From the NCBI GenBank assembly GCA_001771065.1, contig MESQ01000018.1, positions 1-64,000 on the forward strand: a stretch of 64,000 nucleotides of DNA, given 5' to 3'. Positions 1-64,000 of the stretch are shown one piece after another. Below the pieces are notes generated by a model. The model made no database searches and was not told where the DNA came from. It worked only from the letters and a program-made list of their open reading frames with translations. This stretch comes from Burkholderiales bacterium RIFOXYD12_FULL_59_19 (GTDB lineage: Bacteria; Pseudomonadota; Gammaproteobacteria; Burkholderiales; Burkholderiaceae_C). The position numbers were made by a program, and so were the translations under genes. Each line of letters starts with the position of its first letter. Within the stretch, counting starts at the first letter, position 1.

Positions 1-160
1 TTTTGACGATGGCCGGAAAGTTCACCTCAGGGCGTTCGTAGGTGGTAAAGCGCTTGTCGCATGAGGCACAGCGGCGCCTGCGCCTGATAAAGCTCCCGTC
101 TTCAGATATCCGGGTTTCTACCACCTGGGTATCCGGATGGCTGCAGAAGGGGCATTTCAT
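1..160 (-). CDS. nrdR: Transcriptional repressor NrdR (N-terminal part, cut by window edge)
   Basis: The first 53 residues of NrdR, the zinc-ribbon/ATP-cone repressor of ribonucleotide reductase genes, are visible. The protein begins MKCPFC and carries the four-cysteine zinc ribbon (CPFC near residue 3 and CASC near residue 31), the basic RRRRR stretch between them, and the KRFTTYER segment that leads into the ATP-cone. The ATP-cone itself lies outside the window. The start is the ATG whose complement is at 158-160. It follows glyA on the same strand after about 20 bases, the usual glyA-nrdR arrangement in betaproteobacteria, so the two are probably co-transcribed. The identification is firm although only part is seen. 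Confidence 0.95.
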
Positions 161-180
161 GGCGGACCCGCAATGACGAT

Positions 181-1428
181 TTAGGCCGAGTACACCGGAA
201 ACCGTGCGGTCAGGGCATTGACCTTGGCGCGCACGGCGGCAATATTGGCTTCGTCACGCGGGTTGTCCAGCACGTCGGCGATCAAGTGGGCGGTCATGCG
301 CGCCTCTTCGTCATTGAAGCCGCGTGTGGTCATGGCTGGGGTGCCAATACGCACACCGCTGGTGACCATGGGTTTTTCAGGGTCGTTGGGGATGGCATTT
401 TTGTTGATGGTCATGTGGGCAGCACCCAGCACCGCCTCGGCTTCCTTGCCGGTGATGTGTTTGGAGCGCAAGTCGACCAGCATCACATGGGACTCGGTGC
501 GGCCGCTGACAATACGCAGGCCGCGTTCGGTCAGGGTTTCAGCCACGACGCGGGCGTTGGTCAGCACTTGTTGCTGATAGACCTTGAACTCGGGCTGTAG
601 CGCTTCCTTGAAAGCCACGGCCTTGGCCGCAATCACATGCATCAGCGGGCCGCCTTGCAGGCCGGGGAAGATGGCGCTGTTAATGGCTTTTTCATGCTGT
701 GACTTCATCAAAATGATGCCGCCGCGTGGGCCGCGCAGGCTCTTGTGGGTGGTGCTGGTCACGATGTCGGCATGCGGCACCGGGTTGGGGTACACGCCAG
801 CGGCAATCAGGCCGGCGTAGTGCGCCATGTCGACCATAAAGATGGCGCCCACGTCTTTGGCGACTTTGGCAAAGCGCTCAAAATCGATGCGCAGGCTGTA
901 GGCGCTGGCGCCGGCAATGATCAGCTTGGGTTTGGATTCATGCGCCTTGCGCTCCATCGCGTCGTAGTCAATCGCTTCATTGGCGTCCAGGCCGTAGCTC
1001 ACCACGTTGAACCATTTGCCGCTCATGTTCAGCGCCATGCCGTGGGTCAGGTGGCCGCCCTCGGCCAGGCTCATGCCCATGATGGTGTCGCCGGGTTTCA
1101 AAAACGCCAAAAATACCGCCTCGTTGGCGGAGGCGCCGCAATGCGGCTGCACATTGGCGGCTTCGGCGCCAAAGAGCTGCTTGACACGGTCCAGCGCCAG
1201 TTGCTCGGCAATGTCGACAAACTCGCAACCGCCGTAGTAGCGTTTGCCGGGGTAGCCTTCGGCGTATTTGTTGGTGAGCTGGGTGCCTTGCGCGGCCATG
1301 ACGGCGGGTGAGGCGTAGTTTTCGCTGGCGATCAGCTCGATGTGGTCTTGCTGGCGCTGGTTTTCAGATTGGATGGCGGCAAACAGCACGGGGTCGGTTT
1401 GCTCGATGAGGATATGACGGTTGAACAT
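181..1428 (-). CDS. glyA: Serine hydroxymethyltransferase
   Basis: This PLP enzyme interconverts serine plus tetrahydrofolate with glycine plus 5,10-methylene-THF and supplies one-carbon units in the cytoplasm. The 415-residue length is typical. Visible family marks are the N-terminal ELIASENY block, the [17 protein letters not shown] segment, and the PLP-lysine region [14 protein letters not shown]. The start is placed at the MFNRHIL methionine; an in-frame ATG six codons upstream gives a longer version less like the family. A ZTP riboswitch lies in the leader (1462-1588), so expression is probably tuned to ZTP, the alarmone of 10-formyl-THF shortage, which fits the enzyme's job. nrdR follows directly downstream. 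Confidence 0.97.
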
Positions 1429-1461
1429 GGCAGTCCTAAAAGACAATGGGCTTGTGGGTTA

Positions 1462-1588
1462 AGGTGCCCAGGCGAACGGCTGATCACAAAACCAAAATTG
1501 GTGCTGCGGTACGCTCCCCCGTGGTGTTCCCACTTCGGCATCAGGTCCTGTTCCAGGCTGCTGCCTATCGCCAGTCGCGTACCGTCAG
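1462..1588 (-). ncRNA. ZTP (pfl-type) riboswitch in the glyA leader
   Basis: Read on the minus strand, the glyA leader has the ZTP aptamer marks in order. A 7-bp P1 helix is formed by GGTACGC and GCGTACC, and the first strand runs straight into GACTGGCG. A variable stem follows, then GTGGGAACACCACGGGGGAG, and after a linker the 3' pseudoknot domain CCGTTCGCCTGGGCA. The aptamer ends about 35 bases before the glyA start codon. ZTP riboswitches are known upstream of glyA, folD and purine genes. No U-tailed terminator is obvious after the aptamer, so the readout may be translational. That last point is inference. Confidence 0.88.
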
Positions 1589-1604
1589 AGTTTAACTGAG
1601 CGCA

Positions 1605-2438
1605 TCAACGCATGGCCACAGTGGCTGTTTTGTCCTGCGTGGCGGGTGCCACGGCAGGTGCATCGGGTGCGACCACCACGTTGGTGATGACGGGTTCCGG
1701 GTTGGCTTGCGGCACCGGTATGGGGCGGCCACCGGCGACCTGTTGCAGGCGTGCGTATTCGGCCATCACTTTGGAGGCATAGCCACCGTCGGTTTCCATA
1801 TTGGCGGCGCCCACATAGTATTTCAGGCCACCTTCAATGGAGCCGGCCATGCGAATGCAATCGTTCAACACCTTGACGCCCACACGCAAATTAGCCAGTG
1901 GGTCAAAGGCAGCAAACTGACCGCCAAAGCTTTGGTACTTGTCGCTGTGGACTTTGGTCATGACCTGCATCAGTCCCTGTGCGCCGACATGGCTTTGGGC
2001 AAATGGATTAAAGCCGGACTCGATGGCCATCACGGCCAGGATCAGCGTCGGGTCTAGCTTGAAGCGCGCGCCAATGCTGTAGGCCTCGGACACCAGCGCG
2101 CTGATGGGTTCCGGCGCCACTCGGTATTTTTTGCTCAACCAAAATGCCACAGCAGCTTGCTGTTTGGGCAGTTCTTTGGGGTCGGCCGCCGTGGCACGGT
2201 CACTGGCCACCAGGTCGCTGACCACGCCGCTTACTTCGTGTTGGCGCTCTTGCAACCAACTGAAAAGTTGGATCTCTCCAACCTGGCGCAGCTCGGGCCG
2301 TGCCACCAAAGCCATGGCGGTAAATAAAACAGCCAGGCCGATCAAAGCAAAGCTGTTGTGGGTCATTTGAAAAAAGCCTTTGGTCACGGCATTCAAGGCG
2401 TGCCGCAGGCGGGAGCTCATGTTGTAAGACGCTGTCAT
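1605..2438 (-). CDS. Membrane-anchored lytic transglycosylase (SLT domain)
   Basis: The 277-residue protein has an N-terminal hydrophobic segment at about residues 30-47 and a periplasmic SLT domain at about residues 115-225. The catalytic glutamate sits in AIESGFNP, followed by GAQGLMQVM and a later GLKYYVGAAN that correspond to the goose-type lysozyme fold of Slt/MltC enzymes. It would cleave glycan strands of peptidoglycan to 1,6-anhydro ends. The start is the ATG preceded by AAGGAGAAGCT, a strong ribosome site; an upstream in-frame ATG lacks one. The C-terminal 40 residues are proline/alanine rich. It stands alone between the glyA leader and a decayed DUF748 gene, so its exact partner process is unknown. 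Confidence 0.9.
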   Translation of the reverse strand: MTASYNMSSRLRHALNAVTKGFFQMTHNSFALIGLAVLFTAMALVARPELRQVGEIQLFSWLQERQHEVSGVVSDLVASDRATAADPKELPKQQAAVAFWLSKKYRVAPEPISALVSEAYSIGARFKLDPTLILAVMAIESGFNPFAQSHVGAQGLMQVMTKVHSDKYQSFGGQFAAFDPLANLRVGVKVLNDCIRMAGSIEGGLKYYVGAANMETDGGYASKVMAEYARLQQVAGGRPIPVPQANPEPVITNVVVAPDAPAVAPATQDKTATVAMR

Positions 2439-2742
2439 AGCTTCTCCTTCTTGCGCAAGGGCTGATGTCACTTCAAGGCCGGCTTGAAGTTCGTCAGTAG
2501 CCCAGGCATGGGTTGTTACGCTATCAATATCCTGCGGTTTCTTGCCCGTTGGTGCAGAGATTTGATGTTGCCGGGGTCGGCAGCGGGTAAGGGTTATCCC
2601 TTGATCGTGTCAAGGATGGCGGATTCTAGAGGGACTATATATACCAAGTCAACCATAACAAATATGTTTTTTATTCGAAAAATTGCTCTTAAATTTTGTT
2701 TCCAAAGTTTTTTGGCTTGAAAACAAGGTGGAAAATGTACGT
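2439..2742. other. Intergenic stretch without a supported gene
   Basis: About 300 bases separate the start of the lytic transglycosylase from the first recognisable residues of the DUF748 remnant. The part near 2620-2700 is AT-rich against the local background and could hold promoters for either side. I see no conserved open frame, RNA gene or repeat here. Confidence 0.5.
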
Positions 2743-3236
2743 GTGAGCGTCCAAGTTTTTCAACATTCGAAGTGGCTGCGCCGTCTGGCAGGTGGGGTGG
2801 CAGCGGTGCTGCTGTGGGGCTTCGGATGGCTGGTGCTGCGGCCTTGGATCAAGACCTGGTACTGGCAGAAAAACGGCGTGGCGGGGTCTTGAACGGCGCT
2901 ACCGCAGACCAGGCGCAGGCGCTTGCCGTGTCAGAGCAGGACTACCCCGTGTTGCTCAAGGCTGTTTACAAGCGGGCTGATTTTCCCAAGCTGCGCAACC
3001 TGATGGGTTTGGCCAAAGATATTTCGGTGCCCGAGATGGAAGGCCTGTTGCTGGCCAATCTGAGTGTGACCGAGTCTGCCATACAAGCGCTGGCCGAGCA
3101 GCGCGGGCTGGCGGTACGCGACTATCTGGCCAGCCTCAAGTTGCCCATGGCACGCCTGTTTCTGGGCGCCGCCAAAGCCGTGCCGGAGGACGGCAAGTGG
3201 CAGCCCCGGGCTGAGCTTAATTTAGCTACCCACTAG
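2743..3236 (+). pseudogene. DUF748-family protein remnant (internal deletion plus frameshift)
   Basis: Two pieces of one gene lie in different frames. The first (GTG near 2743 to a stop at 2890-2892) encodes a basic N-terminus and one membrane helix at about residues 15-32, followed by RPWIKTWYWQK. The second (from about 2884 to 3236) matches the extreme C-terminus of DUF748 outer-envelope proteins: KAVYKRADF, NLMGLAKDI, MEGLLLANL, RGLAVRDYLAS, RLFLGAAK and the final RAELNLATH. Intact DUF748 proteins usually exceed 1000 residues, so most of the middle has gone and the frames no longer join. The family match rests on recall of the C-terminal pattern, not on a search. Confidence 0.7.
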
Positions 3237-3380
3237 CCGGTTCTGAAGGGCTGTTGCACCGCCCAATACTCCCTGCTCTGGCGGCTGGCAAATTGTTTTT
3301 TGGCCGAGTGCCAAAACCCGGCGAAAATAGTTGTTTATTCCCGCTGCCGTGCAGTGGGCACTTTCTCACTTTAGTGCGCG

Positions 3381-6149
3381 ATGTCGATGTTCCCTTTTTC
3401 TACCCAAAGCAAAGCAGCCCCCAGCCCTGACGCACTTGCCGTCAACGCCAAAACCCCAGAGGCCCACCCGCTGGATGCCCTCACACATGGTGCGTTTTCA
3501 GCGCAAACCTCGGGCGAACGCATGGCCTGTATCCGCGAATGGTTGGCCACCAGTCCCGGCAGTGAACAGATGCAGCAGGTGTTCAAGGAACTCAGTGGCA
3601 AAGACAAGGGTGCCGCCAAATTGCTGCGCGAAAAACTCGATGAGATCAAGCGCAGCAAGACCCAGGCCACCATCGCGCTGGAATGGGCCGACAAGGCCCA
3701 GGCTCTGCTGGCTCTGACCAAGCTCAATTTGGCCGATGCCCTGGCGTGGCAACGCGATGCCGCCAAGGCGGGTGCGCCGCTGAGCAAAGAGCCCTTGGCA
3801 GGCTTAAAAGCACAGTTGGTTGAGCGCGTGCGTGCCATTGAAGACTTGCAGCACCGGGTGCAGGTACAACGCGAGGCAGCGGTGTTGCTGGCGCAGCGCA
3901 TCGAGGTGCTGTCCACCAAACCCTGGACCGATGCCCAGGCTGCCCAGGACGCCTTGGCGGCAGATGTGGCCCATTGGCAGACCGAAGCTGACGCCTTGCT
4001 GGCGGACAGCAATTGGAACAGCGTGGACCTTCGTTTTGTGCCCCAGTTGCACGATGCGCAAGCCCAGTTGCAACTGGTTTGGCAGGCCTTTCAAGATGCT
4101 TTGGCGCTCACCATTGCCGCCGCCCAGGACGTGACCGCGCCGCTGCCCAAGGTGCCGGTGTGGGCTGACGAGCTGCGGCTTGCGCGTGGTGTGCCGCTGG
4201 AGCCGGTCGTGACACCGGCCAAACCCAAGGTGGATCCCGAGATTCGCGCCAAAGCCACTGCTTATGTGGCTGAAGTGCTCGCCAAGCTCGAGCATGAAAT
4301 GGCACAGGGCCATGGCAAAGCCAGTGCCGGCGCGGCCAATGCCTTGCGTCAGGCGCTCAAGGACAACGGCCGCCTGATTGATGACAAGCTCGAAGCCCAG
4401 GCCCATGCGGCGTTGGTCGCGGCGGGTGAACTCGAGGGCTGGCAGCGCTGGCGTGCCGATCAATTGCGCGACGAACTGGTGCTCAAGGCCGAAGCTTTGC
4501 TCAAACGCCCTGATGGCCAGGCCATTGGTGGCCGCAAGATGCAAGACCAGCTACGTGGCTTGCGTGAGCAGTGGAAGCTGACCGACCAGGGCGGTGTACC
4601 CAACCATGCGCTCTGGAAACGCTTTGACGAAGCCTGCAACGAAGCCCACAAGGTGGTGGAGGCCTGGCTCGAAAAAATGAAGGCCGAGTCGGCCGAACAC
4701 CGTGCCCAGCGTCTGGCCCTGATCGAGGAAGTCAAGGCCTGGGCCGAGGCCAATCGGGTGGCGCTGGATGACGACTGGAAAGGTTTTAGTCGCGTGCTGC
4801 ACCAGTTTGGTGACCGCTGGCGCGAGGCCGGGCATATTGGCGAAAAAATGTTTGCCGAATTGCAACCGCTTTGGAAAGCCGCCATTGACCATGCGGCTGA
4901 ACCACTCGAAACGCTGCAAAAGCGCAGTCTGGAATTACGCCATGTCATGATCGATGAAGCCCGGGTCCTGGGTGCTGAAGCCATGCTGCGGATCGATGCC
5001 GTCAAGGCATTGCAGCAGCGCTGGCAAGCCGAAGCCCATCGCGTGCCGATTGACCGCCGCCACGAACAAAAGCTGTGGGACGCCTTCCGCAAACCGATTG
5101 ATGACGCATTTAACCGCAAAACGGCTGAGCGTGAAAAAGCACAAAGCGCCCTGAGTGAGCGTGACCGTATCGTGCTGGACGCTTCCAAAGCGCTGCAAGC
5201 GGCCAATGCCTCGGGTGATGCACAGGCCATTCGCAGTGCCATGAGTGCGCTTGAAGCTGCCCTGTCTGGTCAGCGTCAGGCCCAGGCGGCTGTGGTGGCA
5301 GCTGGTCCTGCCGAGTCCAACGTGACGATGGTGTCGCCCGATGCGGCAGCAGCGCCTGCAGCCGCCACAGAGGCGTCAGAAGCCGCAGCGGGCGAAACCG
5401 CTTCAGATGCAATCGCAGAGGTTGCACCTGAACCGGTCAAGCCAGTGGCGCCGCCCAAGCGCGTGGTGGCTATGCGCGGCGACGACCGTCCGGGCATGAG
5501 AAAAGAAGAGCCCGCTGCCATGGGTCGCGGCGGCAAGTTTGGTGACCGCAAGGATGCCGGCCGACCTGGTAGCCGTGACGGCGGTCGCGATGGTGGGCGT
5601 GATGTCCGCGGCCCTGGCCGCATGGACGAGCGTGGCGGGCCGCGCGGTGAGCGTTCAGAGCGCCCGGCCTATGGCGAGCGCTCTGACGCGCCTCGTTTGG
5701 GTGATGCCGCCTTTCGGGCCCAGCGTGATGCGCTGGAGCAGGCCCAGTTTGCCCTGCGCAAGTTGGCAGCCCAGGCCCATGGCGAGGCCTTGACGCATTT
5801 GCTGACCGCCTGGGAGACGCGTGATGCTGCCCTGGTGCCCAGTGTGCAGGAACTGGGTAGCCAGGTTAGCCCGGCGGCACGGGGTGGCTGGGTCAAGGTG
5901 CTGTCCCAGCCCGCATCCGGGGATGCCGCCACCGCACTTTTGCGGCTTGAAATGGCCGCTGAAGTGCCCACGCCGGCTGAACAATTGAGCGCGCGGCGCA
6001 TGTACCAGTTGCAGTTGTTGACCAAGCGCAATGACCCGACCCCGCCACAAACCTGGGCGCAGGACGCGGCCACGGTGTTGGCCAGCGCTTTTGATGCGTC
6101 GCAGGTGCGCCGCCTGCAAAACGTCCTGAAAGTACTGCTGAAACCCTAA
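3381..6149 (+). CDS. DUF349 domain protein with an RG-rich disordered segment
   Basis: This 922-residue protein of unproven function has several helical repeats of the DUF349 type. Clear examples are around residues 465-500 (FSRVLHQFGDRWREAG) and 545-600 (LQQRWQAEAHRVPIDRRHEQ). Charged coiled coils lie between them. Residues about 640-690 are Ala/Glu rich, and residues about 695-770 form an arginine-glycine-rich low-complexity stretch with RDGGRDGGRD and RGGPRGER motifs, as in RNA-binding proteins. A helical C-terminal domain follows. No signal peptide or membrane helix is seen, so it is probably cytoplasmic. It converges on lpxH, the two stops being only 4 bases apart. DUF349 identity is fairly sure; the role is not known. 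Confidence 0.82.
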   Translation: MSMFPFSTQSKAAPSPDALAVNAKTPEAHPLDALTHGAFSAQTSGERMACIREWLATSPGSEQMQQVFKELSGKDKGAAKLLREKLDEIKRSKTQATIALEWADKAQALLALTKLNLADALAWQRDAAKAGAPLSKEPLAGLKAQLVERVRAIEDLQHRVQVQREAAVLLAQRIEVLSTKPWTDAQAAQDALAADVAHWQTEADALLADSNWNSVDLRFVPQLHDAQAQLQLVWQAFQDALALTIAAAQDVTAPLPKVPVWADELRLARGVPLEPVVTPAKPKVDPEIRAKATAYVAEVLAKLEHEMAQGHGKASAGAANALRQALKDNGRLIDDKLEAQAHAALVAAGELEGWQRWRADQLRDELVLKAEALLKRPDGQAIGGRKMQDQLRGLREQWKLTDQGGVPNHALWKRFDEACNEAHKVVEAWLEKMKAESAEHRAQRLALIEEVKAWAEANRVALDDDWKGFSRVLHQFGDRWREAGHIGEKMFAELQPLWKAAIDHAAEPLETLQKRSLELRHVMIDEARVLGAEAMLRIDAVKALQQRWQAEAHRVPIDRRHEQKLWDAFRKPIDDAFNRKTAEREKAQSALSERDRIVLDASKALQAANASGDAQAIRSAMSALEAALSGQRQAQAAVVAAGPAESNVTMVSPDAAAAPAAATEASEAAAGETASDAIAEVAPEPVKPVAPPKRVVAMRGDDRPGMRKEEPAAMGRGGKFGDRKDAGRPGSRDGGRDGGRDVRGPGRMDERGGPRGERSERPAYGERSDAPRLGDAAFRAQRDALEQAQFALRKLAAQAHGEALTHLLTAWETRDAALVPSVQELGSQVSPAARGGWVKVLSQPASGDAATALLRLEMAAEVPTPAEQLSARRMYQLQLLTKRNDPTPPQTWAQDAATVLASAFDASQVRRLQNVLKVLLKP

Positions 6150-6153
6150 TCGA

Positions 6154-6987
6154 CTAGGGCGCCGGTGCCAGCACCACCCGTCTGGGTGGGTGTCCGGCAG
6201 CAAGCCGCAGCACCTCGAGCCGGGGTGGCTGGGCGGCAGCATCCCAGTCACTGAGCACCAGCCGACACAAAACGGGTGGTGTGGTGGTATCCAGAACGTG
6301 GTCCCGGGGCCGGTGGGTGTGGCCGTGGATCAGGGTGCTGGCATGATTGGCCCGTAACCAGGACAGGGCTGCCGCTGTGTCGACATCGGCATAGTGGGCA
6401 CCGCTGGCTTTGCGCGATTCACTTTGGCTGCGCAACCCGCGCGCAATCTCCTGGCGCTCGGCCAGGGGTTTTGCCAGAAAGTTGGCCTGCCATGCCGCCT
6501 GGCGCACTTGCAGGCGAAATTGCTGGTAATCTACATCGCCCAGGCACAGGGCGTCACCATGGGACAGCAAGTAGCGTCGGCCGTCAAAGTCGAGCTGTGT
6601 CGGGTCGGGCAACAGCGTCATGCCGCATACCCTGGCAAAGTCTTCGCCGAGCAAAAAGTCGCGGTTGCCGTGCATGAAATAAACCGGCATGCGTGCGCAG
6701 GCGGCTTGCAAGACCTGTTGGCATTGCCGCGCAAAAGCACCGTCGGGGTCGTCGGACGCAAGGATGATGCCGTCACCGACCCAGACCTCAAACAAATCGC
6801 CCAGTATGAACAGGGCATCGGCTGGTGTGCTGGCCATGTAGTGCTGCCAGGCGGCAACGGTGGCGGGTTCGCTGGCCTGCAGGTGCAGGTCAGAGATGAA
6901 GTCAAGGGTGCGCCAGTGGGCCGGGGCCGTTACTGTGGATGCCGTGACGGTTTCGGCGTGCTGGTTTTCTGGCGCGTGGCGGGGCAT
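6154..6987 (-). CDS. lpxH: UDP-2,3-diacylglucosamine diphosphatase LpxH
   Basis: This metallophosphoesterase hydrolyses UDP-2,3-diacylglucosamine to lipid X and UMP, the fourth step of lipid A synthesis, at the inner membrane face. All metal-site motifs are present in order: SDLHLQ, GDLFEVWVGD, HGNRDFLLG, LLSHGDALC and LIHGHTHRP. The 277-residue length is slightly above the E. coli enzyme (240) because of an N-terminal extension of about 25 residues, so a later start is possible. It is the last gene of a minus-strand run TPR protein, L,D-transpeptidase, ppiA, ppiB, lpxH, with 16 bases after ppiB, which suggests one envelope-related transcript. Confidence 0.95.
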   Translation of the reverse strand: MPRHAPENQHAETVTASTVTAPAHWRTLDFISDLHLQASEPATVAAWQHYMASTPADALFILGDLFEVWVGDGIILASDDPDGAFARQCQQVLQAACARMPVYFMHGNRDFLLGEDFARVCGMTLLPDPTQLDFDGRRYLLSHGDALCLGDVDYQQFRLQVRQAAWQANFLAKPLAERQEIARGLRSQSESRKASGAHYADVDTAAALSWLRANHASTLIHGHTHRPRDHVLDTTTPPVLCRLVLSDWDAAAQPPRLEVLRLAAGHPPRRVVLAPAP

Positions 6988-7003
6988 TTGAATCCCCGGG
7001 GCG

Positions 7004-7510
7004 TTACAGCGCGACGGCTTTTTCGATCACCACGTCTTCCAGCGGCACGTCGTCATGGTAGCCCTTGCGGCCGGTCTTGACCGCCTTGATCTTGTCCACC
7101 ACGTCGACACCTGCCACCACCTTGCCAAACACAGCGTAGCCCCAGCCCTGGTTGCTGGGTGCGGTGTGGTTCAAAAAGCCGTTGTCAGCCACATTGATGA
7201 AAAACTGGGCGGTGGCCGAGTGCGGGTCGCCGGTGCGCGCCATGGCCACGGTGTAGTTCAGGTTTTTCAGGCCGTTGTTGGCTTCGTTTTCAATGGGTGC
7301 GTCGCAGGGCTTTTGCGCCATGCCGGGCTCCATGCCGCCGCCTTGCACCATGAAGCCGGGAATGACGCGGTGAAAAATGGTGTTGTCGTAATGGCCCTTG
7401 TTGACGTAGGCCAGGAAGTTGGCGGCGCACTTGGGCGCTTTGTCGGCGTCGAGTTCAAGCGTGATGGTGCCGTGGTTTTTGACGTGGAGTTCGACTTTGG
7501 GGTTGCTCAT
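7004..7510 (-). CDS. ppiB: Cytoplasmic peptidyl-prolyl cis-trans isomerase B (cyclophilin)
   Basis: This 168-residue cyclophilin catalyses proline isomerisation during protein folding. The active-site blocks [14 protein letters not shown] and [16 protein letters not shown] are intact, followed by [10 protein letters not shown]. There is no signal peptide, so it is the cytoplasmic partner of the exported copy just upstream. The start lies only 3 bases after the ppiA stop, so the two are almost certainly translated from one message. The ppiA-ppiB-lpxH order recurs in related betaproteobacteria. Identification is secure; the substrate range is unknown. Confidence 0.96.
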
Positions 7511-7513
7511 GAT

Positions 7514-8197
7514 TTATTTCACCAGGGTTGCAGAGTTGATAAGAATGGGGGTTTTGGGCACGTCGACACCAAACGGGCCACCGGGGCCGGTGGGCGTGGC
7601 CTTGATGGTGTTGACCACGTCCATGCCTGAGACAACTTTACCAAAAACCGTGTAACCAAACAGTTTGCGGGCATTCAGCAACTCGGCGCGGGGTGTGTTC
7701 TCGTAGACCTCGCCGTCATAGACAAAGCGCGGCACCGGGTCGCCCGGTGGAATGGGGGTCGGGTCGAGTCGGCGGTTGTCGGCCACGTTGATGAAAAATT
7801 GCGCGGTGGCAGACTGGGGGTCGCTGGTGCGGGCCATGGCCAGTGTGCCCGCCACATTGCGCAGGCCCTGTTCCCGCGCCTGGCGGCCTTCGTGCACGAC
7901 CGGGGCGCGGGTGGGTTTTTGCTGATAGTTGGCGTCAAAGCCGCCACCCTGGATCATGAAGTTGCTAATCACACGGTGAAAGATGGTGCCGTCGTAGTGC
8001 TTGTCCTTGACGTATTGAAGAAAATTCTCGACCGTCCTGGGTGCTTTTTCGGGGTAGAGCTCGACCACAAAATCCCCCGCCGAGGTAGCAAATTTAACTT
8101 GTGTTGCGGCTTGCGCCACGGTCGAAACTGCTGCTATTACTAGCGCTGCTGCGACAAGCGTTGTGCGCGCCAGCATGCTCATGGTCTTTGGATTCAT
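7514..8197 (-). CDS. ppiA: Periplasmic peptidyl-prolyl cis-trans isomerase A (cyclophilin)
   Basis: A Sec signal peptide (hydrophobic residues about 11-27, likely cleaved after AQA) precedes a cyclophilin domain with [14 protein letters not shown] and [16 protein letters not shown]. The domain carries an insertion (about residues 140-165, [16 protein letters not shown]) typical of exported bacterial cyclophilins. It would act on proline bonds of periplasmic proteins. The ATG overlaps the stop of the preceding L,D-transpeptidase as ATGA, and AAGGAG lies just upstream inside that gene, so translation is coupled. A second methionine at residue 6 is a less likely start. Confidence 0.95.
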
Positions 8198-9441
8198 CCA
8201 TTCACTCCTTCATAAAAAATTTGCCAGCGTTGACCTTGGCGGCTCCAGTACTGGCGTCTGCTGTTGCCCGTGCGCTTGCCCTCGATCACTTCACCAAAAG
8301 TCACCACCATGGTTTCACCGCTGTCTACCCAGTGCAGCAGCGACAGGTCTTTGATGTTCAGTGAACGGCCCCGGGCGGAGCTTACTTCGCGGGTGAGTTG
8401 AGGTAGCCAGTCGGCCAGCGACTGGCCGTTGCTTTTGAAATCAGGGGCGTAAAAATGACCAAGTTCTGTCAGGTTGCCACTCGATTTGGCCTTGAGCCAG
8501 GCCTTGAGTTGCACTTCAAAGTGGTGCGTTTGTGCTTGCAAAGCGGGTACAGCCACCCACTTGATTTGTTTTGCAATCACGACTGGGGTTGAACGGATCT
8601 TGACTGTCCGGAGAATTTTTTCCAGGTCGGGGTTGGCCAGCACCACGCAGCCGTCACTGGCCAGCGGCGCCCGCGAAAACTGCCCTGGTGGCGTGCCGTG
8701 CAGCCAGATGCCACTGCCGGTTTTGCCACGTCTGATGTCAAGCACGTTGGGATAGTTGATGGGCAAGGCACCTGAGCCATAAAAATCGGTCAAGGCTTTG
8801 GGGTCAAGCTGGCTGGTGATGAAATAGACCCCCAGCGGGGTGCGTTGATCGCCTTCCAGTTGTTTGTCCAAACCCAGTTTGCCCACCGAAATGTAATAGT
8901 CAGCCAGCAGGGTCAGGCCACTGGCCCGGTTTTCAAACAGGTACAGACGTGCCTGCGAGGCATCAATGGCAATGGCATGCTGGTTATTGTTTGAGAGTCG
9001 CAAAAACGCAGAAGGGATCGTGCCTGGGGGCGGGCGCTCGCGTAGTGCCTTGAGTCGAAGTTGTGATTCGAGGCGCAAATCCTGCAGCGTGGTGTCGGCG
9101 GCTTTTGATGATTCGGCGGGAACGTCACCAAATTGCTGCACGGGCCGGCTGCGCGCAGACAGCAAGTCACCATAAACCAGTTGTGCCAAGGCGAAAGTGG
9201 GGAAATCTTTGACCAGGTTGTGCGCTTTGTCCAGGGCCACATGTCGGTCTGATTTGCCAATCAGGCGGTAAATCTCGATCAGGCGCGCTTCCGCGACGCC
9301 ATCCTGAGGCGCTTTGGCCACCACTGGGGCTTGTTTTCTGGCATGTTTTTTGCCGACTTTGGCATTGGCCTGGCCCATGCCGAGCGTCACACTCAAGGTA
9401 AAAACCAGTGGGATTAAAAAAAACTGAAAAAGTCGTGTCAT
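8194..9441 (-). CDS. L,D-transpeptidase (YkuD) with C-terminal NTF2-like domain
   Basis: This 415-residue exported protein has a signal peptide (about residues 1-27, cleavage near ANA). Its YkuD domain at about residues 160-290 shows HGTPPG followed by SDGCVVL, the His and the Ser-x-Gly-Cys of the catalytic site. Such enzymes make 3-3 cross-links in peptidoglycan or attach lipoprotein to it. The last 110 residues look like an NTF2/SnoaL-type fold ([21 protein letters not shown], ending RWQIFYEG). The neighbouring TPR protein ends in a similar domain. The gene is second in the minus-strand operon and overlaps ppiA by 4 bases. The family call is strong; which cross-link it makes is not decidable here. 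Confidence 0.92.
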
Positions 9442-9505
9442 GCAGGCAGTGCAAAAACTGGCGGGCAGCGCCGCCAGTGTTTTTGGTCAGACAAGCGCGC
9501 GGGCC

Positions 9506-10573
9506 TCAATTGCCCGTGCTCTCCCTGGTGATGAGCCATTGCTGACCCTGTTTTGTCAGGTTCAAGGTCTTGCGACTGGAAACAGACAAGGCATTTGATT
9601 TGTATTTTTGCCGAAATTTGGCAGTGGCCTGATCACCGTTGACCGTGATGCTGATGTCGCTGAGACTGACATTGATGCGAGATTTGCCAAGAATGCGGTC
9701 ACGGCGGTCTTTTTCCCAGGCACTGCGCGATTGCTTGCCGGAGGGCGAGAAGTTTGGACTGTAAGCAGCAAGGTATTTGTTCATGTCTTTGTCGGACCAG
9801 GCCTGCGCCCATGCATTGACGGCAGCCTCAGCTGCCTTGGCAGCATTGTTGTCGACTGGCGCTGGTGTCGGCTGGCTGGCAACTGGGGCGGGTGTCACGA
9901 CGGGTGCCGATGCTTTGGCCGCGCTGACGTTGGCCGGCGCGGCGGGCTTGCTCGGAGGTACCTGAGTGCTCGGGGCTGCAGCAGCCAGGGTGTCAGCCTT
10001 GGCAACCACCGAAGCCACGGTGGTCCCGGCGGGCGGTTTTGGATTGGCCAGGTTGGGCTTGAAGACTTCGCGGATCAGGGCCAGCTTGGGCGGCACCACG
10101 GTGTTGCCACTGTCTAGTTGTAAGGCCTTGTTGTAGGCTTGGCTGGCCAGGCGGGCATAGACATCACCCATGTTTTCATGGGCGGTGGCGTAGCTGGGAT
10201 TGGTGCGAATGGCCATTTCAAGCGCTTGGCGGGCCTTGTCATATTGGCCTTGGCCGGCGTACAGCACGGCCAGATTGTTGTACGGCTCGGGCAGCTCGGG
10301 GTAGTCTTCGGTGAGCTTGGTAAAGGTGGTGATCGCTTCTGTGGGTTTGCCCAAATTACGCTGAATCACACCTTTGAGAAAACGCATCTGCGGATCGGCT
10401 GGTTTGGTAACCAGAAAGCGGTCCACCTTGGTTAAGGCTTCGGCGAATTTGTTGGCACGAACCAACTGACTGGTTTCTGAATAATCGTCAGCCAGGCTTG
10501 GGAGCGCGGCAAATGCCCCAAGCAAAATGAGACAACGCAGGGAATGGTTGATCACAGAACACACGTGCTTCAT
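9506..10573 (-). CDS. Exported TPR-repeat protein with C-terminal NTF2-like domain
   Basis: A signal peptide (about residues 1-28, ending near PSLADD) is followed by TPR-type helix pairs at about residues 35-175; examples are MRFLKGVIQRNLGKPTEAI and PYNNLAVLYAGQGQYDKA. A long Ala/Pro/Ser-rich linker spans about residues 185-245. The last 110 residues form a domain like NTF2/SnoaL (AWAQAWSDKDMNKYLAAYSP, ending QQWLITREST), also seen at the end of the next gene, an L,D-transpeptidase. It probably acts as a periplasmic scaffold for cell-wall work. That role is inference from the operon. It heads the operon and is divergent from cysS. Confidence 0.85.
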   Translation of the reverse strand: MKHVCSVINHSLRCLILLGAFAALPSLADDYSETSQLVRANKFAEALTKVDRFLVTKPADPQMRFLKGVIQRNLGKPTEAITTFTKLTEDYPELPEPYNNLAVLYAGQGQYDKARQALEMAIRTNPSYATAHENMGDVYARLASQAYNKALQLDSGNTVVPPKLALIREVFKPNLANPKPPAGTTVASVVAKADTLAAAAPSTQVPPSKPAAPANVSAAKASAPVVTPAPVASQPTPAPVDNNAAKAAEAAVNAWAQAWSDKDMNKYLAAYSPNFSPSGKQSRSAWEKDRRDRILGKSRINVSLSDISITVNGDQATAKFRQKYKSNALSVSSRKTLNLTKQGQQWLITRESTGN

Positions 10574-10760
10574 TTTTTGACAAGTTGGATAAGGGATTTG
10601 AACTGCCCAAAGGCAGGTCAGGGCAGGGCTTTATACTGAGGATCATTGTAGCTGAGGGGCGTCAATCAGGACACCTGTTGGCCATGGGCCGCTGGGCTTC
10701 ACCGTGCCCATACGAGCCTGCAATCACCCCATTGCCACCCACATTGGATTTGAACGACAC

Positions 10761-12137
10761 ATGAGTTTGCGCATCTATAACACGCTGTCGCGTGATATTG
10801 AACCTTTTATTCCCCTTGCACCTGGTCAGGTGCGTATGTACGTGTGCGGCATGACCGTGTATGACCTGTGCCACCTGGGCCACGCGCGGGCCATGGTGGC
10901 TTTCGACGTGGTGCAGCGCTGGCTTAAAAGCAGCGGCTACCAGGTGAACTATGTGCGTAATGTCACCGATATTGACGACAAAATCATCAAGCGCGCCCTG
11001 GAAAACGGCGAAACCATCCGCGCCCTGACTGATCGCATGGTGGACGCCCTGCACCAGGATGCCGATGCCCTGGGTATCGAGCGCCCCACCCATGAGCCGC
11101 GCGCCACCGACTACGTGTCTTCCATGCTCAAGCTGATTGGCCAGTTGCAGGACAAGGGGCTGGCCTACCAGAGCGGCGACGGTGATGTGAATTTTGCAGT
11201 GCGAAAATTTGACGGGTACGGCAAGCTCAGTGGCAAATCGCTCGACGAGCTGCGTGCTGGTGAGCGTGTCGCGGTGGCCGACGGCAAGACTGATCCGCTG
11301 GACTTTGTGCTGTGGAAATCGGCCAAACCCAGTGAGCCCGTTGACGCCAAATGGGACAGTGTTTACGGCGCGGGCCGACCGGGTTGGCACATCGAGTGCT
11401 CTGCCATGTGCGGCGAACTGCTGGGCCAGACGGTGGATATCCATGGCGGCGGTGCCGACCTGCAGTTTCCCCACCACGAGAACGAAATTGCTCAAAGTGA
11501 AGGCGCCACCGGGCAGCCACTGGCGCGTTTCTGGATGCACAACGGCTTTGTCACGCGCGACAACGAGAAAATGTCCAAGAGTCTGGGCAATTTTTTCACC
11601 ATCCGCGAAATTCTGGCTCGCTTTGACGCCGAGACGCTGCGCTTCTTTATTGTGCGCGCCCACTACCGCAGTGCCTTGAATTACAGCGATGTCCATCTGG
11701 AAGATGCCCGCCAGTCGCTCAAGCGCCTGTACACCGCGCTGGCGCTGGTCCCGCCTGAAACGACCCCGATCGACTGGACCGATTCATTTGCGGCGCGCTT
11801 CAAGGCGGCCATGGACGAAGACTTTGGCACACCGGAAGCGGTGGCTGCGCTGTTTGAACTGGCCAGCGAGGTCAACCGCACGCGTTCTGGCGCGCTGGCG
11901 GGCCTGTTGAAAGCCCTGGGCGCTTGCCTGGGGCTGTTGCAGGAAAACCCCCTTGCGTTTTTGCAGTCGGGCGCCGGTGTCAGTGAAGTGGACATTGCCC
12001 AGCGCATTGCCGAGCGGGCGGCTGCCAAGGCCGCCAAAAACTTTGCCGAGGCCGACCGTATTCGTCAGGAGTTGCTGGCCCTGGGTATCGTGCTCAAGGA
12101 CACCACCAGTGGCACGACCTGGGAAGCTGCCAAATGA
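10761..12137 (+). CDS. cysS: Cysteinyl-tRNA synthetase
   Basis: This class I synthetase charges tRNA-Cys. Residues about 25-40 hold the first zinc cysteine (CGMTVYD) and the HIGH-type motif HLGHAR. ECSAMC and HHENE supply the other zinc ligands, and [10 protein letters not shown] is the KMSKS loop. The 458-residue length is normal. The start is the ATG of MSLRIYN, which matches the family; in-frame codons further upstream only lengthen it. A standard anticodon-binding tail follows ([14 protein letters not shown]). The next gene, a DNA glycosylase, begins 13 bases after the stop, so the two are probably co-transcribed. Confidence 0.97.
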
Positions 12138-12150
12138 GGGCGATGGCGTG

Positions 12151-12801
12151 ATGAGTGTCATTCAAAACGCGTCGGACAGCGTTGCAACGCCCGCCTATTG
12201 GGAAGACGCGCGCAAGCACCTGATAAAAAAAGACCGCGTCATGAAGCGGCTGATCCCGCAGTTTGGTCAGGCCTGCCTGCAAAGCCGGGGCGATGCTTTT
12301 GCCACTTTGGCGCGCAGTGTGGTGGGCCAGCAAATCTCGGTCAAGGCCGCCCAGACTGTGTGGGACCGTTTTGTCAAATTGCCGCAGCAGATGACGCCGT
12401 CGCAGGTGCTCAGGCTCAAGATTGACGACATGCGGGCCGCTGGCTTGAGCGCCCGCAAGGTGGAATATCTGGTCGACCTGGCGCTGCACTTTGACAATGG
12501 CAAAGTGCATGTGGCGGATTGGACCGCGATGGACGACGAGGCCATCATCGACGAACTGGTCGCCATACGCGGCATTGGCCGCTGGACCGCCGAAATGTTC
12601 CTGATTTTTCATTTGATGCGCCCCAATGTGTTGCCGCTCGATGATGTCGGGCTGATCAACGGCATCAGCAAAAGCTATTTTTCCGGCGAAATGGTTAGCC
12701 GCAGTGATGCGCGCGAGGTGGCGCAGGCCTGGGCTCCCTACCGCACCGTGGCAACTTGGTATATTTGGCGCTCGTTGGATCCGGTGCCGGTGAGTTACTA
12801 G
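12151..12801 (+). CDS. DNA-3-methyladenine glycosylase II (HhH-GPD family)
   Basis: This 216-residue base-excision enzyme removes alkylated purines. It has the HhH-GPD core without the N-terminal domain of E. coli AlkA. Visible marks are VVGQQISVKAA, the helix-hairpin-helix GIGRWTAEMF, and the catalytic aspartate region LPLDDVGL. The ATG at 12151 is chosen because the product then begins with a normal AlkA-like N-terminus; a GTG directly before it is possible. It follows cysS by 13 bases and likely shares its transcript. Downstream lie tandem hairpin repeats and then accA. The substrate range could be broader than 3-methyladenine, and that is not visible. Confidence 0.92.
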   Translation: MSVIQNASDSVATPAYWEDARKHLIKKDRVMKRLIPQFGQACLQSRGDAFATLARSVVGQQISVKAAQTVWDRFVKLPQQMTPSQVLRLKIDDMRAAGLSARKVEYLVDLALHFDNGKVHVADWTAMDDEAIIDELVAIRGIGRWTAEMFLIFHLMRPNVLPLDDVGLINGISKSYFSGEMVSRSDAREVAQAWAPYRTVATWYIWRSLDPVPVSY

Positions 12802-12966
12802 ACCTTGCGGGTCAGATCAAGAATTGCGAAGCAATTTTGCTCTGACCCCAACTGATTGTCGGATGTTGGATGTCGACCTTGCGGGTCAGATCAAGAATTG
12901 CGAAGCAATTTTGCTCTGACCCCAACTGATTGTTGGCTGTTGGATGTTGACCTTGCGGGTCAGATT
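12801..12966. repeat. 74-bp tandem repeat with hairpin (2.3 copies)
   Basis: The units start at 12801, 12875 and 12949 and are exactly 74 bases apart; the third is only 18 bases long. Each full unit holds an inverted repeat with outer arms GGGTCAGA and TCTGACCC and an inner stem AATTGC-GAA-GCAATT. Copies 1 and 2 differ at only a few bases. A variant with the same arms and flanks but a different loop lies at 30205-30251. It may serve as a transcription stop after the glycosylase gene. It resembles REP-type dispersed elements, which is inference. Confidence 0.85.
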
Positions 12967-12987
12967 TTTTGGATTTTCAGGTTTTTT

Positions 12988-13032
12988 GTAGGGCCGAATT
13001 CATTCGGCCAGGTCGACTGAAGTCGACCCTAC
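12988..13032. repeat. Short dispersed inverted repeat (GTAGGG ... CCCTAC)
   Basis: The outer arms GTAGGG (12988-12993) and CCCTAC (13027-13032) enclose two small stems: GGCCGAAT with ATTCGGCC, and TCGACT with AGTCGA. A degraded relative with the same left half lies at 53476-53506 before the giant RTX gene. This is a second repeat family, distinct from the 74-bp repeat next to it. It sits just before accA. Confidence 0.7.
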
Positions 13033-13064
13033 AGGATGCCTTCAATTGATGAGATGGAGTTGTT

Positions 13065-14042
13065 GTGGCTAAAAAAACTTTCCTCGATTTCGAGAACCCG
13101 ATTGCCGAGCTGGAAAACAAGATTGAAGAGCTGCGCTACGTGCAGACCGAGTCGGCGGTCGATATTTCGGCTGAGATTACCCAATTGGCCAAAAAAAGCC
13201 AGCAGCTCGCCAAAGACATTTACAGCGACTTGACGCCTTGGCAAATCACCAAGATTGCGCGCCACGCCGAACGTCCCTACACCATGGACTATGTGAACGA
13301 GCTGTTCACCCATTTTGTTGAATTACACGGCGACCGCCATTTTTCTGACGATCTCAGCATTGTGGGGGGGCTGGCCCGTTTTAATGGCACACCCTGCATG
13401 GTGATTGGCCAGCAAAAAGGGCGTGACACGCGTGAGCGCGCCACCCGCAACTTTGGCATGAGCAAGCCCGAGGGCTACCGCAAAGCGTTGCGGCTCATGA
13501 AAACCGCTGAAAAGTTCAAGCTGCCGGTGTTTACGTTTGTCGACACACCCGGCGCCTACCCCGGCATTGATGCCGAAGAACGTGGCCAGTCCGAGGCCAT
13601 TGGCCGCAACATTTTCGAGATGGCGCAGTTGGAAGTGCCGGTGATCGTCACCATCATCGGTGAGGGCGGCTCCGGCGGCGCGCTGGCGATCTCGGTCGGT
13701 GACCAGGTGTTGATGTTGCAATATTCGATTTACTCGGTGATCAGCCCGGAAGGTTGTGCTTCCATTTTGTGGAAAACCGCCGAAAAGGCCCAGGAAGCGG
13801 CCGACGCGCTGGGCATCACCGCACACCGTCTCAAAGCCCTGGGCGTGATCGACAAGATCGTCAACGAGCCGGTTGGTGGCGCGCACCGCGATCCCAAACA
13901 GATGGCAGCGTTCCTTAAACGCGCCCTGACCGATGCCTTCCGTCAGGTCAGTGACCTCAAGGTCGACGAATTGCTGACGCGCCGCTATGAGCGGCTGCAA
14001 AGTTATGGTCGTTTCACCGACACCAAAACCACGGGTAAGTAA
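13065..14042 (+). CDS. accA: Acetyl-CoA carboxylase carboxyltransferase subunit alpha
   Basis: AccA pairs with AccD to transfer the carboxyl group from biotin to acetyl-CoA, giving malonyl-CoA for fatty acid synthesis. The 325-residue length and the motifs (N-terminal [46 protein letters not shown]) are all standard. The start is a GTG with a GGAG-like site five bases upstream (ATGGAG at 13054-13059); the family N-terminus fits this exactly. tilS follows after 14 bases. Short hairpin repeats fill the space before it. Confidence 0.97.
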
Positions 14043-14056
14043 GCGGCCACACCACC

Positions 14057-15037
14057 ATGACACGCTCGTTTGAGCAGGCCATGGCCATGTTTGAGCCCGC
14101 GTTGCCATTGGCGGTGGCTTACAGCGGCGGCGCAGATTCAACCGCCTTGCTGGTGGCCTGCGCGCGTCAATGGCCGGGGCAGGTGGTGGCGGTCCATGTG
14201 CACCATGGCTTGCAGGCCGCGGGTGACGACTTCGAGCGCCATTGCCGGGCATTTTGTGACCGTCTGCAGGTGCCGTTGGTGGTGCAAAAAGTTGACGCCC
14301 GTCACGCCCCCGGGCAAAGCCCGGAAGCGGCGGCGCGCCACGCCCGCTACCAGGCCATTGATGCGCTGGCGCTGCACGGGCGGGCCGCCATTCAAACCAT
14401 CGCCATCGCGCAGCACGCCGACGACCAGGTTGAAACCCTGCTGCTGGCCCTGAGCCGGGGTGCGGGCCTGCCTGGCCTCAGCGCCATGGCCGCACAGTGG
14501 CAGCGCGCCGGCCTGACCTATTGCCGACCCTTGCTGCAGGTTAGCAGCCGGGCGATCCGGGACTGGCTCCAAGCGCAGGGCGTCCGCTTCATTGATGACC
14601 CCAGCAATGTGGATGAACGTTTTACCCGCAACCGCATTCGCGCCCGCCTGTTGCCCGTGCTGCAAGCCTGTTTCCCGCAGTTTCGCGACACCTTTACCCG
14701 CAGCAGCCGGCACGCCGCGCAGGCGCAAGCGGTGCTGCAGGAGGTGGCGGCCGAAGATCTGACGCGTGTGGGTGCTCCGCCCGACATCAAGGCCTTGCAG
14801 GCCTTGAGCCAACCGCGGCTGGCCAATGTCTTGCGCCACTGGTTGCTGAGCGTTCACCTGGTGACACCGACCAGCGCGCAATTAGCGGCCTTGATGGTCC
14901 AGATTGCGGCTTGCCGTACCCGGGGCCATCAGATGCACCTGAAAGTGGGCCAGGGCTTTTGTGTCAGGCGGGGAGGTGTCCTCGATTGGTACAATCCCCG
15001 TCCTTTATCACCCTCTTCAACCCCTTCATGTCCTTGA
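14057..15037 (+). CDS. tilS: tRNA(Ile)-lysidine synthase
   Basis: TilS modifies the wobble cytidine of tRNA-Ile(CAU) to lysidine so that it reads AUA. The N-terminal ATP-pyrophosphatase loop AYSGGADSTALL is at about residues 21-32, and further marks are AIAQHADDQVETLLLAL and FIDDPSN. At 326 residues it is shorter than E. coli TilS (432) and lacks most of the C-terminal tRNA-binding domain, as do several betaproteobacterial versions. Its last codons overlap the start of lysC by 10 bases. The accA-tilS-lysC order is common in this family. Confidence 0.93.
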   Translation: MTRSFEQAMAMFEPALPLAVAYSGGADSTALLVACARQWPGQVVAVHVHHGLQAAGDDFERHCRAFCDRLQVPLVVQKVDARHAPGQSPEAAARHARYQAIDALALHGRAAIQTIAIAQHADDQVETLLLALSRGAGLPGLSAMAAQWQRAGLTYCRPLLQVSSRAIRDWLQAQGVRFIDDPSNVDERFTRNRIRARLLPVLQACFPQFRDTFTRSSRHAAQAQAVLQEVAAEDLTRVGAPPDIKALQALSQPRLANVLRHWLLSVHLVTPTSAQLAALMVQIAACRTRGHQMHLKVGQGFCVRRGGVLDWYNPRPLSPSSTPSCP

Positions 15038-16296
15038 TTGTTCACAAATACGGCGGCACCTCGATGGGCTCAACCGAGCGCATCAGCAATGTCGCCAAAC
15101 GCGTTGCCAAATGGGCGCGCGCCGGCCACCAGATGGTGGTGGTGCCCAGCGCCATGAGCGGCGAAACCAACCGCCTGCTGGCCCTGGCCAAAGAGCTGGC
15201 ACCCGCCAGGTTGAACGACGCCTACAACCGCGAGCTCGACATGCTGGCCGCCACCGGCGAGCAGGCATCAAGTGCCTTGTTGGCCATCGCGCTGCAAGCC
15301 CAAGGTCTGGAGTCGGTGAGTTATGCGGGGTGGCAGGTGCCCATTCGCACCAACAGCGCCTACACCAAGGCCCGGATCGAATCCATCGACGATAAAAAAG
15401 TGCGCGCCGACCTGGACGCTGGGCGGGTCGTGATCGTGACTGGTTTCCAGGGCCTGGACGAGCAGGGCAATATCACCACGCTGGGCCGGGGTGGCTCCGA
15501 TACCTCGGCGGTGGCCGTGGCCGCCGCTATGAGCGCCGATGAATGCCTGATTTACACCGATGTCGACGGCGTCTACACCACCGACCCGCGTGTGGTGCCC
15601 GACGCGCGCCGCCTGCACACGGTCAGCTTTGAAGAAATGCTGGAGATGGCCTCCATGGGCTCCAAGGTGCTGCAAATCCGCTCGGTCGAATTTGCCGGCA
15701 AGTACAAGGTCAAACTGCGTGTGCTGTCAAGCTTCACGCCGTGGGACATCGACATCAATGAAGAGGCCAAATCCGGCACCCTGATCACTTTTGAGGAAGA
15801 CGAAAACATGGAGCAAGCCATCGTTTCAGGCATCGCATTTACCCGCGACGAGACCAAAATTGCTGTGCTGGGCGTGCCCGACAAGCCCGGTATTGCTTAC
15901 CAGATCCTGGGCGCAGTGGCTGATGCCAACATCGAAGTCGACATGATCATCCAGAACATCAGCAAGGATGGCAAGACCGATTTCAGCTTTACCGTGAACC
16001 ACGGCGACTACGCCCGCGCCATGGATTTGCTGAAAAACGTGGTGGTGCCCAAGCTGGGTGCACAAGAGGTGGTGGGCGACACCAAAATCTGCAAGGTGTC
16101 GATCGTCGGCATCGGTATGCGCAGCCATGTGGGCGTGGCCAGCACCATGTTCCGTGTGCTCGCCGAAGAAGGCATCAACATCCAGATGATTTCCACCAGC
16201 GAAATCAAGACCTCGGTGGTGATTGACGAGAAGTACATGGAACTCGCGGTGAAGGCATTGCACAAAGCTTTTGGACTGGATCAGGCACCAGCCTGA
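15028..16296 (+). CDS. lysC: Aspartate kinase
   Basis: This enzyme phosphorylates aspartate, the first step toward lysine, threonine, methionine and diaminopimelate. The 422-residue protein begins IVHKYGGTSMGS, has GFQGLDEQGNITTLGRGGSD for substrate binding, and ends with two ACT domains (about residues 265-420) that bind allosteric amino acids. An internal start giving a separate beta subunit is known in some relatives but is not shown here. The ATG lies inside the end of tilS, implying coupled translation. A tRNA-Ser gene follows 43 bases after the stop. No lysine riboswitch fits, because tilS abuts it. Confidence 0.96.
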   Translation: MSLIVHKYGGTSMGSTERISNVAKRVAKWARAGHQMVVVPSAMSGETNRLLALAKELAPARLNDAYNRELDMLAATGEQASSALLAIALQAQGLESVSYAGWQVPIRTNSAYTKARIESIDDKKVRADLDAGRVVIVTGFQGLDEQGNITTLGRGGSDTSAVAVAAAMSADECLIYTDVDGVYTTDPRVVPDARRLHTVSFEEMLEMASMGSKVLQIRSVEFAGKYKVKLRVLSSFTPWDIDINEEAKSGTLITFEEDENMEQAIVSGIAFTRDETKIAVLGVPDKPGIAYQILGAVADANIEVDMIIQNISKDGKTDFSFTVNHGDYARAMDLLKNVVVPKLGAQEVVGDTKICKVSIVGIGMRSHVGVASTMFRVLAEEGINIQMISTSEIKTSVVIDEKYMELAVKALHKAFGLDQAPA

Positions 16297-16339
16297 AAAA
16301 TACTCCGAAGTCGTGACATAATCGCGGCTCTGATTTTCA

Positions 16340-16432
16340 GGAATCGTGACCGAGTGGCCGAAGGTGCTCCCCTGCTAAGGGAGTATGGGGTGTAGAGCCT
16401 CATCGAGGGTTCGAATCCCTCCGATTCCGCCA
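16340..16432 (+). tRNA. tRNA-Ser (anticodon GCU)
   Basis: The 93-base class II tRNA has acceptor stem GGAATCG/CGATTCC, discriminator G and an encoded CCA end. The anticodon stem-loop CTCCC-CTGCTAA-GGGAG shows anticodon GCT. A long variable arm and the TΨC loop GGTTCGAATCC follow. GCU with a long variable arm means serine, reading AGC/AGU codons. A terminator hairpin lies just after it. Confidence 0.97.
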
Positions 16433-16436
16433 GAAC

Positions 16437-16473
16437 AAGCCCCATGTATTGATTTACATGGGGCTTTTCTTTT
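16437..16473 (+). terminator. Rho-independent terminator after tRNA-Ser
   Basis: A perfect 11-bp stem (AAGCCCCATGT with ACATGGGGCTT, loop of 8 bases) is followed by TTTTCTTTT. It ends the tRNA-Ser transcript, and possibly that of lysC, before the separate phaC gene. Confidence 0.9.
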
Positions 16474-16520
16474 GGGCCTGCGGTGTAATATGTTTGCCAT
16501 GACAACGGAGGTCATTCATC

Positions 16521-18269
16521 ATGTCAAATCGTCATATCACGCACCAGGACGGGTCTGAAAGCAAAAGCCTGGCACCGATTGAAAAAGCCATCCGGGCGAT
16601 CAACAAGCAGGTCGATCCTTTCGGCATCATCTCTTCCCAGATCAATGCCCAAATCGCATTGCTGATGCACCCGCAGGAATTGATTCAAGCGGTCGACGAC
16701 GTGTCTGCCGACGTGGTCGCCCTGTATGACCACGCCGTGCGTCGCATGCTTGGCATGCCCACCCATGAAGTGTTTGAACAGAACCCCGAAGATGCCCGTT
16801 TTGCCGACCCCATCTGGACCGAGTCGGCCATCTGGGACATCTACAAGGAATGGTATCTGACGTTTTCCAACCGCCTGCAGAAAATCTGTCTGGAAACGCC
16901 GGGTTTGTCCGACCATGCGCGCCGTCAGGCCGCTTTTTGGCAGCGCAATTGGCTCAACAAGGTGTCGCCCACCAATTTCTTCTGGCTCAATCCGCAGGCC
17001 ATGGCCCGCGCCGTCGAAACCAAAGGCGCGAGCCTGCAGGCGGGTTGGGACAATTTTTTGCGCGATGCAGCGGCCAAAAATATCCAGATGGTTGAAGCTG
17101 ACGCCTTTAGCGTGGGCAAGGACCTGGCCACCACGCCCGGCAAGGTGATTTTTCGCAACCGGCTGGTGGAGCTGATCCACTATGCGCCCACCACCAAACA
17201 GGTGCGCGCCATGCCCCTCCTGATCGTTACACCGTGGATCAACAAATATTACATTCTGGATCTGACGGCGCAAAAGAGCATGGTCAAGCATCTGACCGCC
17301 CAGGGCTTTTCGGTGTTCATCAGCAGCTGGAAAAATCCGACTGCCGACATGCGCGACGTGCGGCTGGACGATTATTTGCTGGAGGGCGTCAACGCCTTGG
17401 TGAACGCCATCACCGAGTTTTGCAAGGTGCCGCAGGTGCACCTGGTGGGTTACTGCATTGGCGGCACCCTGGCCGCGACCTACATGGCCTGGGCCAACAA
17501 GCAGTATGGCGCAGACAAAATGCCGGTGGCGCATTGGACGCTGTTGACTTCACTGACTGATTTTTCCCATCCCGGTGAGATTGACGTGTTCATCGACGAA
17601 GCCTGCATCAGCGCGCTGGAGGATTTGATGGCCAAAAAAGGCTATCTGGACGGTGATGAGATGGCTAGTTCGTTCCGCCTGTTGCGCTCCAACAGCCTGA
17701 TCTGGCACTATTGGGTGAAGAGTTATTTGTTGGGCGAAAAATTGCTGCCCTTTGACGTGCTGTTTTGGAACACCGACACCACACGCATGCCGCAAGCCAT
17801 GCATTCCTACTATCTACGCGAGATGTACCTGCATAACCATCTGGTCAAGCGCGACCAGCTCAGCATTGGGGGCGAGTCGATTGACTTGAACTGCATCACC
17901 CAGCCGCTGTATGCGGTGACGGCCGAAGAAGATCATATTGCGCCTTGGCAACAGTGTTATCTGATCCGTCGCGACATCCATCCCGAGACGCCGGTGCGTT
18001 TTGTGCGGTCCAGTTCCGGGCATATCCTGGGCATCGTCAACCCGCCGGTGAATCCGCCAAAACGGAATTACTGCGTGGCTGACCCCGAGGCCAACGATGA
18101 CGCGCAACTGTGGCTCAGCCGAGCCGAGAAAAAGCAGGGTAGTTGGTGGCCCGACTGGACCGCCTGGTTGCATGCGCGCACCGGCGACATGGTGCCGGCC
18201 TATGCCACTACCAGCCGAAAATTCCCGGCGCTGGCAGATGCGCCGGGGACCTATGTGCTGGAGAAATAG
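16521..18269 (+). CDS. phaC: Class I poly(3-hydroxyalkanoate) synthase
   Basis: PhaC polymerises (R)-3-hydroxyacyl-CoA into storage polyester granules. The 582-residue protein has the alpha/beta hydrolase core with the lipase-like box GYCIGG, whose cysteine near residue 312 is the nucleophile. The catalytic aspartate and histidine are expected in AVTAEEDHIAPW and SSGHILG. WWPDWTAWL near the C-terminus is typical of class I. A strong GGAGG site precedes the ATG. No phaA or phaB is adjacent. A broken second copy at 28037-28278 repeats its N-terminal part and almost exactly its last 100 bases. Confidence 0.96.
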   Translation: MSNRHITHQDGSESKSLAPIEKAIRAINKQVDPFGIISSQINAQIALLMHPQELIQAVDDVSADVVALYDHAVRRMLGMPTHEVFEQNPEDARFADPIWTESAIWDIYKEWYLTFSNRLQKICLETPGLSDHARRQAAFWQRNWLNKVSPTNFFWLNPQAMARAVETKGASLQAGWDNFLRDAAAKNIQMVEADAFSVGKDLATTPGKVIFRNRLVELIHYAPTTKQVRAMPLLIVTPWINKYYILDLTAQKSMVKHLTAQGFSVFISSWKNPTADMRDVRLDDYLLEGVNALVNAITEFCKVPQVHLVGYCIGGTLAATYMAWANKQYGADKMPVAHWTLLTSLTDFSHPGEIDVFIDEACISALEDLMAKKGYLDGDEMASSFRLLRSNSLIWHYWVKSYLLGEKLLPFDVLFWNTDTTRMPQAMHSYYLREMYLHNHLVKRDQLSIGGESIDLNCITQPLYAVTAEEDHIAPWQQCYLIRRDIHPETPVRFVRSSSGHILGIVNPPVNPPKRNYCVADPEANDDAQLWLSRAEKKQGSWWPDWTAWLHARTGDMVPAYATTSRKFPALADAPGTYVLEK

Positions 18270-18352
18270 ACGGGTAGCGGGTGTGCCAGGATTAGTGGCA
18301 CTCAAGGGCTTGGGCGCCATGTAAGAAGCGAATCACAGCGGCACTCGCGGTT

Positions 18353-18694
18353 TCAGGTTTGGCTGGCAAGGTCAAAAATCCGCTGCATGACCACCCACTT
18401 TTCCCCGGCCGGGGTCCAGGGTGTGGGCACTTGGTAGGTCCACATCAGGGTCTCCCAACGCACAATGGCCGGGTTGTCGGCAGATGCTTTGGCCATCGCC
18501 TGGGCATCGTATACCGCAGGGTCCACCTCCATCACCATAAACAGCCGGGTGCCCATTCGGTAGATTTCCATACTGGTCACGCCATGCTCAAGGAGATGGT
18601 CACGCACCTGCGGCCAAATTTTTTCATGGGCTTTTTCGTAGTCGCTGATGCGCTGGGCATCGTCGACCAAGTCAAGTGCAAGGGCGTAGCGCAT
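18353..18694 (-). CDS. L-fucose/L-rhamnose mutarotase (COG3254, RhaM-like)
   Basis: This 113-residue protein belongs to the RhaM/DUF718 family, which interconverts alpha and beta anomers of deoxy-sugars. The start MRYALALDL, the histidine in YEKAHEKIWP, YRMGTRLFMVME and the final WVVMQRIFDL fit the family. It is the last gene of the fucose operon, 7 bases after the fucose dehydrogenase stop. The context suggests L-fucose mutarotase, feeding the beta anomer to the dehydrogenase. Family alone would equally allow L-rhamnose; the fuconate dehydratase in the same operon decides for fucose. Confidence 0.85.
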   Translation of the reverse strand: MRYALALDLVDDAQRISDYEKAHEKIWPQVRDHLLEHGVTSMEIYRMGTRLFMVMEVDPAVYDAQAMAKASADNPAIVRWETLMWTYQVPTPWTPAGEKWVVMQRIFDLASQT

Positions 18695-18701
18695 GAACAG
18701 G

Positions 18702-20384
<1,683 letters not shown>

Positions 20385-20388
<4 letters not shown>

Positions 20389-21668
20389 GCTCGGGCTTTG
20401 AACTCGTACTGCTTCAAGGACTCTGGCTTCATCTCGATCGAGAAACCGGGGTTTTGAGGGGGCATGTAGGCCGCACCCTGTATCACGCAAGGGTCTTTGA
20501 AATGCTCGTGCAAGTGATCCACAAACTCGATCACCCGGCCCGCGCGGGTGCCGGCAATACACAGGTAGTCGATCATGGACAGGTGCTGCACGTACTCGCA
20601 CAGGCCAACCCCACCGGCGTGCGGGCACACCGGCAAGTCGTATTTGGCCGCCATCAGCATCACGGCCAGAATTTCGTTCACACCACCCAGGCGGCAGGCG
20701 TCGATTTGCACCACGTCAATCGCGCCGCGCATGATCAGCTGTTTGAAGACGATGCGGTTTTGACACATCTCGCCTGTCGCAACCTTGACGGGGGCGACAG
20801 CTTCGCGGATTTTGCGGTGGCCTTCAATGTCGTCCGGGCTGGTGGGCTCTTCGATGAACCAGGGTTTGGCAAAAGCCAGCTCGCGCACCCATTCGATGGC
20901 CTGGGGGACTTCCCACACCTGGTTGGCATCAATCATCAACTGGCGGTCTGGCCCCAGCACCTCGCGGGCGATACGCAGGCGGCGAATGTCATCGGCCTTG
21001 TCTCGACCCACTTTGAGCTTGATGTGGTTGAAGCCCGCATCGGTGGCTTCTTTGCACAGGCGACGCAGCTTGTCGTCGTCATAACCCAGCCAACCCGCCG
21101 AGGTGGTGTAGCAAGGGTAGCCTTCACGCATCAGTGTGGCATGGCGTTCTTCCTTGCCCATGGCACGCTCTTTGAGCAGGGCCAGGGCTTCTTCGGGTGT
21201 GATGCAGTCGGTGATGTAGCGGAAGTCGATGAGTTTGACAATTTCTTCCGGACTCATGCGCGACACCAGTTGCCACACGGGTACGCCTTCCTGTTTGGCC
21301 CACAAGTCCCACACGGCGTTAACCACCGCGCCGGTCGCCAGGTGAATAGCCCCCTTGTCCGGGCCGATCCAGCGCAACTGGCTGTCAGAGGTGATGAAGT
21401 GCCAGAAACGCCCCATGTCCTGTGTGACCCAATCCATGTCGAGTCCGACCACCAAGTGGCGCATGGCCTCAATGGCGGCGCAGCAGATTTCATTGCCGCG
21501 ACCAATGGTGAAGGTCAGGCCGTGACCTTCCAGGCCGGGCTGGTTGGTTTCCATAATCACATAGGCGGCGGAATAGTCCGGGTCCGGGTTCATGGCATCG
21601 GAGCCATCCAGATGCTGGGACGTGGGAAAGCGCACGTCCACGACGCGCATGTTGATGATTTTGCTCAT
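20385..21668 (-). CDS. L-fuconate dehydratase (enolase superfamily)
   Basis: This 427-residue enzyme converts L-fuconate to 2-keto-3-deoxy-L-fuconate. It belongs to the FucD/ENOSF1 branch of the enolase superfamily. Branch marks are DFRYITDCITPEEAL and TTSAGWLGYDD. The general-base KLKVGRD, metal-ligand regions MIDANQVW, FIEEPTSPDD and ATGEMCQNR, and the histidine in CPHAGGVGLCEY are also present. The start MSKIINMRV sits one base beyond the stop of the diketo-hydrolase gene and fits the family. This is the gene that identifies the operon as L-fucose rather than L-rhamnose degradation. Confidence 0.93.
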
Positions 21669-21669
21669 G

Positions 21670-22524
21670 TCAGGCTTGTACGGTCGCTTGTGTCTGGTGC
21701 CCCAAGCCTTCAATGCCCAGGTGCATGGTTTGCCCGGCGCGCAGGTACACCGGCGGTTTTTGCCCCAGTCCTACGCCGGGTGGTGTGCCGGTGGAGATGA
21801 TGTCGCCGGGCTGCAGGCTCATGAAGCGGCTCAGGTAGCTAATCAGGAAAGCCACGCCGTAGACCATGGTGGAGGTGCTGCCGTTTTGATAGCGTTTGCC
21901 ATCCACTTCCAGCCACAGTTTCAGGGCTTGTGGGTCAGGCACTTCGTCGGCAGTGACCAGCCAGGGGCCGGTCGGGCCAAAGGTGTCGCAGCCCTTGCCC
22001 TTGTCCCAGGTGCCGCTGCGATCGAGCTGGAATTCGCGTTCTGACACGTCGTTGATGACGCAGTAACCGGCTATGTGTGACAGGGCATCGGCTTCTTTGA
22101 TGTAGCGGCCGCCTTGGCCAATGACCACGCCCAGTTCCACTTCCCAGTCGGTCTTGACCGAGTTGCGGGGGATTTCCACTTGGTCGTCTGGCCCGATGAT
22201 GGCGCTGGTCCATTTGTTGAAGACCACCGGCTCGGGCGGCACTTGCATACCACTCTCGGCCGCGTGGTCCGAGTAATTCAGGCCGATACAAATGAACTTG
22301 CCCACGTTGCCAACACAGGCGCCCAGGCGCAAGTCTTTTTGCGGCGTGCCGGCTACCAGCGGCAGGCTCTCCATATTTACGCCACGCAATCGCGTCAGGC
22401 TCTCGGGCAGCAGGGCCGCCCCGGCTACATCGGTTATCACACCGGAGAGGTCGCGCACGCGGCCCTGGACATCCAATACACCGGGCTTTTCCTGGCCTGG
22501 CAATCCGTAGCGTAGTAGTTTCAC
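21670..22524 (-). CDS. Fumarylacetoacetate-hydrolase family protein, probable 2,4-diketo-3-deoxy-L-fuconate hydrolase
   Basis: This 284-residue FAH-family hydrolase shows IGLNYSDHAAESG, KWTSAIIGPDD, VINDVSEREFQ and STGTPPGVGLG, the metal and active-site surroundings of the family. In the oxidative fucose pathway it splits the 2,4-diketo acid into pyruvate and lactate. The start is a GTG (VKLLRYG) preceded by GAGGATAAG; family members begin at this point, while the upstream in-frame ATG has no good ribosome site. It is followed after one base by the dehydratase gene. Confidence 0.88.
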   Translation of the reverse strand: MKLLRYGLPGQEKPGVLDVQGRVRDLSGVITDVAGAALLPESLTRLRGVNMESLPLVAGTPQKDLRLGACVGNVGKFICIGLNYSDHAAESGMQVPPEPVVFNKWTSAIIGPDDQVEIPRNSVKTDWEVELGVVIGQGGRYIKEADALSHIAGYCVINDVSEREFQLDRSGTWDKGKGCDTFGPTGPWLVTADEVPDPQALKLWLEVDGKRYQNGSTSTMVYGVAFLISYLSRFMSLQPGDIISTGTPPGVGLGQKPPVYLRAGQTMHLGIEGLGHQTQATVQA

Positions 22525-22605
22525 AGTCTTATCCTCAAGCAAAAAATCAAAACGGGGCAAGCCCGCGCCGACATCCAATCAGACGCGGGTCTGGCCCCCA
22601 TCACA

Positions 22606-23547
22606 TCAATCGTAAAGAACCGCCGCGACCTTGGGATCGTTCATGTTGGACTTGTCGTAGTAGTAAAAACCGGTGTCGATGATCTTGGGCAACTTCTCGC
22701 CTTTGAGTGCTTTTACAGCCGCTTCCACGGTCTTGTAGCCAATGCCGACCGGGTTTTGGGTGATGGAGCCGGCGATGGTGCCGTCGTTGATCATGTCTTT
22801 CTGGGCCTTGCCCGAGTCAAACCCAATGATCACAATGCCCGACTTCTTGGCTTCCTTGACACCCTTGCCAGCACCGATGGCACCGGGCTCATTGGTGCCA
22901 AAAATGCCTTTGAGTTTGGGATGTGCTTGCAGCAGAGTTTTGGCAATTTCTGCCGACTTCAACTGGTCACCACCATACTGAACGTCAACCACCTTGATCT
23001 TGGGGTACTTGGCCTTGATCTGGTTCAGGAAGCCATCACGGCGGCCAACCCCTGTGGTGCTGGTCTGGTCATGGGCAATCACGGCCACTTCACCCTCACC
23101 ACCAATTTTTTCTGCCATCTTGTCGGCGGCCAGTGCCGCTGCTGCCACGTTGTTGGTGGTGGCTGTGGTGACTGGAATGTCGCTGTCGACACCGGAGTCA
23201 AACGCGATGACGGGGATGTTGGCAGCCTTGGCTTTTTTCAGGAAGGGGATGGAGGCCTTGCTGTCGAGTGCGGCAAAACCAATGGCAGCAGGCTTCTTGG
23301 CCATGGCGGCGGACAACATGTCGATTTGTTTGTCCACTTGTTGCTCGGTTTCGGGGCCTTCAAATGTGACTTTGACCTTGTAGTCTTTGGCGGCCTGATC
23401 AGCACCTTGTTTCACAGCCTGCCAGAACTGGTGCTGGAAGCCTTTGGAGATCAAGGGGATGTAGATCTCTTGGGCCGATGCGAAGCTGGCAAAACCTGCC
23501 AGGGCCAGGCCAGCGGTCAAAGCCAGCAGTTTTCTTTTTGCGTTCAC
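22606..23547 (-). CDS. Sugar ABC transporter periplasmic binding protein (RbsB-like)
   Basis: The 313-residue protein has a signal peptide (residues about 1-25, cleavage near ASA) and the type I periplasmic-binding fold of ribose-type transporters. Marks include LISKGFQHQFWQAVKQGADQ, VDKQIDMLSAAM, AFDSGVDSD and FGTNEPGAIGAG. It would capture L-fucose, or its lactone, for the permease and ATPase encoded just upstream. The GTG start is preceded by AGGAGACAACCC, a strong site. A gap of 81 bases lies before the diketo-hydrolase gene, the second largest inside the operon. Confidence 0.92.
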   Translation of the reverse strand: MNAKRKLLALTAGLALAGFASFASAQEIYIPLISKGFQHQFWQAVKQGADQAAKDYKVKVTFEGPETEQQVDKQIDMLSAAMAKKPAAIGFAALDSKASIPFLKKAKAANIPVIAFDSGVDSDIPVTTATTNNVAAAALAADKMAEKIGGEGEVAVIAHDQTSTTGVGRRDGFLNQIKAKYPKIKVVDVQYGGDQLKSAEIAKTLLQAHPKLKGIFGTNEPGAIGAGKGVKEAKKSGIVIIGFDSGKAQKDMINDGTIAGSITQNPVGIGYKTVEAAVKALKGEKLPKIIDTGFYYYDKSNMNDPKVAAVLYD

Positions 23548-23655
23548 GGGTTGTCTCCTAAAAAAAATATCAATGCCAATCAAACGACGAGAGCGAGTAC
23601 GAAATCAGGGAATCACGTGGATAGGGGGTTGGTGCTGAGGTGTCTGACAGTCTCC

Positions 23656-24657
23656 TTATTTCTTGTTGCGGCGCAGGTTGTCGGTGTAAACCGCCAGAAT
23701 GATGATCAGGCCGGTGAGCACCATTTGCCACTCCTGGGCTACCGACATGATGCGCAGTCCGTTGATCAGCACACTCATGATGAAGGCGCCGATCAGGGTG
23801 CCCAGAATCGTGCCGACACCACCACTGAGTGAGGTACCGCCAATCACCACGGCGGCGATGGCATCGAGCTCGTAGCCTTGGCCCAGTGCCGGCTGTGCGG
23901 AATTCAGGCGAGAGGCAATTAACAGGCCGGAAATGCTGCAAATGGCGCCAGCGAAGCTGTAGATGATGATTTTCCAGCGATCGACATTCACACCCGACAG
24001 GCGCACCGCCTCTTCGTTGCTGCCCAAGGCAAAGGTGTAGCGGCCCAGTGCTGTCTTGTTGAGCACAATGGCCGACACAATGGCCACCAGAAAGAGAATC
24101 AGCACGCCATTGGGAATGGGGAAAGAGGGAATCAGGTCACCGAATACCGAGCCCAACGAAATCTGGTCGAAGCCCTCGATGTCACTGAAGTAAATCGGAC
24201 GGGTCTGGGTAATCAGCAGTGACAGCCCTTTGAGCAGCATCATCATGCCCAAGGTGGCAATAAAGGGCGGGACCTTGAGCTTGGTAATGATCAGTCCGGA
24301 GGCGCAGCCAGTCAGGGCGCCTGTGGCCACGGCCAGCGCAATACCCAGGGGCATGGGCAAGCCCAGATTCACCAAAAACACCCCGGCCATCACGGCACAA
24401 AAGGTCATCAACACCCCCACCGACAAATCAATGCCCGAGGTGATGATGATGAAAGTGCTGGCAATCGCCAATACACCAATCACGGTGGTGGACTGCAAAA
24501 TGCCAATGATGTTGTCCTGCGTCATGAAGGCATCGGGCTTGAGCACGGTGAACACCGCAATCAGCGCAATCAGGCTGGCAAAGGCCAGCAGTTTTTGTTT
24601 GGCTTGGCCACCTGTCAAACGGGACAGCCAGGAAGTGGGGGCAGCGAATTTGGTCAT
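23656..24657 (-). CDS. Sugar ABC transporter permease (RbsC-like)
   Basis: This 333-residue inner-membrane protein has about eight to ten hydrophobic helices and the RbsC/BPD_transp_2 pattern. SGIDLSVG and GGTSLSGGVGT are typical of the family. It forms the membrane channel with the ATPase encoded 23 bases upstream. The substrate is inferred from the operon to be L-fucose. The start MTKFAAPTSW is the natural one, with a short basic N-terminus. The 108-base gap to the binding protein gene, the largest in the operon, may hold an internal regulatory point, but none is recognisable. Confidence 0.93.
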   Translation of the reverse strand: MTKFAAPTSWLSRLTGGQAKQKLLAFASLIALIAVFTVLKPDAFMTQDNIIGILQSTTVIGVLAIASTFIIITSGIDLSVGVLMTFCAVMAGVFLVNLGLPMPLGIALAVATGALTGCASGLIITKLKVPPFIATLGMMMLLKGLSLLITQTRPIYFSDIEGFDQISLGSVFGDLIPSFPIPNGVLILFLVAIVSAIVLNKTALGRYTFALGSNEEAVRLSGVNVDRWKIIIYSFAGAICSISGLLIASRLNSAQPALGQGYELDAIAAVVIGGTSLSGGVGTILGTLIGAFIMSVLINGLRIMSVAQEWQMVLTGLIIILAVYTDNLRRNKK

Positions 24658-24680
24658 GGGATGATGGAGGTGTCTTGGGG

Positions 24681-26195
24681 TTAGTGCATGGTGGCTGCCG
24701 GGGCGTCGCGTTGGGTCGCTAGTGCCATCAAGCTCTCTTGGGTGGCAACATCACCCGCCATTTCTCCGGTGATGCGCCCTTCACACATCACCAGCACACG
24801 GTGGCTGAGCAGCAGTACTTCAGGCAGTTCGGAAGAAATCACGATGATGGCCTTGCCTTGGGCGGCCAGATCGTTGAGCAATTTGTAGATTTCGCTTTTG
24901 GCGCCGACGTCAATACCGCGCGTGGGCTCGTCAAAAATCAGCACGTCACAGTCTTGCACCAGCCACTTGGCGATCACCACCTTTTGCTGGTTGCCACCTG
25001 ACAGCAGCTTGGCGGTTTGCGTTAATGAGGGTGTTTTGATGTGTAGCTTTTCCACCATCTTTTGCGACACACTGCGAATGGCTGACTGATTCAGGAACAC
25101 GCCCCATTTCAGCCAGCGCCTCAGGCTGGGCAGGGTGATGTTGGACGCCACATCCATGCCGGTGGCCAGGCCAAATTGCTTGCGGTCTTCGGACAAATAA
25201 CCAATGCCAGCCCGCACCGCATCGATGGGGGCGTTGATGGGGATCGTTTTGCCCCGCACCCGCACCTCGCCCGAGTCAATCGGGTCGGCCCCAAACACGG
25301 CGCGCGCCACCTCGGTGCGCCCAGCCCCCATGAGACCGGCAAAGCCCAGAATCTCGCCACGACGCAGGCTAAAGCTCACATTTCGAATGAATCGGCCATG
25401 GTTCAGGCCGCGCACCTCCAGCAGCACCTCATGGGCCGAGGTATCGGGAATGTGCTTTTCGGCCTGCTCCAGATTGCGCCCGACCATCATGGCAATCACC
25501 TGCTGCAGCGGTGTGCTGGCGGGCATGGTGCCGATGGTGCAGCCGTCGCGCATGACGGTGATGCGGTCTGCAATGCGCTGAATTTCGTCCATCTTGTGCG
25601 AGATGTAGACAATACCTACACCCTCGCTCTTGAGCTGGCGGATGATGCGAAACAGCTCGTCAATCTCGGCATTGTTCAGCGCGGCGGTCGGCTCATCCAT
25701 GATCAGCACACGCGACTTGAACGACAGCGCCTTGGCAATCTCCACCATCTGCTGGCGGGCCACGGTGAGCTCTCCAATCGTTGTGGTTGGGGACAGTGCC
25801 AGATTCAGGCGGTCAAACAGCGTCTGGGTATCCTGGTTGAGCTTCTCCTCATCCAGAAACAGGCCACCCAGGCGGCGTGGCTCGCGCCCCAGAAAGATGT
25901 TTTGCGCGGCCGTCAGGTGGTTCATCAGGTGCAGCTCCTGATGCACGATGCCAATGGCCAGAGTCTGTGCGTGTGCCGGGCTCTCGATTTCTACTGGCTG
26001 GCCGTCGAGCAGCATATCGCCACCGTCTTTTTGGTAGACCCCAGCCAGAATTTTCATCAGCGTGGATTTGCCCGCGCCGTTTTCGCCCATCAAGGCGTGC
26101 ACTTCACCTGCACGCAGGTCAAAGTGCACCTTGTCCAGTGCCTTGACACCAGGGAACGATTTGCTCAGGTTCTTGACAGAGACCAAGGATGTCAC
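24681..26195 (-). CDS. Sugar ABC transporter ATP-binding protein (RbsA-like, two domains)
   Basis: The 504-residue protein carries two ATPase halves. The first has Walker [15 protein letters not shown], signature [15 protein letters not shown] and Walker [12 protein letters not shown]. The second has a degenerate Walker A ([13 protein letters not shown]), signature LSGGNQQKV and Walker [13 protein letters not shown]. This asymmetry is normal for RbsA/XylG/MglA. It powers uptake through the permease encoded next. The start [14 protein letters not shown] matches the family. It lies 37 bases after the SDR gene that heads the operon. Confidence 0.94.
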
Positions 26196-26232
26196 GTGGC
26201 GACCTTTCGTGGATTGCTTGCGCAGGATCGCG

Positions 26233-26994
26233 TTAAATCGTCACGCCACCGTCCACCAGCAGGGTCTGCCCGGTGACAAAGCGTGACTCGTCGCTGGCCA
26301 GGTACACCACCATCGGGGTGATGTCAGCCACCGTGGCCAGACGGCCCATGGGCTGGCGGGCAATGAAGTCTTTTTCAGCCTGCACCGGGTCTGCCGCGCT
26401 GGCGATGCGCCCGCGCAAAGACGGCGTGTCCACCGTGCCGGGGCACAGGGCATTGGCACGCAGCCCGGCTTTCACATAGTCTGCTGCCAGTGACTTGGTC
26501 AGGCCAATCACCGCCGCCTTGGTGGCACCGTAAGCGCAGCGGTTGGCAAAACCTTTGATGCTTGAGGCCATCGAGGCCATGTTAATGATGGACACGCTGC
26601 CGTTTTCTGCTTGTGCCTTGGCCAGCATGGCGGGCATGAAGGCACGTGTCATGCGGAACATGCTTTTCACGTTCAGGTCAAAACTCAAGTCCCAGTCCGC
26701 CTCGCTGCATTCGAGCATGCTGCCGTTGGCGACCATGCCCGCGCAGTTGAACAAGGCATCCAGCGCCGGAGTGCGTGCGGCCAAGGCGGCCACTGCGGCA
26801 TCGCTGCGCACATCCAGCAGTTCAATCTGAATGCCAGCGTGCTCTGCGGCCAGCGTTTTCAGAAACTCTGCATGGATGTCGGTGGCAATTACCCGCGCAC
26901 CCTCGGCGGCACAAGCCAGTGCGCTAGCGCGGCCGATGCCCTGCGCTGCGGCTGTGATCAATACGGATTTACCGTGCAAACGACCTGTTGACAT
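26233..26994 (-). CDS. SDR oxidoreductase, probable 2-keto-3-deoxy-L-fuconate dehydrogenase
   Basis: This 253-residue SDR has the unusual nucleotide loop [12 protein letters not shown] instead of TGxxxGIG, a signature shared by 2-keto-3-deoxy-L-fuconate dehydrogenases and their animal relative DHRS6/BDH2. Further marks are NCAGMVANG, the active-site YGATKAA and the C-terminal [10 protein letters not shown]. It would oxidise the C4 hydroxyl of 2-keto-3-deoxy-L-fuconate with NAD. It is the promoter-proximal gene of the operon. ATG at 26994 is chosen because GGAG lies 8 bases upstream; a GTG three codons earlier is possible. Confidence 0.86.
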
Positions 26995-27021
26995 GAGCGG
27001 CACTCCAATCTATAAATTCAA

Positions 27022-27044
27022 ATATGAATAAACTATTTACATAT
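27022..27044. promoter_or_regulatory. Candidate operator dyad between fucose operon and IclR gene
   Basis: In the 151-base divergent gap, ATATG (27022-27026) and CATAT (27040-27044) form an inverted pair around an AT-rich core. The spacing is plausible for an IclR-type dimer site. This is only a weak dyad; assignment to the adjacent regulator is inference. Confidence 0.35.
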
Positions 27045-27145
27045 GGTTAAATCATAGAGCGTGTTTCTTGTCGTAGCCGTCAGTGTTTACCCTGATGTGC
27101 CGACGCTCTGCTATAAAACCTCAAACTTCTATTTCAACTTTTTTT

Positions 27146-27985
27146 ATGCAAACAAGTGTCCCCAAACCCCGTGGACGTCGGCCGAAAGTGGCTGGTGTTC
27201 TTGATGTTGTAACAACAACTGACGAACGTTACCGTGCGCCTGCGCTGGACAAGGGCCTGGACATTTTGGAGTTGTTGGCCACGCAGCCGCAAGGTCTGAC
27301 GCGTGCCGAGATCGTCAAAGAAATGGACCGCAGCGCCAACGAGATTTACCGCATGCTTGAGCGTCTGGTGGCACGCCAGTATGTGATTCGTAACCTCTCG
27401 GGCGACCGCTACTCGTTGAGTTTGAAGCTGTTTGCCTTGGCGCACATGCATCCGCCACTAAGTCGTTTGATCAACCAGGCCCTGCCCATCATGGATGACT
27501 TTGCCCGCAAAGCCGAGCAATCTTGCCACATGGGGGTGTATGACCGGGGCAATGTACTCATCTGCGCCCAGATCAACAGTCCGCGCGGCTGGAGCTTTTC
27601 GGTTCAGCGGGGCGCTCGTGTTGGCCTGCTCGATACCGCCTCCGGGCATGTGTTGCTGACCTTTTGCGACCCAGGAAGCTACCAAAGAATGCGTGCTGAA
27701 CATATCCCGGTTAACGATGAGGTTCCTGTCCGTGAGGAGGGGCTTGTCCAAATTCTGGCGGCTATTCGCGAGTGCGGCTACCTCGAGCGTGACAGTGCCC
27801 AGACATTTGGTGTGGTGGACGTTTCTGTCCCGATTTTGGGGCCTGACAACACCGCCTTGGCCACACTCACCTGTCCGTACATTCGAAGCATCACCTGCCA
27901 TGTGGGCCCGGACTTGGCACAGGTGCGGGCCCTGCTGCAAAGCGCCGCACAAACACTTTCTTTAACGCATGGCATGCAGCGCTGA
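27146..27985 (+). CDS. IclR-family transcriptional regulator of the fucose operon
   Basis: This 279-residue regulator has an N-terminal winged helix (about residues 30-90; ALDKGLDILELLATQPQGLT, then MDRSANEIYRMLERL) and the IclR effector-binding domain (about residues 105-275). It is divergent from the fucose operon, with a 151-base gap between them. The likely effector is a pathway intermediate such as fuconate, and the likely target is the divergent promoter; both are inference. The start at MQTSVPKPRG is chosen by comparison with family N-termini, though an in-frame ATG 63 bases upstream exists. Confidence 0.88.
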   Translation: MQTSVPKPRGRRPKVAGVLDVVTTTDERYRAPALDKGLDILELLATQPQGLTRAEIVKEMDRSANEIYRMLERLVARQYVIRNLSGDRYSLSLKLFALAHMHPPLSRLINQALPIMDDFARKAEQSCHMGVYDRGNVLICAQINSPRGWSFSVQRGARVGLLDTASGHVLLTFCDPGSYQRMRAEHIPVNDEVPVREEGLVQILAAIRECGYLERDSAQTFGVVDVSVPILGPDNTALATLTCPYIRSITCHVGPDLAQVRALLQSAAQTLSLTHGMQR

Positions 27986-28036
27986 GCTGAGTTGAGCTGA
28001 GCTGAGTGGTGTTACCGCCGACCGGAAACTGACACC

Positions 28037-28278
28037 CAGGTGGCGTTGCTGATGCTTCCGCAGGAATTCTTGCAGGCCGTTGACGACTTGTCCTCGGACT
28101 GGATCGCGTTGTATGACCATGCGCTGCAGCGCATGCTCGGCATGCCATCGCATGAAGTGCTGGAACAGAGCCTGGCTGCCTGCGCGCACCGGTGACATGG
28201 TGCCGAGCTATGCCACTACCAGCCGAAAATTCCCCGGCACTGGCAGATGCGCCGAGGACCTATGTGATGGAGAAATAG
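28037..28278 (+). pseudogene. phaC remnant (N- and C-terminal pieces fused, frameshifted)
   Basis: About 45 codons from 28037 encode a PhaC N-terminal piece (VALLMLPQEFLQAVDD, ALYDHALQRMLGMPSHEVLEQ) parallel to residues about 50-95 of the intact PhaC at 16521. The sequence then jumps in another frame to the PhaC C-terminus (ARTGDMVPSYATTSRKFP). One extra C puts the last residues (final ...YVMEK and TAG) in a third frame. Some 450 central codons are missing. The 3' part is about 93% identical to the end of the intact gene, and the 5' part is much more diverged. It cannot encode a synthase. Confidence 0.88.
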
Positions 28279-28280
28279 AC
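28181..28280 (+). repeat. Direct repeat of the phaC 3' end (partner at 18173-18271)
   Basis: These 100 bases align with 18173-18271 with six mismatches and one inserted base. The two copies are in the same orientation 10 kb apart and enclose exactly the fucose operon and its regulator. Confidence 0.88.
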
Positions 28281-28290
28281 TTTATGCGGA

Positions 28291-29607
28291 TCAGGCGGAG
28301 GCGTTGACAGCCCGCTTGGGCAGGCTGCGTATCGGTGTGGATGGGCTGCTGTAGCGGTCCAGCGCCAGGCCTTCGGTGCTGATGGCGGGTTGCCGACCGG
28401 TGACCAGGTCAGCCAGCAATTGCCCGGAACCGCTGGCCATGGTCCAGCCCAGCGTGCCGTGGCCGGTGTTTAAAAACAGGTTGGGGTACTGCCGGGTGGC
28501 GCCGATGATGGGTGTGCCATCGGGCGTTTGCGGGCGCAAGCCGGTCCAGAACTCCGCCTTGGGCAGGTCGCCGCCAGGGAACAGGTCGGCAGTCACCATT
28601 TCCAGCGTGGCGCGGCGTTTGGGATTCAGGCTCAGGTCAAAACCACTCAACTCGGCCATGCCGCCGACACGGATACGTTTGTCAAAACGGGTGATCGCCA
28701 CCTTGTAGGTCTCATCCAGCACGGTCGATTGTGGTGCCAGGCTGGCATCAAGCAAAGGCACGGTCAGCGAATAACCCTTGACCGGGTAGACCGGCAGGTT
28801 CAGGCCGAGTGGCCGTAGCAATTGGCGCGTGTAACTGCCCAGCGCCAGCACATACTTGTCGGCCTTGATCACTTCGGCTTCAGGCCCCGCCAGCGCTACG
28901 CCCTGCAGGCTCTGGCCGTCAGACAGCAACTGCCTGACGTCGACCCCGTAGCGGAAATTCACACCCAATTGCCGTGCCTTCTCGGCCAATTGCTGGGTAA
29001 ATAGAAAGCAGTCACCGGTTTCATCATGGGGTAGCCACAGGCCGCCCAGTAGCCGGTCTTGCGTGTGGACCAGTGCGGGTTCCACGCGGGCCAGTCCGGC
29101 GCGGTCCAGCACCTCGTGCGCGACACCGCAGGCGCGCAGCACCTCCAGGTCGCGCGTGACGGCATCGAGCTGCGCTTGCGAGCGAAACACCTGCAGCGTG
29201 CCGCCGGTGCGTTGCTCGTACTGGATGCCGGTATCCAAGCGCAGTTGCTGTAGACAGGCGCGGCTGTACTGCGACACGCGCATCATGCGTTCCTTGTTGA
29301 TGGCGTAACGCGACGGTGTGCAATTGCGCAGCATGCCGGCCATCCAGCGCAACTGGAACAGCGAGCCGTCGGCGCGCAAGGCCAGCGGCGCATGTTTCTG
29401 GAACAGCCATTTGAGGGCTTTGAGCGGAATGCCGGGGGCGGCCCAGGGTGTTGAGTAGCCGGGCGAGACCTGGCCCGCATTGGCAAAACTGGTCTCCAGC
29501 GCCGGGCCGCTCTGGCGTTCAAGCACCGTCACCTCGGCTCCGGCGCGTGCCAGGGCGTAGGCTGTTGAAATACCGATGACACCAGCACCTAAAACAACAA
29601 CTTTCAT
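28291..29607 (-). CDS. dadA: D-amino acid dehydrogenase
   Basis: DadA oxidatively deaminates D-amino acids, mainly D-alanine, to keto acids and passes electrons to the respiratory chain at the inner membrane. The 438-residue flavoprotein starts with the FAD-binding [18 protein letters not shown] motif and contains the DadA-typical [19 protein letters not shown] and [11 protein letters not shown] near the C-terminus. The first ATG fits the family. It is divergent from an Lrp-type regulator with a perfect inverted repeat between them. No alr/dadX racemase follows; instead the phaC remnant lies just downstream. Confidence 0.95.
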
Positions 29608-29618
29608 GCGAACCTCGT

Positions 29619-29677
29619 GTTAAACAATTGATTTGTGAAGTTTAGATAATCATCTACAGTTAATTTAATTGTTTAAC
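29619..29677. promoter_or_regulatory. Candidate Lrp-type operator between dadA and lrp gene
   Basis: GTTAAACAATT (29619-29629) and AATTGTTTAAC (29667-29677) are perfect 11-base inverted repeats 48 bases apart in an AT-rich gap. The placement between dadA and an Lrp-family gene suggests a paired binding site for the octameric regulator. The inverted repeat is seen directly; who binds it is inferred. Confidence 0.6.
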
Positions 29678-29736
29678 GTTGCTTTTTCAGTAGAAAATAT
29701 AAATAAGAATTGAAAAATCCAACCCAAACCAAAAAA

Positions 29737-30204
29737 ATGGCTGAACTCGACCGCATCGACAAAAAGATCCTCGACATCCTGCAGCGTCAGGGCCGCATCT
29801 CGATGACCGAACTGGGTGAGCAGATCGGGCTGTCCACCTCACCCTGTGCCGAGCGCGTGCGGCGTATGGAGCGCAGCGGCGTCATTACCGGCTACCACGC
29901 CCAGGTCGACCCCAAGTCGGTTGGCAAAACGCTGCTGGTATTTGTTGAAATCACGCTCACCACGAAGTCGGGCGATGTGTTTGACCAGGTGCGCAAAGCA
30001 CTGTTGCACATGCCCGAGGTGATGGCGTGCTACCTGGTGTCGGGCAACTTTGATTACCTGGTGAAAGCACGGCTGAATGCCATGCCTGATTACCGTGACC
30101 TGTTGAGCAGCATCCTGCAAAAGATCCCGGTGCCGTCGCAGTCGCACAGTTATGTGGTGATGGAAGAAGTCAAGGACACCGCCATCATGAATATCACGTT
30201 CTAA
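29737..30204 (+). CDS. Lrp/AsnC-family transcriptional regulator
   Basis: This 155-residue protein has an N-terminal helix-turn-helix (about residues 1-60; LDRIDKKILDILQRQGRISM, GLSTSPCAERVRRME) and an AsnC/RAM ligand domain (about residues 65-150) ending in EEVKDTAIMNI. It is very like Lrp of E. coli in length and pattern. Divergence from dadA points to control of D-alanine use, as Lrp does for dad genes in enteric bacteria. The ATG of MAELDRID is preferred over an upstream in-frame TTG. It converges on hslR across a GC-rich hairpin. Confidence 0.92.
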   Translation: MAELDRIDKKILDILQRQGRISMTELGEQIGLSTSPCAERVRRMERSGVITGYHAQVDPKSVGKTLLVFVEITLTTKSGDVFDQVRKALLHMPEVMACYLVSGNFDYLVKARLNAMPDYRDLLSSILQKIPVPSQSHSYVVMEEVKDTAIMNITF

Positions 30205-30251
30205 TCAGTTGGGGTCAGAGCACGTCGCTGCGCGAGTGGTCTGACCCGCAA
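30205..30251. repeat. Variant copy of the TCTGACCC hairpin repeat
   Basis: The arms GGGGTCAGAGCA and TCTGACCCGCAA, with the flank ATCAGTT, match the reverse complement of the 74-bp unit at 12801. The loop is different (CGTCGCTGCGCGAG). It lies in the convergent gap of the lrp-type gene and hslR and could act as a two-way terminator, although it has no T-run. Confidence 0.75.
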
Positions 30252-30264
30252 ACTTTTCCAACAA

Positions 30265-30681
30265 TCAGGTCTTGAGGCTGGCGCTCCAGCGATCATCCCA
30301 GTCATGCCGGCGCAATTGCTCGGTGTCGCGCCGGTCGCGTTTGGTGGGGCGACCCTGGTTCAGGCTCAAGGCGGGTTCTGGGGCCAGCCGACGCTGCTCG
30401 GCCACCTGCTGGCGTTGACGAATGGAGTCTTCGGTTTCCTGGTAGAGCAGGGCGGCGACAGGCGCCGGGCCACGCTTGTCGCTGACGGCCATCACGGTCA
30501 CGGTGCGGCTGATGGGCCCACTGCGCAGCAGCACGCTGTCGCCCGCCTTGAGCTCACGTGCCGGTTTGGCGACCACGCCGTTGACCTGCACCCGACCCTT
30601 GTCGATTTCTTCGCATGCCAGGCTGCGCGTCTTGTAAAAACGCGCCGCCCACAGCCACTTGTCAAGGCGCAGTCGTTCCAC
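30265..30681 (-). CDS. hslR: S4-domain RNA-binding protein (heat-shock protein 15, HslR)
   Basis: HslR-type proteins bind stalled 50S subunits carrying nascent chains. The S4 motif RLRLDKWLWAARFYKTRS, followed by KGRVQVNG, is clear. The C-terminal tail is basic and charged (RPTKRDRRDTEQLRRHDWDD). The start is uncertain: I use the GTG at 30681, which gives the family N-terminus, but a TTG at 30747 in frame would extend it by 22 residues. Either way the start lies inside the end of the upstream DUF192 gene, so translation is probably coupled. It converges on the lrp-type gene. Confidence 0.85.
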   Translation of the reverse strand: MERLRLDKWLWAARFYKTRSLACEEIDKGRVQVNGVVAKPARELKAGDSVLLRSGPISRTVTVMAVSDKRGPAPVAALLYQETEDSIRQRQQVAEQRRLAPEPALSLNQGRPTKRDRRDTEQLRRHDWDDRWSASLKT

Positions 30682-31138
30682 TTTTTGCGCTTGACTTGAA
30701 AGGTGGGCCGCTGAGCTTGAAACCCGCCTTGATGCCTTTTTGGGCAAACCAGCCCTGGTTCATTTCCAGCACAAAACGCACCGGCTTGGTCGAGCAGTGG
30801 GACTCTAAGGTTTGCGGCGCCATGTCGGCCAGATTGACGATGGTGCCGTCATCCAACACAAAAGCAGCCGTCAAAGGGAGCAATGTGTTTTTCATCCAGA
30901 AACACTGCTCGCTGGCTTGCTCAAAGACAAACAGCATGCCCTCCGATTGCGGCATTTGGCGTCGAAACATGAGGCCAGTGGCACGCTGCTCGGGTGTCGC
31001 CGCCACTTGGGTGTCTACCAGGTACATGCCGGCAGTGAGCTTGACACGTGGCAAATTCATTTGCGGCGAGCCCTGGGCAAAACTGGTGCCTGAGCAGAAC
31101 AGGGCAAGTGACAGGAAAAAGGTGGCGAGGTGGTTCAT
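30662..31138 (-). CDS. Exported DUF192 protein
   Basis: A signal peptide (about residues 1-22, cleavage near SFA) precedes a DUF192 domain with ATPEQRATGLMFRR, GMLFVFEQ, FWMKNTLLPL and the late segment FVLEMNQGWF. DUF192 proteins form small beta-barrels; the function is not established. The 158-residue length is usual. It overlaps hslR by at least 20 bases and is divergent from icd. The start MNHLATF is chosen for the signal peptide; upstream in-frame codons encode no such segment. Confidence 0.9.
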   Translation of the reverse strand: MNHLATFFLSLALFCSGTSFAQGSPQMNLPRVKLTAGMYLVDTQVAATPEQRATGLMFRRQMPQSEGMLFVFEQASEQCFWMKNTLLPLTAAFVLDDGTIVNLADMAPQTLESHCSTKPVRFVLEMNQGWFAQKGIKAGFKLSGPPFKSSAKSGTTAP

Positions 31139-31317
31139 GGTCTGATTTTGACGCAAAACAAACTTTGCTTTGAATGTGTCTGGTGACGCCCCGGTGGGTG
31201 CCGTCTTTGAGCGCATTAGGCAATTTATTCGGACTAGAATCAAAAAGTTTAAAAAACACGGGTCAGTTTGATCGCTGGCCTATGCCTAGATTGATCAATT
31301 ACCGGAGACCCAAGTTC

Positions 31318-32571
<1,254 letters not shown>

Positions 32572-32576
32572 TAGCG

Positions 32577-34103
32577 CTACGACCTGATTTGATTGCGCCC
32601 GCGCTCTTTTGCTTCGTAAAGCTTCTCGTCAGCCCTGGAAAACAGCGCGTCGAGCGATTCACCTACGGTGTGAATCGCTACCCCACCGCTCAGGGTGACG
32701 GGTATAACCTGGCCCTTGCTCTGAAACATGAATTGTCCGACGCTCTGGCGAATTCGTTCGGCCAGGGCAAGGGTTTCGGCCAGGTCTGCGCCTTGTACGA
32801 AGACGGCGATTTCTTCGCCTCCAAAGCGCACCGCCAGGTCTTGCCCGCGGATGGCGTTTCTAATGAGCTGGCCCACGCGGCGTAACACGTCATCACCAGC
32901 CAGGTGCCCGTATTTGTCGTTCACCTGCTTGAACCAGTCCAGGTCAAAAACCACCAAACCAAAGGCGGCACTGGGGATTCGGTTATGGGTCTGGATGGCA
33001 GCCTGGCACCAGTCGCCCATATAAAGGCGGGTGTGTAAGCCGGTGAGCGGGTCGCGAATGGCGGTCTCGATCAGTTTGGCCGAATAGACCCAGCGCTGGT
33101 ACAGGCTGATACATGCGAGAAAAACGACCAGCGCCAGCAAGGTCAGCATGGCGGTAAATTGCGCCACAATTTTCCAGTAATGTGAAGCTGGAACATGCAA
33201 GAAAAGCCCCAATTCAAGGTCAGGGAAGGCATACGCTTTTTGCAAAAAAGATGCGCCAGGAAGCTCTGCGAATTCGATAAATCGGAGCCCTTCTGCCAGC
33301 AACTTGCCTGGCGTGATGGCAACCGGCTGCAACACATCGTCAAATTGGCGGCTCGACTCAATCGTCTTGCGCTGGGTGGCTGCCATGGGAGTCATCGATT
33401 TGAGAATAAAAGCATCCAGTGGCGACACAAATACCACCCCGTTCTTGTCTGCGACCAGGTTGAGCTCTTCGTCCTGATGCCAGATCGCCTTGAGGTGGGC
33501 TGACAAGGCGTCAAATGAAATTTTGGCCACCACCACGCCGTTGATCTTGCCGTCCAGCGTCACAGGGCGGGCCAGGTAATAACCCAACTTGGCGCTGGTG
33601 ACGCCTTTGGCGACGTAGCGTCCGCTGTGGCCGGCCAGCGCCTGTTGAAAATAGGGACGAAACTGGTAGTTCTTGCCGACAAACGAATCGGGTGCCTGCC
33701 AATTGCTCGCGGCCAGGCAGTTGCCGTTCAGGTCCATGACATAGATCACATCCACGTGGGTATTGAGCGCCGTTTCCTCCAGGATCCGGCTTTGCTCATT
33801 GGCAGCCGTTGGGTTGGGCTGGGCCAACAAGGCGCGCACGGTCTTGGACGCTGTCAGCACTTCGGGGACCAGAAAGGGACTATGCAGTTCGCGTTGCAGA
33901 AGGTTGAGACGACTGATGCTGCTGCGATCAAAGCTGGCTTCCAGGCGTTCCCGTGCAATGTGCTGCCCCTGCTGGAAAGCAGCCAGCACGCTGGCAAGTA
34001 GCACCACCACCAGCGCCGTCAGCATGGTCCGGGGCCAATTTCTGATGGCGGCAAAGCGGCTAAATGGTTTCAAGCAGGTGCTATTGGTAAATGAATCGCA
34101 CAT
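32577..34103 (-). CDS. Membrane diguanylate cyclase with periplasmic dCache-like sensor
   Basis: This 508-residue protein has a membrane helix at about residues 25-45, a periplasmic Cache-type sensor (about 50-295; DVIYVMDLNGNCLAASN, FRPYFQQALAGHSGRY, KLGYYLARPV), a second helix at about 310-330, and a GGDEF domain (about 345-508). The active site reads GGEEI, with RGQD five residues before it, matching the RxxD product-inhibition site. So it should make c-di-GMP in response to an outside signal. It is divergent from the large adhesin operon; c-di-GMP control of such adhesins through LapD/LapG-type proteins is well known elsewhere, but no lapD or lapG is in this window. Confidence 0.92.
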   Translation of the reverse strand: MCDSFTNSTCLKPFSRFAAIRNWPRTMLTALVVVLLASVLAAFQQGQHIARERLEASFDRSSISRLNLLQRELHSPFLVPEVLTASKTVRALLAQPNPTAANEQSRILEETALNTHVDVIYVMDLNGNCLAASNWQAPDSFVGKNYQFRPYFQQALAGHSGRYVAKGVTSAKLGYYLARPVTLDGKINGVVVAKISFDALSAHLKAIWHQDEELNLVADKNGVVFVSPLDAFILKSMTPMAATQRKTIESSRQFDDVLQPVAITPGKLLAEGLRFIEFAELPGASFLQKAYAFPDLELGLFLHVPASHYWKIVAQFTAMLTLLALVVFLACISLYQRWVYSAKLIETAIRDPLTGLHTRLYMGDWCQAAIQTHNRIPSAAFGLVVFDLDWFKQVNDKYGHLAGDDVLRRVGQLIRNAIRGQDLAVRFGGEEIAVFVQGADLAETLALAERIRQSVGQFMFQSKGQVIPVTLSGGVAIHTVGESLDALFSRADEKLYEAKERGRNQIRS

Positions 34104-34202
34104 TTTAAGACGTTAAAGGGTGCTTGTTTATGGTGAGGAAAGTCGCCGCCTGCTGGGGCATATTTCGTTCCGTAATCAAAGGTAAAAAACCTAATGCGCC
34201 GC

Positions 34203-34246
34203 CACTAGGCCTAGTGCATAATCTTTCACGATTAGGTAAGTACTAA
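34203..34246. promoter_or_regulatory. Perfect 14-bp palindrome and second dyad upstream of the adhesin
   Basis: CACTAGGCCTAGTG (34203-34216) is a perfect palindrome in the 162-base divergent gap between the diguanylate cyclase and adhesin genes. A looser dyad, TTAGGTAAGTACTAA, follows at 34232-34246, just ahead of the adhesin start. They look like operator sites for a dimeric regulator. The regulator is unknown. Confidence 0.5.
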
Positions 34247-34265
34247 CTTTTGGAAAAGTGAGGAA

Positions 34266-37200
34266 ATGATGTCATCCAATATTGCTCAAGGTTCGACAAA
34301 GACACCGCAAAAGACCATTTTGGTGCCACAGGGTGAATCCTCCAAAAGGCGTCAAGCCGGTGAGGCAGCAGAGTCTCCATTGTTGAGCCCATTGGCTTTG
34401 ATGGCGCTGGGTCTCACTGGGGCGGCGACGGTTGCCGTCTCCAGGGAAATGGACAGCAGCGCGGCTGCCCAAAACCAGGACAGCCCATTGCCTGATGCTG
34501 AGTTTGCCGCCCAGCCTGACCTGGTTGCTGTGGACAAAGTCGCCACCGAGAGCGCGGGCGCTGTGGCGGCGCAAATGAACGATCTCATTCAGAACTTGCT
34601 GACCGAAAAATCAGTTTCGGGTCAAGCGGGCGGCATTTCCAGCCCCGCTTCGCAAGAATTGGTCAATGCAGCCACGGGCGCGGAAGAGTTGGTGGGAGAC
34701 ACGGCTTCTGCTGAGCTGGTTCAAATGGCTGGTGGTGGTGCCGCCAATGCTGAGGCAGAACTGCCCTTGCTTTTTGCGCAAGCCTCCAGCGCTGCCGCAT
34801 CAACGGTTGCCACCGAAGGCGCTGTCGCCGCTGGCACCGGTGCGGCATCAACTTCGGCCGCTGCTGCTGCTGGTGGACTGTCTGCCGGTGCTGTTGCCGC
34901 CGCCGTTGTGGCGGGCCTGGCTGTTGCTGGCGCTGCCAGTTCTTCGTCTTCTGACGCAGCACCGTCCCAAACCTCTGATACAACGGCACCCGTGGCACCC
35001 ACACTGGCCCTGACCACTGACAGCGGCACGGCGGGTGACGCCATCACCAATGTCGGCACGGTCAATGTGACCGGCCTTGAAGCCGGTGCAAGCTGGCAAT
35101 ACAGCGTCAATGGAGGTACCTTCACGGCTGGCACAGGCACCAGCTTTACCGTGACCGGTGACGGCGCCAAATCTGTCACGGTCAAGCAAACCGATGCGGC
35201 TGGCAATGTGAGTGCTGCAGCTACTGCCCTGGCATTCACGCTTGACACTGCTGCTGCTGCCCCTGTCTTGGCCCTGGCCACTGACAGCGGCACGTTGGCT
35301 GATGCCATCACCAATGTCGGCACGGTCAATGTGACTGGCCTTGAAGCCGGTGCAAGCTGGCAATACAGCGTGAATGGTGGTGCCTTTACGGCAGGCACAG
35401 GCGCCAGCTTGACCGTGACCGGTGACGGCGCCAAATCTGTCACGGTCAAGCAAACTGACGCGGCTGGCAATGTCAGCGCTGTATCCACTGCCTTGGCGTT
35501 TACCATCGATGCGACCGCCCCAGTGATTCAGTCATTGGCAGCACATAGCACAACCCAGTCCATCGATATCACTTTTGACAGCCCACTTGATTCGCTCAAT
35601 TTGCCTGCTGTCGGCGCATTTGCCATTGCCACAGGGGGCGTCGACAACCCAGTGGCCAGTATGACCGTCATTGGCAACGTATTGACATTGACCTTGACGA
35701 ATCCTTTTGCGCCGGGGGCAGTGAGCCTGACTTATACCGACCCTACAGTGGGTGATGATGCCAATGCCGCGCAAGATAGTGCTGGTAACGATGCTGTCAG
35801 CGTGATTCAGGGCACGGTGGCGGACGGTTACGTTCGCGGTGCCCAAATCTACATTGACACCAACAAGGACGGTGTTGCCGATGCGTCAGAAAAGCTGGCA
35901 GGCGTGGTCACCGATGCCAACGGCAACTTCTTCCTGCCCAGCTCAGCGCCAGCTGGCACCATCATTGCCGTGGGCGGCATCAACATCGACACCGGCGTGG
36001 CCAATACCTTGGCCCTGAAAGCGCCTACAGGTTCAACCACCATCAACCCGCTGACCACGCTGGTGCAGGCTGTCATCGACGCTGCACCCGTGGGTACAAC
36101 CGTGACAGCCGCTGCTGCCGCGACAAGTGTCGCTACCGCGCTGGGCTTGACCTTGCCCACAGGCACATCGCTGACCACTTACGACCCGCTTTCAGCGACT
36201 GGCGCAGATGCCTTGGCTGCGCAAAAAGCAGCGGCCCAGGTGGCGACTGTGTTGAGCTTGGCTGGCAGTGCACCAGCCACAGGAACCACGGCAACGCAAG
36301 CGGTTGATACTGTGATCAGCAACCTTGCCACCCAGGTCAATACAGCAGTCACCAGTTCAACTCCGATTGATTTGACGGCTGGTTCGACTGTTGACAGTCT
36401 TTTTCTGGGTGCGGTAGATACCTCTGGTGCTGGTGCGCAAGCGGTAACAGATGCCAAAGCTGCCGTCACGAGTATTTCAACGGCTGTTGATTTGGCGGCT
36501 GTGTCTGCGGTTCAAAGCACTTATTTGGACAATACTGCCCCCGCTGCACCCGGGATCGATCTGGTCGGAAGCTCAGACACTGGCATGTCTGCGAATGACA
36601 ACATCACCAACGACACCACCCCCACCTTGCGTGTTTCTCTCGAAGTGACCAAAACAGACGGCACGGCGGTCGTGGCTGGTGACACGGTGGCTATCAAAAA
36701 CGGTTCTACCCAGATCGGTACAGCCGTCGTGACCGCCGACCATCTTGTCCAAGGTTTTGTGGATGTCACCTTGGGTGTGCAAGTTGATGGTGACTACACC
36801 TTGACAACTGTTGTAACCGACAAGGCTACTAATGCCAGCGCGGCATCGGCACCCTTGACCGTTGCTATCGACACAACGTTGGCCACGCCCACTGCAATCT
36901 TGTCTTTTGACAGCGCATTGACATCGGACGGCGTTACCAATGTGGGTACGGTCAATGTGACCGGACTTGAAGCTGGCGCTACCTGGCAATACAGCACAAA
37001 CGCTGGCGTCAGTTGGGCGGCTGGCACAGGCACCAGCGTCACCCTGACCGGCGACGGCGCCAAATCAGTGACCGTGCGTCAAACGGATGTAGCAGGCAAT
37101 GTCAGTGCTGTTTCCAGTGCTATCGCCTTTACTCTGGATAGCTCAGCTGCCGCACCTACTGCCGTTTTGGCCACCAACAGTGGCGTTACAAGCGATAGCA

Positions 37201-40200
37201 TCACCAATGATGGCACGGTCAATGTGACTGGCCTGGAGAGTGGCGCATCCTGGGAATACAGCACCAATGCGGGCACCAACTGGACGGCTGGCTACGGCGC
37301 CAGCGTGACCCTGAGCGGCGACGGCGCCAAATCAGTAACCGTGCGTCAAATGGATGTGGCGGGTAACACCAGCGAAGCGTCAAGCGCACTGGCCTTTACG
37401 CTGGACAGCACCGCTGCCGCACCCACAGCCACTTTGGCCACCAACAGTGGCGCCGCAGGCGACAGCATCACCAATGTAGGTACCGTCAATGTGGCGGGCC
37501 TGGAGAGCGGGGCGACCTGGGAATACAGCACCAATGCAGGCACATCTTGGTCGGCGGGTACAGGCACCAGCGTGACCTTGACCGGCGACGGCGCCAAATC
37601 GGTGACGGTGCGTCAAACGGATGTGGCGGGCAACACCAGCCTAGCTTCTGGCGCGGTGGAATTCGTTCTTGACGGCGGTGCACCCACAGTAACCCCCTCA
37701 TCACCCGCCGATGGTGGTCTCACACTCGGCCTGGCGGCCAACCTGGTGTTGAGTGCGACTGAAACCCTGGTCAAGGGCAGCGGCACGATCTCCATCTTCA
37801 AGGCTGACAACAGCCTGGTGGAAACCATTGACATCAATGGCAGCCAGGTCAGCATCACTGGCACAGGCGCCAACACACAAATCAGCATCAACCCCAGCGC
37901 TGATCTGACCAAAGACGCCCAGTACTACGTCCAGGTCAGCAGTGGCGCGTTCACTGACGTGGCGGGTAATGCTTGGGCTGGTATTGCAGACGCGACCAGT
38001 TGGAGCTTTACCGGTGCTGGTGCGACGGTTGTGGTTGGTAACGTGGCGGGTGATGACACCGTCAACCTGGTCGAGTCAGGCCAGCCCATCACTGTCACCG
38101 GCACCCTGGGTGCGGAGGCAAGCGTGCTGGCTGCCTACACCGCAGCTGACATGACGGCTGTGCTGAATCCGGCAACTGGCGCGGCTGTGACCCTGACCAA
38201 CCTCAGCTACAGCTACACCAGCGGCGTGACCGGTACCTGGAGTGCCGTTGTTCCGGCCTCAGCCCTCAGCGGCACGGGCGATTACACGCTGAACGTCAGC
38301 TTCACAGGTGCAACTGGTACGGCTGCTGAGGGTATTGTGGGCGTGGGCACCAAAACTGTTCATGTTGATACGGAAGTGGTCACCCCAAGCTTGGGCTTCA
38401 CTGACAGTGGCGCTGCTGGCGACAGTGTTACCAACGTCGGTACGGTCAACGTGACTGGACTTGAGGCCGGTGCCACCTGGCAGTATCAGGTGGATGGCGG
38501 CACATTCACTACCGGTACAAACACCAGCATTGCTTTGACTGGTGATGGTCTCAAATCGGTCGTAGTCCGGCAAACGGATGCGGCTGGCAATGCCAGTGCA
38601 AATTCTGCAGCCTTGAGCTTCACACTTGACACCACATTGACGACGCCAACCGTGGCGCTGGCCGTGGACTCGGGCACCAACACCTCGGACAATATCACCA
38701 ATGACGCCAGCGCGTTGACCCTGAGTACAGCGTCTGAGGCGGTCAGCCGCACCTACAGTGTTGATGGCGGTACGGCCAGTGCCGGTTACGGTGCACCTAC
38801 CGCAGACGGCAGCCACACCGTGGTGGTTACCGACACCGACACCGCTGGCAACAGCGCTTCAAGCACCATCTTGACCTTTACCCTGGACACCACATTGACG
38901 GCGCCAACCGTGGCGCTGGCCGTGGACTCGGGCACCAACACGACGGACAAGCTTACCAATGACGCCGGCGCGTTGACCCTGAGTACAGCATCCGAGACGG
39001 TCAGCCGCACTTACAGTGTTGATGGCGGCACGGCCAGCGCCAGTTACGTCGCTCCCACCGTGGACGGCAGCCACACGGTGGTGGTGACCGATACCGACAC
39101 CGCTGGCAACAGCGCATCAAGCACCACCTTAACCTTTATGCTGGACAAAACTGTGGCGACGCCGACGGTGGCACTGGCCGTGGACTCGGGCACCAACACC
39201 ACTGACAAGGTGACTAACGACGTCAGCACATTGACCCTGAGTACTGCGTCTGAAACGGTCACCCGTACTTACAGTGTTGATGGTGGCACAGCCAGTGCCA
39301 GCTACGTTGCGCCCACTGTGGACGGCAGCCACACGGTGGTGGTTACCGACACCGACACCGCTGGCAACAGCGCATCAAGCACTACCTTAACCTTTATGCT
39401 GGACAAAACTGTGGCGACGCCGACGGTGGCGCTGGCCGTGGACTCGGGCACTAACGCCGCTGACACGGTGACTAACGACGCCAGCACATTGACCCTGGGT
39501 ACTGCGTCTGAAACGGTCACCCGTACTTACAGTGTTGATGGCGGCACGGCCAATGCCAGCTACGTCGCTCCCACCGCAGACGGCAGCCATACTGTGGTGG
39601 TCACCGACACCGACATCGCTGGCAACAGCGCGTCAAGCACCACCTTGACCTTCACGTTGGACAAAACGGTCCTCGTGCCAACCGTGGCGCTAACCAGTGA
39701 CACGGGCACAAGCAACAGCGACAAGATCACCAGCAGCGGCGCCGTGACCGTCGCGGGTACTGAATCAGGTGCGCTTGTTGAGTACAGCACCAACAGTGGC
39801 AGCACCTGGACCACCAGTTTCACTGCAGTGGCCGGGAGTAACACGGTCCAGGTGCGTCAAACCGATGTGGCTGGCAATGTGAGCGCAGCGTCGACTGCCT
39901 TGACGTTTACGTTGGATACCGCAGCCCCGACTGTGGTGATCAACGAACCCAACACCGCACCAAATGCCACGACCGGTGCCTTGACCTTTGGGTTCACGTT
40001 CAGTGAGGCCGTGACAGGTTTTGATGCGACCGACGTCACCGTGGGCAATGGCACCAAGGGAAGCGTGGTCAAGATTGATGACAGCCATTACAGCCTTGAG
40101 GTGACGCCCACATCGTCAAACACGCCTTTGAACCTCACGGTGGCGGTGCCGGCAACCGGCGCCACAGACATCGCAGGCAATACCTCTGCCGCAGCCAACC

Positions 40201-41162
40201 AATTTTTGGCCTCCATCCTCTATGGAACTGCGGGTAACGATACCCTGACGGTCGGCCCCAGCCTGGACCATATTTTCCTGGGCGCGGGTGCCGATGTGCT
40301 CAAGCTGACCTCTGCGGCCGATTCCACTGCGGCCCTGCCAGACGACGTGCTTGATTTTGGCCAAGGTGACATGATTGATTTGTCGGCCTTGCTAAGTACG
40401 GGGGGCAGTGGCTACACCGGCAGTGCATTGGGAGATTCCGGGGCGGGTTTTGTGGAGCTGAAAAATGTGACGCTGGTGCAGAACACCACAAACAGCACCA
40501 CTTTGGTGAAGTTTGATGTGCATTTTGATGCTGCATCTGTTGGCGGATCTGGGGTCAGTGGTGCCGTGATAGATTTGGTTTACAACTATTCTGCAGTTTC
40601 TGTTGCGCAGGCAGTGAGTCCAACATTTGTCGATCAAGTTTTTGGAAGTACTACAAACGTCTGGTCCAACGTGGTGGGTAATCTATCTGGTGCAACAGCA
40701 AATGGCAAGATTGCATTAACCGCAGATTTAACGGCAGGTAACCCAATCATCGATGCAAATGGAAAAGCTTTGGCGGTTACGTTGGTCGTGAATGGTTTGG
40801 TCAATAGCTTTGATGTGGGTCTTGAGGCTGTGGCCAATGGCGGTACCACGGCCATTACCACTGCTGACAATGTGACTCACAACGTCGACGTCGGCATCAC
40901 CAAAACCGCTGGTGTCACCATCGGGGCGACCGGCACGCTGGAAATCATCACCGACACCGGTACCCTGGGTACTGTAGGCGACAACCAGTTGCACATGGTT
41001 TCCACCTACGACACTCAGAACAACACCACCCATCTGCAAGTGCAATACGACACTAACTCTGCCTTCGGTACTGGTAATACCACTCTCAGCAGCGTCATTG
41101 CCCTTGACTTTGACGGTGACGTGACGGCTAACCTGACGCCGGCTCATCTGACTTTCATCTGA
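34266..41162 (+). CDS. Giant Ig-repeat adhesin, type I secretion substrate
   Basis: This 2298-residue surface protein has no Sec signal. Residues about 1-240 are low-complexity with hydrophobic stretches (LSPLALMALGLTGAATVA; an Ala/Gly-rich segment near 205-235), like the retention region of BapA/LapA-type adhesins. Ig-like repeats follow: 88-89-residue units (NVGTVNVTGLEAGA pattern) at about 245-420, 870-1140 and 1370-1455, and four 86-residue units at about 1458-1800. A SwmB-like unit (about 420-515), a segment beginning AQIYIDTNKDGVAD (about 525) and an SbsA-like Ig (about 1140-1255) are interspersed. The C-terminus has one RTX-like motif (GTAGNDTLTV). The stop overlaps the tolC-like gene as TGATG, so adhesin and exporter are coupled. 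It probably mediates biofilm attachment. Confidence 0.9.
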   Translation: MMSSNIAQGSTKTPQKTILVPQGESSKRRQAGEAAESPLLSPLALMALGLTGAATVAVSREMDSSAAAQNQDSPLPDAEFAAQPDLVAVDKVATESAGAVAAQMNDLIQNLLTEKSVSGQAGGISSPASQELVNAATGAEELVGDTASAELVQMAGGGAANAEAELPLLFAQASSAAASTVATEGAVAAGTGAASTSAAAAAGGLSAGAVAAAVVAGLAVAGAASSSSSDAAPSQTSDTTAPVAPTLALTTDSGTAGDAITNVGTVNVTGLEAGASWQYSVNGGTFTAGTGTSFTVTGDGAKSVTVKQTDAAGNVSAAATALAFTLDTAAAAPVLALATDSGTLADAITNVGTVNVTGLEAGASWQYSVNGGAFTAGTGASLTVTGDGAKSVTVKQTDAAGNVSAVSTALAFTIDATAPVIQSLAAHSTTQSIDITFDSPLDSLNLPAVGAFAIATGGVDNPVASMTVIGNVLTLTLTNPFAPGAVSLTYTDPTVGDDANAAQDSAGNDAVSVIQGTVADGYVRGAQIYIDTNKDGVADASEKLAGVVTDANGNFFLPSSAPAGTIIAVGGINIDTGVANTLALKAPTGSTTINPLTTLVQAVIDAAPVGTTVTAAAAATSVATALGLTLPTGTSLTTYDPLSATGADALAAQKAAAQVATVLSLAGSAPATGTTATQAVDTVISNLATQVNTAVTSSTPIDLTAGSTVDSLFLGAVDTSGAGAQAVTDAKAAVTSISTAVDLAAVSAVQSTYLDNTAPAAPGIDLVGSSDTGMSANDNITNDTTPTLRVSLEVTKTDGTAVVAGDTVAIKNGSTQIGTAVVTADHLVQGFVDVTLGVQVDGDYTLTTVVTDKATNASAASAPLTVAIDTTLATPTAILSFDSALTSDGVTNVGTVNVTGLEAGATWQYSTNAGVSWAAGTGTSVTLTGDGAKSVTVRQTDVAGNVSAVSSAIAFTLDSSAAAPTAVLATNSGVTSDSITNDGTVNVTGLESGASWEYSTNAGTNWTAGYGASVTLSGDGAKSVTVRQMDVAGNTSEASSALAFTLDSTAAAPTATLATNSGAAGDSITNVGTVNVAGLESGATWEYSTNAGTSWSAGTGTSVTLTGDGAKSVTVRQTDVAGNTSLASGAVEFVLDGGAPTVTPSSPADGGLTLGLAANLVLSATETLVKGSGTISIFKADNSLVETIDINGSQVSITGTGANTQISINPSADLTKDAQYYVQVSSGAFTDVAGNAWAGIADATSWSFTGAGATVVVGNVAGDDTVNLVESGQPITVTGTLGAEASVLAAYTAADMTAVLNPATGAAVTLTNLSYSYTSGVTGTWSAVVPASALSGTGDYTLNVSFTGATGTAAEGIVGVGTKTVHVDTEVVTPSLGFTDSGAAGDSVTNVGTVNVTGLEAGATWQYQVDGGTFTTGTNTSIALTGDGLKSVVVRQTDAAGNASANSAALSFTLDTTLTTPTVALAVDSGTNTSDNITNDASALTLSTASEAVSRTYSVDGGTASAGYGAPTADGSHTVVVTDTDTAGNSASSTILTFTLDTTLTAPTVALAVDSGTNTTDKLTNDAGALTLSTASETVSRTYSVDGGTASASYVAPTVDGSHTVVVTDTDTAGNSASSTTLTFMLDKTVATPTVALAVDSGTNTTDKVTNDVSTLTLSTASETVTRTYSVDGGTASASYVAPTVDGSHTVVVTDTDTAGNSASSTTLTFMLDKTVATPTVALAVDSGTNAADTVTNDASTLTLGTASETVTRTYSVDGGTANASYVAPTADGSHTVVVTDTDIAGNSASSTTLTFTLDKTVLVPTVALTSDTGTSNSDKITSSGAVTVAGTESGALVEYSTNSGSTWTTSFTAVAGSNTVQVRQTDVAGNVSAASTALTFTLDTAAPTVVINEPNTAPNATTGALTFGFTFSEAVTGFDATDVTVGNGTKGSVVKIDDSHYSLEVTPTSSNTPLNLTVAVPATGATDIAGNTSAAANQFLASILYGTAGNDTLTVGPSLDHIFLGAGADVLKLTSAADSTAALPDDVLDFGQGDMIDLSALLSTGGSGYTGSALGDSGAGFVELKNVTLVQNTTNSTTLVKFDVHFDAASVGGSGVSGAVIDLVYNYSAVSVAQAVSPTFVDQVFGSTTNVWSNVVGNLSGATANGKIALTADLTAGNPIIDANGKALAVTLVVNGLVNSFDVGLEAVANGGTTAITTADNVTHNVDVGITKTAGVTIGATGTLEIITDTGTLGTVGDNQLHMVSTYDTQNNTTHLQVQYDTNSAFGTGNTTLSSVIALDFDGDVTANLTPAHLTFI
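38639..39670 (+). repeat. Four tandem 258-bp units encoding 86-residue Ig repeats
   Basis: The marker TACAGTGTTGATGG recurs at 38754, 39012, 39270 and 39528, exactly 258 bases apart. The units are nearly identical at the DNA level in places, which points to recent unequal recombination or gene conversion inside the adhesin gene. Confidence 0.9.
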
Positions 41163-42646
41163 TGTCGTTTTCTTGTGTTGCGTGCCCCCGCAAGGGGGCA
41201 CGTTTGTTGTCTGCGGTCGGGTTGATGTTGGCAAGCCTTGGCCCGGGCAGCGCCCAGGCCGCAGTGGCGCAGCCGACCGTCAAGCCTGGCAAGATTGCCG
41301 AGACTTACGAGCAATTGCGCGTCACCGAAGTGGCTGACCAACTCATTCGCTACCTGGGTGAAGCGGGTCAGTGGGTCGACCAGCCCGAGGTACGCCTGCC
41401 GGTGCAGGCGCTTGCCCCCAAAATTCGTGCCGCCGTGCTGGCCCACCCCGAGGTGCGTTTGTCGCAAGAGCAGCGCGCCACGGCCAAAATCGCCACCCGT
41501 GAGGCCTATGCTGGTTTCTTGCCGCAGGCCTCGGTCAATGTGGAATCTGGCAAGCGAAATTTTGACGAAGTCAACACGCCCTGGAACTACTCTCCGGCGC
41601 ACGTAGACAGCTCAAAAGCCGTGGCCTTGTCGGCGCGCCAGTTGATTTACGACTTTGGCGCCGTGCGTGGCACGGTAGATGCGCGTACGGCGCTTGAAAC
41701 TGCGGCACAGGCCAGGGCCGAGCTCAAAACTTCCGAGCTCACGCTGCGTGCCCTCACCGCTTGGCTTGAGATGTTTCGGGGCCGCCAACTGTTGGTGCTC
41801 ACCGACATGAACGTGCAGTCGCGCCAGCAAATCTTGTCGTTCATTACCGAGCGGGCGCAACTGGGCGGCAGCGCGCAGAGCGACGTGCTGCGTGCGCGGG
41901 CCCGGCTGTCTGATGCCCAGGTGGCCGCCGTGGCAGCACAAACCCAGCTTTCTGCCGCCGAAGCGGTGTATTTTGAGGTCTTCAACGAGGCGCCGCCGAC
42001 CCAGTTGGCACTGCCGCAACTGACCTTGGTGTCGCTGCAGCGTTATGCCAACCTGGGCGAACTGTTTGAGCGCAGTGCGCAATTGGCCGAAGCCCGCGCC
42101 CAGACCAAAGCCGCCGGTTTTGAGGCGAAAGCCGCCGCGGCCTCGCTGCTGCCCAGCATTGCGCTGGACGTCACTGCGCGTCGCCGTGACTTGGGCGGGC
42201 AGGGCATTGCCGGAACCGACTGGACGGCGGGTATCAACATGAAGCAAAACCTGTATTCGGGCGGTGCCGATGTGGCGCGCAAACAGCAGGCAGAGCAGCG
42301 CGCCATAGAGAGCCAGTTGTCAGAGGACAACCTCAGGCGCCAACTGGAGCGGGCGCTGGCCCAGTCGGTGGCCGATGTCAAAAGCAGCAGCGCTGCCGTG
42401 GCGGCGCGTAAAGACGCTGCCCAGGTGGCCGCAGTGGCACTGGAGGCCGTGCGCGAGCAGTTTGCCTTTCGCCGCGGCTCTTTGCTTGACCTGCTGCGGG
42501 CGCAAGAAGAGCTTTATATTGCCGGGCGTGATCTGATCGACGGCGTGGTTGACCATTCCCTGGTGCGCTACCGTCTGCTGCACCTGGCCATGGAGCTCAA
42601 CCCCATGTTTGACGTCCCGGTGGAACGTCCCGAAACCCTGAATTGA
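41162..42646 (+). CDS. TolC-family outer membrane protein of the type I secretion system
   Basis: This 494-residue protein has a signal peptide (about residues 10-34, ending near AQA). Two repeats of long alpha-helices with the OEP pattern follow (ALSARQLIYDFGAVRGTVDA; AGINMKQNLYSGGADVARKQ). It forms the trans-periplasmic channel for the adhesin and probably the RTX proteins downstream. The start codon overlaps the adhesin stop, and the ABC transporter gene starts 4 bases after its end. This is the LapE-like member of an adhesin exporter. An additional non-conserved segment lies at about residues 40-90. Confidence 0.92.
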   Translation: MSFSCVACPRKGARLLSAVGLMLASLGPGSAQAAVAQPTVKPGKIAETYEQLRVTEVADQLIRYLGEAGQWVDQPEVRLPVQALAPKIRAAVLAHPEVRLSQEQRATAKIATREAYAGFLPQASVNVESGKRNFDEVNTPWNYSPAHVDSSKAVALSARQLIYDFGAVRGTVDARTALETAAQARAELKTSELTLRALTAWLEMFRGRQLLVLTDMNVQSRQQILSFITERAQLGGSAQSDVLRARARLSDAQVAAVAAQTQLSAAEAVYFEVFNEAPPTQLALPQLTLVSLQRYANLGELFERSAQLAEARAQTKAAGFEAKAAAASLLPSIALDVTARRRDLGGQGIAGTDWTAGINMKQNLYSGGADVARKQQAEQRAIESQLSEDNLRRQLERALAQSVADVKSSSAAVAARKDAAQVAAVALEAVREQFAFRRGSLLDLLRAQEELYIAGRDLIDGVVDHSLVRYRLLHLAMELNPMFDVPVERPETLN

Positions 42647-42650
42647 TGCC

Positions 42651-44786
42651 ATGAAGAACGAATCACCGCAAGTGCTCCACGACGCCTTGCAAGCCTGTTT
42701 ACGCGCCGTTTTGGCCTGGCATGAGCAGCCCTTGTCTAGCGCTTCCATGCGCTCGCGTCTGGGTGGCCACACCATGTGGTCGCAAGACACCCTGATAGAA
42801 GCCGCCGACAGCCTGGGTTATGACGTGGCGCCCGGTCGCATTGACCCGGCTTTGCCTTGCTTGCCGCCGTTGCCCGCTATTTGCTACACCCATGAAGGCA
42901 CGGCCATTGTGGTGCTGGCCTATGAGAGCGAAAACCAGGTGCTGGTGGTGGACCCCGAGCGCTCTGAAAAGCCGGAGCCCGCCAAGCTGTCAGATGTGTT
43001 TGCCCGCTTGAGCGGCAACACGCTGAGCCTGAGTCGGCGCGGTTTGGGCAGTGTTGCTGGCGACCCGGCCACCAAAGCACCCACCAGCCGCCATGGCCAC
43101 TGGTTTTGGGGCCCGATCATTCGCTTGCGCTGGGTCTATTTGCAGGTGGCGCTGGCGGCCCTGTTGGTCAACTTGTTTGCGCTGGCCAGCTCGGTCTTTT
43201 CAATGATCGTGTATGACCGCGTCATCCCCAACAACGCCACCGACACGCTGATTGCGCTGCTCATTGGGGTGTCGATCATCTTTGTCAGCGACTTTGTTAT
43301 TCGCACGGTGCGAGGCTACTTTCTGGACCTGGCCAGCGCCAAGGCCGATGCGGCCATTGCCGACGCGCTGTTCGAGCAAATCCTCGACGCCCAATTACAC
43401 ACGCGCCGCGGCAGCAGTGGTGCACTGGCCAGCATCATGAAAGAGTTTGAGTCGATTCGTGACTTTTTGACCTCGGCCACGCTCACCACTTTTATTGACA
43501 TCCCGTTTTCGATTTTGTTTTTGGTGGTGATCTGGCTTATTGGCGGGCCCATGGCCTATGTGCCCCTGATTGCGATACCCGTCATGCTGCTGGCGGGCTT
43601 GCTGGTGCAGCCGCAGCTTAAAAAACTCATGCAGGAGTCGCAACAGGACGGCCACCACAAACACGCCATTCTGGTCGAAACCCTGAGCGGGCTGGAGACC
43701 ATCAAGTCCCTGGGGGCGGGCGCCTTGATGCGTCGGCGCTGGCAAGACGCGGTGGTGCACCAGTCCAACGTGGGGCTCAAGTCACGTATGTTGGCCCAGC
43801 TGGCGACCAATGTGGCCAACATGTCGCAGCAGTTTGTGCAGGTGGCGGTGGTGTCGGTAGGGGCGTTTCTGGTGCGCGACGGCGAGCTTGGCTTTGGCGC
43901 CATCATTGCCTGCACTATTTTGTCGGGGCGGGCCATTGCCCCCATTGCCCAAATTACCCAGTTGCTCACGCGCATGAATCAAACCACCGTGAGCTACCGT
44001 GCCCTGAGCGATTTGATGCACCAGGAGCGCGAGCACGAACATGGCAAGGTCTATATGGCGCGGCCCAATTTTCAGGGCAGCATTGAGTTCAGGGATGTCA
44101 CGTTTACCTACCCCGGTGCCTCCAAACCGACGCTGGACAAAGTCTCTTTCAGCATCGCGCCCGGTGAAAAGGTGGCCATTGTGGGCAAGGTGGGCTCTGG
44201 CAAGACCACGGTGTCCAAGCTGATTCTGGGGCTGTACAAACCCGACTCGGGTACGGTCTTGATGGACGGCGTGGATGTGCGCCAGATCGACCCCGCCGAC
44301 CTGCGCCGCGAATTGGGCGTGGTGCTGCAAGAGGTCTGGCTGATCGGTGGCACCGTCAAGCAAAACATTGCCCTGGGCGGCAACTACCCCACCGACGAAG
44401 AAATCCTGCGCGCCGCGCAAATCTCGGGAGTGGACGAATTTGTGCGCCAGCACCCCGAGGGTTACGGCCTGCGCCTGGGTGAGCGCGGCGAGGGCCTGTC
44501 TGGCGGCCAGCGCCAGGCCATTGCGGTGGCGCGCGCCCTGCTGGGCAAGCCCAAAATTTTGCTTTTTGACGAGGCCACCAGTGCCATGGACATGGGCTCC
44601 GAGACCGCGCTGTTGCAACGCCTGAGCAAAGAAATTGGCGACTGCACCTTTGTCACCATCACCCACAAGGCCAGTTTGCTGCAAATTGTCAACAAAATCA
44701 TCGTCATCGATCAAGGCAAGGTGGTCATGCAAGGCACGCCAGAACAATTGATGCGTGCCCAGCAAACCCAGCAGCCAGCCAACTAG
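42651..44786 (+). CDS. Type I secretion ABC transporter (LapB-like) with degenerate C39 domain
   Basis: The 711-residue inner-membrane protein has an N-terminal C39-like domain (about 1-130), six membrane helices (about 155-440) and an ATPase domain (about 470-705) with GKVGSGKTTVSKL, LSGGQRQAIAVARALL and ILLFDEATSAMD. The catalytic cysteine expected in an active C39 peptidase is absent near the N-terminus, so this is a C39-like substrate-docking domain, as in HlyB and LapB. It drives export of RTX and Ig-type proteins without a double-glycine leader. It is followed 3 bases later by the adaptor gene. Confidence 0.94.
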   Translation: MKNESPQVLHDALQACLRAVLAWHEQPLSSASMRSRLGGHTMWSQDTLIEAADSLGYDVAPGRIDPALPCLPPLPAICYTHEGTAIVVLAYESENQVLVVDPERSEKPEPAKLSDVFARLSGNTLSLSRRGLGSVAGDPATKAPTSRHGHWFWGPIIRLRWVYLQVALAALLVNLFALASSVFSMIVYDRVIPNNATDTLIALLIGVSIIFVSDFVIRTVRGYFLDLASAKADAAIADALFEQILDAQLHTRRGSSGALASIMKEFESIRDFLTSATLTTFIDIPFSILFLVVIWLIGGPMAYVPLIAIPVMLLAGLLVQPQLKKLMQESQQDGHHKHAILVETLSGLETIKSLGAGALMRRRWQDAVVHQSNVGLKSRMLAQLATNVANMSQQFVQVAVVSVGAFLVRDGELGFGAIIACTILSGRAIAPIAQITQLLTRMNQTTVSYRALSDLMHQEREHEHGKVYMARPNFQGSIEFRDVTFTYPGASKPTLDKVSFSIAPGEKVAIVGKVGSGKTTVSKLILGLYKPDSGTVLMDGVDVRQIDPADLRRELGVVLQEVWLIGGTVKQNIALGGNYPTDEEILRAAQISGVDEFVRQHPEGYGLRLGERGEGLSGGQRQAIAVARALLGKPKILLFDEATSAMDMGSETALLQRLSKEIGDCTFVTITHKASLLQIVNKIIVIDQGKVVMQGTPEQLMRAQQTQQPAN

Positions 44787-44788
44787 AT

Positions 44789-46144
44789 ATGTTTACCAAC
44801 TTACAAGCCCGCCTGAAAAACTGGGTCGATCACTACGCCGGCACGGCTGCCACCACGGTGGCGGGCAGCGCGGCCGATGCGGGGCAAGTCAGCCGCGCGT
44901 CTTTGTTCATGCTGTGGTCCATTACCGGCTTTTTTGTCGTGATGTTCATCTGGATCGCCGTGGCCGAGGTTGACAACGTGACCCGCGCCGACGGCCGTGT
45001 CATACCGTCAGCCAAGATGCAGGTGATTCAAAACCTGGAGGGCGGTATCGTGTCTGAGATTTTGGTCAAGCAAGGCCAAAGTGTGCAGGCCGGCCAGCGT
45101 CTGGTGGCACTGAGTTCCGTACAACATGATGGTGACATGAAATCGCGCCAGCAGCAGGTGCTGGCCCTTGAAGCCCGCGCCGCCCGCCTGAGCGCATTGG
45201 CCAGCGGCCAGGCGCCCAAGTTCCCGCAGAGCGTGACCAGCACGGCCCCCGAACTGGTGGCGGTGGAAACCGCCAGTTACCTGTCGAAAAAACTTGAGCA
45301 AGAGTCCCAGGTGAGTGTGCTCAGTGCCCAGGTTGAGCAAAAAAACCGCGAGCTGGAAGAGTCGCGCATCAGCCTGCAAGCCACCCAGAAAAGCTTGGAA
45401 CTGGGCCGCGAAGAGCGTGCCACCGTGGCCCGCATGGTTGAGCGCGGGCTGGAGCCGCGCCTGGAATTGGTGCGCATCGACCGCAGCTTTGCCGAACAAG
45501 AAGGCCGGGCCCAAGCGGCCGGTGTGGCCATTGAGCGCCTGCGCTCGGCCATCAACGAAATCACGGCACGCAAAGAAGCGGTGGTGCGCCAGTTTCGGTC
45601 TGAAGCCCTGAATGAGCTTAACCGCACCATGGCCGACCTGGGGCCGCTGCAGCAGTCCATGCCGGCACTGCTGGACAAAGTGGCCCGCACCGAAATCAAG
45701 GCCCCCATGAAAGGCATTGTGAACCGCGTGTTTGTGACCACCCTGGGTGGCACCGTGCGCCCGGGCGACCCCATTGTGGAAGTGGTACCGGGTGACGATG
45801 AACTGGTGGTCGAGGCGTTGGTCAACCCCAAAGACATCGGTTTTGTCAAGCTGGGGCAGTTGGCGCGTGTCAAGATCACCGCCTACGACTACTCGATATT
45901 TGGCTCGATGGAAGGCACCGTGCAAAGCATCAGCGCTGACGCCGTGCCCAACGAAAAAGGCGAGGCATTTTTTCAGGTGCGCATCACCACCAAGACCAAG
46001 ACGATTGAAGCCATCGACAAAAAGCTGCCCATCATGCCCGGCATGCAGGCCCAAATTGACATCATCACCGGCAAGAAAACCATTCTGCAGTTTTTGTCCA
46101 AACCCATTGTGGCGGTGAAAGAAAACGCGTTCCGGGAGCGTTGA
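44789..46144 (+). CDS. Type I secretion membrane-fusion adaptor (HlyD/LapC-like)
   Basis: The 451-residue protein has one membrane helix at about residues 35-57 and a lipoyl half-motif (NLEGGIVSEILVKQGQSVQAG). A long coiled-coil hairpin spans about residues 120-290, followed by the second lipoyl half (RTEIKAPMKGIVNRVFVTT) and a beta-barrel C-terminus. It bridges the ABC transporter and the TolC-like channel in the periplasm. The three exporter genes are in one run with at most 4 bases between them. Downstream lies a 270-base gap containing only gene debris. Confidence 0.94.
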   Translation: MFTNLQARLKNWVDHYAGTAATTVAGSAADAGQVSRASLFMLWSITGFFVVMFIWIAVAEVDNVTRADGRVIPSAKMQVIQNLEGGIVSEILVKQGQSVQAGQRLVALSSVQHDGDMKSRQQQVLALEARAARLSALASGQAPKFPQSVTSTAPELVAVETASYLSKKLEQESQVSVLSAQVEQKNRELEESRISLQATQKSLELGREERATVARMVERGLEPRLELVRIDRSFAEQEGRAQAAGVAIERLRSAINEITARKEAVVRQFRSEALNELNRTMADLGPLQQSMPALLDKVARTEIKAPMKGIVNRVFVTTLGGTVRPGDPIVEVVPGDDELVVEALVNPKDIGFVKLGQLARVKITAYDYSIFGSMEGTVQSISADAVPNEKGEAFFQVRITTKTKTIEAIDKKLPIMPGMQAQIDIITGKKTILQFLSKPIVAVKENAFRER

Positions 46145-46314
46145 TCTGCTCAGGATTGCGTCTGTTTGATGCCCTGCACGGTCTGGTTGGCGCTCAAGCA
46201 AAGCGTTACCATGATCCAATGGACGAATTCGTTAACACCGCTGGCCCGAATCAACCCGACATCCGCGACACACTGTGCGGCTAACGGTGCCAGCAGGTCT
46301 GCCAAAATCGGGCC

Positions 46315-46395
46315 ATGAAGCGCAAAAAACTCTCGGTTGGCATTCAGACTCTGCGTGAAATTCGCGAAGAAAGTTATCAGTCGGTGGGTTTGTGA
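46315..46395 (+). pseudogene. N-terminal scrap of an AAA-ATPase/DUF1703-type gene
   Basis: An ATG opens a 26-codon frame, KKLSVGIQTLREIREESY, ending in TGA. The pattern K-L-x-x-G-I-Q-x-x-x-x-I-R-E-x-x-Y is the standard beginning of the predicted AAA-ATPase/PD-(D/E)XK (DUF1703) proteins that scatter through bacterial genomes. Everything after the first 25 residues is missing. It sits in the otherwise empty gap between the adaptor and glycosyltransferase genes. The match is by recall of the family start. Confidence 0.6.
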
Positions 46396-46414
46396 CAAAT
46401 TTATTTCAATCACC

Positions 46415-47647
46415 ATGACGCAGCGCAAATTCCTTTTTATCCATCAGAACTTTCCAGGCCAGTTTGTCCATGTGGTGGCCGAACTGGTGCGCCTGGGTCA
46501 CGAGGTGGTGGCGCTGGGCATCAAAGGCCGGGGTGTGCCCGGGGTGCGTTTGCTGCGTTATGCGCCCAAGGCACCGGCCAGGGTTTCGGACGTTTCTGAG
46601 GCGCGCGATTTTGAGGCCAAAATTGTGCGCGGCATGGCTTGCGCGCAGGCCATGGCGCAGCTCCAGGCTGAAGGTTTTGTGCCGGACACCGTCGTGGCCC
46701 ACCCCGGCTGGGGTGAGTCGCTGTTTTGCAAAGATGTCTGGCCGACGGCCAGGCTCATCATGTTTGCCGAGTTTTTTTACTCGGCCAGCGGTGCCGACTA
46801 CAACTTTGACCCCGAGTTTGCCCACGACTCCTTGAGCGCTCGAGCGCGCTTGCGGCTAAAAAACAGCGTGCACTTGCAGGCCCTGCACGCCGCCGATGCG
46901 GTTTACAGCCCGACGCAATGGCAGCGTAGCCAGTTGCCGCCTGAATACCTGGCCAAAACAAGCGTCATTTTTGACGGCATAGACACCCGTGCGGTGGCGC
47001 CCCAGCCGCAGGCCAGCATTCATTTGCGCCGTGACAAGCTCACCTTGACGGTGGCAGATGAAGTGATCACCTTTGTCAACCGCAACCTGGAGCCCTACCG
47101 GGGGTTTCACGCGTTCATGCGTGCGCTGCCCGACATGCTGCAACAGCGCCCGCAGGCGCATTGCCTGATTGTTGGGCAAGACGATGTGAGCTACGGCACA
47201 CCCCCCAAGTCGGGCGGCACCTGGCGCGAGGTGATGCTGGCCGAAGTGGGCCAGCGCTTGCCCATGGAACGTGTCCACTTTTTGGGCCGCCTGGCGTATG
47301 ACGATTACTTGCGGGTGATTCAGATTTCACGCTGCCATGTGTACCTGACTTACCCCTTTGTGTTGTCCTGGAGCTGCCTGGAAGCCATGAGCGCGGGCCG
47401 GGTGGTGGTGGCCAGCAACACCGGCCCGGTGCAAGAGGTGATCACGCACGGGGTGAATGGTTTGTTGTTTGATTTTTTTGATACCGACGCCCTTGTCAAC
47501 CAGGTTGTCAGTGTGCTGGCTGCGCCCGACAACTACGCCCACCTGGGCCGGCAAGCCCGTCAAACCGTGCTTGAAAAATACGACCTGCAAAGCCGTTGCC
47601 TGCCGCAGTTGCTGGCCTTGTTGGGTGTTCAATCGTCGCCCGAGTGA
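46415..47647 (+). CDS. GT4-type glycosyltransferase
   Basis: This 410-residue cytoplasmic enzyme of the GT-B fold begins with an N-terminal domain (KFLFIHQNFPGQF, HEVVALGIKG). Its C-terminal donor-binding domain carries FVNRNLEPYRGFHAFMRA, LGRLAYDDYL, the SWSCLEAMSAGRVVVASN nucleotide-sugar motif and GLLF. Glycosyltransferases of this kind often accompany giant type I secreted proteins and may glycosylate them or make matrix polysaccharide; which applies here is not visible. The start ATG is the one at MTQRKFLF. It is in the same orientation as the exporter genes but separated by 270 bases. Confidence 0.9.
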   Translation: MTQRKFLFIHQNFPGQFVHVVAELVRLGHEVVALGIKGRGVPGVRLLRYAPKAPARVSDVSEARDFEAKIVRGMACAQAMAQLQAEGFVPDTVVAHPGWGESLFCKDVWPTARLIMFAEFFYSASGADYNFDPEFAHDSLSARARLRLKNSVHLQALHAADAVYSPTQWQRSQLPPEYLAKTSVIFDGIDTRAVAPQPQASIHLRRDKLTLTVADEVITFVNRNLEPYRGFHAFMRALPDMLQQRPQAHCLIVGQDDVSYGTPPKSGGTWREVMLAEVGQRLPMERVHFLGRLAYDDYLRVIQISRCHVYLTYPFVLSWSCLEAMSAGRVVVASNTGPVQEVITHGVNGLLFDFFDTDALVNQVVSVLAAPDNYAHLGRQARQTVLEKYDLQSRCLPQLLALLGVQSSPE

Positions 47648-47704
47648 AATCTGGGGCACTAAGTGTGGCTTTTTTTTGGCGCAGCTTGATGTCAAAATCA
47701 GCCC

Positions 47705-48127
47705 ATGAACAATGATCTAAAGCAACTGATTGCAACGGATGGCCCCATCGTCAGCGCGATTCGCGCGCGGTTTCCCCAGACCATTGCCATTTACGCCTTT
47801 GGTAGCCAAATTCGGGGCCAGGCTAATGCCGACAGTGATCTGGACCTGGCGGTGTTGGTGGCGGGATATGCAGATCCCTTGCTTGTCTGGGACTTGTCGG
47901 CCGACCTGGCCGACCTGGCTGGTTGCAACGTTGATTTGCTTGACCTGCGTGCGGCGTCCACCGTCATGCAGTACCAGGTGATCGCCACCGGTGTCCGCCT
48001 ATGGGCCGCAGGCGTGCAAGCGGGGTTGTTTGCGTGTTACGTGCTCAGTGAGAAAACCGCATTGGATACAGCCCGTTCCCCTTTGTTGGCCGACATTGAG
48101 CGCACAGGGAGGGTCTATGCCAGATGA
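47705..48127 (+). CDS. mntA: MntA-type nucleotidyltransferase antitoxin
   Basis: This 140-residue minimal nucleotidyltransferase has the motif GSQIRGQANADSDLD, that is GSx10DxD, the catalytic pattern of MntA antitoxins. MntA neutralises its partner HepT by adding AMP groups to a tyrosine beside the HepT active site. The gene overlaps hepT by 11 bases, the usual pair arrangement. The start MNNDLKQL has no better upstream choice. It lies between the glycosyltransferase and the RTX protease genes, apparently as an inserted module. Confidence 0.9.
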   Translation: MNNDLKQLIATDGPIVSAIRARFPQTIAIYAFGSQIRGQANADSDLDLAVLVAGYADPLLVWDLSADLADLAGCNVDLLDLRAASTVMQYQVIATGVRLWAAGVQAGLFACYVLSEKTALDTARSPLLADIERTGRVYAR

Positions 48128-48542
48128 TGTGTTGCTGAACAAAGCCGCTACGGTCGAGCGCTGTGTCGCCCGTGCGCGCGAAGAATACGCGCACAACCCG
48201 AGCACCTTTGTCACCGATTACACCCGGCAGGACGCCGCCACCATGAATGTTCAGCGCGCCTGCGAGGCTGTGTTGGACATGGGCCAACATGTGGTGCACC
48301 GAGACCGTTTGGGCGTGCCGCAAAGTGCGCGCGATGTGTTTGACCTGTTGGTCCGCAGCCACTGGCTGCAACCGGCGCAGGCCGATGCACTCAAGCGCAT
48401 GGTCGCCTTTCGCAATATTGCGGTGCATGACTATCAAGCCCTTTCGCTCCCTATTTTGGTGGGGGTAATCACCGGGCATCTGGATGAATTTATCGACTTT
48501 ACACAAACCATTTTGAAGCAGGACGCCGCGTGGCGTAAGTGA
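48117..48542 (+). CDS. hepT: HepT-type RNase toxin (HEPN domain)
   Basis: This 141-residue all-helical HEPN protein carries RNIAVHDY, fitting the R-x4-H-x-Y motif; the Arg and His are RNase residues and the Tyr is the AMP acceptor. It would cleave RNA, possibly tRNA, unless modified by MntA. GGAGGG lies just before the ATG inside mntA. Its TGA at 48540-48542 comes 2 bases before the ATG of the RTX protease gene, so read-through expression of that gene from the toxin-antitoxin transcript is possible. Confidence 0.9.
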
Positions 48543-48544
48543 TC

Positions 48545-51370
48545 ATGAATGTAGTGGGTAACGCAAGCGACCAAGATTTGCCAGGAACTGTCGAAGCCGA
48601 CACCCTTGACGGCGGCGCTGGTAATGACACCATGTACGGCGGCACTGGGAACGACACCTATCTTTTTAGGGTGGGCTCCGGTGTAGACCAGGTGCAAGAC
48701 TACGACACCACTGTGGGCAATGTCGACACCGTGCAATTTCTTGATGTGGCGTCAAGCGCGCTCAGGGCGATTGAGACCATTGGCTGGGACCTCATCCTGA
48801 AGTACGGCACAAATGACCAACTCACGCTCCAAACCTATTTTTATACCGACAGCGCTGACTATCAGGTCGAGCTGATCACCTTCAGTGACGGTGTGACCTG
48901 GACCAGGGCCGACATCACTAGCCGAGTGATTGCCAATGGCACTGAGGGCGACGACACGCTGTATGGCGGCAACGACCGCGGCAACCGCATCTACGGTCTG
49001 GGCGGCACCGACATTCTGTTTGGCGGGGCGCTGAATGACTTGCTTGACGGCGGTGACGGCAACGACACCTTGTACGACCAAACCACGGGCAACGACACGC
49101 TGTTGGGTGGTCTGGGTAACGATTACCTGTCCAGCTACCTTAGTACCGGTGCCGACAGCCTGGACGGTGGTGATGGCAATGACACACTGTTTGGCGGCCT
49201 GGGCAACGATACTTTGGTGGGCGGTTTGGGTGATGACCTGATGGATGGGCTTGAGGGCAACGACAGCTTGACTGGCGGCGGCGGCGCCGACACCCTATAT
49301 GGCGGCGACCTCAACGATCTGCTTGACGGCGGTGACGGCAACGACACCTTGTACGACCAGACCGCGGGCATCGACACCCTGATCGGTGGCCTGGGCAACG
49401 ATTACCTGTCCAGCTACCTCAGTACCGGTGCCGATAGCCTGGACGGTGGTGAGGGCAATGACTCGCTGTACGGCAGCACGGGCAATGACACCTTGAGTGG
49501 TGGCAGCGGCATGGATGTTCTTTATGGCGGCGACGGGGACGACGTTTACCTGATTGGCAGCCGGGACTTTGATATTTTTGACTCGGCTGGCAACGATTCG
49601 GCCATTATCAGCACCAGCTTTGTCAAACTGCCAACAAGCATTGAGGGCGTGAGCTTTGTGGATGGCGCGCAGGCCTTGCCGTACTGGATTGATGCCTTGT
49701 TGCCAGACAGTGCGGCCGGTAATGCTTTCACACGGTTGCTAGCTTCGGGCCAGACTTTTGGTTACGCCTACCCGACTAGCTTGCCCAGCTATGACACCAC
49801 CCCGGAAAACGCCAGCGGATTCACACCGTTTAATGAGCTGCAAAAGTTGTTTTCCAAGCAAGCGCTGGTCTACATTTCGTCGGTGCTGAACCTGAGTTTT
49901 GTCGAGGTGGCAGACGTAGACAGTGCCAACACCATTTCTTTTGGCAACAACGTCCAGGTGGCTAGTGCGGGTTATGCCGTTTACCCAAACAGCAGTTCTG
50001 TGGGCAGCGATGTTTTTATCAGCAGTACCGCAGCCAATTTGGCGCCAGCAGAGGGCGACTACAGCGCCCTGACGCTGATCCACGAGCTGGGCCATGCCCT
50101 GGGTTTGAAACATCCGTTTGCCGAAGCTGATGCGGTCGGCGTCCAGGGGGAGGGGCCCTTTTTGCTCACCTCCGAGGACAGCACCACCTGGACAGTAGAA
50201 AGCTACAACAGCAGTCCGGCGCATTACCACCTGGCTTACAGCCCGCTGGATATTGCCGCATTGCAGTACCTGTATGGGCCCAGCGCCACGGCAAGAGTGG
50301 GCGACGACAGCTACGCGATCAGCGCCACGTCAAGCAATTTTGTCTGGGACGGTGCCGGCCTGGACACCCTGGATGCCAGTGCCCTGACACAAGCCGTCAC
50401 CTTGTATCTGACGCCCGGCTACTGGGGTTTTGTGGGCAGCAAGACGGCCACCATTACCGAACCCGGCCAGGTGACCGTTAATTTTGGTACGCTCATCGAG
50501 AATGTCACAGGCGGCTCGGGCAGCGACGTTTTATATGGCAACAGTGCCGACAACCGTCTGGTTGGCAATGCGGGTAACGACACGCTGGACGGGGGCGATG
50601 GGCATGATCAGGTTGTTTACGCTGGCCCGGCCACCAACTACACGGTTGACACCACCCAGAGCGTCTGGACGGTCACCGACAACGTCGGCTCGGACGGCAC
50701 CGACACCTTGACCAACATCGAAACACTGGTTTTTGCCGCTGCGCCGCCCGCCGTGGGCAAAACGGTTGACTTGCTGGCCTACAGCTGGAAGGCCCATACG
50801 CTGCTGGACGGTGTTGCCGTGCGCGCAGGGGCGCTGGCTGCCACCACAGACAGCGGTGGTACTACCAGCTTGACCAATGTGACCGATGCCAGCTTAGGCC
50901 TGGTTGCCGACCGCACCATCCCCGCAGCCGAGTCGGCGGCTACCGCCAACGCCGTCAATTTGCAAGACGCCATTGCTGTTCTCAAAATGATTGTGGGCCT
51001 GGACGTGAACGGTGCCAATCAACCCCTTTCGCCTTACCAAATCCTGGCCGCCGACTTTGATGGCAGCGGCAGCGTGGGCCTGACGGATGCCATTGGTGTA
51101 CTCAAACATGTGGTGGGGTTACCAACCACCGCGCCCGCCTGGTACTTTGTCAGTGAAACCAGTGCCAGCCCCACATGGCCACCCATTGTCAACGCAGACC
51201 TGAGCGGTGCCAGCCCGGTGCCTGTGGGGCTGGTCGGGTATTTGGCTGGGGACGTGGATGGCAGTTATGCCGGTGCCGGTGCCGCCAGTGTGCTGCCCGC
51301 GTCCTATTTTGATACGCTCATTAACAACCATCCCGGTTTAAGCTATTCGCAGTTTGGAATCTATGCCTGA
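48545..51370 (+). CDS. RTX metalloprotease-like protein (M10 type) with dockerin-like C-terminus
   Basis: The 941-residue protein has no Sec signal and is a likely type I substrate. RTX nonapeptide repeats (GGxGNDTL type) occupy about residues 15-40 and 140-345. An M10-like protease domain spans about 390-640 with the full zinc motif [12 protein letters not shown]. The expected Met-turn (VMSY) reads VESY here, so the methionine is lost; activity is therefore uncertain. More RTX repeats follow at about 655-690. The C-terminal module (about 740-941) begins LAYSWKAH, has two EF-hand/dockerin-like repeats ([38 protein letters not shown]), then [12 protein letters not shown] and the tail QFGIYA. 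The start is the ATG at 48545; a GTG two codons earlier is possible. Confidence 0.85.
49041..49453 (+). repeat. Duplicated 279-bp RTX block
   Basis: The sequence starting TGCTTGACGG at 49041 recurs at 49320, with nearly identical bases over more than 100 positions, including the codons for [15 protein letters not shown]. The 279-base spacing equals 93 residues, so the reading frame is kept. Confidence 0.85.
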
Positions 51371-53390
51371 AAATGTGATTGACACAGTGGCACCTGTGGT
51401 GCCCCGGCTCGTTACCGGTGCGGCTTTCAAGGCCCTGCAAGACCCGCAAGTCACGATCTACACCAGTCTGGGCAATGTGATGCTGGAGCTCAACACCAGC
51501 CGGGCCCCGGTCACCGTCGCCAACCTACTGGCCTATACCTACGACGGGTTTTACAGCAACACCCTGTTTCACCGCGTGATAGATGGCTTTATGGTGCAAG
51601 GTGGCGGCCTGACGGCTGGCCTGCTGCCCAAGCTGCAAACCTACAGCAGCATACCGCTCGAATCCAACAACGGTTTGCTCAATGTGCGCGGCACCGTGGC
51701 CATGGCGCGCACCAGCAGCCCTGACAGCGCCAGTTCGCAGTTTTTTGTCAATCTGGTGGATAACTCTTTTTTGAATTTCACCAGCGCCACGTCGCCCGGT
51801 TATGCCGTGTTTGGCAAGGTGGTCACCGGCATGGCAGTGATTGACACCATGGCCAAGGTATTGACCGGGACCGTGGGTGCTTATGCCGACGTGCCGGTGA
51901 CCAATATTGTGCTGAGCGCAGTGGTGCAAACTGCGGTGGGTCGCAGTATTTCCAATACCGGCACCTTTGCTGTGGCCGACCTGGAGGCAGGTGGGCGTTT
52001 TGACTACAGCCTGGACGGCGGCTTGAACTGGCTGGCGGGTGCGGGCGGCAGCTTTACCGTGCCCGTGGGCAGTTATGCCGCAGGGGCGATTCAAGTGCGG
52101 CAATTCGACGCAGCGGGTAATCAGAGTGATACGGTGGCCCGGTTTTTGGACACGCTCGACGTCAACCCTGTAAATAACGTCAACGTCAACCATGCCACCA
52201 CGGGCAATGTCTACGTGTTTGGCACCGCCACACTGGGTCAGACGCTCAGCGCCGACACGTCTCGCCTGGCCGATGCCGATGGTGCTGGCAATTTGGCGAC
52301 GCCAAGCTACCAATGGCTGCGCGGTGGCGACTACATTGCGGGCGCCACCGCCAGCAGCTACATGCTGGGCGCCGATGACGTGGGTGCCTCCATCAGTGTG
52401 CGTGTGCGCTACACCGATGCTTTGGGCCGGGTTGAAAACCTGATGTCTGCCGGCAACGATTTGCGGGGCGATGCCAATGCCAATGTGCTCACGGGCTCAG
52501 ACGACGGTGACCAGTTGCTGGGCCTGGGCGGCAACGACACCCTCCAGGGCGGCAGGGGAAACGACGTGCTGGATGGGGGGGACGGCGTCGACATAGCCCG
52601 CTTTGTGGGTGGTGTCGGCAACTACGCGGGTTATGCCAGCACGGCCGGTTTTGTGCTGCGCGACACCACAGGTGTTGACGGCATTGACACCGTTAAAAAC
52701 ATTGACACGCTGGTCTTTACCAACGCGGCCATTGCCCTCGGCCCGCAGGCAGACTTTGTGGCCTACAGCTGGAAGGCACACATCCTGATAGAGGGCGTCA
52801 GTGTCAGCGGCGGCAACCTGTACGGCGTGACCGACGGCGCCGGCAGCGCCATTTTTCCGGCGGTGCTCAGTGCACAGCAGACCCTGGCCGCCAGCCTTGC
52901 CGTCCCGACCACAGAGGCCAGCGCCACCGCCAGCGCCGTCAATTTGCAAGACGCCATTGCCATCCTCAAAATGATCGTCGGCCTGGATGTGAATGGCGCC
53001 GGCAAACCGGTGTCACCGTATCAAATCCTGGCCGCAGATATGGATGGCGACGGCGCGGTGGGCCTGACCGACGCCATTGGTGTGCTCAAGCATGTGGTGG
53101 GTTTGACGGCACCGGCACCGACCTGGCATTTTGTGAATGAACTTGATGCCACGGTGCCTGCCAAAACGGGCCTGAACCCCGGCCTGGCGCAAACCACTTT
53201 TAACGTTGATCTGGCCAGCAGCAGCCCGGTGCATGTGGGCCTGGTGGGTTACCTGAGCGGCGATGTGGACGGCAGCTTTGCCGGGGCGGCCGGGGCGCAA
53301 GACCTGGATGTGGCGCAGCCGGGGTATTTCACCGCGCTGCTTGGCCAGCACCCCGAGCTGAATGCCGCGCAGTTCGGGATTTATGCCTGA
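51363..53390 (+). CDS. Cyclophilin fused to Ig-like, RTX and dockerin-like modules
   Basis: The 675-residue protein begins, without signal peptide, with a cyclophilin domain (about residues 15-190). The active-site blocks [14 protein letters not shown] and [15 protein letters not shown] are intact. Ig-like segments follow (about 195-355), then two or three RTX nonapeptides near 380-400 ([17 protein letters not shown]). The C-terminal module (about 460-675) repeats that of the preceding protease: [58 protein letters not shown] and QFGIYA. It overlaps the protease gene by 8 bases (ATGCCTGA), so the two are translationally coupled. I infer a secreted peptidyl-prolyl isomerase, perhaps helping RTX partners fold outside the cell. 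Confidence 0.85.
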
Positions 53391-53647
53391 CGGCTGCGAC
53401 TGACAAATTTCCTTGCACCCTGTCCAACGGTTTTAACACCAAAGAGCCGAGCTGACAGTGCTAATTCGGACTGCTGTAGGGCCAACTTCAGTCGGCCAGG
53501 CGGACTTCATGGTTCGGGATGGCCTTGCAATCATGACGTTTGATTTGTTTACGAGCACATAATTTTTTTAACCCCTGTTCAAATTCAGGAATTAACGTTA
53601 AATTTGCACTCGTTGACGACACTTTCGTTTTTTAAAGAGAGATAAGC
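53391..53647 (+). promoter_or_regulatory. Leader region of the giant RTX gene
   Basis: About 257 bases without a gene. At 53476-53506 lies a decayed copy of the GTAGGG repeat seen at 12988. The last 110 bases are AT-rich, and AAAGAGAGATAAG lies just before the start codon as the ribosome site. Promoter elements are likely here but no exact boxes can be defended. Confidence 0.5.
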
Positions 53648-56600
53648 ATGGCTACATTCAATGGTACAGCTGACGGTGACAGTTTGAGCGGCGTTGCAGG
53701 CGACGACACCTACCAACTGGGCGCGGGTAATGACACCATTACTTACGCCGCCACGGTGGATGCAAATGGCCTATTGACCTGGGATCATGGCTTTGACACG
53801 ATTATTTCAACCGATGGTGGCCTGGGTTTGCCCAATTACGACAAAATCATCTTGGGTTTTTCGCCTGACTATATTTATGGGCGAAAAGTGGGTGCTGACT
53901 TTCAGCTTAGCATCTACGCCATGCCTATCAACGGCGACTCGGATCCGGGTGCCACAGGGGAAGTGGGCCGCATCACGCTGGCCAATGCCTTTACCGACAA
54001 CCCGGCCGACCGTCTTGCCCGAATTGAAGGTTTGAATGGATTTTATTTTGAGGCCATTGCGGTACCCACCGCCGATGTCTATGGCCACACCGCCATTTAC
54101 AAGTCGTATTCAGCGGGTGACGCCACCAGTAACGTGGCCTACTGGGAAGACTACCAGGACATCAATTTCAACAACACCTTTAACCTTGAGGTGTTCAAGG
54201 ATGGCACGGCGCGTGCCCACTATTACGACACCAATCCGGCGCGCCCTGGCACCCAGATCGAAATGACCTACGCCAATTACGGCACAGCCAGTCAATTTGT
54301 GACCAATACCAATACCTATGTGCTGATTTCCGGCACGGAAGGCCCTGACCTTGTGAATGGCACGCCGGGAGCTGAAAACCTGGAAGGCCTGGGCGGTAAT
54401 GACACACTTTTGGCCGGCGACGGCGATGACCAGCTCAGGGGCGGTGCGGGTGATGATTCGCTGGACGGTGGTACCGGTTATGACAGTGTTCAATTCTGGA
54501 GCGCCTCCGGCCCAGTGACGGTTAACCTGGCGACTGGCACGGCCAGCGGTGACGGCAATGACATCCTGGTCAGCATTGAAAACATCAATGGCAGCAACCA
54601 TGCCGACACCCTGATTGGTGATGCCAATAGCAACTATTTGTCGGGTGGACAGGGCAACGACACCCTGACAGGCGGTGCTGGAACAGATTATTTTCAGGTC
54701 CGCGACGACAGCAATGACAATTCGACCGACACCATCACCGACTTCCAGGCGGGTGAAACATATATGGGCGGTGATCAGCTCAATATTCCGACCTGGCTGT
54801 TCTCCAACTATTCCCAGGGCGGCATGACCACGCAAGGGGATAACCCGTTTGTTACGGGTCATGCCCGCTTGGTTGAGTCGGGCGCCAATACAGTGCTTGA
54901 ACTGGATATGGATGGCGCAGCGGGCACGCTGCAAGGGTTCCAGCAGGCGGCTATCTTGTTGAATGTCGCCAAAACCAGTTTGACATCCAGCAACCTGAAT
55001 GGTTTTGATCCGAACGCGACCCCCATCCTTGGCACCCCTGATAGCGACACCTTAACGGGCACTGCGGGCGATGACTACATCAACGGTGGCGCGGGTAATG
55101 ACATCTTGTTCGGGCTGGACGGCAACGACACCTTGCTGGGTGGTGCCGGTGCTGACCTGCTGGTGGGTGGCGCAGGATATGACATGCTCGATGGCGGTGT
55201 GGTGACCGACCCCGTCTTTGGTTCCGACACCAATACGGTCAGTTACGGTGACGCCGCCGCCGGCGTGAACGTCAACCTTTATGGCATTTACGGGGATGGC
55301 AGTTTGGGCAGTGGTTATGCCTGGGGTGATGCCACGGGCAATGACACGCTAAAGAACATCAGCACCATCCAGGGTTCTGCCTTTAAAGACACCATCATCG
55401 GCAGCAGTGCCTCTATTTTTGAGGTGATTGATGGGGGTGCCGGTGACGACATGCTGGATGGCGGTGCCATCACCAATGGGCTCAATGACAACCGGGTCAA
55501 TTATCAAAGCACAAGCGGCGCGGGTGTTGTCGTCGATTTCCTGGCGGGCACGGCCATAGGCGCAAACGGCAGCAATGCAGGCTCAGATAGCCTGGCCAAC
55601 TTCAACCAGGTGCGCGGCAGCAATTTTGATGACACCCTGCTGGGCTCCAACCGCACCGATGTCACCGAACACTTTGAAGGTCGCGCGGGCAACGACTCCA
55701 TTGACGGTCGGGGCGGTTTTGACATCGTTCGCTACGGAAGTGCCTCGACCCAGGTCGTGGTGAATTTGGCAACTGGCTTGGCTACAGGTGCTATGGGTAA
55801 CGACACCTTGGTTGGCATAGAAGGTGCGCGCGGTGGTTCGGGTGATGATATTTTGATGGGCGGTAACCCGCTGAACGGCGTCATCTTGACCGATGGCTTG
55901 ACCGAGACTTTCCGCGGAGAAGCTGGCAATGACACCATCGACGGTGGCCAGGGCTACGACCGGGTGGACTACAACAGCTCGACCGTGGGCGTGGTCGTCA
56001 CCTTGAATGACACGCTGGACGGTTCCGCCAGCGATGGTTTTGGCGGCACCGACGTGTTGCGCAACATCGAGGCCGTGCGGGGCTCCTTCTTTAACGACAC
56101 CCTGACTGGCAGCAACGGCCTGTTCGAGTCGTTTGAAGGTCTTGAGGGCAATGACAGCATCAATGGCATGGGGGGTGTTGATCGCGCCGACTACCGCGAT
56201 GCTTACAGCAGTGTGAACGTCAATTTGGGCACCGGCACAGCCAGTGACGGTTATGGTGGCACCGACACCCTGATTGGTATAGAAAACGTGCGTGGCTCCA
56301 ACAGCTACAACGACAACTTGACGGGTGACGCTGCCAACAACAAACTTGAAGGCTTGGGCGGAGACGACCGCTTTAACGCGTCGGCGGGGTCCGACACGCT
56401 CGACGGTGGCTCGGGCTACGACCGGGCCAACTACCGTGGCCTGGGTGTGTCGGTCACCGTCGACATGGTGGCTGGCACGGCAGTTAAGGCCGGCGGCGGC
56501 ACAGACACGCTGCTTGGTATTGAACGGGTGATGGGCTCCGAGCTGGCGGATTTAATGACGGGTAGCAACGCCGACGACGACTTTAGCGGCAACCAGGGCG

Positions 56601-59600
56601 ATGACACGCTGGACGGTGGTGCGGGTTCAGACTCTGTCTGGTACGGCAATGCAACGGCAGGCATCCAGGCCAACCTGGGTACGGGTGTGGTCACCGGCGG
56701 CGAGGGCACAGACACCCTCAGCAGCATTGAAAACATCGTCGGGTCCAACTTTGCCGATACCCTCATTGGCTCCAACGCAGACAACCTGATGCGCGGTGAT
56801 GCCGATGCCTCTGGCGCCGCACCCAGCGGTCCCACGGGGGACTCCATGGTGGGTGGTGCAGGCTTTGACGTGGTGGACTACCGTGACGACCCAGGGGCCG
56901 TCAGCATCAACCTGGCCACCCAGCGCGCCACCGACGGCCGCGGCGGTCAGGACACCCTGGAAGGGTTTGAAGAAGCCCGTGGTTCGGCCTTCAACGATGT
57001 CATCACGGGGTCCAGCAACCTGTACTTTGAGCGCTTTGAAGGCCGTGGCGGCAATGACACCATTGATGGCGGCACGATTACCGACACGCTGAACCAGGAC
57101 AACGGTAACCAGGTGAGTTATCGCAACGCCAGCGCTGGCGTGATGGTAGATCTGGGTATGGGCATTGCAGGCGGCGGTGCCGGCACTGACGTGCTCATCA
57201 ACATCAACGAGGTGCGTGGCTCTGCATACAACGATGGGCTTAAAGGTTCAAACCGGACCGATGTGAGCGAACTTTTTGAGGGGCGTGAGGGCAACGACAG
57301 CATCGATGGCGCCGGTGGTTTTGATATTGTGCGATTTGACAACGCCACTGGGGGTGTGACGGCCAGTTTGTTGACAGGCAGCGCCTCGGGCAGCGGTGTT
57401 GGAAATGATGTTTTTATGAACGTCGAGGGCTTTTTTGGCTCTGCCCATAACGACGTCCTGACAGGTGGCCTGGCCGCCAACGGCACCAGTGTGTTGGACG
57501 GTTTGAGTGAGTATTTCCGCGGTGGTGCCGGTAACGACACCATCGACGGCGGCCAGGGCTACGACCTGGTGGCTTACAACAGCAGCACCAGTGCGGTGAC
57601 CGTGACCCTGAACGACACATTGGCAGGCAGCGCCAGTGATGGTCTGGGTGGTACAGACGTTTTGCACAACATTGAAGGTGTTCGCGGTTCGGCTTTTAAC
57701 GACACCTTGACCGGCAGCAACACGGCGCTTTTTGAGTCATTTGAAGGCCGCGAGGGCAATGACAGTTTGGACGGTCAGGGGGGTGTTGACCGGGTGGACT
57801 ATAGAAACGCACGGGCGGGTGTGGTGGTTGACCTGTCGCTCAACACCGCCAGCCAGGACGGTTATGGTGGTGTGGACACGCTGCTCAATATGGAGAACGT
57901 GCGCGGTAGCCGCGACTTTGGTGACGCCATCAAGGGCAATGATCTGGCCAACCAGCTTGAGGGACTCGGCGGTAACGACACGCTCACAGGAGGCGCTGGC
58001 AACGACAGCTTGGCAGGTGGCGCTGGCAGCGATACCTTTGTCTACGGTTTGAAGGGCGACGGTAATGACCTGATCTCGGACATGCAGCAGGGTGACCAAA
58101 TCCTGGTGACCGGCCTGACGGCGCAGACAAGCTTGCTCAGTGGTGATGTGGCCACCGGTTTGACTCAGGGTCAGGTCATGCTGGGCACCGCCAGCAATGG
58201 CCTCACACGTTTGTACGTGGGCACCGATACCGTGGCCGGGGCCGACCTGGAGATTGACTTGGCAGGGCGCTTTAGCCTGGCTGCCTTAGGTCTGAGCAAC
58301 GACGCTGCCGGCGCGCATATCACGCGCTTGAGTGATCCTGTGATCTCCGGCACAAGTGGTGACGACATTGTCACGGCCACGGCTGGCGATGAGATTTACC
58401 AGTTGGGCGACGGCAATGACACCATCCATTTCCATGCCAACGTGGATACAAACGGTGTTTTAAGCTGGAACAACGGTTTTGACACCGTAATTTCAACCGA
58501 TGCTGGCTTGGGCGCCCCTCACTTGGACAAGATTGTTCTGGATTTTTCGCCTGAGTATATTTATGGCCGAAAAGTGGGGCTTGACCTGCAATTCAGTATT
58601 TATGCCAACCTTTTCAACGGGGATTCAGACCCTGGCCTAGCGGATGAAGTGGGCCGTATCACGTTAGCGAATGCCTTTACCAACAACATAGCCGATCGAC
58701 TGGCCCGAGTTGAGGGGCCAGATGGGGGTGCCAGCTTCTATTTTGGCGCCGTTGCGGTGCCGGTTGCCGATCTTTTTGGCCACACCGCCATTTACATGTC
58801 TTATTCGCTGGGTGATGCCAACAGCAACGTGGCCTACCATGAGAACTACCAGGACATCAATTTCAACGACACCTTGAACCTGGAGGTGTTCAAGGACGGC
58901 ACAGCCCGCGCGCACTATTACGACACCGACGCCAAGCGCCCAGGTACCCAGACCGAGATCACCTATGCCAATTTTGGCACAACCAGTCAGTCTGTGACCA
59001 ACACCAACAGCTACGTCGTGATTTCCGGCACCAATGGTCATGACGTTGTGAATGGCACGCCGGGCAATGAAAACCTGGAAGGCCTGGCTGGCAATGACAC
59101 CCTTTTGGCCGGCGACGGTGATGACCAGCTCAGGGGTGGCGCGGGTGACGATGTGCTGGACGGTGGTGCCGGTTATGACAGTGTGCAATTCTGGAGCGCC
59201 GCCGGCCCGGTGACGGTTAACCTGGCGGCTGGCTCGGCCAGCGGTGACGGCAATGACATCCTGGTCAACATTGAAAACATCAACGGCAGTAACTTTGCCG
59301 ACACCCTGATTGGTGACCACAACAGCAACTATTTGTCGGGTGAGTTGGGCAACGACACACTGACCGGTGGCGGGAGCTCCGACACCTTCCAGGTACGCAG
59401 CAACCAAAATGACAGCTCGGTGGACACCATCACCGACTTCCAGGTCGGTGAAATATACATGGGGGGTGATCAGCTCACGATACCTACCTGGCTATTTTCC
59501 AATTTTACCCAGGGCAGTAATAACTCGCAGGGTGATAACCCCTTCTTGACGGGGCATGTCCGTTTGACGCAGCAGGTTTCGGGCACCTTGTTCGAGTTGG

Positions 59601-62600
59601 ACCTGGATGGCGCAAGTGGCACGGTCAGCAGTTGGCAGACGGCTGCCATTTTGACGGGTGTGGACAGAACCACCTTGACGGCTAACAATTTTGGTTACTT
59701 TACTCCCTATCTTTCTGCCATTTTTGGGGGTGGCGCCGCTGATTCTCTCAATGGCACAAGCGCCGAAGATTACATGGACGGTGGCGCTGGTAACGACACC
59801 CTGAATGGTTTGGCTGGTTATGACACCCTTTACGGGGGTCTTGGTGACGATGTGCTGGATGGCGGTGACGCTGATGACCAGCTGTACGGCAACGACGGCA
59901 ATGACAGCATCCTGGGGGGTGCGGGGTATGACACCTTGTATGGTGGCGCCGGTAACGACACCCTGGACGGTGGTGCCGACAATGACAGCCTGCAATTTTT
60001 TGCTGAAACAAGCGGTGTTTCGGTTGACTTGTTGGCTGGCATGGCGACGGGCATCAGCATCGGTACTGATGTCGTGCTTAATTTTGAGGGGGTTTACGGC
60101 AGCCAATATGCAGATACCCTGGTGGGCGGCGCTGGCAGCGATAACCTGGATGGGCAGGACGGCAACGATGTGATCAGCGGTGGCGACGGCGATGACATCC
60201 TCCGGGGTGGGCGGGGTGCCGACACCTTGACAGGTGGTGCCGGCATAGATTACTTTGAGGCAAGCTCGGTGATGAACGGGGTACTGGACACGTCCATCGA
60301 CACCATTACCGATTTCACGGCAGGGGTGAATGGTGACCAATTGCAGTTGTTCACTTACAACTTGCCCAACTTCATTTACGGCTCGAATCCCTTTGCTACC
60401 GGCCATTTCCGGCTCACTCAGTCGGGCGCAGACACCTTGTTTGAACTGGATCAGGATGGTGTTGCAGGTCCGGCGGCGTTCCAGACGCTGGTGGTGCTGA
60501 GCAATGTCGTCAAGGGAGATTTGCTGGCCATCAATTTGGGTGGGTTTGACCCCAATGTGGTTCCAATCCTGAGCACCAATGGCCCCGACTCGCTGGACGG
60601 AACTGTCGGTAATGACCTATTTGACGGCGGTGCTGGCAACGACACCCTGAATGGTTTGGCTGGTTATGACACTGTTTATGGTGGCCTTGGCGACGATGTG
60701 CTGGACGGTGGTGATGGTGATGACCAGCTTTATGGCAACGACGGCAATGACAGCATCCTGGGGGGTGCAGGGTATGACAATCTGTATGGCGGAGCCGGTA
60801 ACGACACGCTGGACGGCGGGGCCGACTATGATAGCCTGCAATTTTTTGCTGAAACAAGCGGTGTTGTGGTTGACTTGTTGGCTGGCACGGCCACTGGCAC
60901 CAGCATTGGCACAGATGTGGTTCTTGGCATTGAAAACGTTTTTGGCAGCCAATACGCAGACACCCTGGTGGGCGGACTTGGCAGCAACAACCTGGATGCT
61001 CAGGACGGCAACGATGTCGTCACCGGCGGTGACGGCAACGACTTGCTCAGAGGTGGCCGGGGTGCCGACACCTTGACCGGTGGTGCCGGATTAGATCAGT
61101 TTGATGTGATGGGGGACATGTATGGTGTGCCCGATACCACCATCGACACCATTACCGATTTCACTGCGGGCTTGGATGGCGATCAATTGCAGTTGTTTAC
61201 CAACAACTTGCCCAACTTCATTTCCGGCTCGAATCCCTTTGCTACCGGCCATTTCCGGCTCACCCAGTCGGGTACAGACACCTTGTTTGAGCTGGATTCG
61301 GATGGTGCCACCGGCCCGTTGGCGTTCCAGACCCTGGTGGTGCTGAGCAACGTCACCGCGACCAGCCTGGTCGCCAATAACCTTGGCGGTTTTGACCCGG
61401 GTGGCAGCACCCTGCTATATGGCAACTTTGGGGACGACACACTCAATGGCGGCTCCGGGAACGACACCCTGGTGGGTTACACGGGCAATGATGTGTTGTC
61501 CGGCAACGCGGGCAATGACCAAATCTCGGTGACTGACGACCTCGCGGGTGACGTCATCGACGGTGGGGCTGGTTTCGACAGCCTGAGCGTTTCCGCATCA
61601 GGCGCTGCTGTGACGCTGGGCACCAATGTGCGTGGTGTGGAAAACATCACGGTTAATCCGGATGGCTTTTTCGGCACGCAAAACGTCACGATCACCAACG
61701 ACGCGTTGATCGGTCTTCAAAGCGCCTACCTGACAGTGAACAACTGGACCAACGGCTCAAGCCTGATGGACGGCAGTGCCGTGACGGTGGGTGATCTGAA
61801 CCTGCACAGCGGCGTGGGTGCCGACACTTTGCTGGGCGGAACGCGCAACGATTATTTAAAGGGCAATGACGGCAACGACGTGCTTGATGGTGGCGCCGGT
61901 CTTGATTCGGCGGGTTACTTCATTGGCAATGTGAGTGCAGCGGCTGTGTCCGGGCTCAGCCTGACCAAGGGGTCTGGGCAAACCTGGACGCTGTCGTCTG
62001 AGGGCGTGGACTGGTTCTTAATCTCCCAGCCTTCACCCGACGCAAACACCTTGACGCTGACAGACTTGCGCACGCAAGCCCAGTTGCCTTCTGGTGGTGA
62101 ATTTGCTGGCACAGACACGCTCAGCAACATCGAAAACCTGGCGCTTGATGCCAATTACCTGGACGCCCTGGGCGTGACGCAGTGGTACCGGGCCGCCGAT
62201 ATTCAGGTCAGCGGCAGTGGTGCCAGCTTGAACCTGAACCTGATGAGCCGCAGCCTGATCGGCACGGTTGATAACGACAACCTGACGGGGACGTTGGGTG
62301 ACGACCAGATGACGGCCATGACGGGTCTTGACCGGGTGAATGCCTTGGATGGCAATGACCAGATTGATGTTGCCGACAACCTTGCGGGTGACACCGTGGA
62401 CGGTGGCGCTGGCTACGACGTGCTGACCGTGCGTTCGGGTGGCGCAGCCGTCACGCTGGGTGCCAATGTGCAGGGGGTGGAGCAGATCAACATCAACCCC
62501 GAAGGATTCATCGGTACACAGTATGTAAGCGTCACGAATGATTCCTTCACGGGTGTTCAAAACGCGTACCTCAACCTCAGTGTTTGGGGCAGTGCACCCA

Positions 62601-64000
62601 GTGTGATCAACGCCAGTGCGGTGACAGTTGGCAGTCTGAACCTAAGTGGTAGCAGTGGTGATGATTCTTTGACGGCTGGCACAGGCAATGATTACCTGAC
62701 CGGTAACGCTGGCAAGGACACCCTTGACGGCGGCGCTGGCAATGACGTGGTGGCGTATAACTTTGGTGGCTTTAACACGCCAGTCAACTTCACGGCCTCT
62801 GGTACTGCCACGCAAGCAGACGGTTTGGGTGGCAGCGACACCCTGCTCAACATTGAAGAGCTGCATATTTTTGGCGGCAATGCAGCTGATACCCTGGTGG
62901 GCGACGCCCGGCGCAACTGGCTCATGGGCAATGAAGGCAACGACACCCTGACCGGCGGCGAAGGCAATGACATGTTTGCCTTTAATGTCTGGGGGCCCAG
63001 TGGTGTTGACCGGCTGACTGACTTCAGCCTGAATGACAACCTCAATTTTCAGAACTTCACCATCACCGGCCTGACCACTGGCAACGATGCCAGTGCACTG
63101 GGTCAGGGGGCTGTGCTGGTTGGCACGCCAAGCGCTGGCATCACCACCATCTATGTGGGTGCCGACACTGTGGCCGGTGCCGACCTGAGCTTTGAACTGC
63201 AAGGCAGCTACAGCGGCGCTGATTTTTACTTTAACAACAGCGTCTATGGTGCCAACATCACCTACTCGCCGGGCACCACCCTTACCGGCTCCGCAATTGA
63301 TGACTTTCTGAATGGCACGGCGGGCAACGATACCTTGTTGGGTTTGGCTGGCAACGACAACCTCAGAGGCGCACACGGCAATGACCGCCTCGACGGGGGT
63401 GATGGGCTGTCTGACATGGCCAGTTACTACGCCGATGCCAATGACCCGGCTGGCGCGCCGACCCAGGGGGTGGTGGCAAATCTTGCCCTCGGCACGGCAA
63501 GCGACAACTGGGGTGGCACCGACACGCTGATCGCTATTGAAAACCTGTACGGTTCGGCACTGGCCGACACACTCATTGGCAATGCGGGCAATAACTTTTT
63601 GACGGGAGCTGAAGGTAATGACACCCTGACCGGCGGTGCCGGCTCGGACAACTTCATGCTGCGCAACGACCTTGTGGGTAACCACGACAGTTCGGTGGAT
63701 ACCATCACCGATTTCGCCGTGGGCAATGGTGGTGACCAGCTTTCACTCAACACCACGTTTGTCAACTACACCGCTGGCGCCAATCCGTTTGCCACCGGCC
63801 ACGTTCGTTTGGTCCAGTCGGGTGGCGATACCCTGGTTGAATTGGACATGGACGGTGCCGCAGGTCCAGGCACCTTTGAAGCTGCCGGGATTTTGAAAAA
63901 TGTACTGGCTTCCCAGTTGGTCGCTGGCAACTTGAATGGGTTTTCACCCAATGCCATGGGCGGCACAGCCGGGCCCGACACGCTGACAGGCACCGATGCT
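53648..64000 (+). CDS. Giant RTX calcium-binding protein (3' end beyond window)
   Basis: The frame stays open from the ATG at 53648 to the last base, 3451 codons, and continues outside. It consists of dozens of RTX nonapeptides (GGxGNDTL and variants) arranged in larger duplicated blocks. Five segments of the type DTITDF...GDQL...NPFxTGH.RL...DTLxELDxDG lie near residues 360-455, 1925-2020, 2215-2310, 2500-2590 and 3350-3435. Such segments usually mark the C-terminal end of type I secreted proteins, yet here they recur internally. There is no Sec signal. The RTX repeats should fold on meeting calcium outside the cell. The secretion signal is presumably beyond the window. Probable role is surface layer or matrix; the function is unknown. 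Confidence 0.88.
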   Translation, partial: MATFNGTADGDSLSGVAGDDTYQLGAGNDTITYAATVDANGLLTWDHGFDTIISTDGGLGLPNYDKIILGFSPDYIYGRKVGADFQLSIYAMPINGDSDPGATGEVGRITLANAFTDNPADRLARIEGLNGFYFEAIAVPTADVYGHTAIYKSYSAGDATSNVAYWEDYQDINFNNTFNLEVFKDGTARAHYYDTNPARPGTQIEMTYANYGTASQFVTNTNTYVLISGTEGPDLVNGTPGAENLEGLGGNDTLLAGDGDDQLRGGAGDDSLDGGTGYDSVQFWSASGPVTVNLATGTASGDGNDILVSIENINGSNHADTLIGDANSNYLSGGQGNDTLTGGAGTDYFQVRDDSNDNSTDTITDFQAGETYMGGDQLNIPTWLFSNYSQGGMTTQGDNPFVTGHARLVESGANTVLELDMDGAAGTLQGFQQAAILLNVAKTSLTSSNLNGFDPNATPILGTPDSDTLTGTAGDDYINGGAGNDILFGLDGNDTLLGGAGADLLVGGAGYDMLDGGVVTDPVFGSDTNTVSYGDAAAGVNVNLYGIYGDGSLGSGYAWGDATGNDTLKNISTIQGSAFKDTIIGSSASIFEVIDGGAGDDMLDGGAITNGLNDNRVNYQSTSGAGVVVDFLAGTAIGANGSNAGSDSLANFNQVRGSNFDDTLLGSNRTDVTEHFEGRAGNDSIDGRGGFDIVRYGSASTQVVVNLATGLATGAMGNDTLVGIEGARGGSGDDILMGGNPLNGVILTDGLTETFRGEAGNDTIDGGQGYDRVDYNSSTVGVVVTLNDTLDGSASDGFGGTDVLRNIEAVRGSFFNDTLTGSNGLFESFEGLEGNDSINGMGGVDRADYRDAYSSVNVNLGTGTASDGYGGTDTLIGIENVRGSNSYNDNLTGDAANNKLEGLGGDDRFNASAGSDTLDGGSGYDRANYRGLGVSVTVDMVAGTAVKAGGGTDTLLGIERVMGSELADLMTGSNADDDFSGNQGDDTLDGGAGSDSVWYGNATAGIQANLGTGVVTGGEGTDTLSSIENIVGSNFADTLIGSNADNLMRGDADASGAAPSGPTGDSMVGGAGFDVVDYRDDPGAVSINLATQRATDGRGGQDTLEGFEEARGSAFNDVITGSSNLYFERFEGRGGNDTIDGGTITDTLNQDNGNQVSYRNASAGVMVDLGMGIAGGGAGTDVLININEVRGSAYNDGLKGSNRTDVSELFEGREGNDSIDGAGGFDIVRFDNATGGVTASLLTGSASGSGVGNDVFMNVEGFFGSAHNDVLTGGLAANGTSVLDGLSEYFRGGAGNDTIDGGQGYDLVAYNSSTSAVTVTLNDTLAGSASDGLGGTDVLHNIEGVRGSAFNDTLTGSNTALFESFEGREGNDSLDGQGGVDRVDYRNARAGVVVDLSLNTASQDGYGGVDTLLNMENVRGSRDFGDAIKGNDLANQLEGLGGNDTLTGGAGNDSLAGGAGSDTFVYGLKGDGNDLISDMQQGDQILVTGLTAQTSLLSGDVATGLTQGQVMLGTASNGLTRLYVGTDTVAGADLEIDLAGRFSLAALGLSNDAAGAHITRLSDPVISGTSGDDIVTATAGDEIYQLGDGNDTIHFHANVDTNGVLSWNNGFDTVISTDAGLGAPHLDKIVLDFSPEYIYGRKVGLDLQFSIYANLFNGDSDPGLADEVGRITLANAFTNNIADRLARVEGPDGGASFYFGAVAVPVADLFGHTAIYMSYSLGDANSNVAYHENYQDINFNDTLNLEVFKDGTARAHYYDTDAKRPGTQTEITYANFGTTSQSVTNTNSYVVISGTNGHDVVNGTPGNENLEGLAGNDTLLAGDGDDQLRGGAGDDVLDGGAGYDSVQFWSAAGPVTVNLAAGSASGDGNDILVNIENINGSNFADTLIGDHNSNYLSGELGNDTLTGGGSSDTFQVRSNQNDSSVDTITDFQVGEIYMGGDQLTIPTWLFSNFTQGSNNSQGDNPFLTGHVRLTQQVSGTLFELDLDGASGTVSSWQTAAILTGVDRTTLTANNFGYFTPYLSAIFGGGAADSLNGTSAEDYMDGGAGNDTLNGLAGYDTLYGGLGDDVLDGGDADDQLYGNDGNDSILGGAGYDTLYGGAGNDTLDGGADNDSLQFFAETSGVSVDLLAGMATGISIGTDVVLNFEGVYGSQYADTLVGGAGSDNLDGQDGNDVISGGDGDDILRGGRGADTLTGGAGIDYFEASSVMNGVLDTSIDTITDFTAGVNGDQLQLFTYNLPNFIYGSNPFATGHFRLTQSGADTLFELDQDGVAGPAAFQTLVVLSNVVKGDLLAINLGGFDPNVVPILSTNGPDSLDGTVGNDLFDGGAGNDTLNGLAGYDTVYGGLGDDVLDGGDGDDQLYGNDGNDSILGGAGYDNLYGGAGNDTLDGGADYDSLQFFAETSGVVVDLLAGTATGTSIGTDVVLGIENVFGSQYADTLVGGLGSNNLDAQDGNDVVTGGDGNDLLRGGRGADTLTGGAGLDQFDVMGDMYGVPDTTIDTITDFTAGLDGDQLQLFTNNLPNFISGSNPFATGHFRLTQSGTDTLFELDSDGATGPLAFQTLVVLSNVTATSLVANNLGGFDPGGSTLLYGNFGDDTLNGGSGNDTLVGYTGNDVLSGNAGNDQISVTDDLAGDVIDGGAGFDSLSVSASGAAVTLGTNVRGVENITVNPDGFFGTQNVTITNDALIGLQSAYLTVNNWTNGSSLMDGSAVTVGDLNLHSGVGADTLLGGTRNDYLKGNDGNDVLDGGAGLDSAGYFIGNVSAAAVSGLSLTKGSGQTWTLSSEGVDWFLISQPSPDANTLTLTDLRTQAQLPSGGEFAGTDTLSNIENLALDANYLDALGVTQWYRAADIQVSGSGASLNLNLMSRSLIGTVDNDNLTGTLGDDQMTAMTGLDRVNALDGNDQIDVADNLAGDTVDGGAGYDVLTVRSGGAAVTLGANVQGVEQININPEGFIGTQYVSVTNDSFTGVQNAYLNLSVWGSAPSVINASAVTVGSLNLSGSSGDDSLTAGTGNDYLTGNAGKDTLDGGAGNDVVAYNFGGFNTPVNFTASGTATQADGLGGSDTLLNIEELHIFGGNAADTLVGDARRNWLMGNEGNDTLTGGEGNDMFAFNVWGPSGVDRLTDFSLNDNLNFQNFTITGLTTGNDASALGQGAVLVGTPSAGITTIYVGADTVAGADLSFELQGSYSGADFYFNNSVYGANITYSPGTTLTGSAIDDFLNGTAGNDTLLGLAGNDNLRGAHGNDRLDGGDGLSDMASYYADANDPAGAPTQGVVANLALGTASDNWGGTDTLIAIENLYGSALADTLIGNAGNNFLTGAEGNDTLTGGAGSDNFMLRNDLVGNHDSSVDTITDFAVGNGGDQLSLNTTFVNYTAGANPFATGHVRLVQSGGDTLVELDMDGAAGPGTFEAAGILKNVLASQLVAGNLNGFSPNAMGGTAGPDTLTGTDA
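53701..55010 (+). repeat. Large internal duplication A of the RTX gene (second copy 58387-59705)
   Basis: Residues about 18-455 recur at about 1581-2020, with shared runs such as IYGRKVG, GRITLANAF, LEVFKDGTARAHYYD and AGDGDDQLRGGAGDD. The copies are 4.7 kb apart and have small insertions. Confidence 0.88.
55495..56385 (+). repeat. Internal duplication D of the RTX gene (second copy about 57105-57990)
   Basis: Two blocks of about 300 residues share GSNRTDV, FEGRxGNDSIDG, GNDTIDGGQGYD, VTLNDTL, SASDG and GGTDVL in the same order. The offset is about 1605 bases. Confidence 0.8.
59755..61446 (+). repeat. Tandem 846-bp duplication B in the RTX gene
   Basis: The block with GNDTLNGLAGYDTLYGGLGD through NPFATGHFRLTQSG occurs twice, offset exactly 846 bases (282 residues) at GTTATGACAC (59818 and 60664). 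DNA identity is high throughout, indicating a recent event. Confidence 0.9.
61501..62760 (+). repeat. Tandem duplication C in the RTX gene, offset about 840 bp
   Basis: Blocks starting near 61501 and 62341 share LAGDxIDGGAGxD, GAAVTLG, GVENI/GVEQI and SAVTVGxLNL in order. They are more diverged than duplication B. Confidence 0.8.

Follow-up and report, generated by a model that had tools for sequence, protein, structure and literature searches.

Three proteins encoded by a Burkholderiales draft genome end in one and the same dockerin-like module, and this module is probably an export-and-docking tag, which would be read by a type I secretion system (T1SS) and by a cohesin borne on a surface adhesin. 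The shared module, its copy number and its tail, the domain make-up of the proteins, the operon and the co-occurrence across genomes are observed; the cohesin fold is predicted. The window, meaning the whole stretch of DNA analysed, comprises the first 64,000 nucleotides of the contig, and the genes carrying the module are found towards its end:

48539..51370, + strand: RTX metalloprotease-like protein of 943 amino acids with HExxHxxGxxH and a C-terminal dockerin module
50762..51367, + strand: dockerin and QFGIYA module, copy 1 (C-terminus of the protease)
51363..53390, + strand: cyclophilin with an RTX segment and a C-terminal dockerin module, 675 amino acids from ATG
52746..53387, + strand: dockerin and QFGIYA module, copy 2 (C-terminus of the cyclophilin protein)
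53648..64000 in the window, + strand: giant RTX protein of 4801 amino acids, extending beyond the window end (frame 53648-68053, stop at contig position 68053)

An earlier note on this DNA claimed that the protease and cyclophilin genes, which are adjacent, share a C-terminal module, and this is indeed the case. Aligned over 214 columns, the two copies share 59% identity, and the last 300 residues of the two proteins match with a BLASTP E-value of 1e-81, which excludes chance. The similarity starts upstream of the module, within the RTX segment, and the start of the cyclophilin gene overlaps the stop of the protease gene by 8 bases (ATGCCTGA). The motifs AYSWKAH, GDVDGS and QFGIYA are present in both copies as noted, and the cyclophilin assignment is confirmed by a strong domain match (E 2e-38). 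The protease had been called M10-like; this holds for HExxHxxGxxH and for Peptidase_M10_C, which is above its cut-off, but not for Peptidase_M10, which stays below (18.1 versus 24 bits). The earlier note also described two EF-hand/dockerin repeats. The second fits this description, its loop being canonical (D98, D/N100, N/D102, D109) in most of 55 modules, while the first loop is degenerate across the same modules and retains just its last Asp (D69).

The dockerin-like nature of the module is supported by profile comparison, in which the ScaB dockerin (4uyp/4uyq) matches with an E-value of 6e-6, even though Pfam Dockerin_1 gives 12.5-17.3 bits on the modules, below its cut-off of 22.9. A related core in L058:3-2804 reaches 24.0 bits and thus exceeds the cut-off. 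Scanning with Pfam and NCBIfam gave no model spanning the module, and its sole known relatives are dockerins, so that it does not correspond to a described domain with another role. The structural model of copy 2 (225 residues) is weak, with a pLDDT of 61.8 and two predicted helices; X-dockerin matches to this model have E-values of 0.02 at best, and none is among the best 50 VIA rows listed. A similar unit of TTR, dockerin and GDVNG is found in proteins of Bacteroidota.

The whole genome contains exactly three matches to the module, in the protease, the cyclophilin protein and the giant RTX protein. The third copy (contig positions 67439-68050, with the genome search matching 67442-68050) lies outside the window and forms the C-terminus of the giant RTX protein, making this protein a third tagged cargo. 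The module is also widespread in other genomes, and this rules out a lone duplication as the reading of the adjacent pair. It was found in 9 of 198 relatives' genomes, one of them borderline (G068, E 8e-4, with an internal stop) and another with an in-frame stop (G043). Nearly all relatives are MAGs. Near relatives from the protein search and the species scan include Rhodoferax MAGs, which suggests that the window comes from a Rhodoferax-like member of the Comamonadaceae. An order-wide sample of 399 genomes had it in the window's own genome only. When 84,980 species genomes were scanned, 72 module loci in 27 assemblies were retrieved, mostly freshwater Burkholderiales and Rhodocyclales MAGs, with two from Neomarinimicrobiota and Litorivicinus; each assembly has 1-13 matches, a few of which are fragments of one copy. 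The protein search gave 437 module matches at E ≤0.001 among the 8000 best-sharing candidates. According to Pfam, 17 of the 120 proteins listed contain a cyclophilin domain and 11 contain M10 or M10_C, and others carry lipase, subtilase, calpain, RHS, cadherin or DUF4347 domains; many have no domain.

Complete modules in the fetched loci end 0-3 residues ahead of the stop, and a Q-x-G signature is found within nine residues of the C-terminus in all 120 module proteins listed. None of the 101 of these that start with Met has a Sec-like hydrophobic N-terminus (threshold 1.9), and the hydrophobicity exceeds 1.6 in two. Type I secretion signals contain few basic residues, and the tails are acidic, with 161 Asp/Glu and 24 Lys/Arg in 55 tails. 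Judged by sequence, the module proteins thus fit the pattern of type I substrates, having a candidate C-terminal signal and no N-terminal Sec signal. The suggestion of the earlier note that the tail might be a type I secretion signal is supported by its C-terminal position, the lack of Sec signals, the adjoining T1SS genes described below, and its absence from lipoprotein forms of the core.

The most serious rival explanation starts from the same tail. The module might be an export cassette only, in which a calcium-folding cap and a type I signal have spread together among cargoes, the core docks nothing, and the adhesin domain binds sugar or some other ligand. This would fit a tailed module that is always C-terminal, a tail that is invariant and cargoes that are many and unrelated, but it leaves unexplained why tail-less relatives of the core are found at the N-termini of lipoproteins, proteins that are not exported by T1SS. 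All in all we consider it unlikely. In 10 of 10 lipoproteins checked the core follows directly after the lipobox; these were chosen among the tail-less ORFs with a usable start, 5'-open ones as well as L095, L098 and L102 being excluded. Such cores are fused to PKD and to GH10 xylanase domains (L099, L100), and other fused domains are YHYH (L106, start outside the locus), a di-haem oxidoreductase (L105) and FG-GAP (L107). Because lipoprotein cores lack the tail, the core is a unit distinct from the tail, which accompanies leaderless proteins. Three RTX proteins (L108, L110, and L114) terminate right at the dockerin core without any tail, showing that the tail is dispensable for some such proteins and that other signals must exist.

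Candidates for a transporter and a receptor of such a tag are encoded upstream of the module genes:

34266..41162, + strand: large surface adhesin of 2298 amino acids with a hydrophobic segment on the N-terminal side, 12 Big_13 Ig-like stretches and a C-terminal RTX roll holding a domain of predicted cohesin fold (ORF; Pfam PF19077 x12, PF13205, PF00353 below cut-off)
40188..40439, + strand: first half of the serralysin-type RTX roll, which is split by the predicted cohesin domain
40440..40916, + strand: predicted cohesin-fold domain, inserted in the adhesin's RTX roll at the C-terminal end
40917..41159, + strand: second half of the RTX roll and C-terminal end of the adhesin (presumed T1SS signal, ...LTPAHLTFI; VIA; C-terminus conserved in homologues)
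41162..42646, + strand: TolC-family outer membrane protein (Pfam OEP E 2.5e-37; TIGR01844 185 bits, below the cut-off of 225)
42651..44786, + strand: T1SS ABC transporter of the LssB type with a C39-like N-terminal domain (TIGR03375 809 bits, cut-off 693; Peptidase_C39 22.3 bits, cut-off 22)
44789..46144, + strand: HlyD-family T1SS adaptor (TIGR01843 361 bits, cut-off 209)
46337..47647, + strand: GT4 glycosyltransferase of a type that recurs next to module genes (PF12000 E 2e-57)

The genes for TolC, ABC and HlyD (41162-46144) are thus preceded by the Ig adhesin. The order of adhesin end, TolC, ABC and then module genes is found on three other contigs, namely CAMELV..58 (L035/L050), CAIJIT..26 (L059 and L062, which are a single contig) and JACRPB..238 (L085, Rhodocyclales). 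Strong relatives of the ABC protein (54-81% identity) are present in just 6 of the 72 module loci, so an adjoining T1SS is not general; several other 'ABC' matches at 25-34% identity in these loci are probably unrelated transporters. Relatives of the GT4 glycosyltransferase occur in 9 of the 72.

The earlier note named the giant RTX protein and the Ig adhesin as possible scaffolds. The former is unlikely in this role and was rejected, as it bears the module itself and as the profile of the cohesin-fold domain matches, within this genome, nothing but the adhesin. The adhesin is a good candidate because its domain close to the C-terminus is given a cohesin fold by structure prediction. By sequence this domain is not recognisable as a cohesin: PF00963 missed it when the own genome was searched (the sole match, with E 3.6, is elsewhere), its profile had no match in the PDB at E 10, and hhalign against a Pfam-type cohesin gave a probability of 0.5%. 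A cohesin fold is by itself no proof of dockerin binding, and according to the available part of one paper, cohesin folds without a known partner exist, TMEM132 being an example (PMC6030884).

Export by the adjoining T1SS, retention of the adhesin at the surface and binding between module and cohesin are the three steps we infer for the export-and-docking tag. The TolC, LssB-type ABC and HlyD proteins would export all three tagged proteins, and the dockerin core, which lies ahead of the tail, would fold on calcium outside the cell. The adhesin, first in the operon, would present a ligand-binding domain that projects from its C-terminal RTX roll and is a cohesin. Placed at the outer end of a surface fibre, this cohesin could capture the dockerin-tagged exoproteins, and enzymes otherwise lost by diffusion in water would be retained by the cell or the biofilm.

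The cohesin-fold domain is found in 5 of the 198 relatives, all five within the nine that have the module, and in none of the module-negative genomes, either among these relatives or in the order-wide sample of 399 (Fisher 5e-8, kinship being ignored). If the module were an export cassette alone, the presence of a dockerin-type sequence and a cohesin fold in one operon, together with this co-occurrence, would have to be a coincidence. That reading is on the other hand in line with the lack of a sequence link between the adhesin domain and cohesins, and with the 13 of 27 module-bearing assemblies where the cohesin-fold domain is missing, as against 14 with it (a set that overlaps the 198 relatives in part). 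Draft quality may or may not be the cause of these absences. A further point against docking is that a single cohesin would face three dockerins in the window's own genome. In 8 of the 14 the domain shares a contig with the module.

The receptor might also face other cells. The cohesin of the adhesin would then bind dockerins on kin or on other species, dockerin lipoproteins included, and bring about aggregation, not enzyme display. Dockerin lipoproteins do occur in related genomes, the carrier of the cohesin fold is an adhesin, and cohesin/dockerin proteins are proposed, in the part of the source available, to be active in ANME-bacteria aggregates (PMC10553843). However, no lipoprotein copy was found in the own genome, where the dockerins sit on three T1SS-type proteins adjoining the adhesin operon, and we hold cell-to-cell adhesion to be improbable.

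Taken further, the export-and-docking tag suggests that Gram-negative bacteria have their own counterpart of the cellulosome, one that relies on type I secretion, and here the chances seem evenly balanced. A cohesin-tipped T1SS adhesin would gather a changeable set of T1SS exoproteins with a combined dockerin/secretion tag. In freshwater Burkholderiales and Rhodocyclales this tag would have spread to proteases, cyclophilins, lipases, subtilases, and giant RTX proteins, with a lipoprotein form reaching xylanases. As in the clostridial cellulosome with its type I/II cohesin-dockerin assembly, unrelated enzymes carry dockerin tags and the cohesin, here a predicted one, belongs to a large surface-linked protein; the ScaB dockerin is moreover the nearest solved sequence relative of the module. 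In contrast to the cellulosome, the system is Gram-negative, export would be by a candidate T1SS with a C-terminal signal, each adhesin has one predicted cohesin, the cargo consists of a protease, a cyclophilin and RTX proteins and not of cellulases, the first dockerin loop is degenerate, and the cohesin cannot be recognised by sequence. A cellulosome is defined by a multi-cohesin scaffoldin and cellulolytic cargo, while one cohesin-fold domain and three non-cellulolytic dockerin carriers were found in this genome. Non-cellulosomal cohesin- and dockerin-like proteins were reportedly treated by Peer et al. in 2009. Such domains are described in Gram-negative Saccharophagus degradans (PMC2386152) and in syntrophic sulfate reducers (PMC10553843), in the available parts of these papers without any tie to type I secretion, a common C-terminal tail or an RTX adhesin operon.

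The adhesin itself has the layout of the LapA kind, with its 12 Big_13 stretches and a C-terminal RTX roll split by the projecting predicted cohesin fold. As far as the accessible text goes, AhLap of Aeromonas hydrophila likewise has Ig-like extender repeats, a ligand-binding domain that interrupts the C-terminal RTX roll and projects from it, and a T1SS with a C39-like ABC protein, but there the projecting domain is vWFA/CBM (PMC12077191). It also differs in that no LapG-type protease (PF06035) was found in the present genome (draft, 95.5% complete). Serralysin-type exoproteins share the RTX repeats and, in the part of the source at hand, have an uncleaved C-terminal signal (PMC3034196), while the C-terminus here is a dockerin with a QFG[IV]Y tail. 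Within the available passages of the open-licence literature, dockerins, treated under cellulosomes, and type I secretion or RTX proteins appear separately and unconnected, and 'cohesin domain' is not used among the matches listed on RTX adhesins or LapA. Joining a T1SS/RTX adhesin to a cohesin-dockerin pair is therefore provisionally a new combination within that literature. If the reading is true, two known machines are joined and Gram-negative bacteria have a route to hold exported enzymes on their surface by non-covalent docking. It would also explain what the C-terminal module does on many exoproteins that lack annotation in common freshwater bacteria, and offer engineering a possible tag for export and display.

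In three genomes (G795, G815, and G816) the cohesin-fold domain and the module are found within a single reading frame. Cohesin and dockerin on one chain could link secreted proteins head-to-tail into an extracellular mesh, and more cohesin-looking, unproven domains are found ahead of dockerins or at the start of module proteins. In the window the cohesin-fold domain and the modules are carried by separate proteins, and the extra cohesin candidates lack hhalign support, which makes a matrix polymer very improbable. These candidates, chosen by eye, were the N-terminal domains of P0021, P0062, P0064, P0084, and P0085 and a domain within the divergent module of L034/L050/L033; none of them is put forward as a cohesin, with hhalign giving a probability of at most 5% among all five sets. 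A Pfam scan of eight proteins with cohesin-looking domains gave no cohesin, and the P0021-type domain was not found in the own genome in a search made without a positive control. The N-terminal part of P0084 retrieved itself and one near-identical protein only.

For the export-and-docking tag, a last result concerns how the modules are related to each other. In a quick tree they group by genome: the tree has 27 label changes, whereas 300 shuffles gave 43.5 on average and never fewer than 38. Such grouping is expected if the copies stay alike within a genome, for instance because they share a receptor or transporter; the same pattern would result from gene conversion or recent duplication.

Nine of the 72 loci carrying the module (L046, L048, L051, L052, L053, L060, L062, L075, and L108) contain relatives of the window's GT4 glycosyltransferase, and the exported proteins might be glycosylation targets of this recurrent enzyme. 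Between its gene and that of the protease lies a pair of genes which, judging from their Pfam matches, likely encode an MntA/HepT toxin-antitoxin system.

46337-47647, GT4 glycosyltransferase, start FLFIHQNFPGQF
47705-48127, nucleotidyltransferase (PF18765)
about 48115-48542, HepT-like protein (PF01934)
7514-8197, minus strand, ORF for a second cyclophilin-type protein with a signal-like N-terminal sequence

The last codons and the stop codon of the protease gene (51363-51370) enclose the start codon of the cyclophilin gene (ATGCCTGA), and the conserved tail codons thus seem to double as a translational-coupling site. The second cyclophilin of the window is, because of its signal-like N-terminus, presumably of the ordinary periplasmic kind, unlike the T1SS-type cyclophilin.

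Loci from other genomes encode further forms of the module or its core.

L034, L033, and L050:6642-9128, divergent module
L114:6281-12636, two core-bearing proteins, downstream of TolC-ABC-HlyD genes
L099:87-2210 and L100:9827-11944, one lipoprotein each, with N-terminal dockerin-like core, PKD domains, and GH10 xylanase domain

The divergent module has an insert of about 120 residues between AYDWK.H and the dockerin core, a cohesin-looking candidate domain. The T1SS of L114 is of the same kind as that of the window, with ABC proteins 54% identical; as the MAG is labelled Neomarinimicrobiota, this reflects either cross-phylum transfer or a binning error. The xylanase lipoproteins come from freshwater Burkholderiales MAGs, and their domain make-up resembles that of a cellulosome, with no known scaffoldin.
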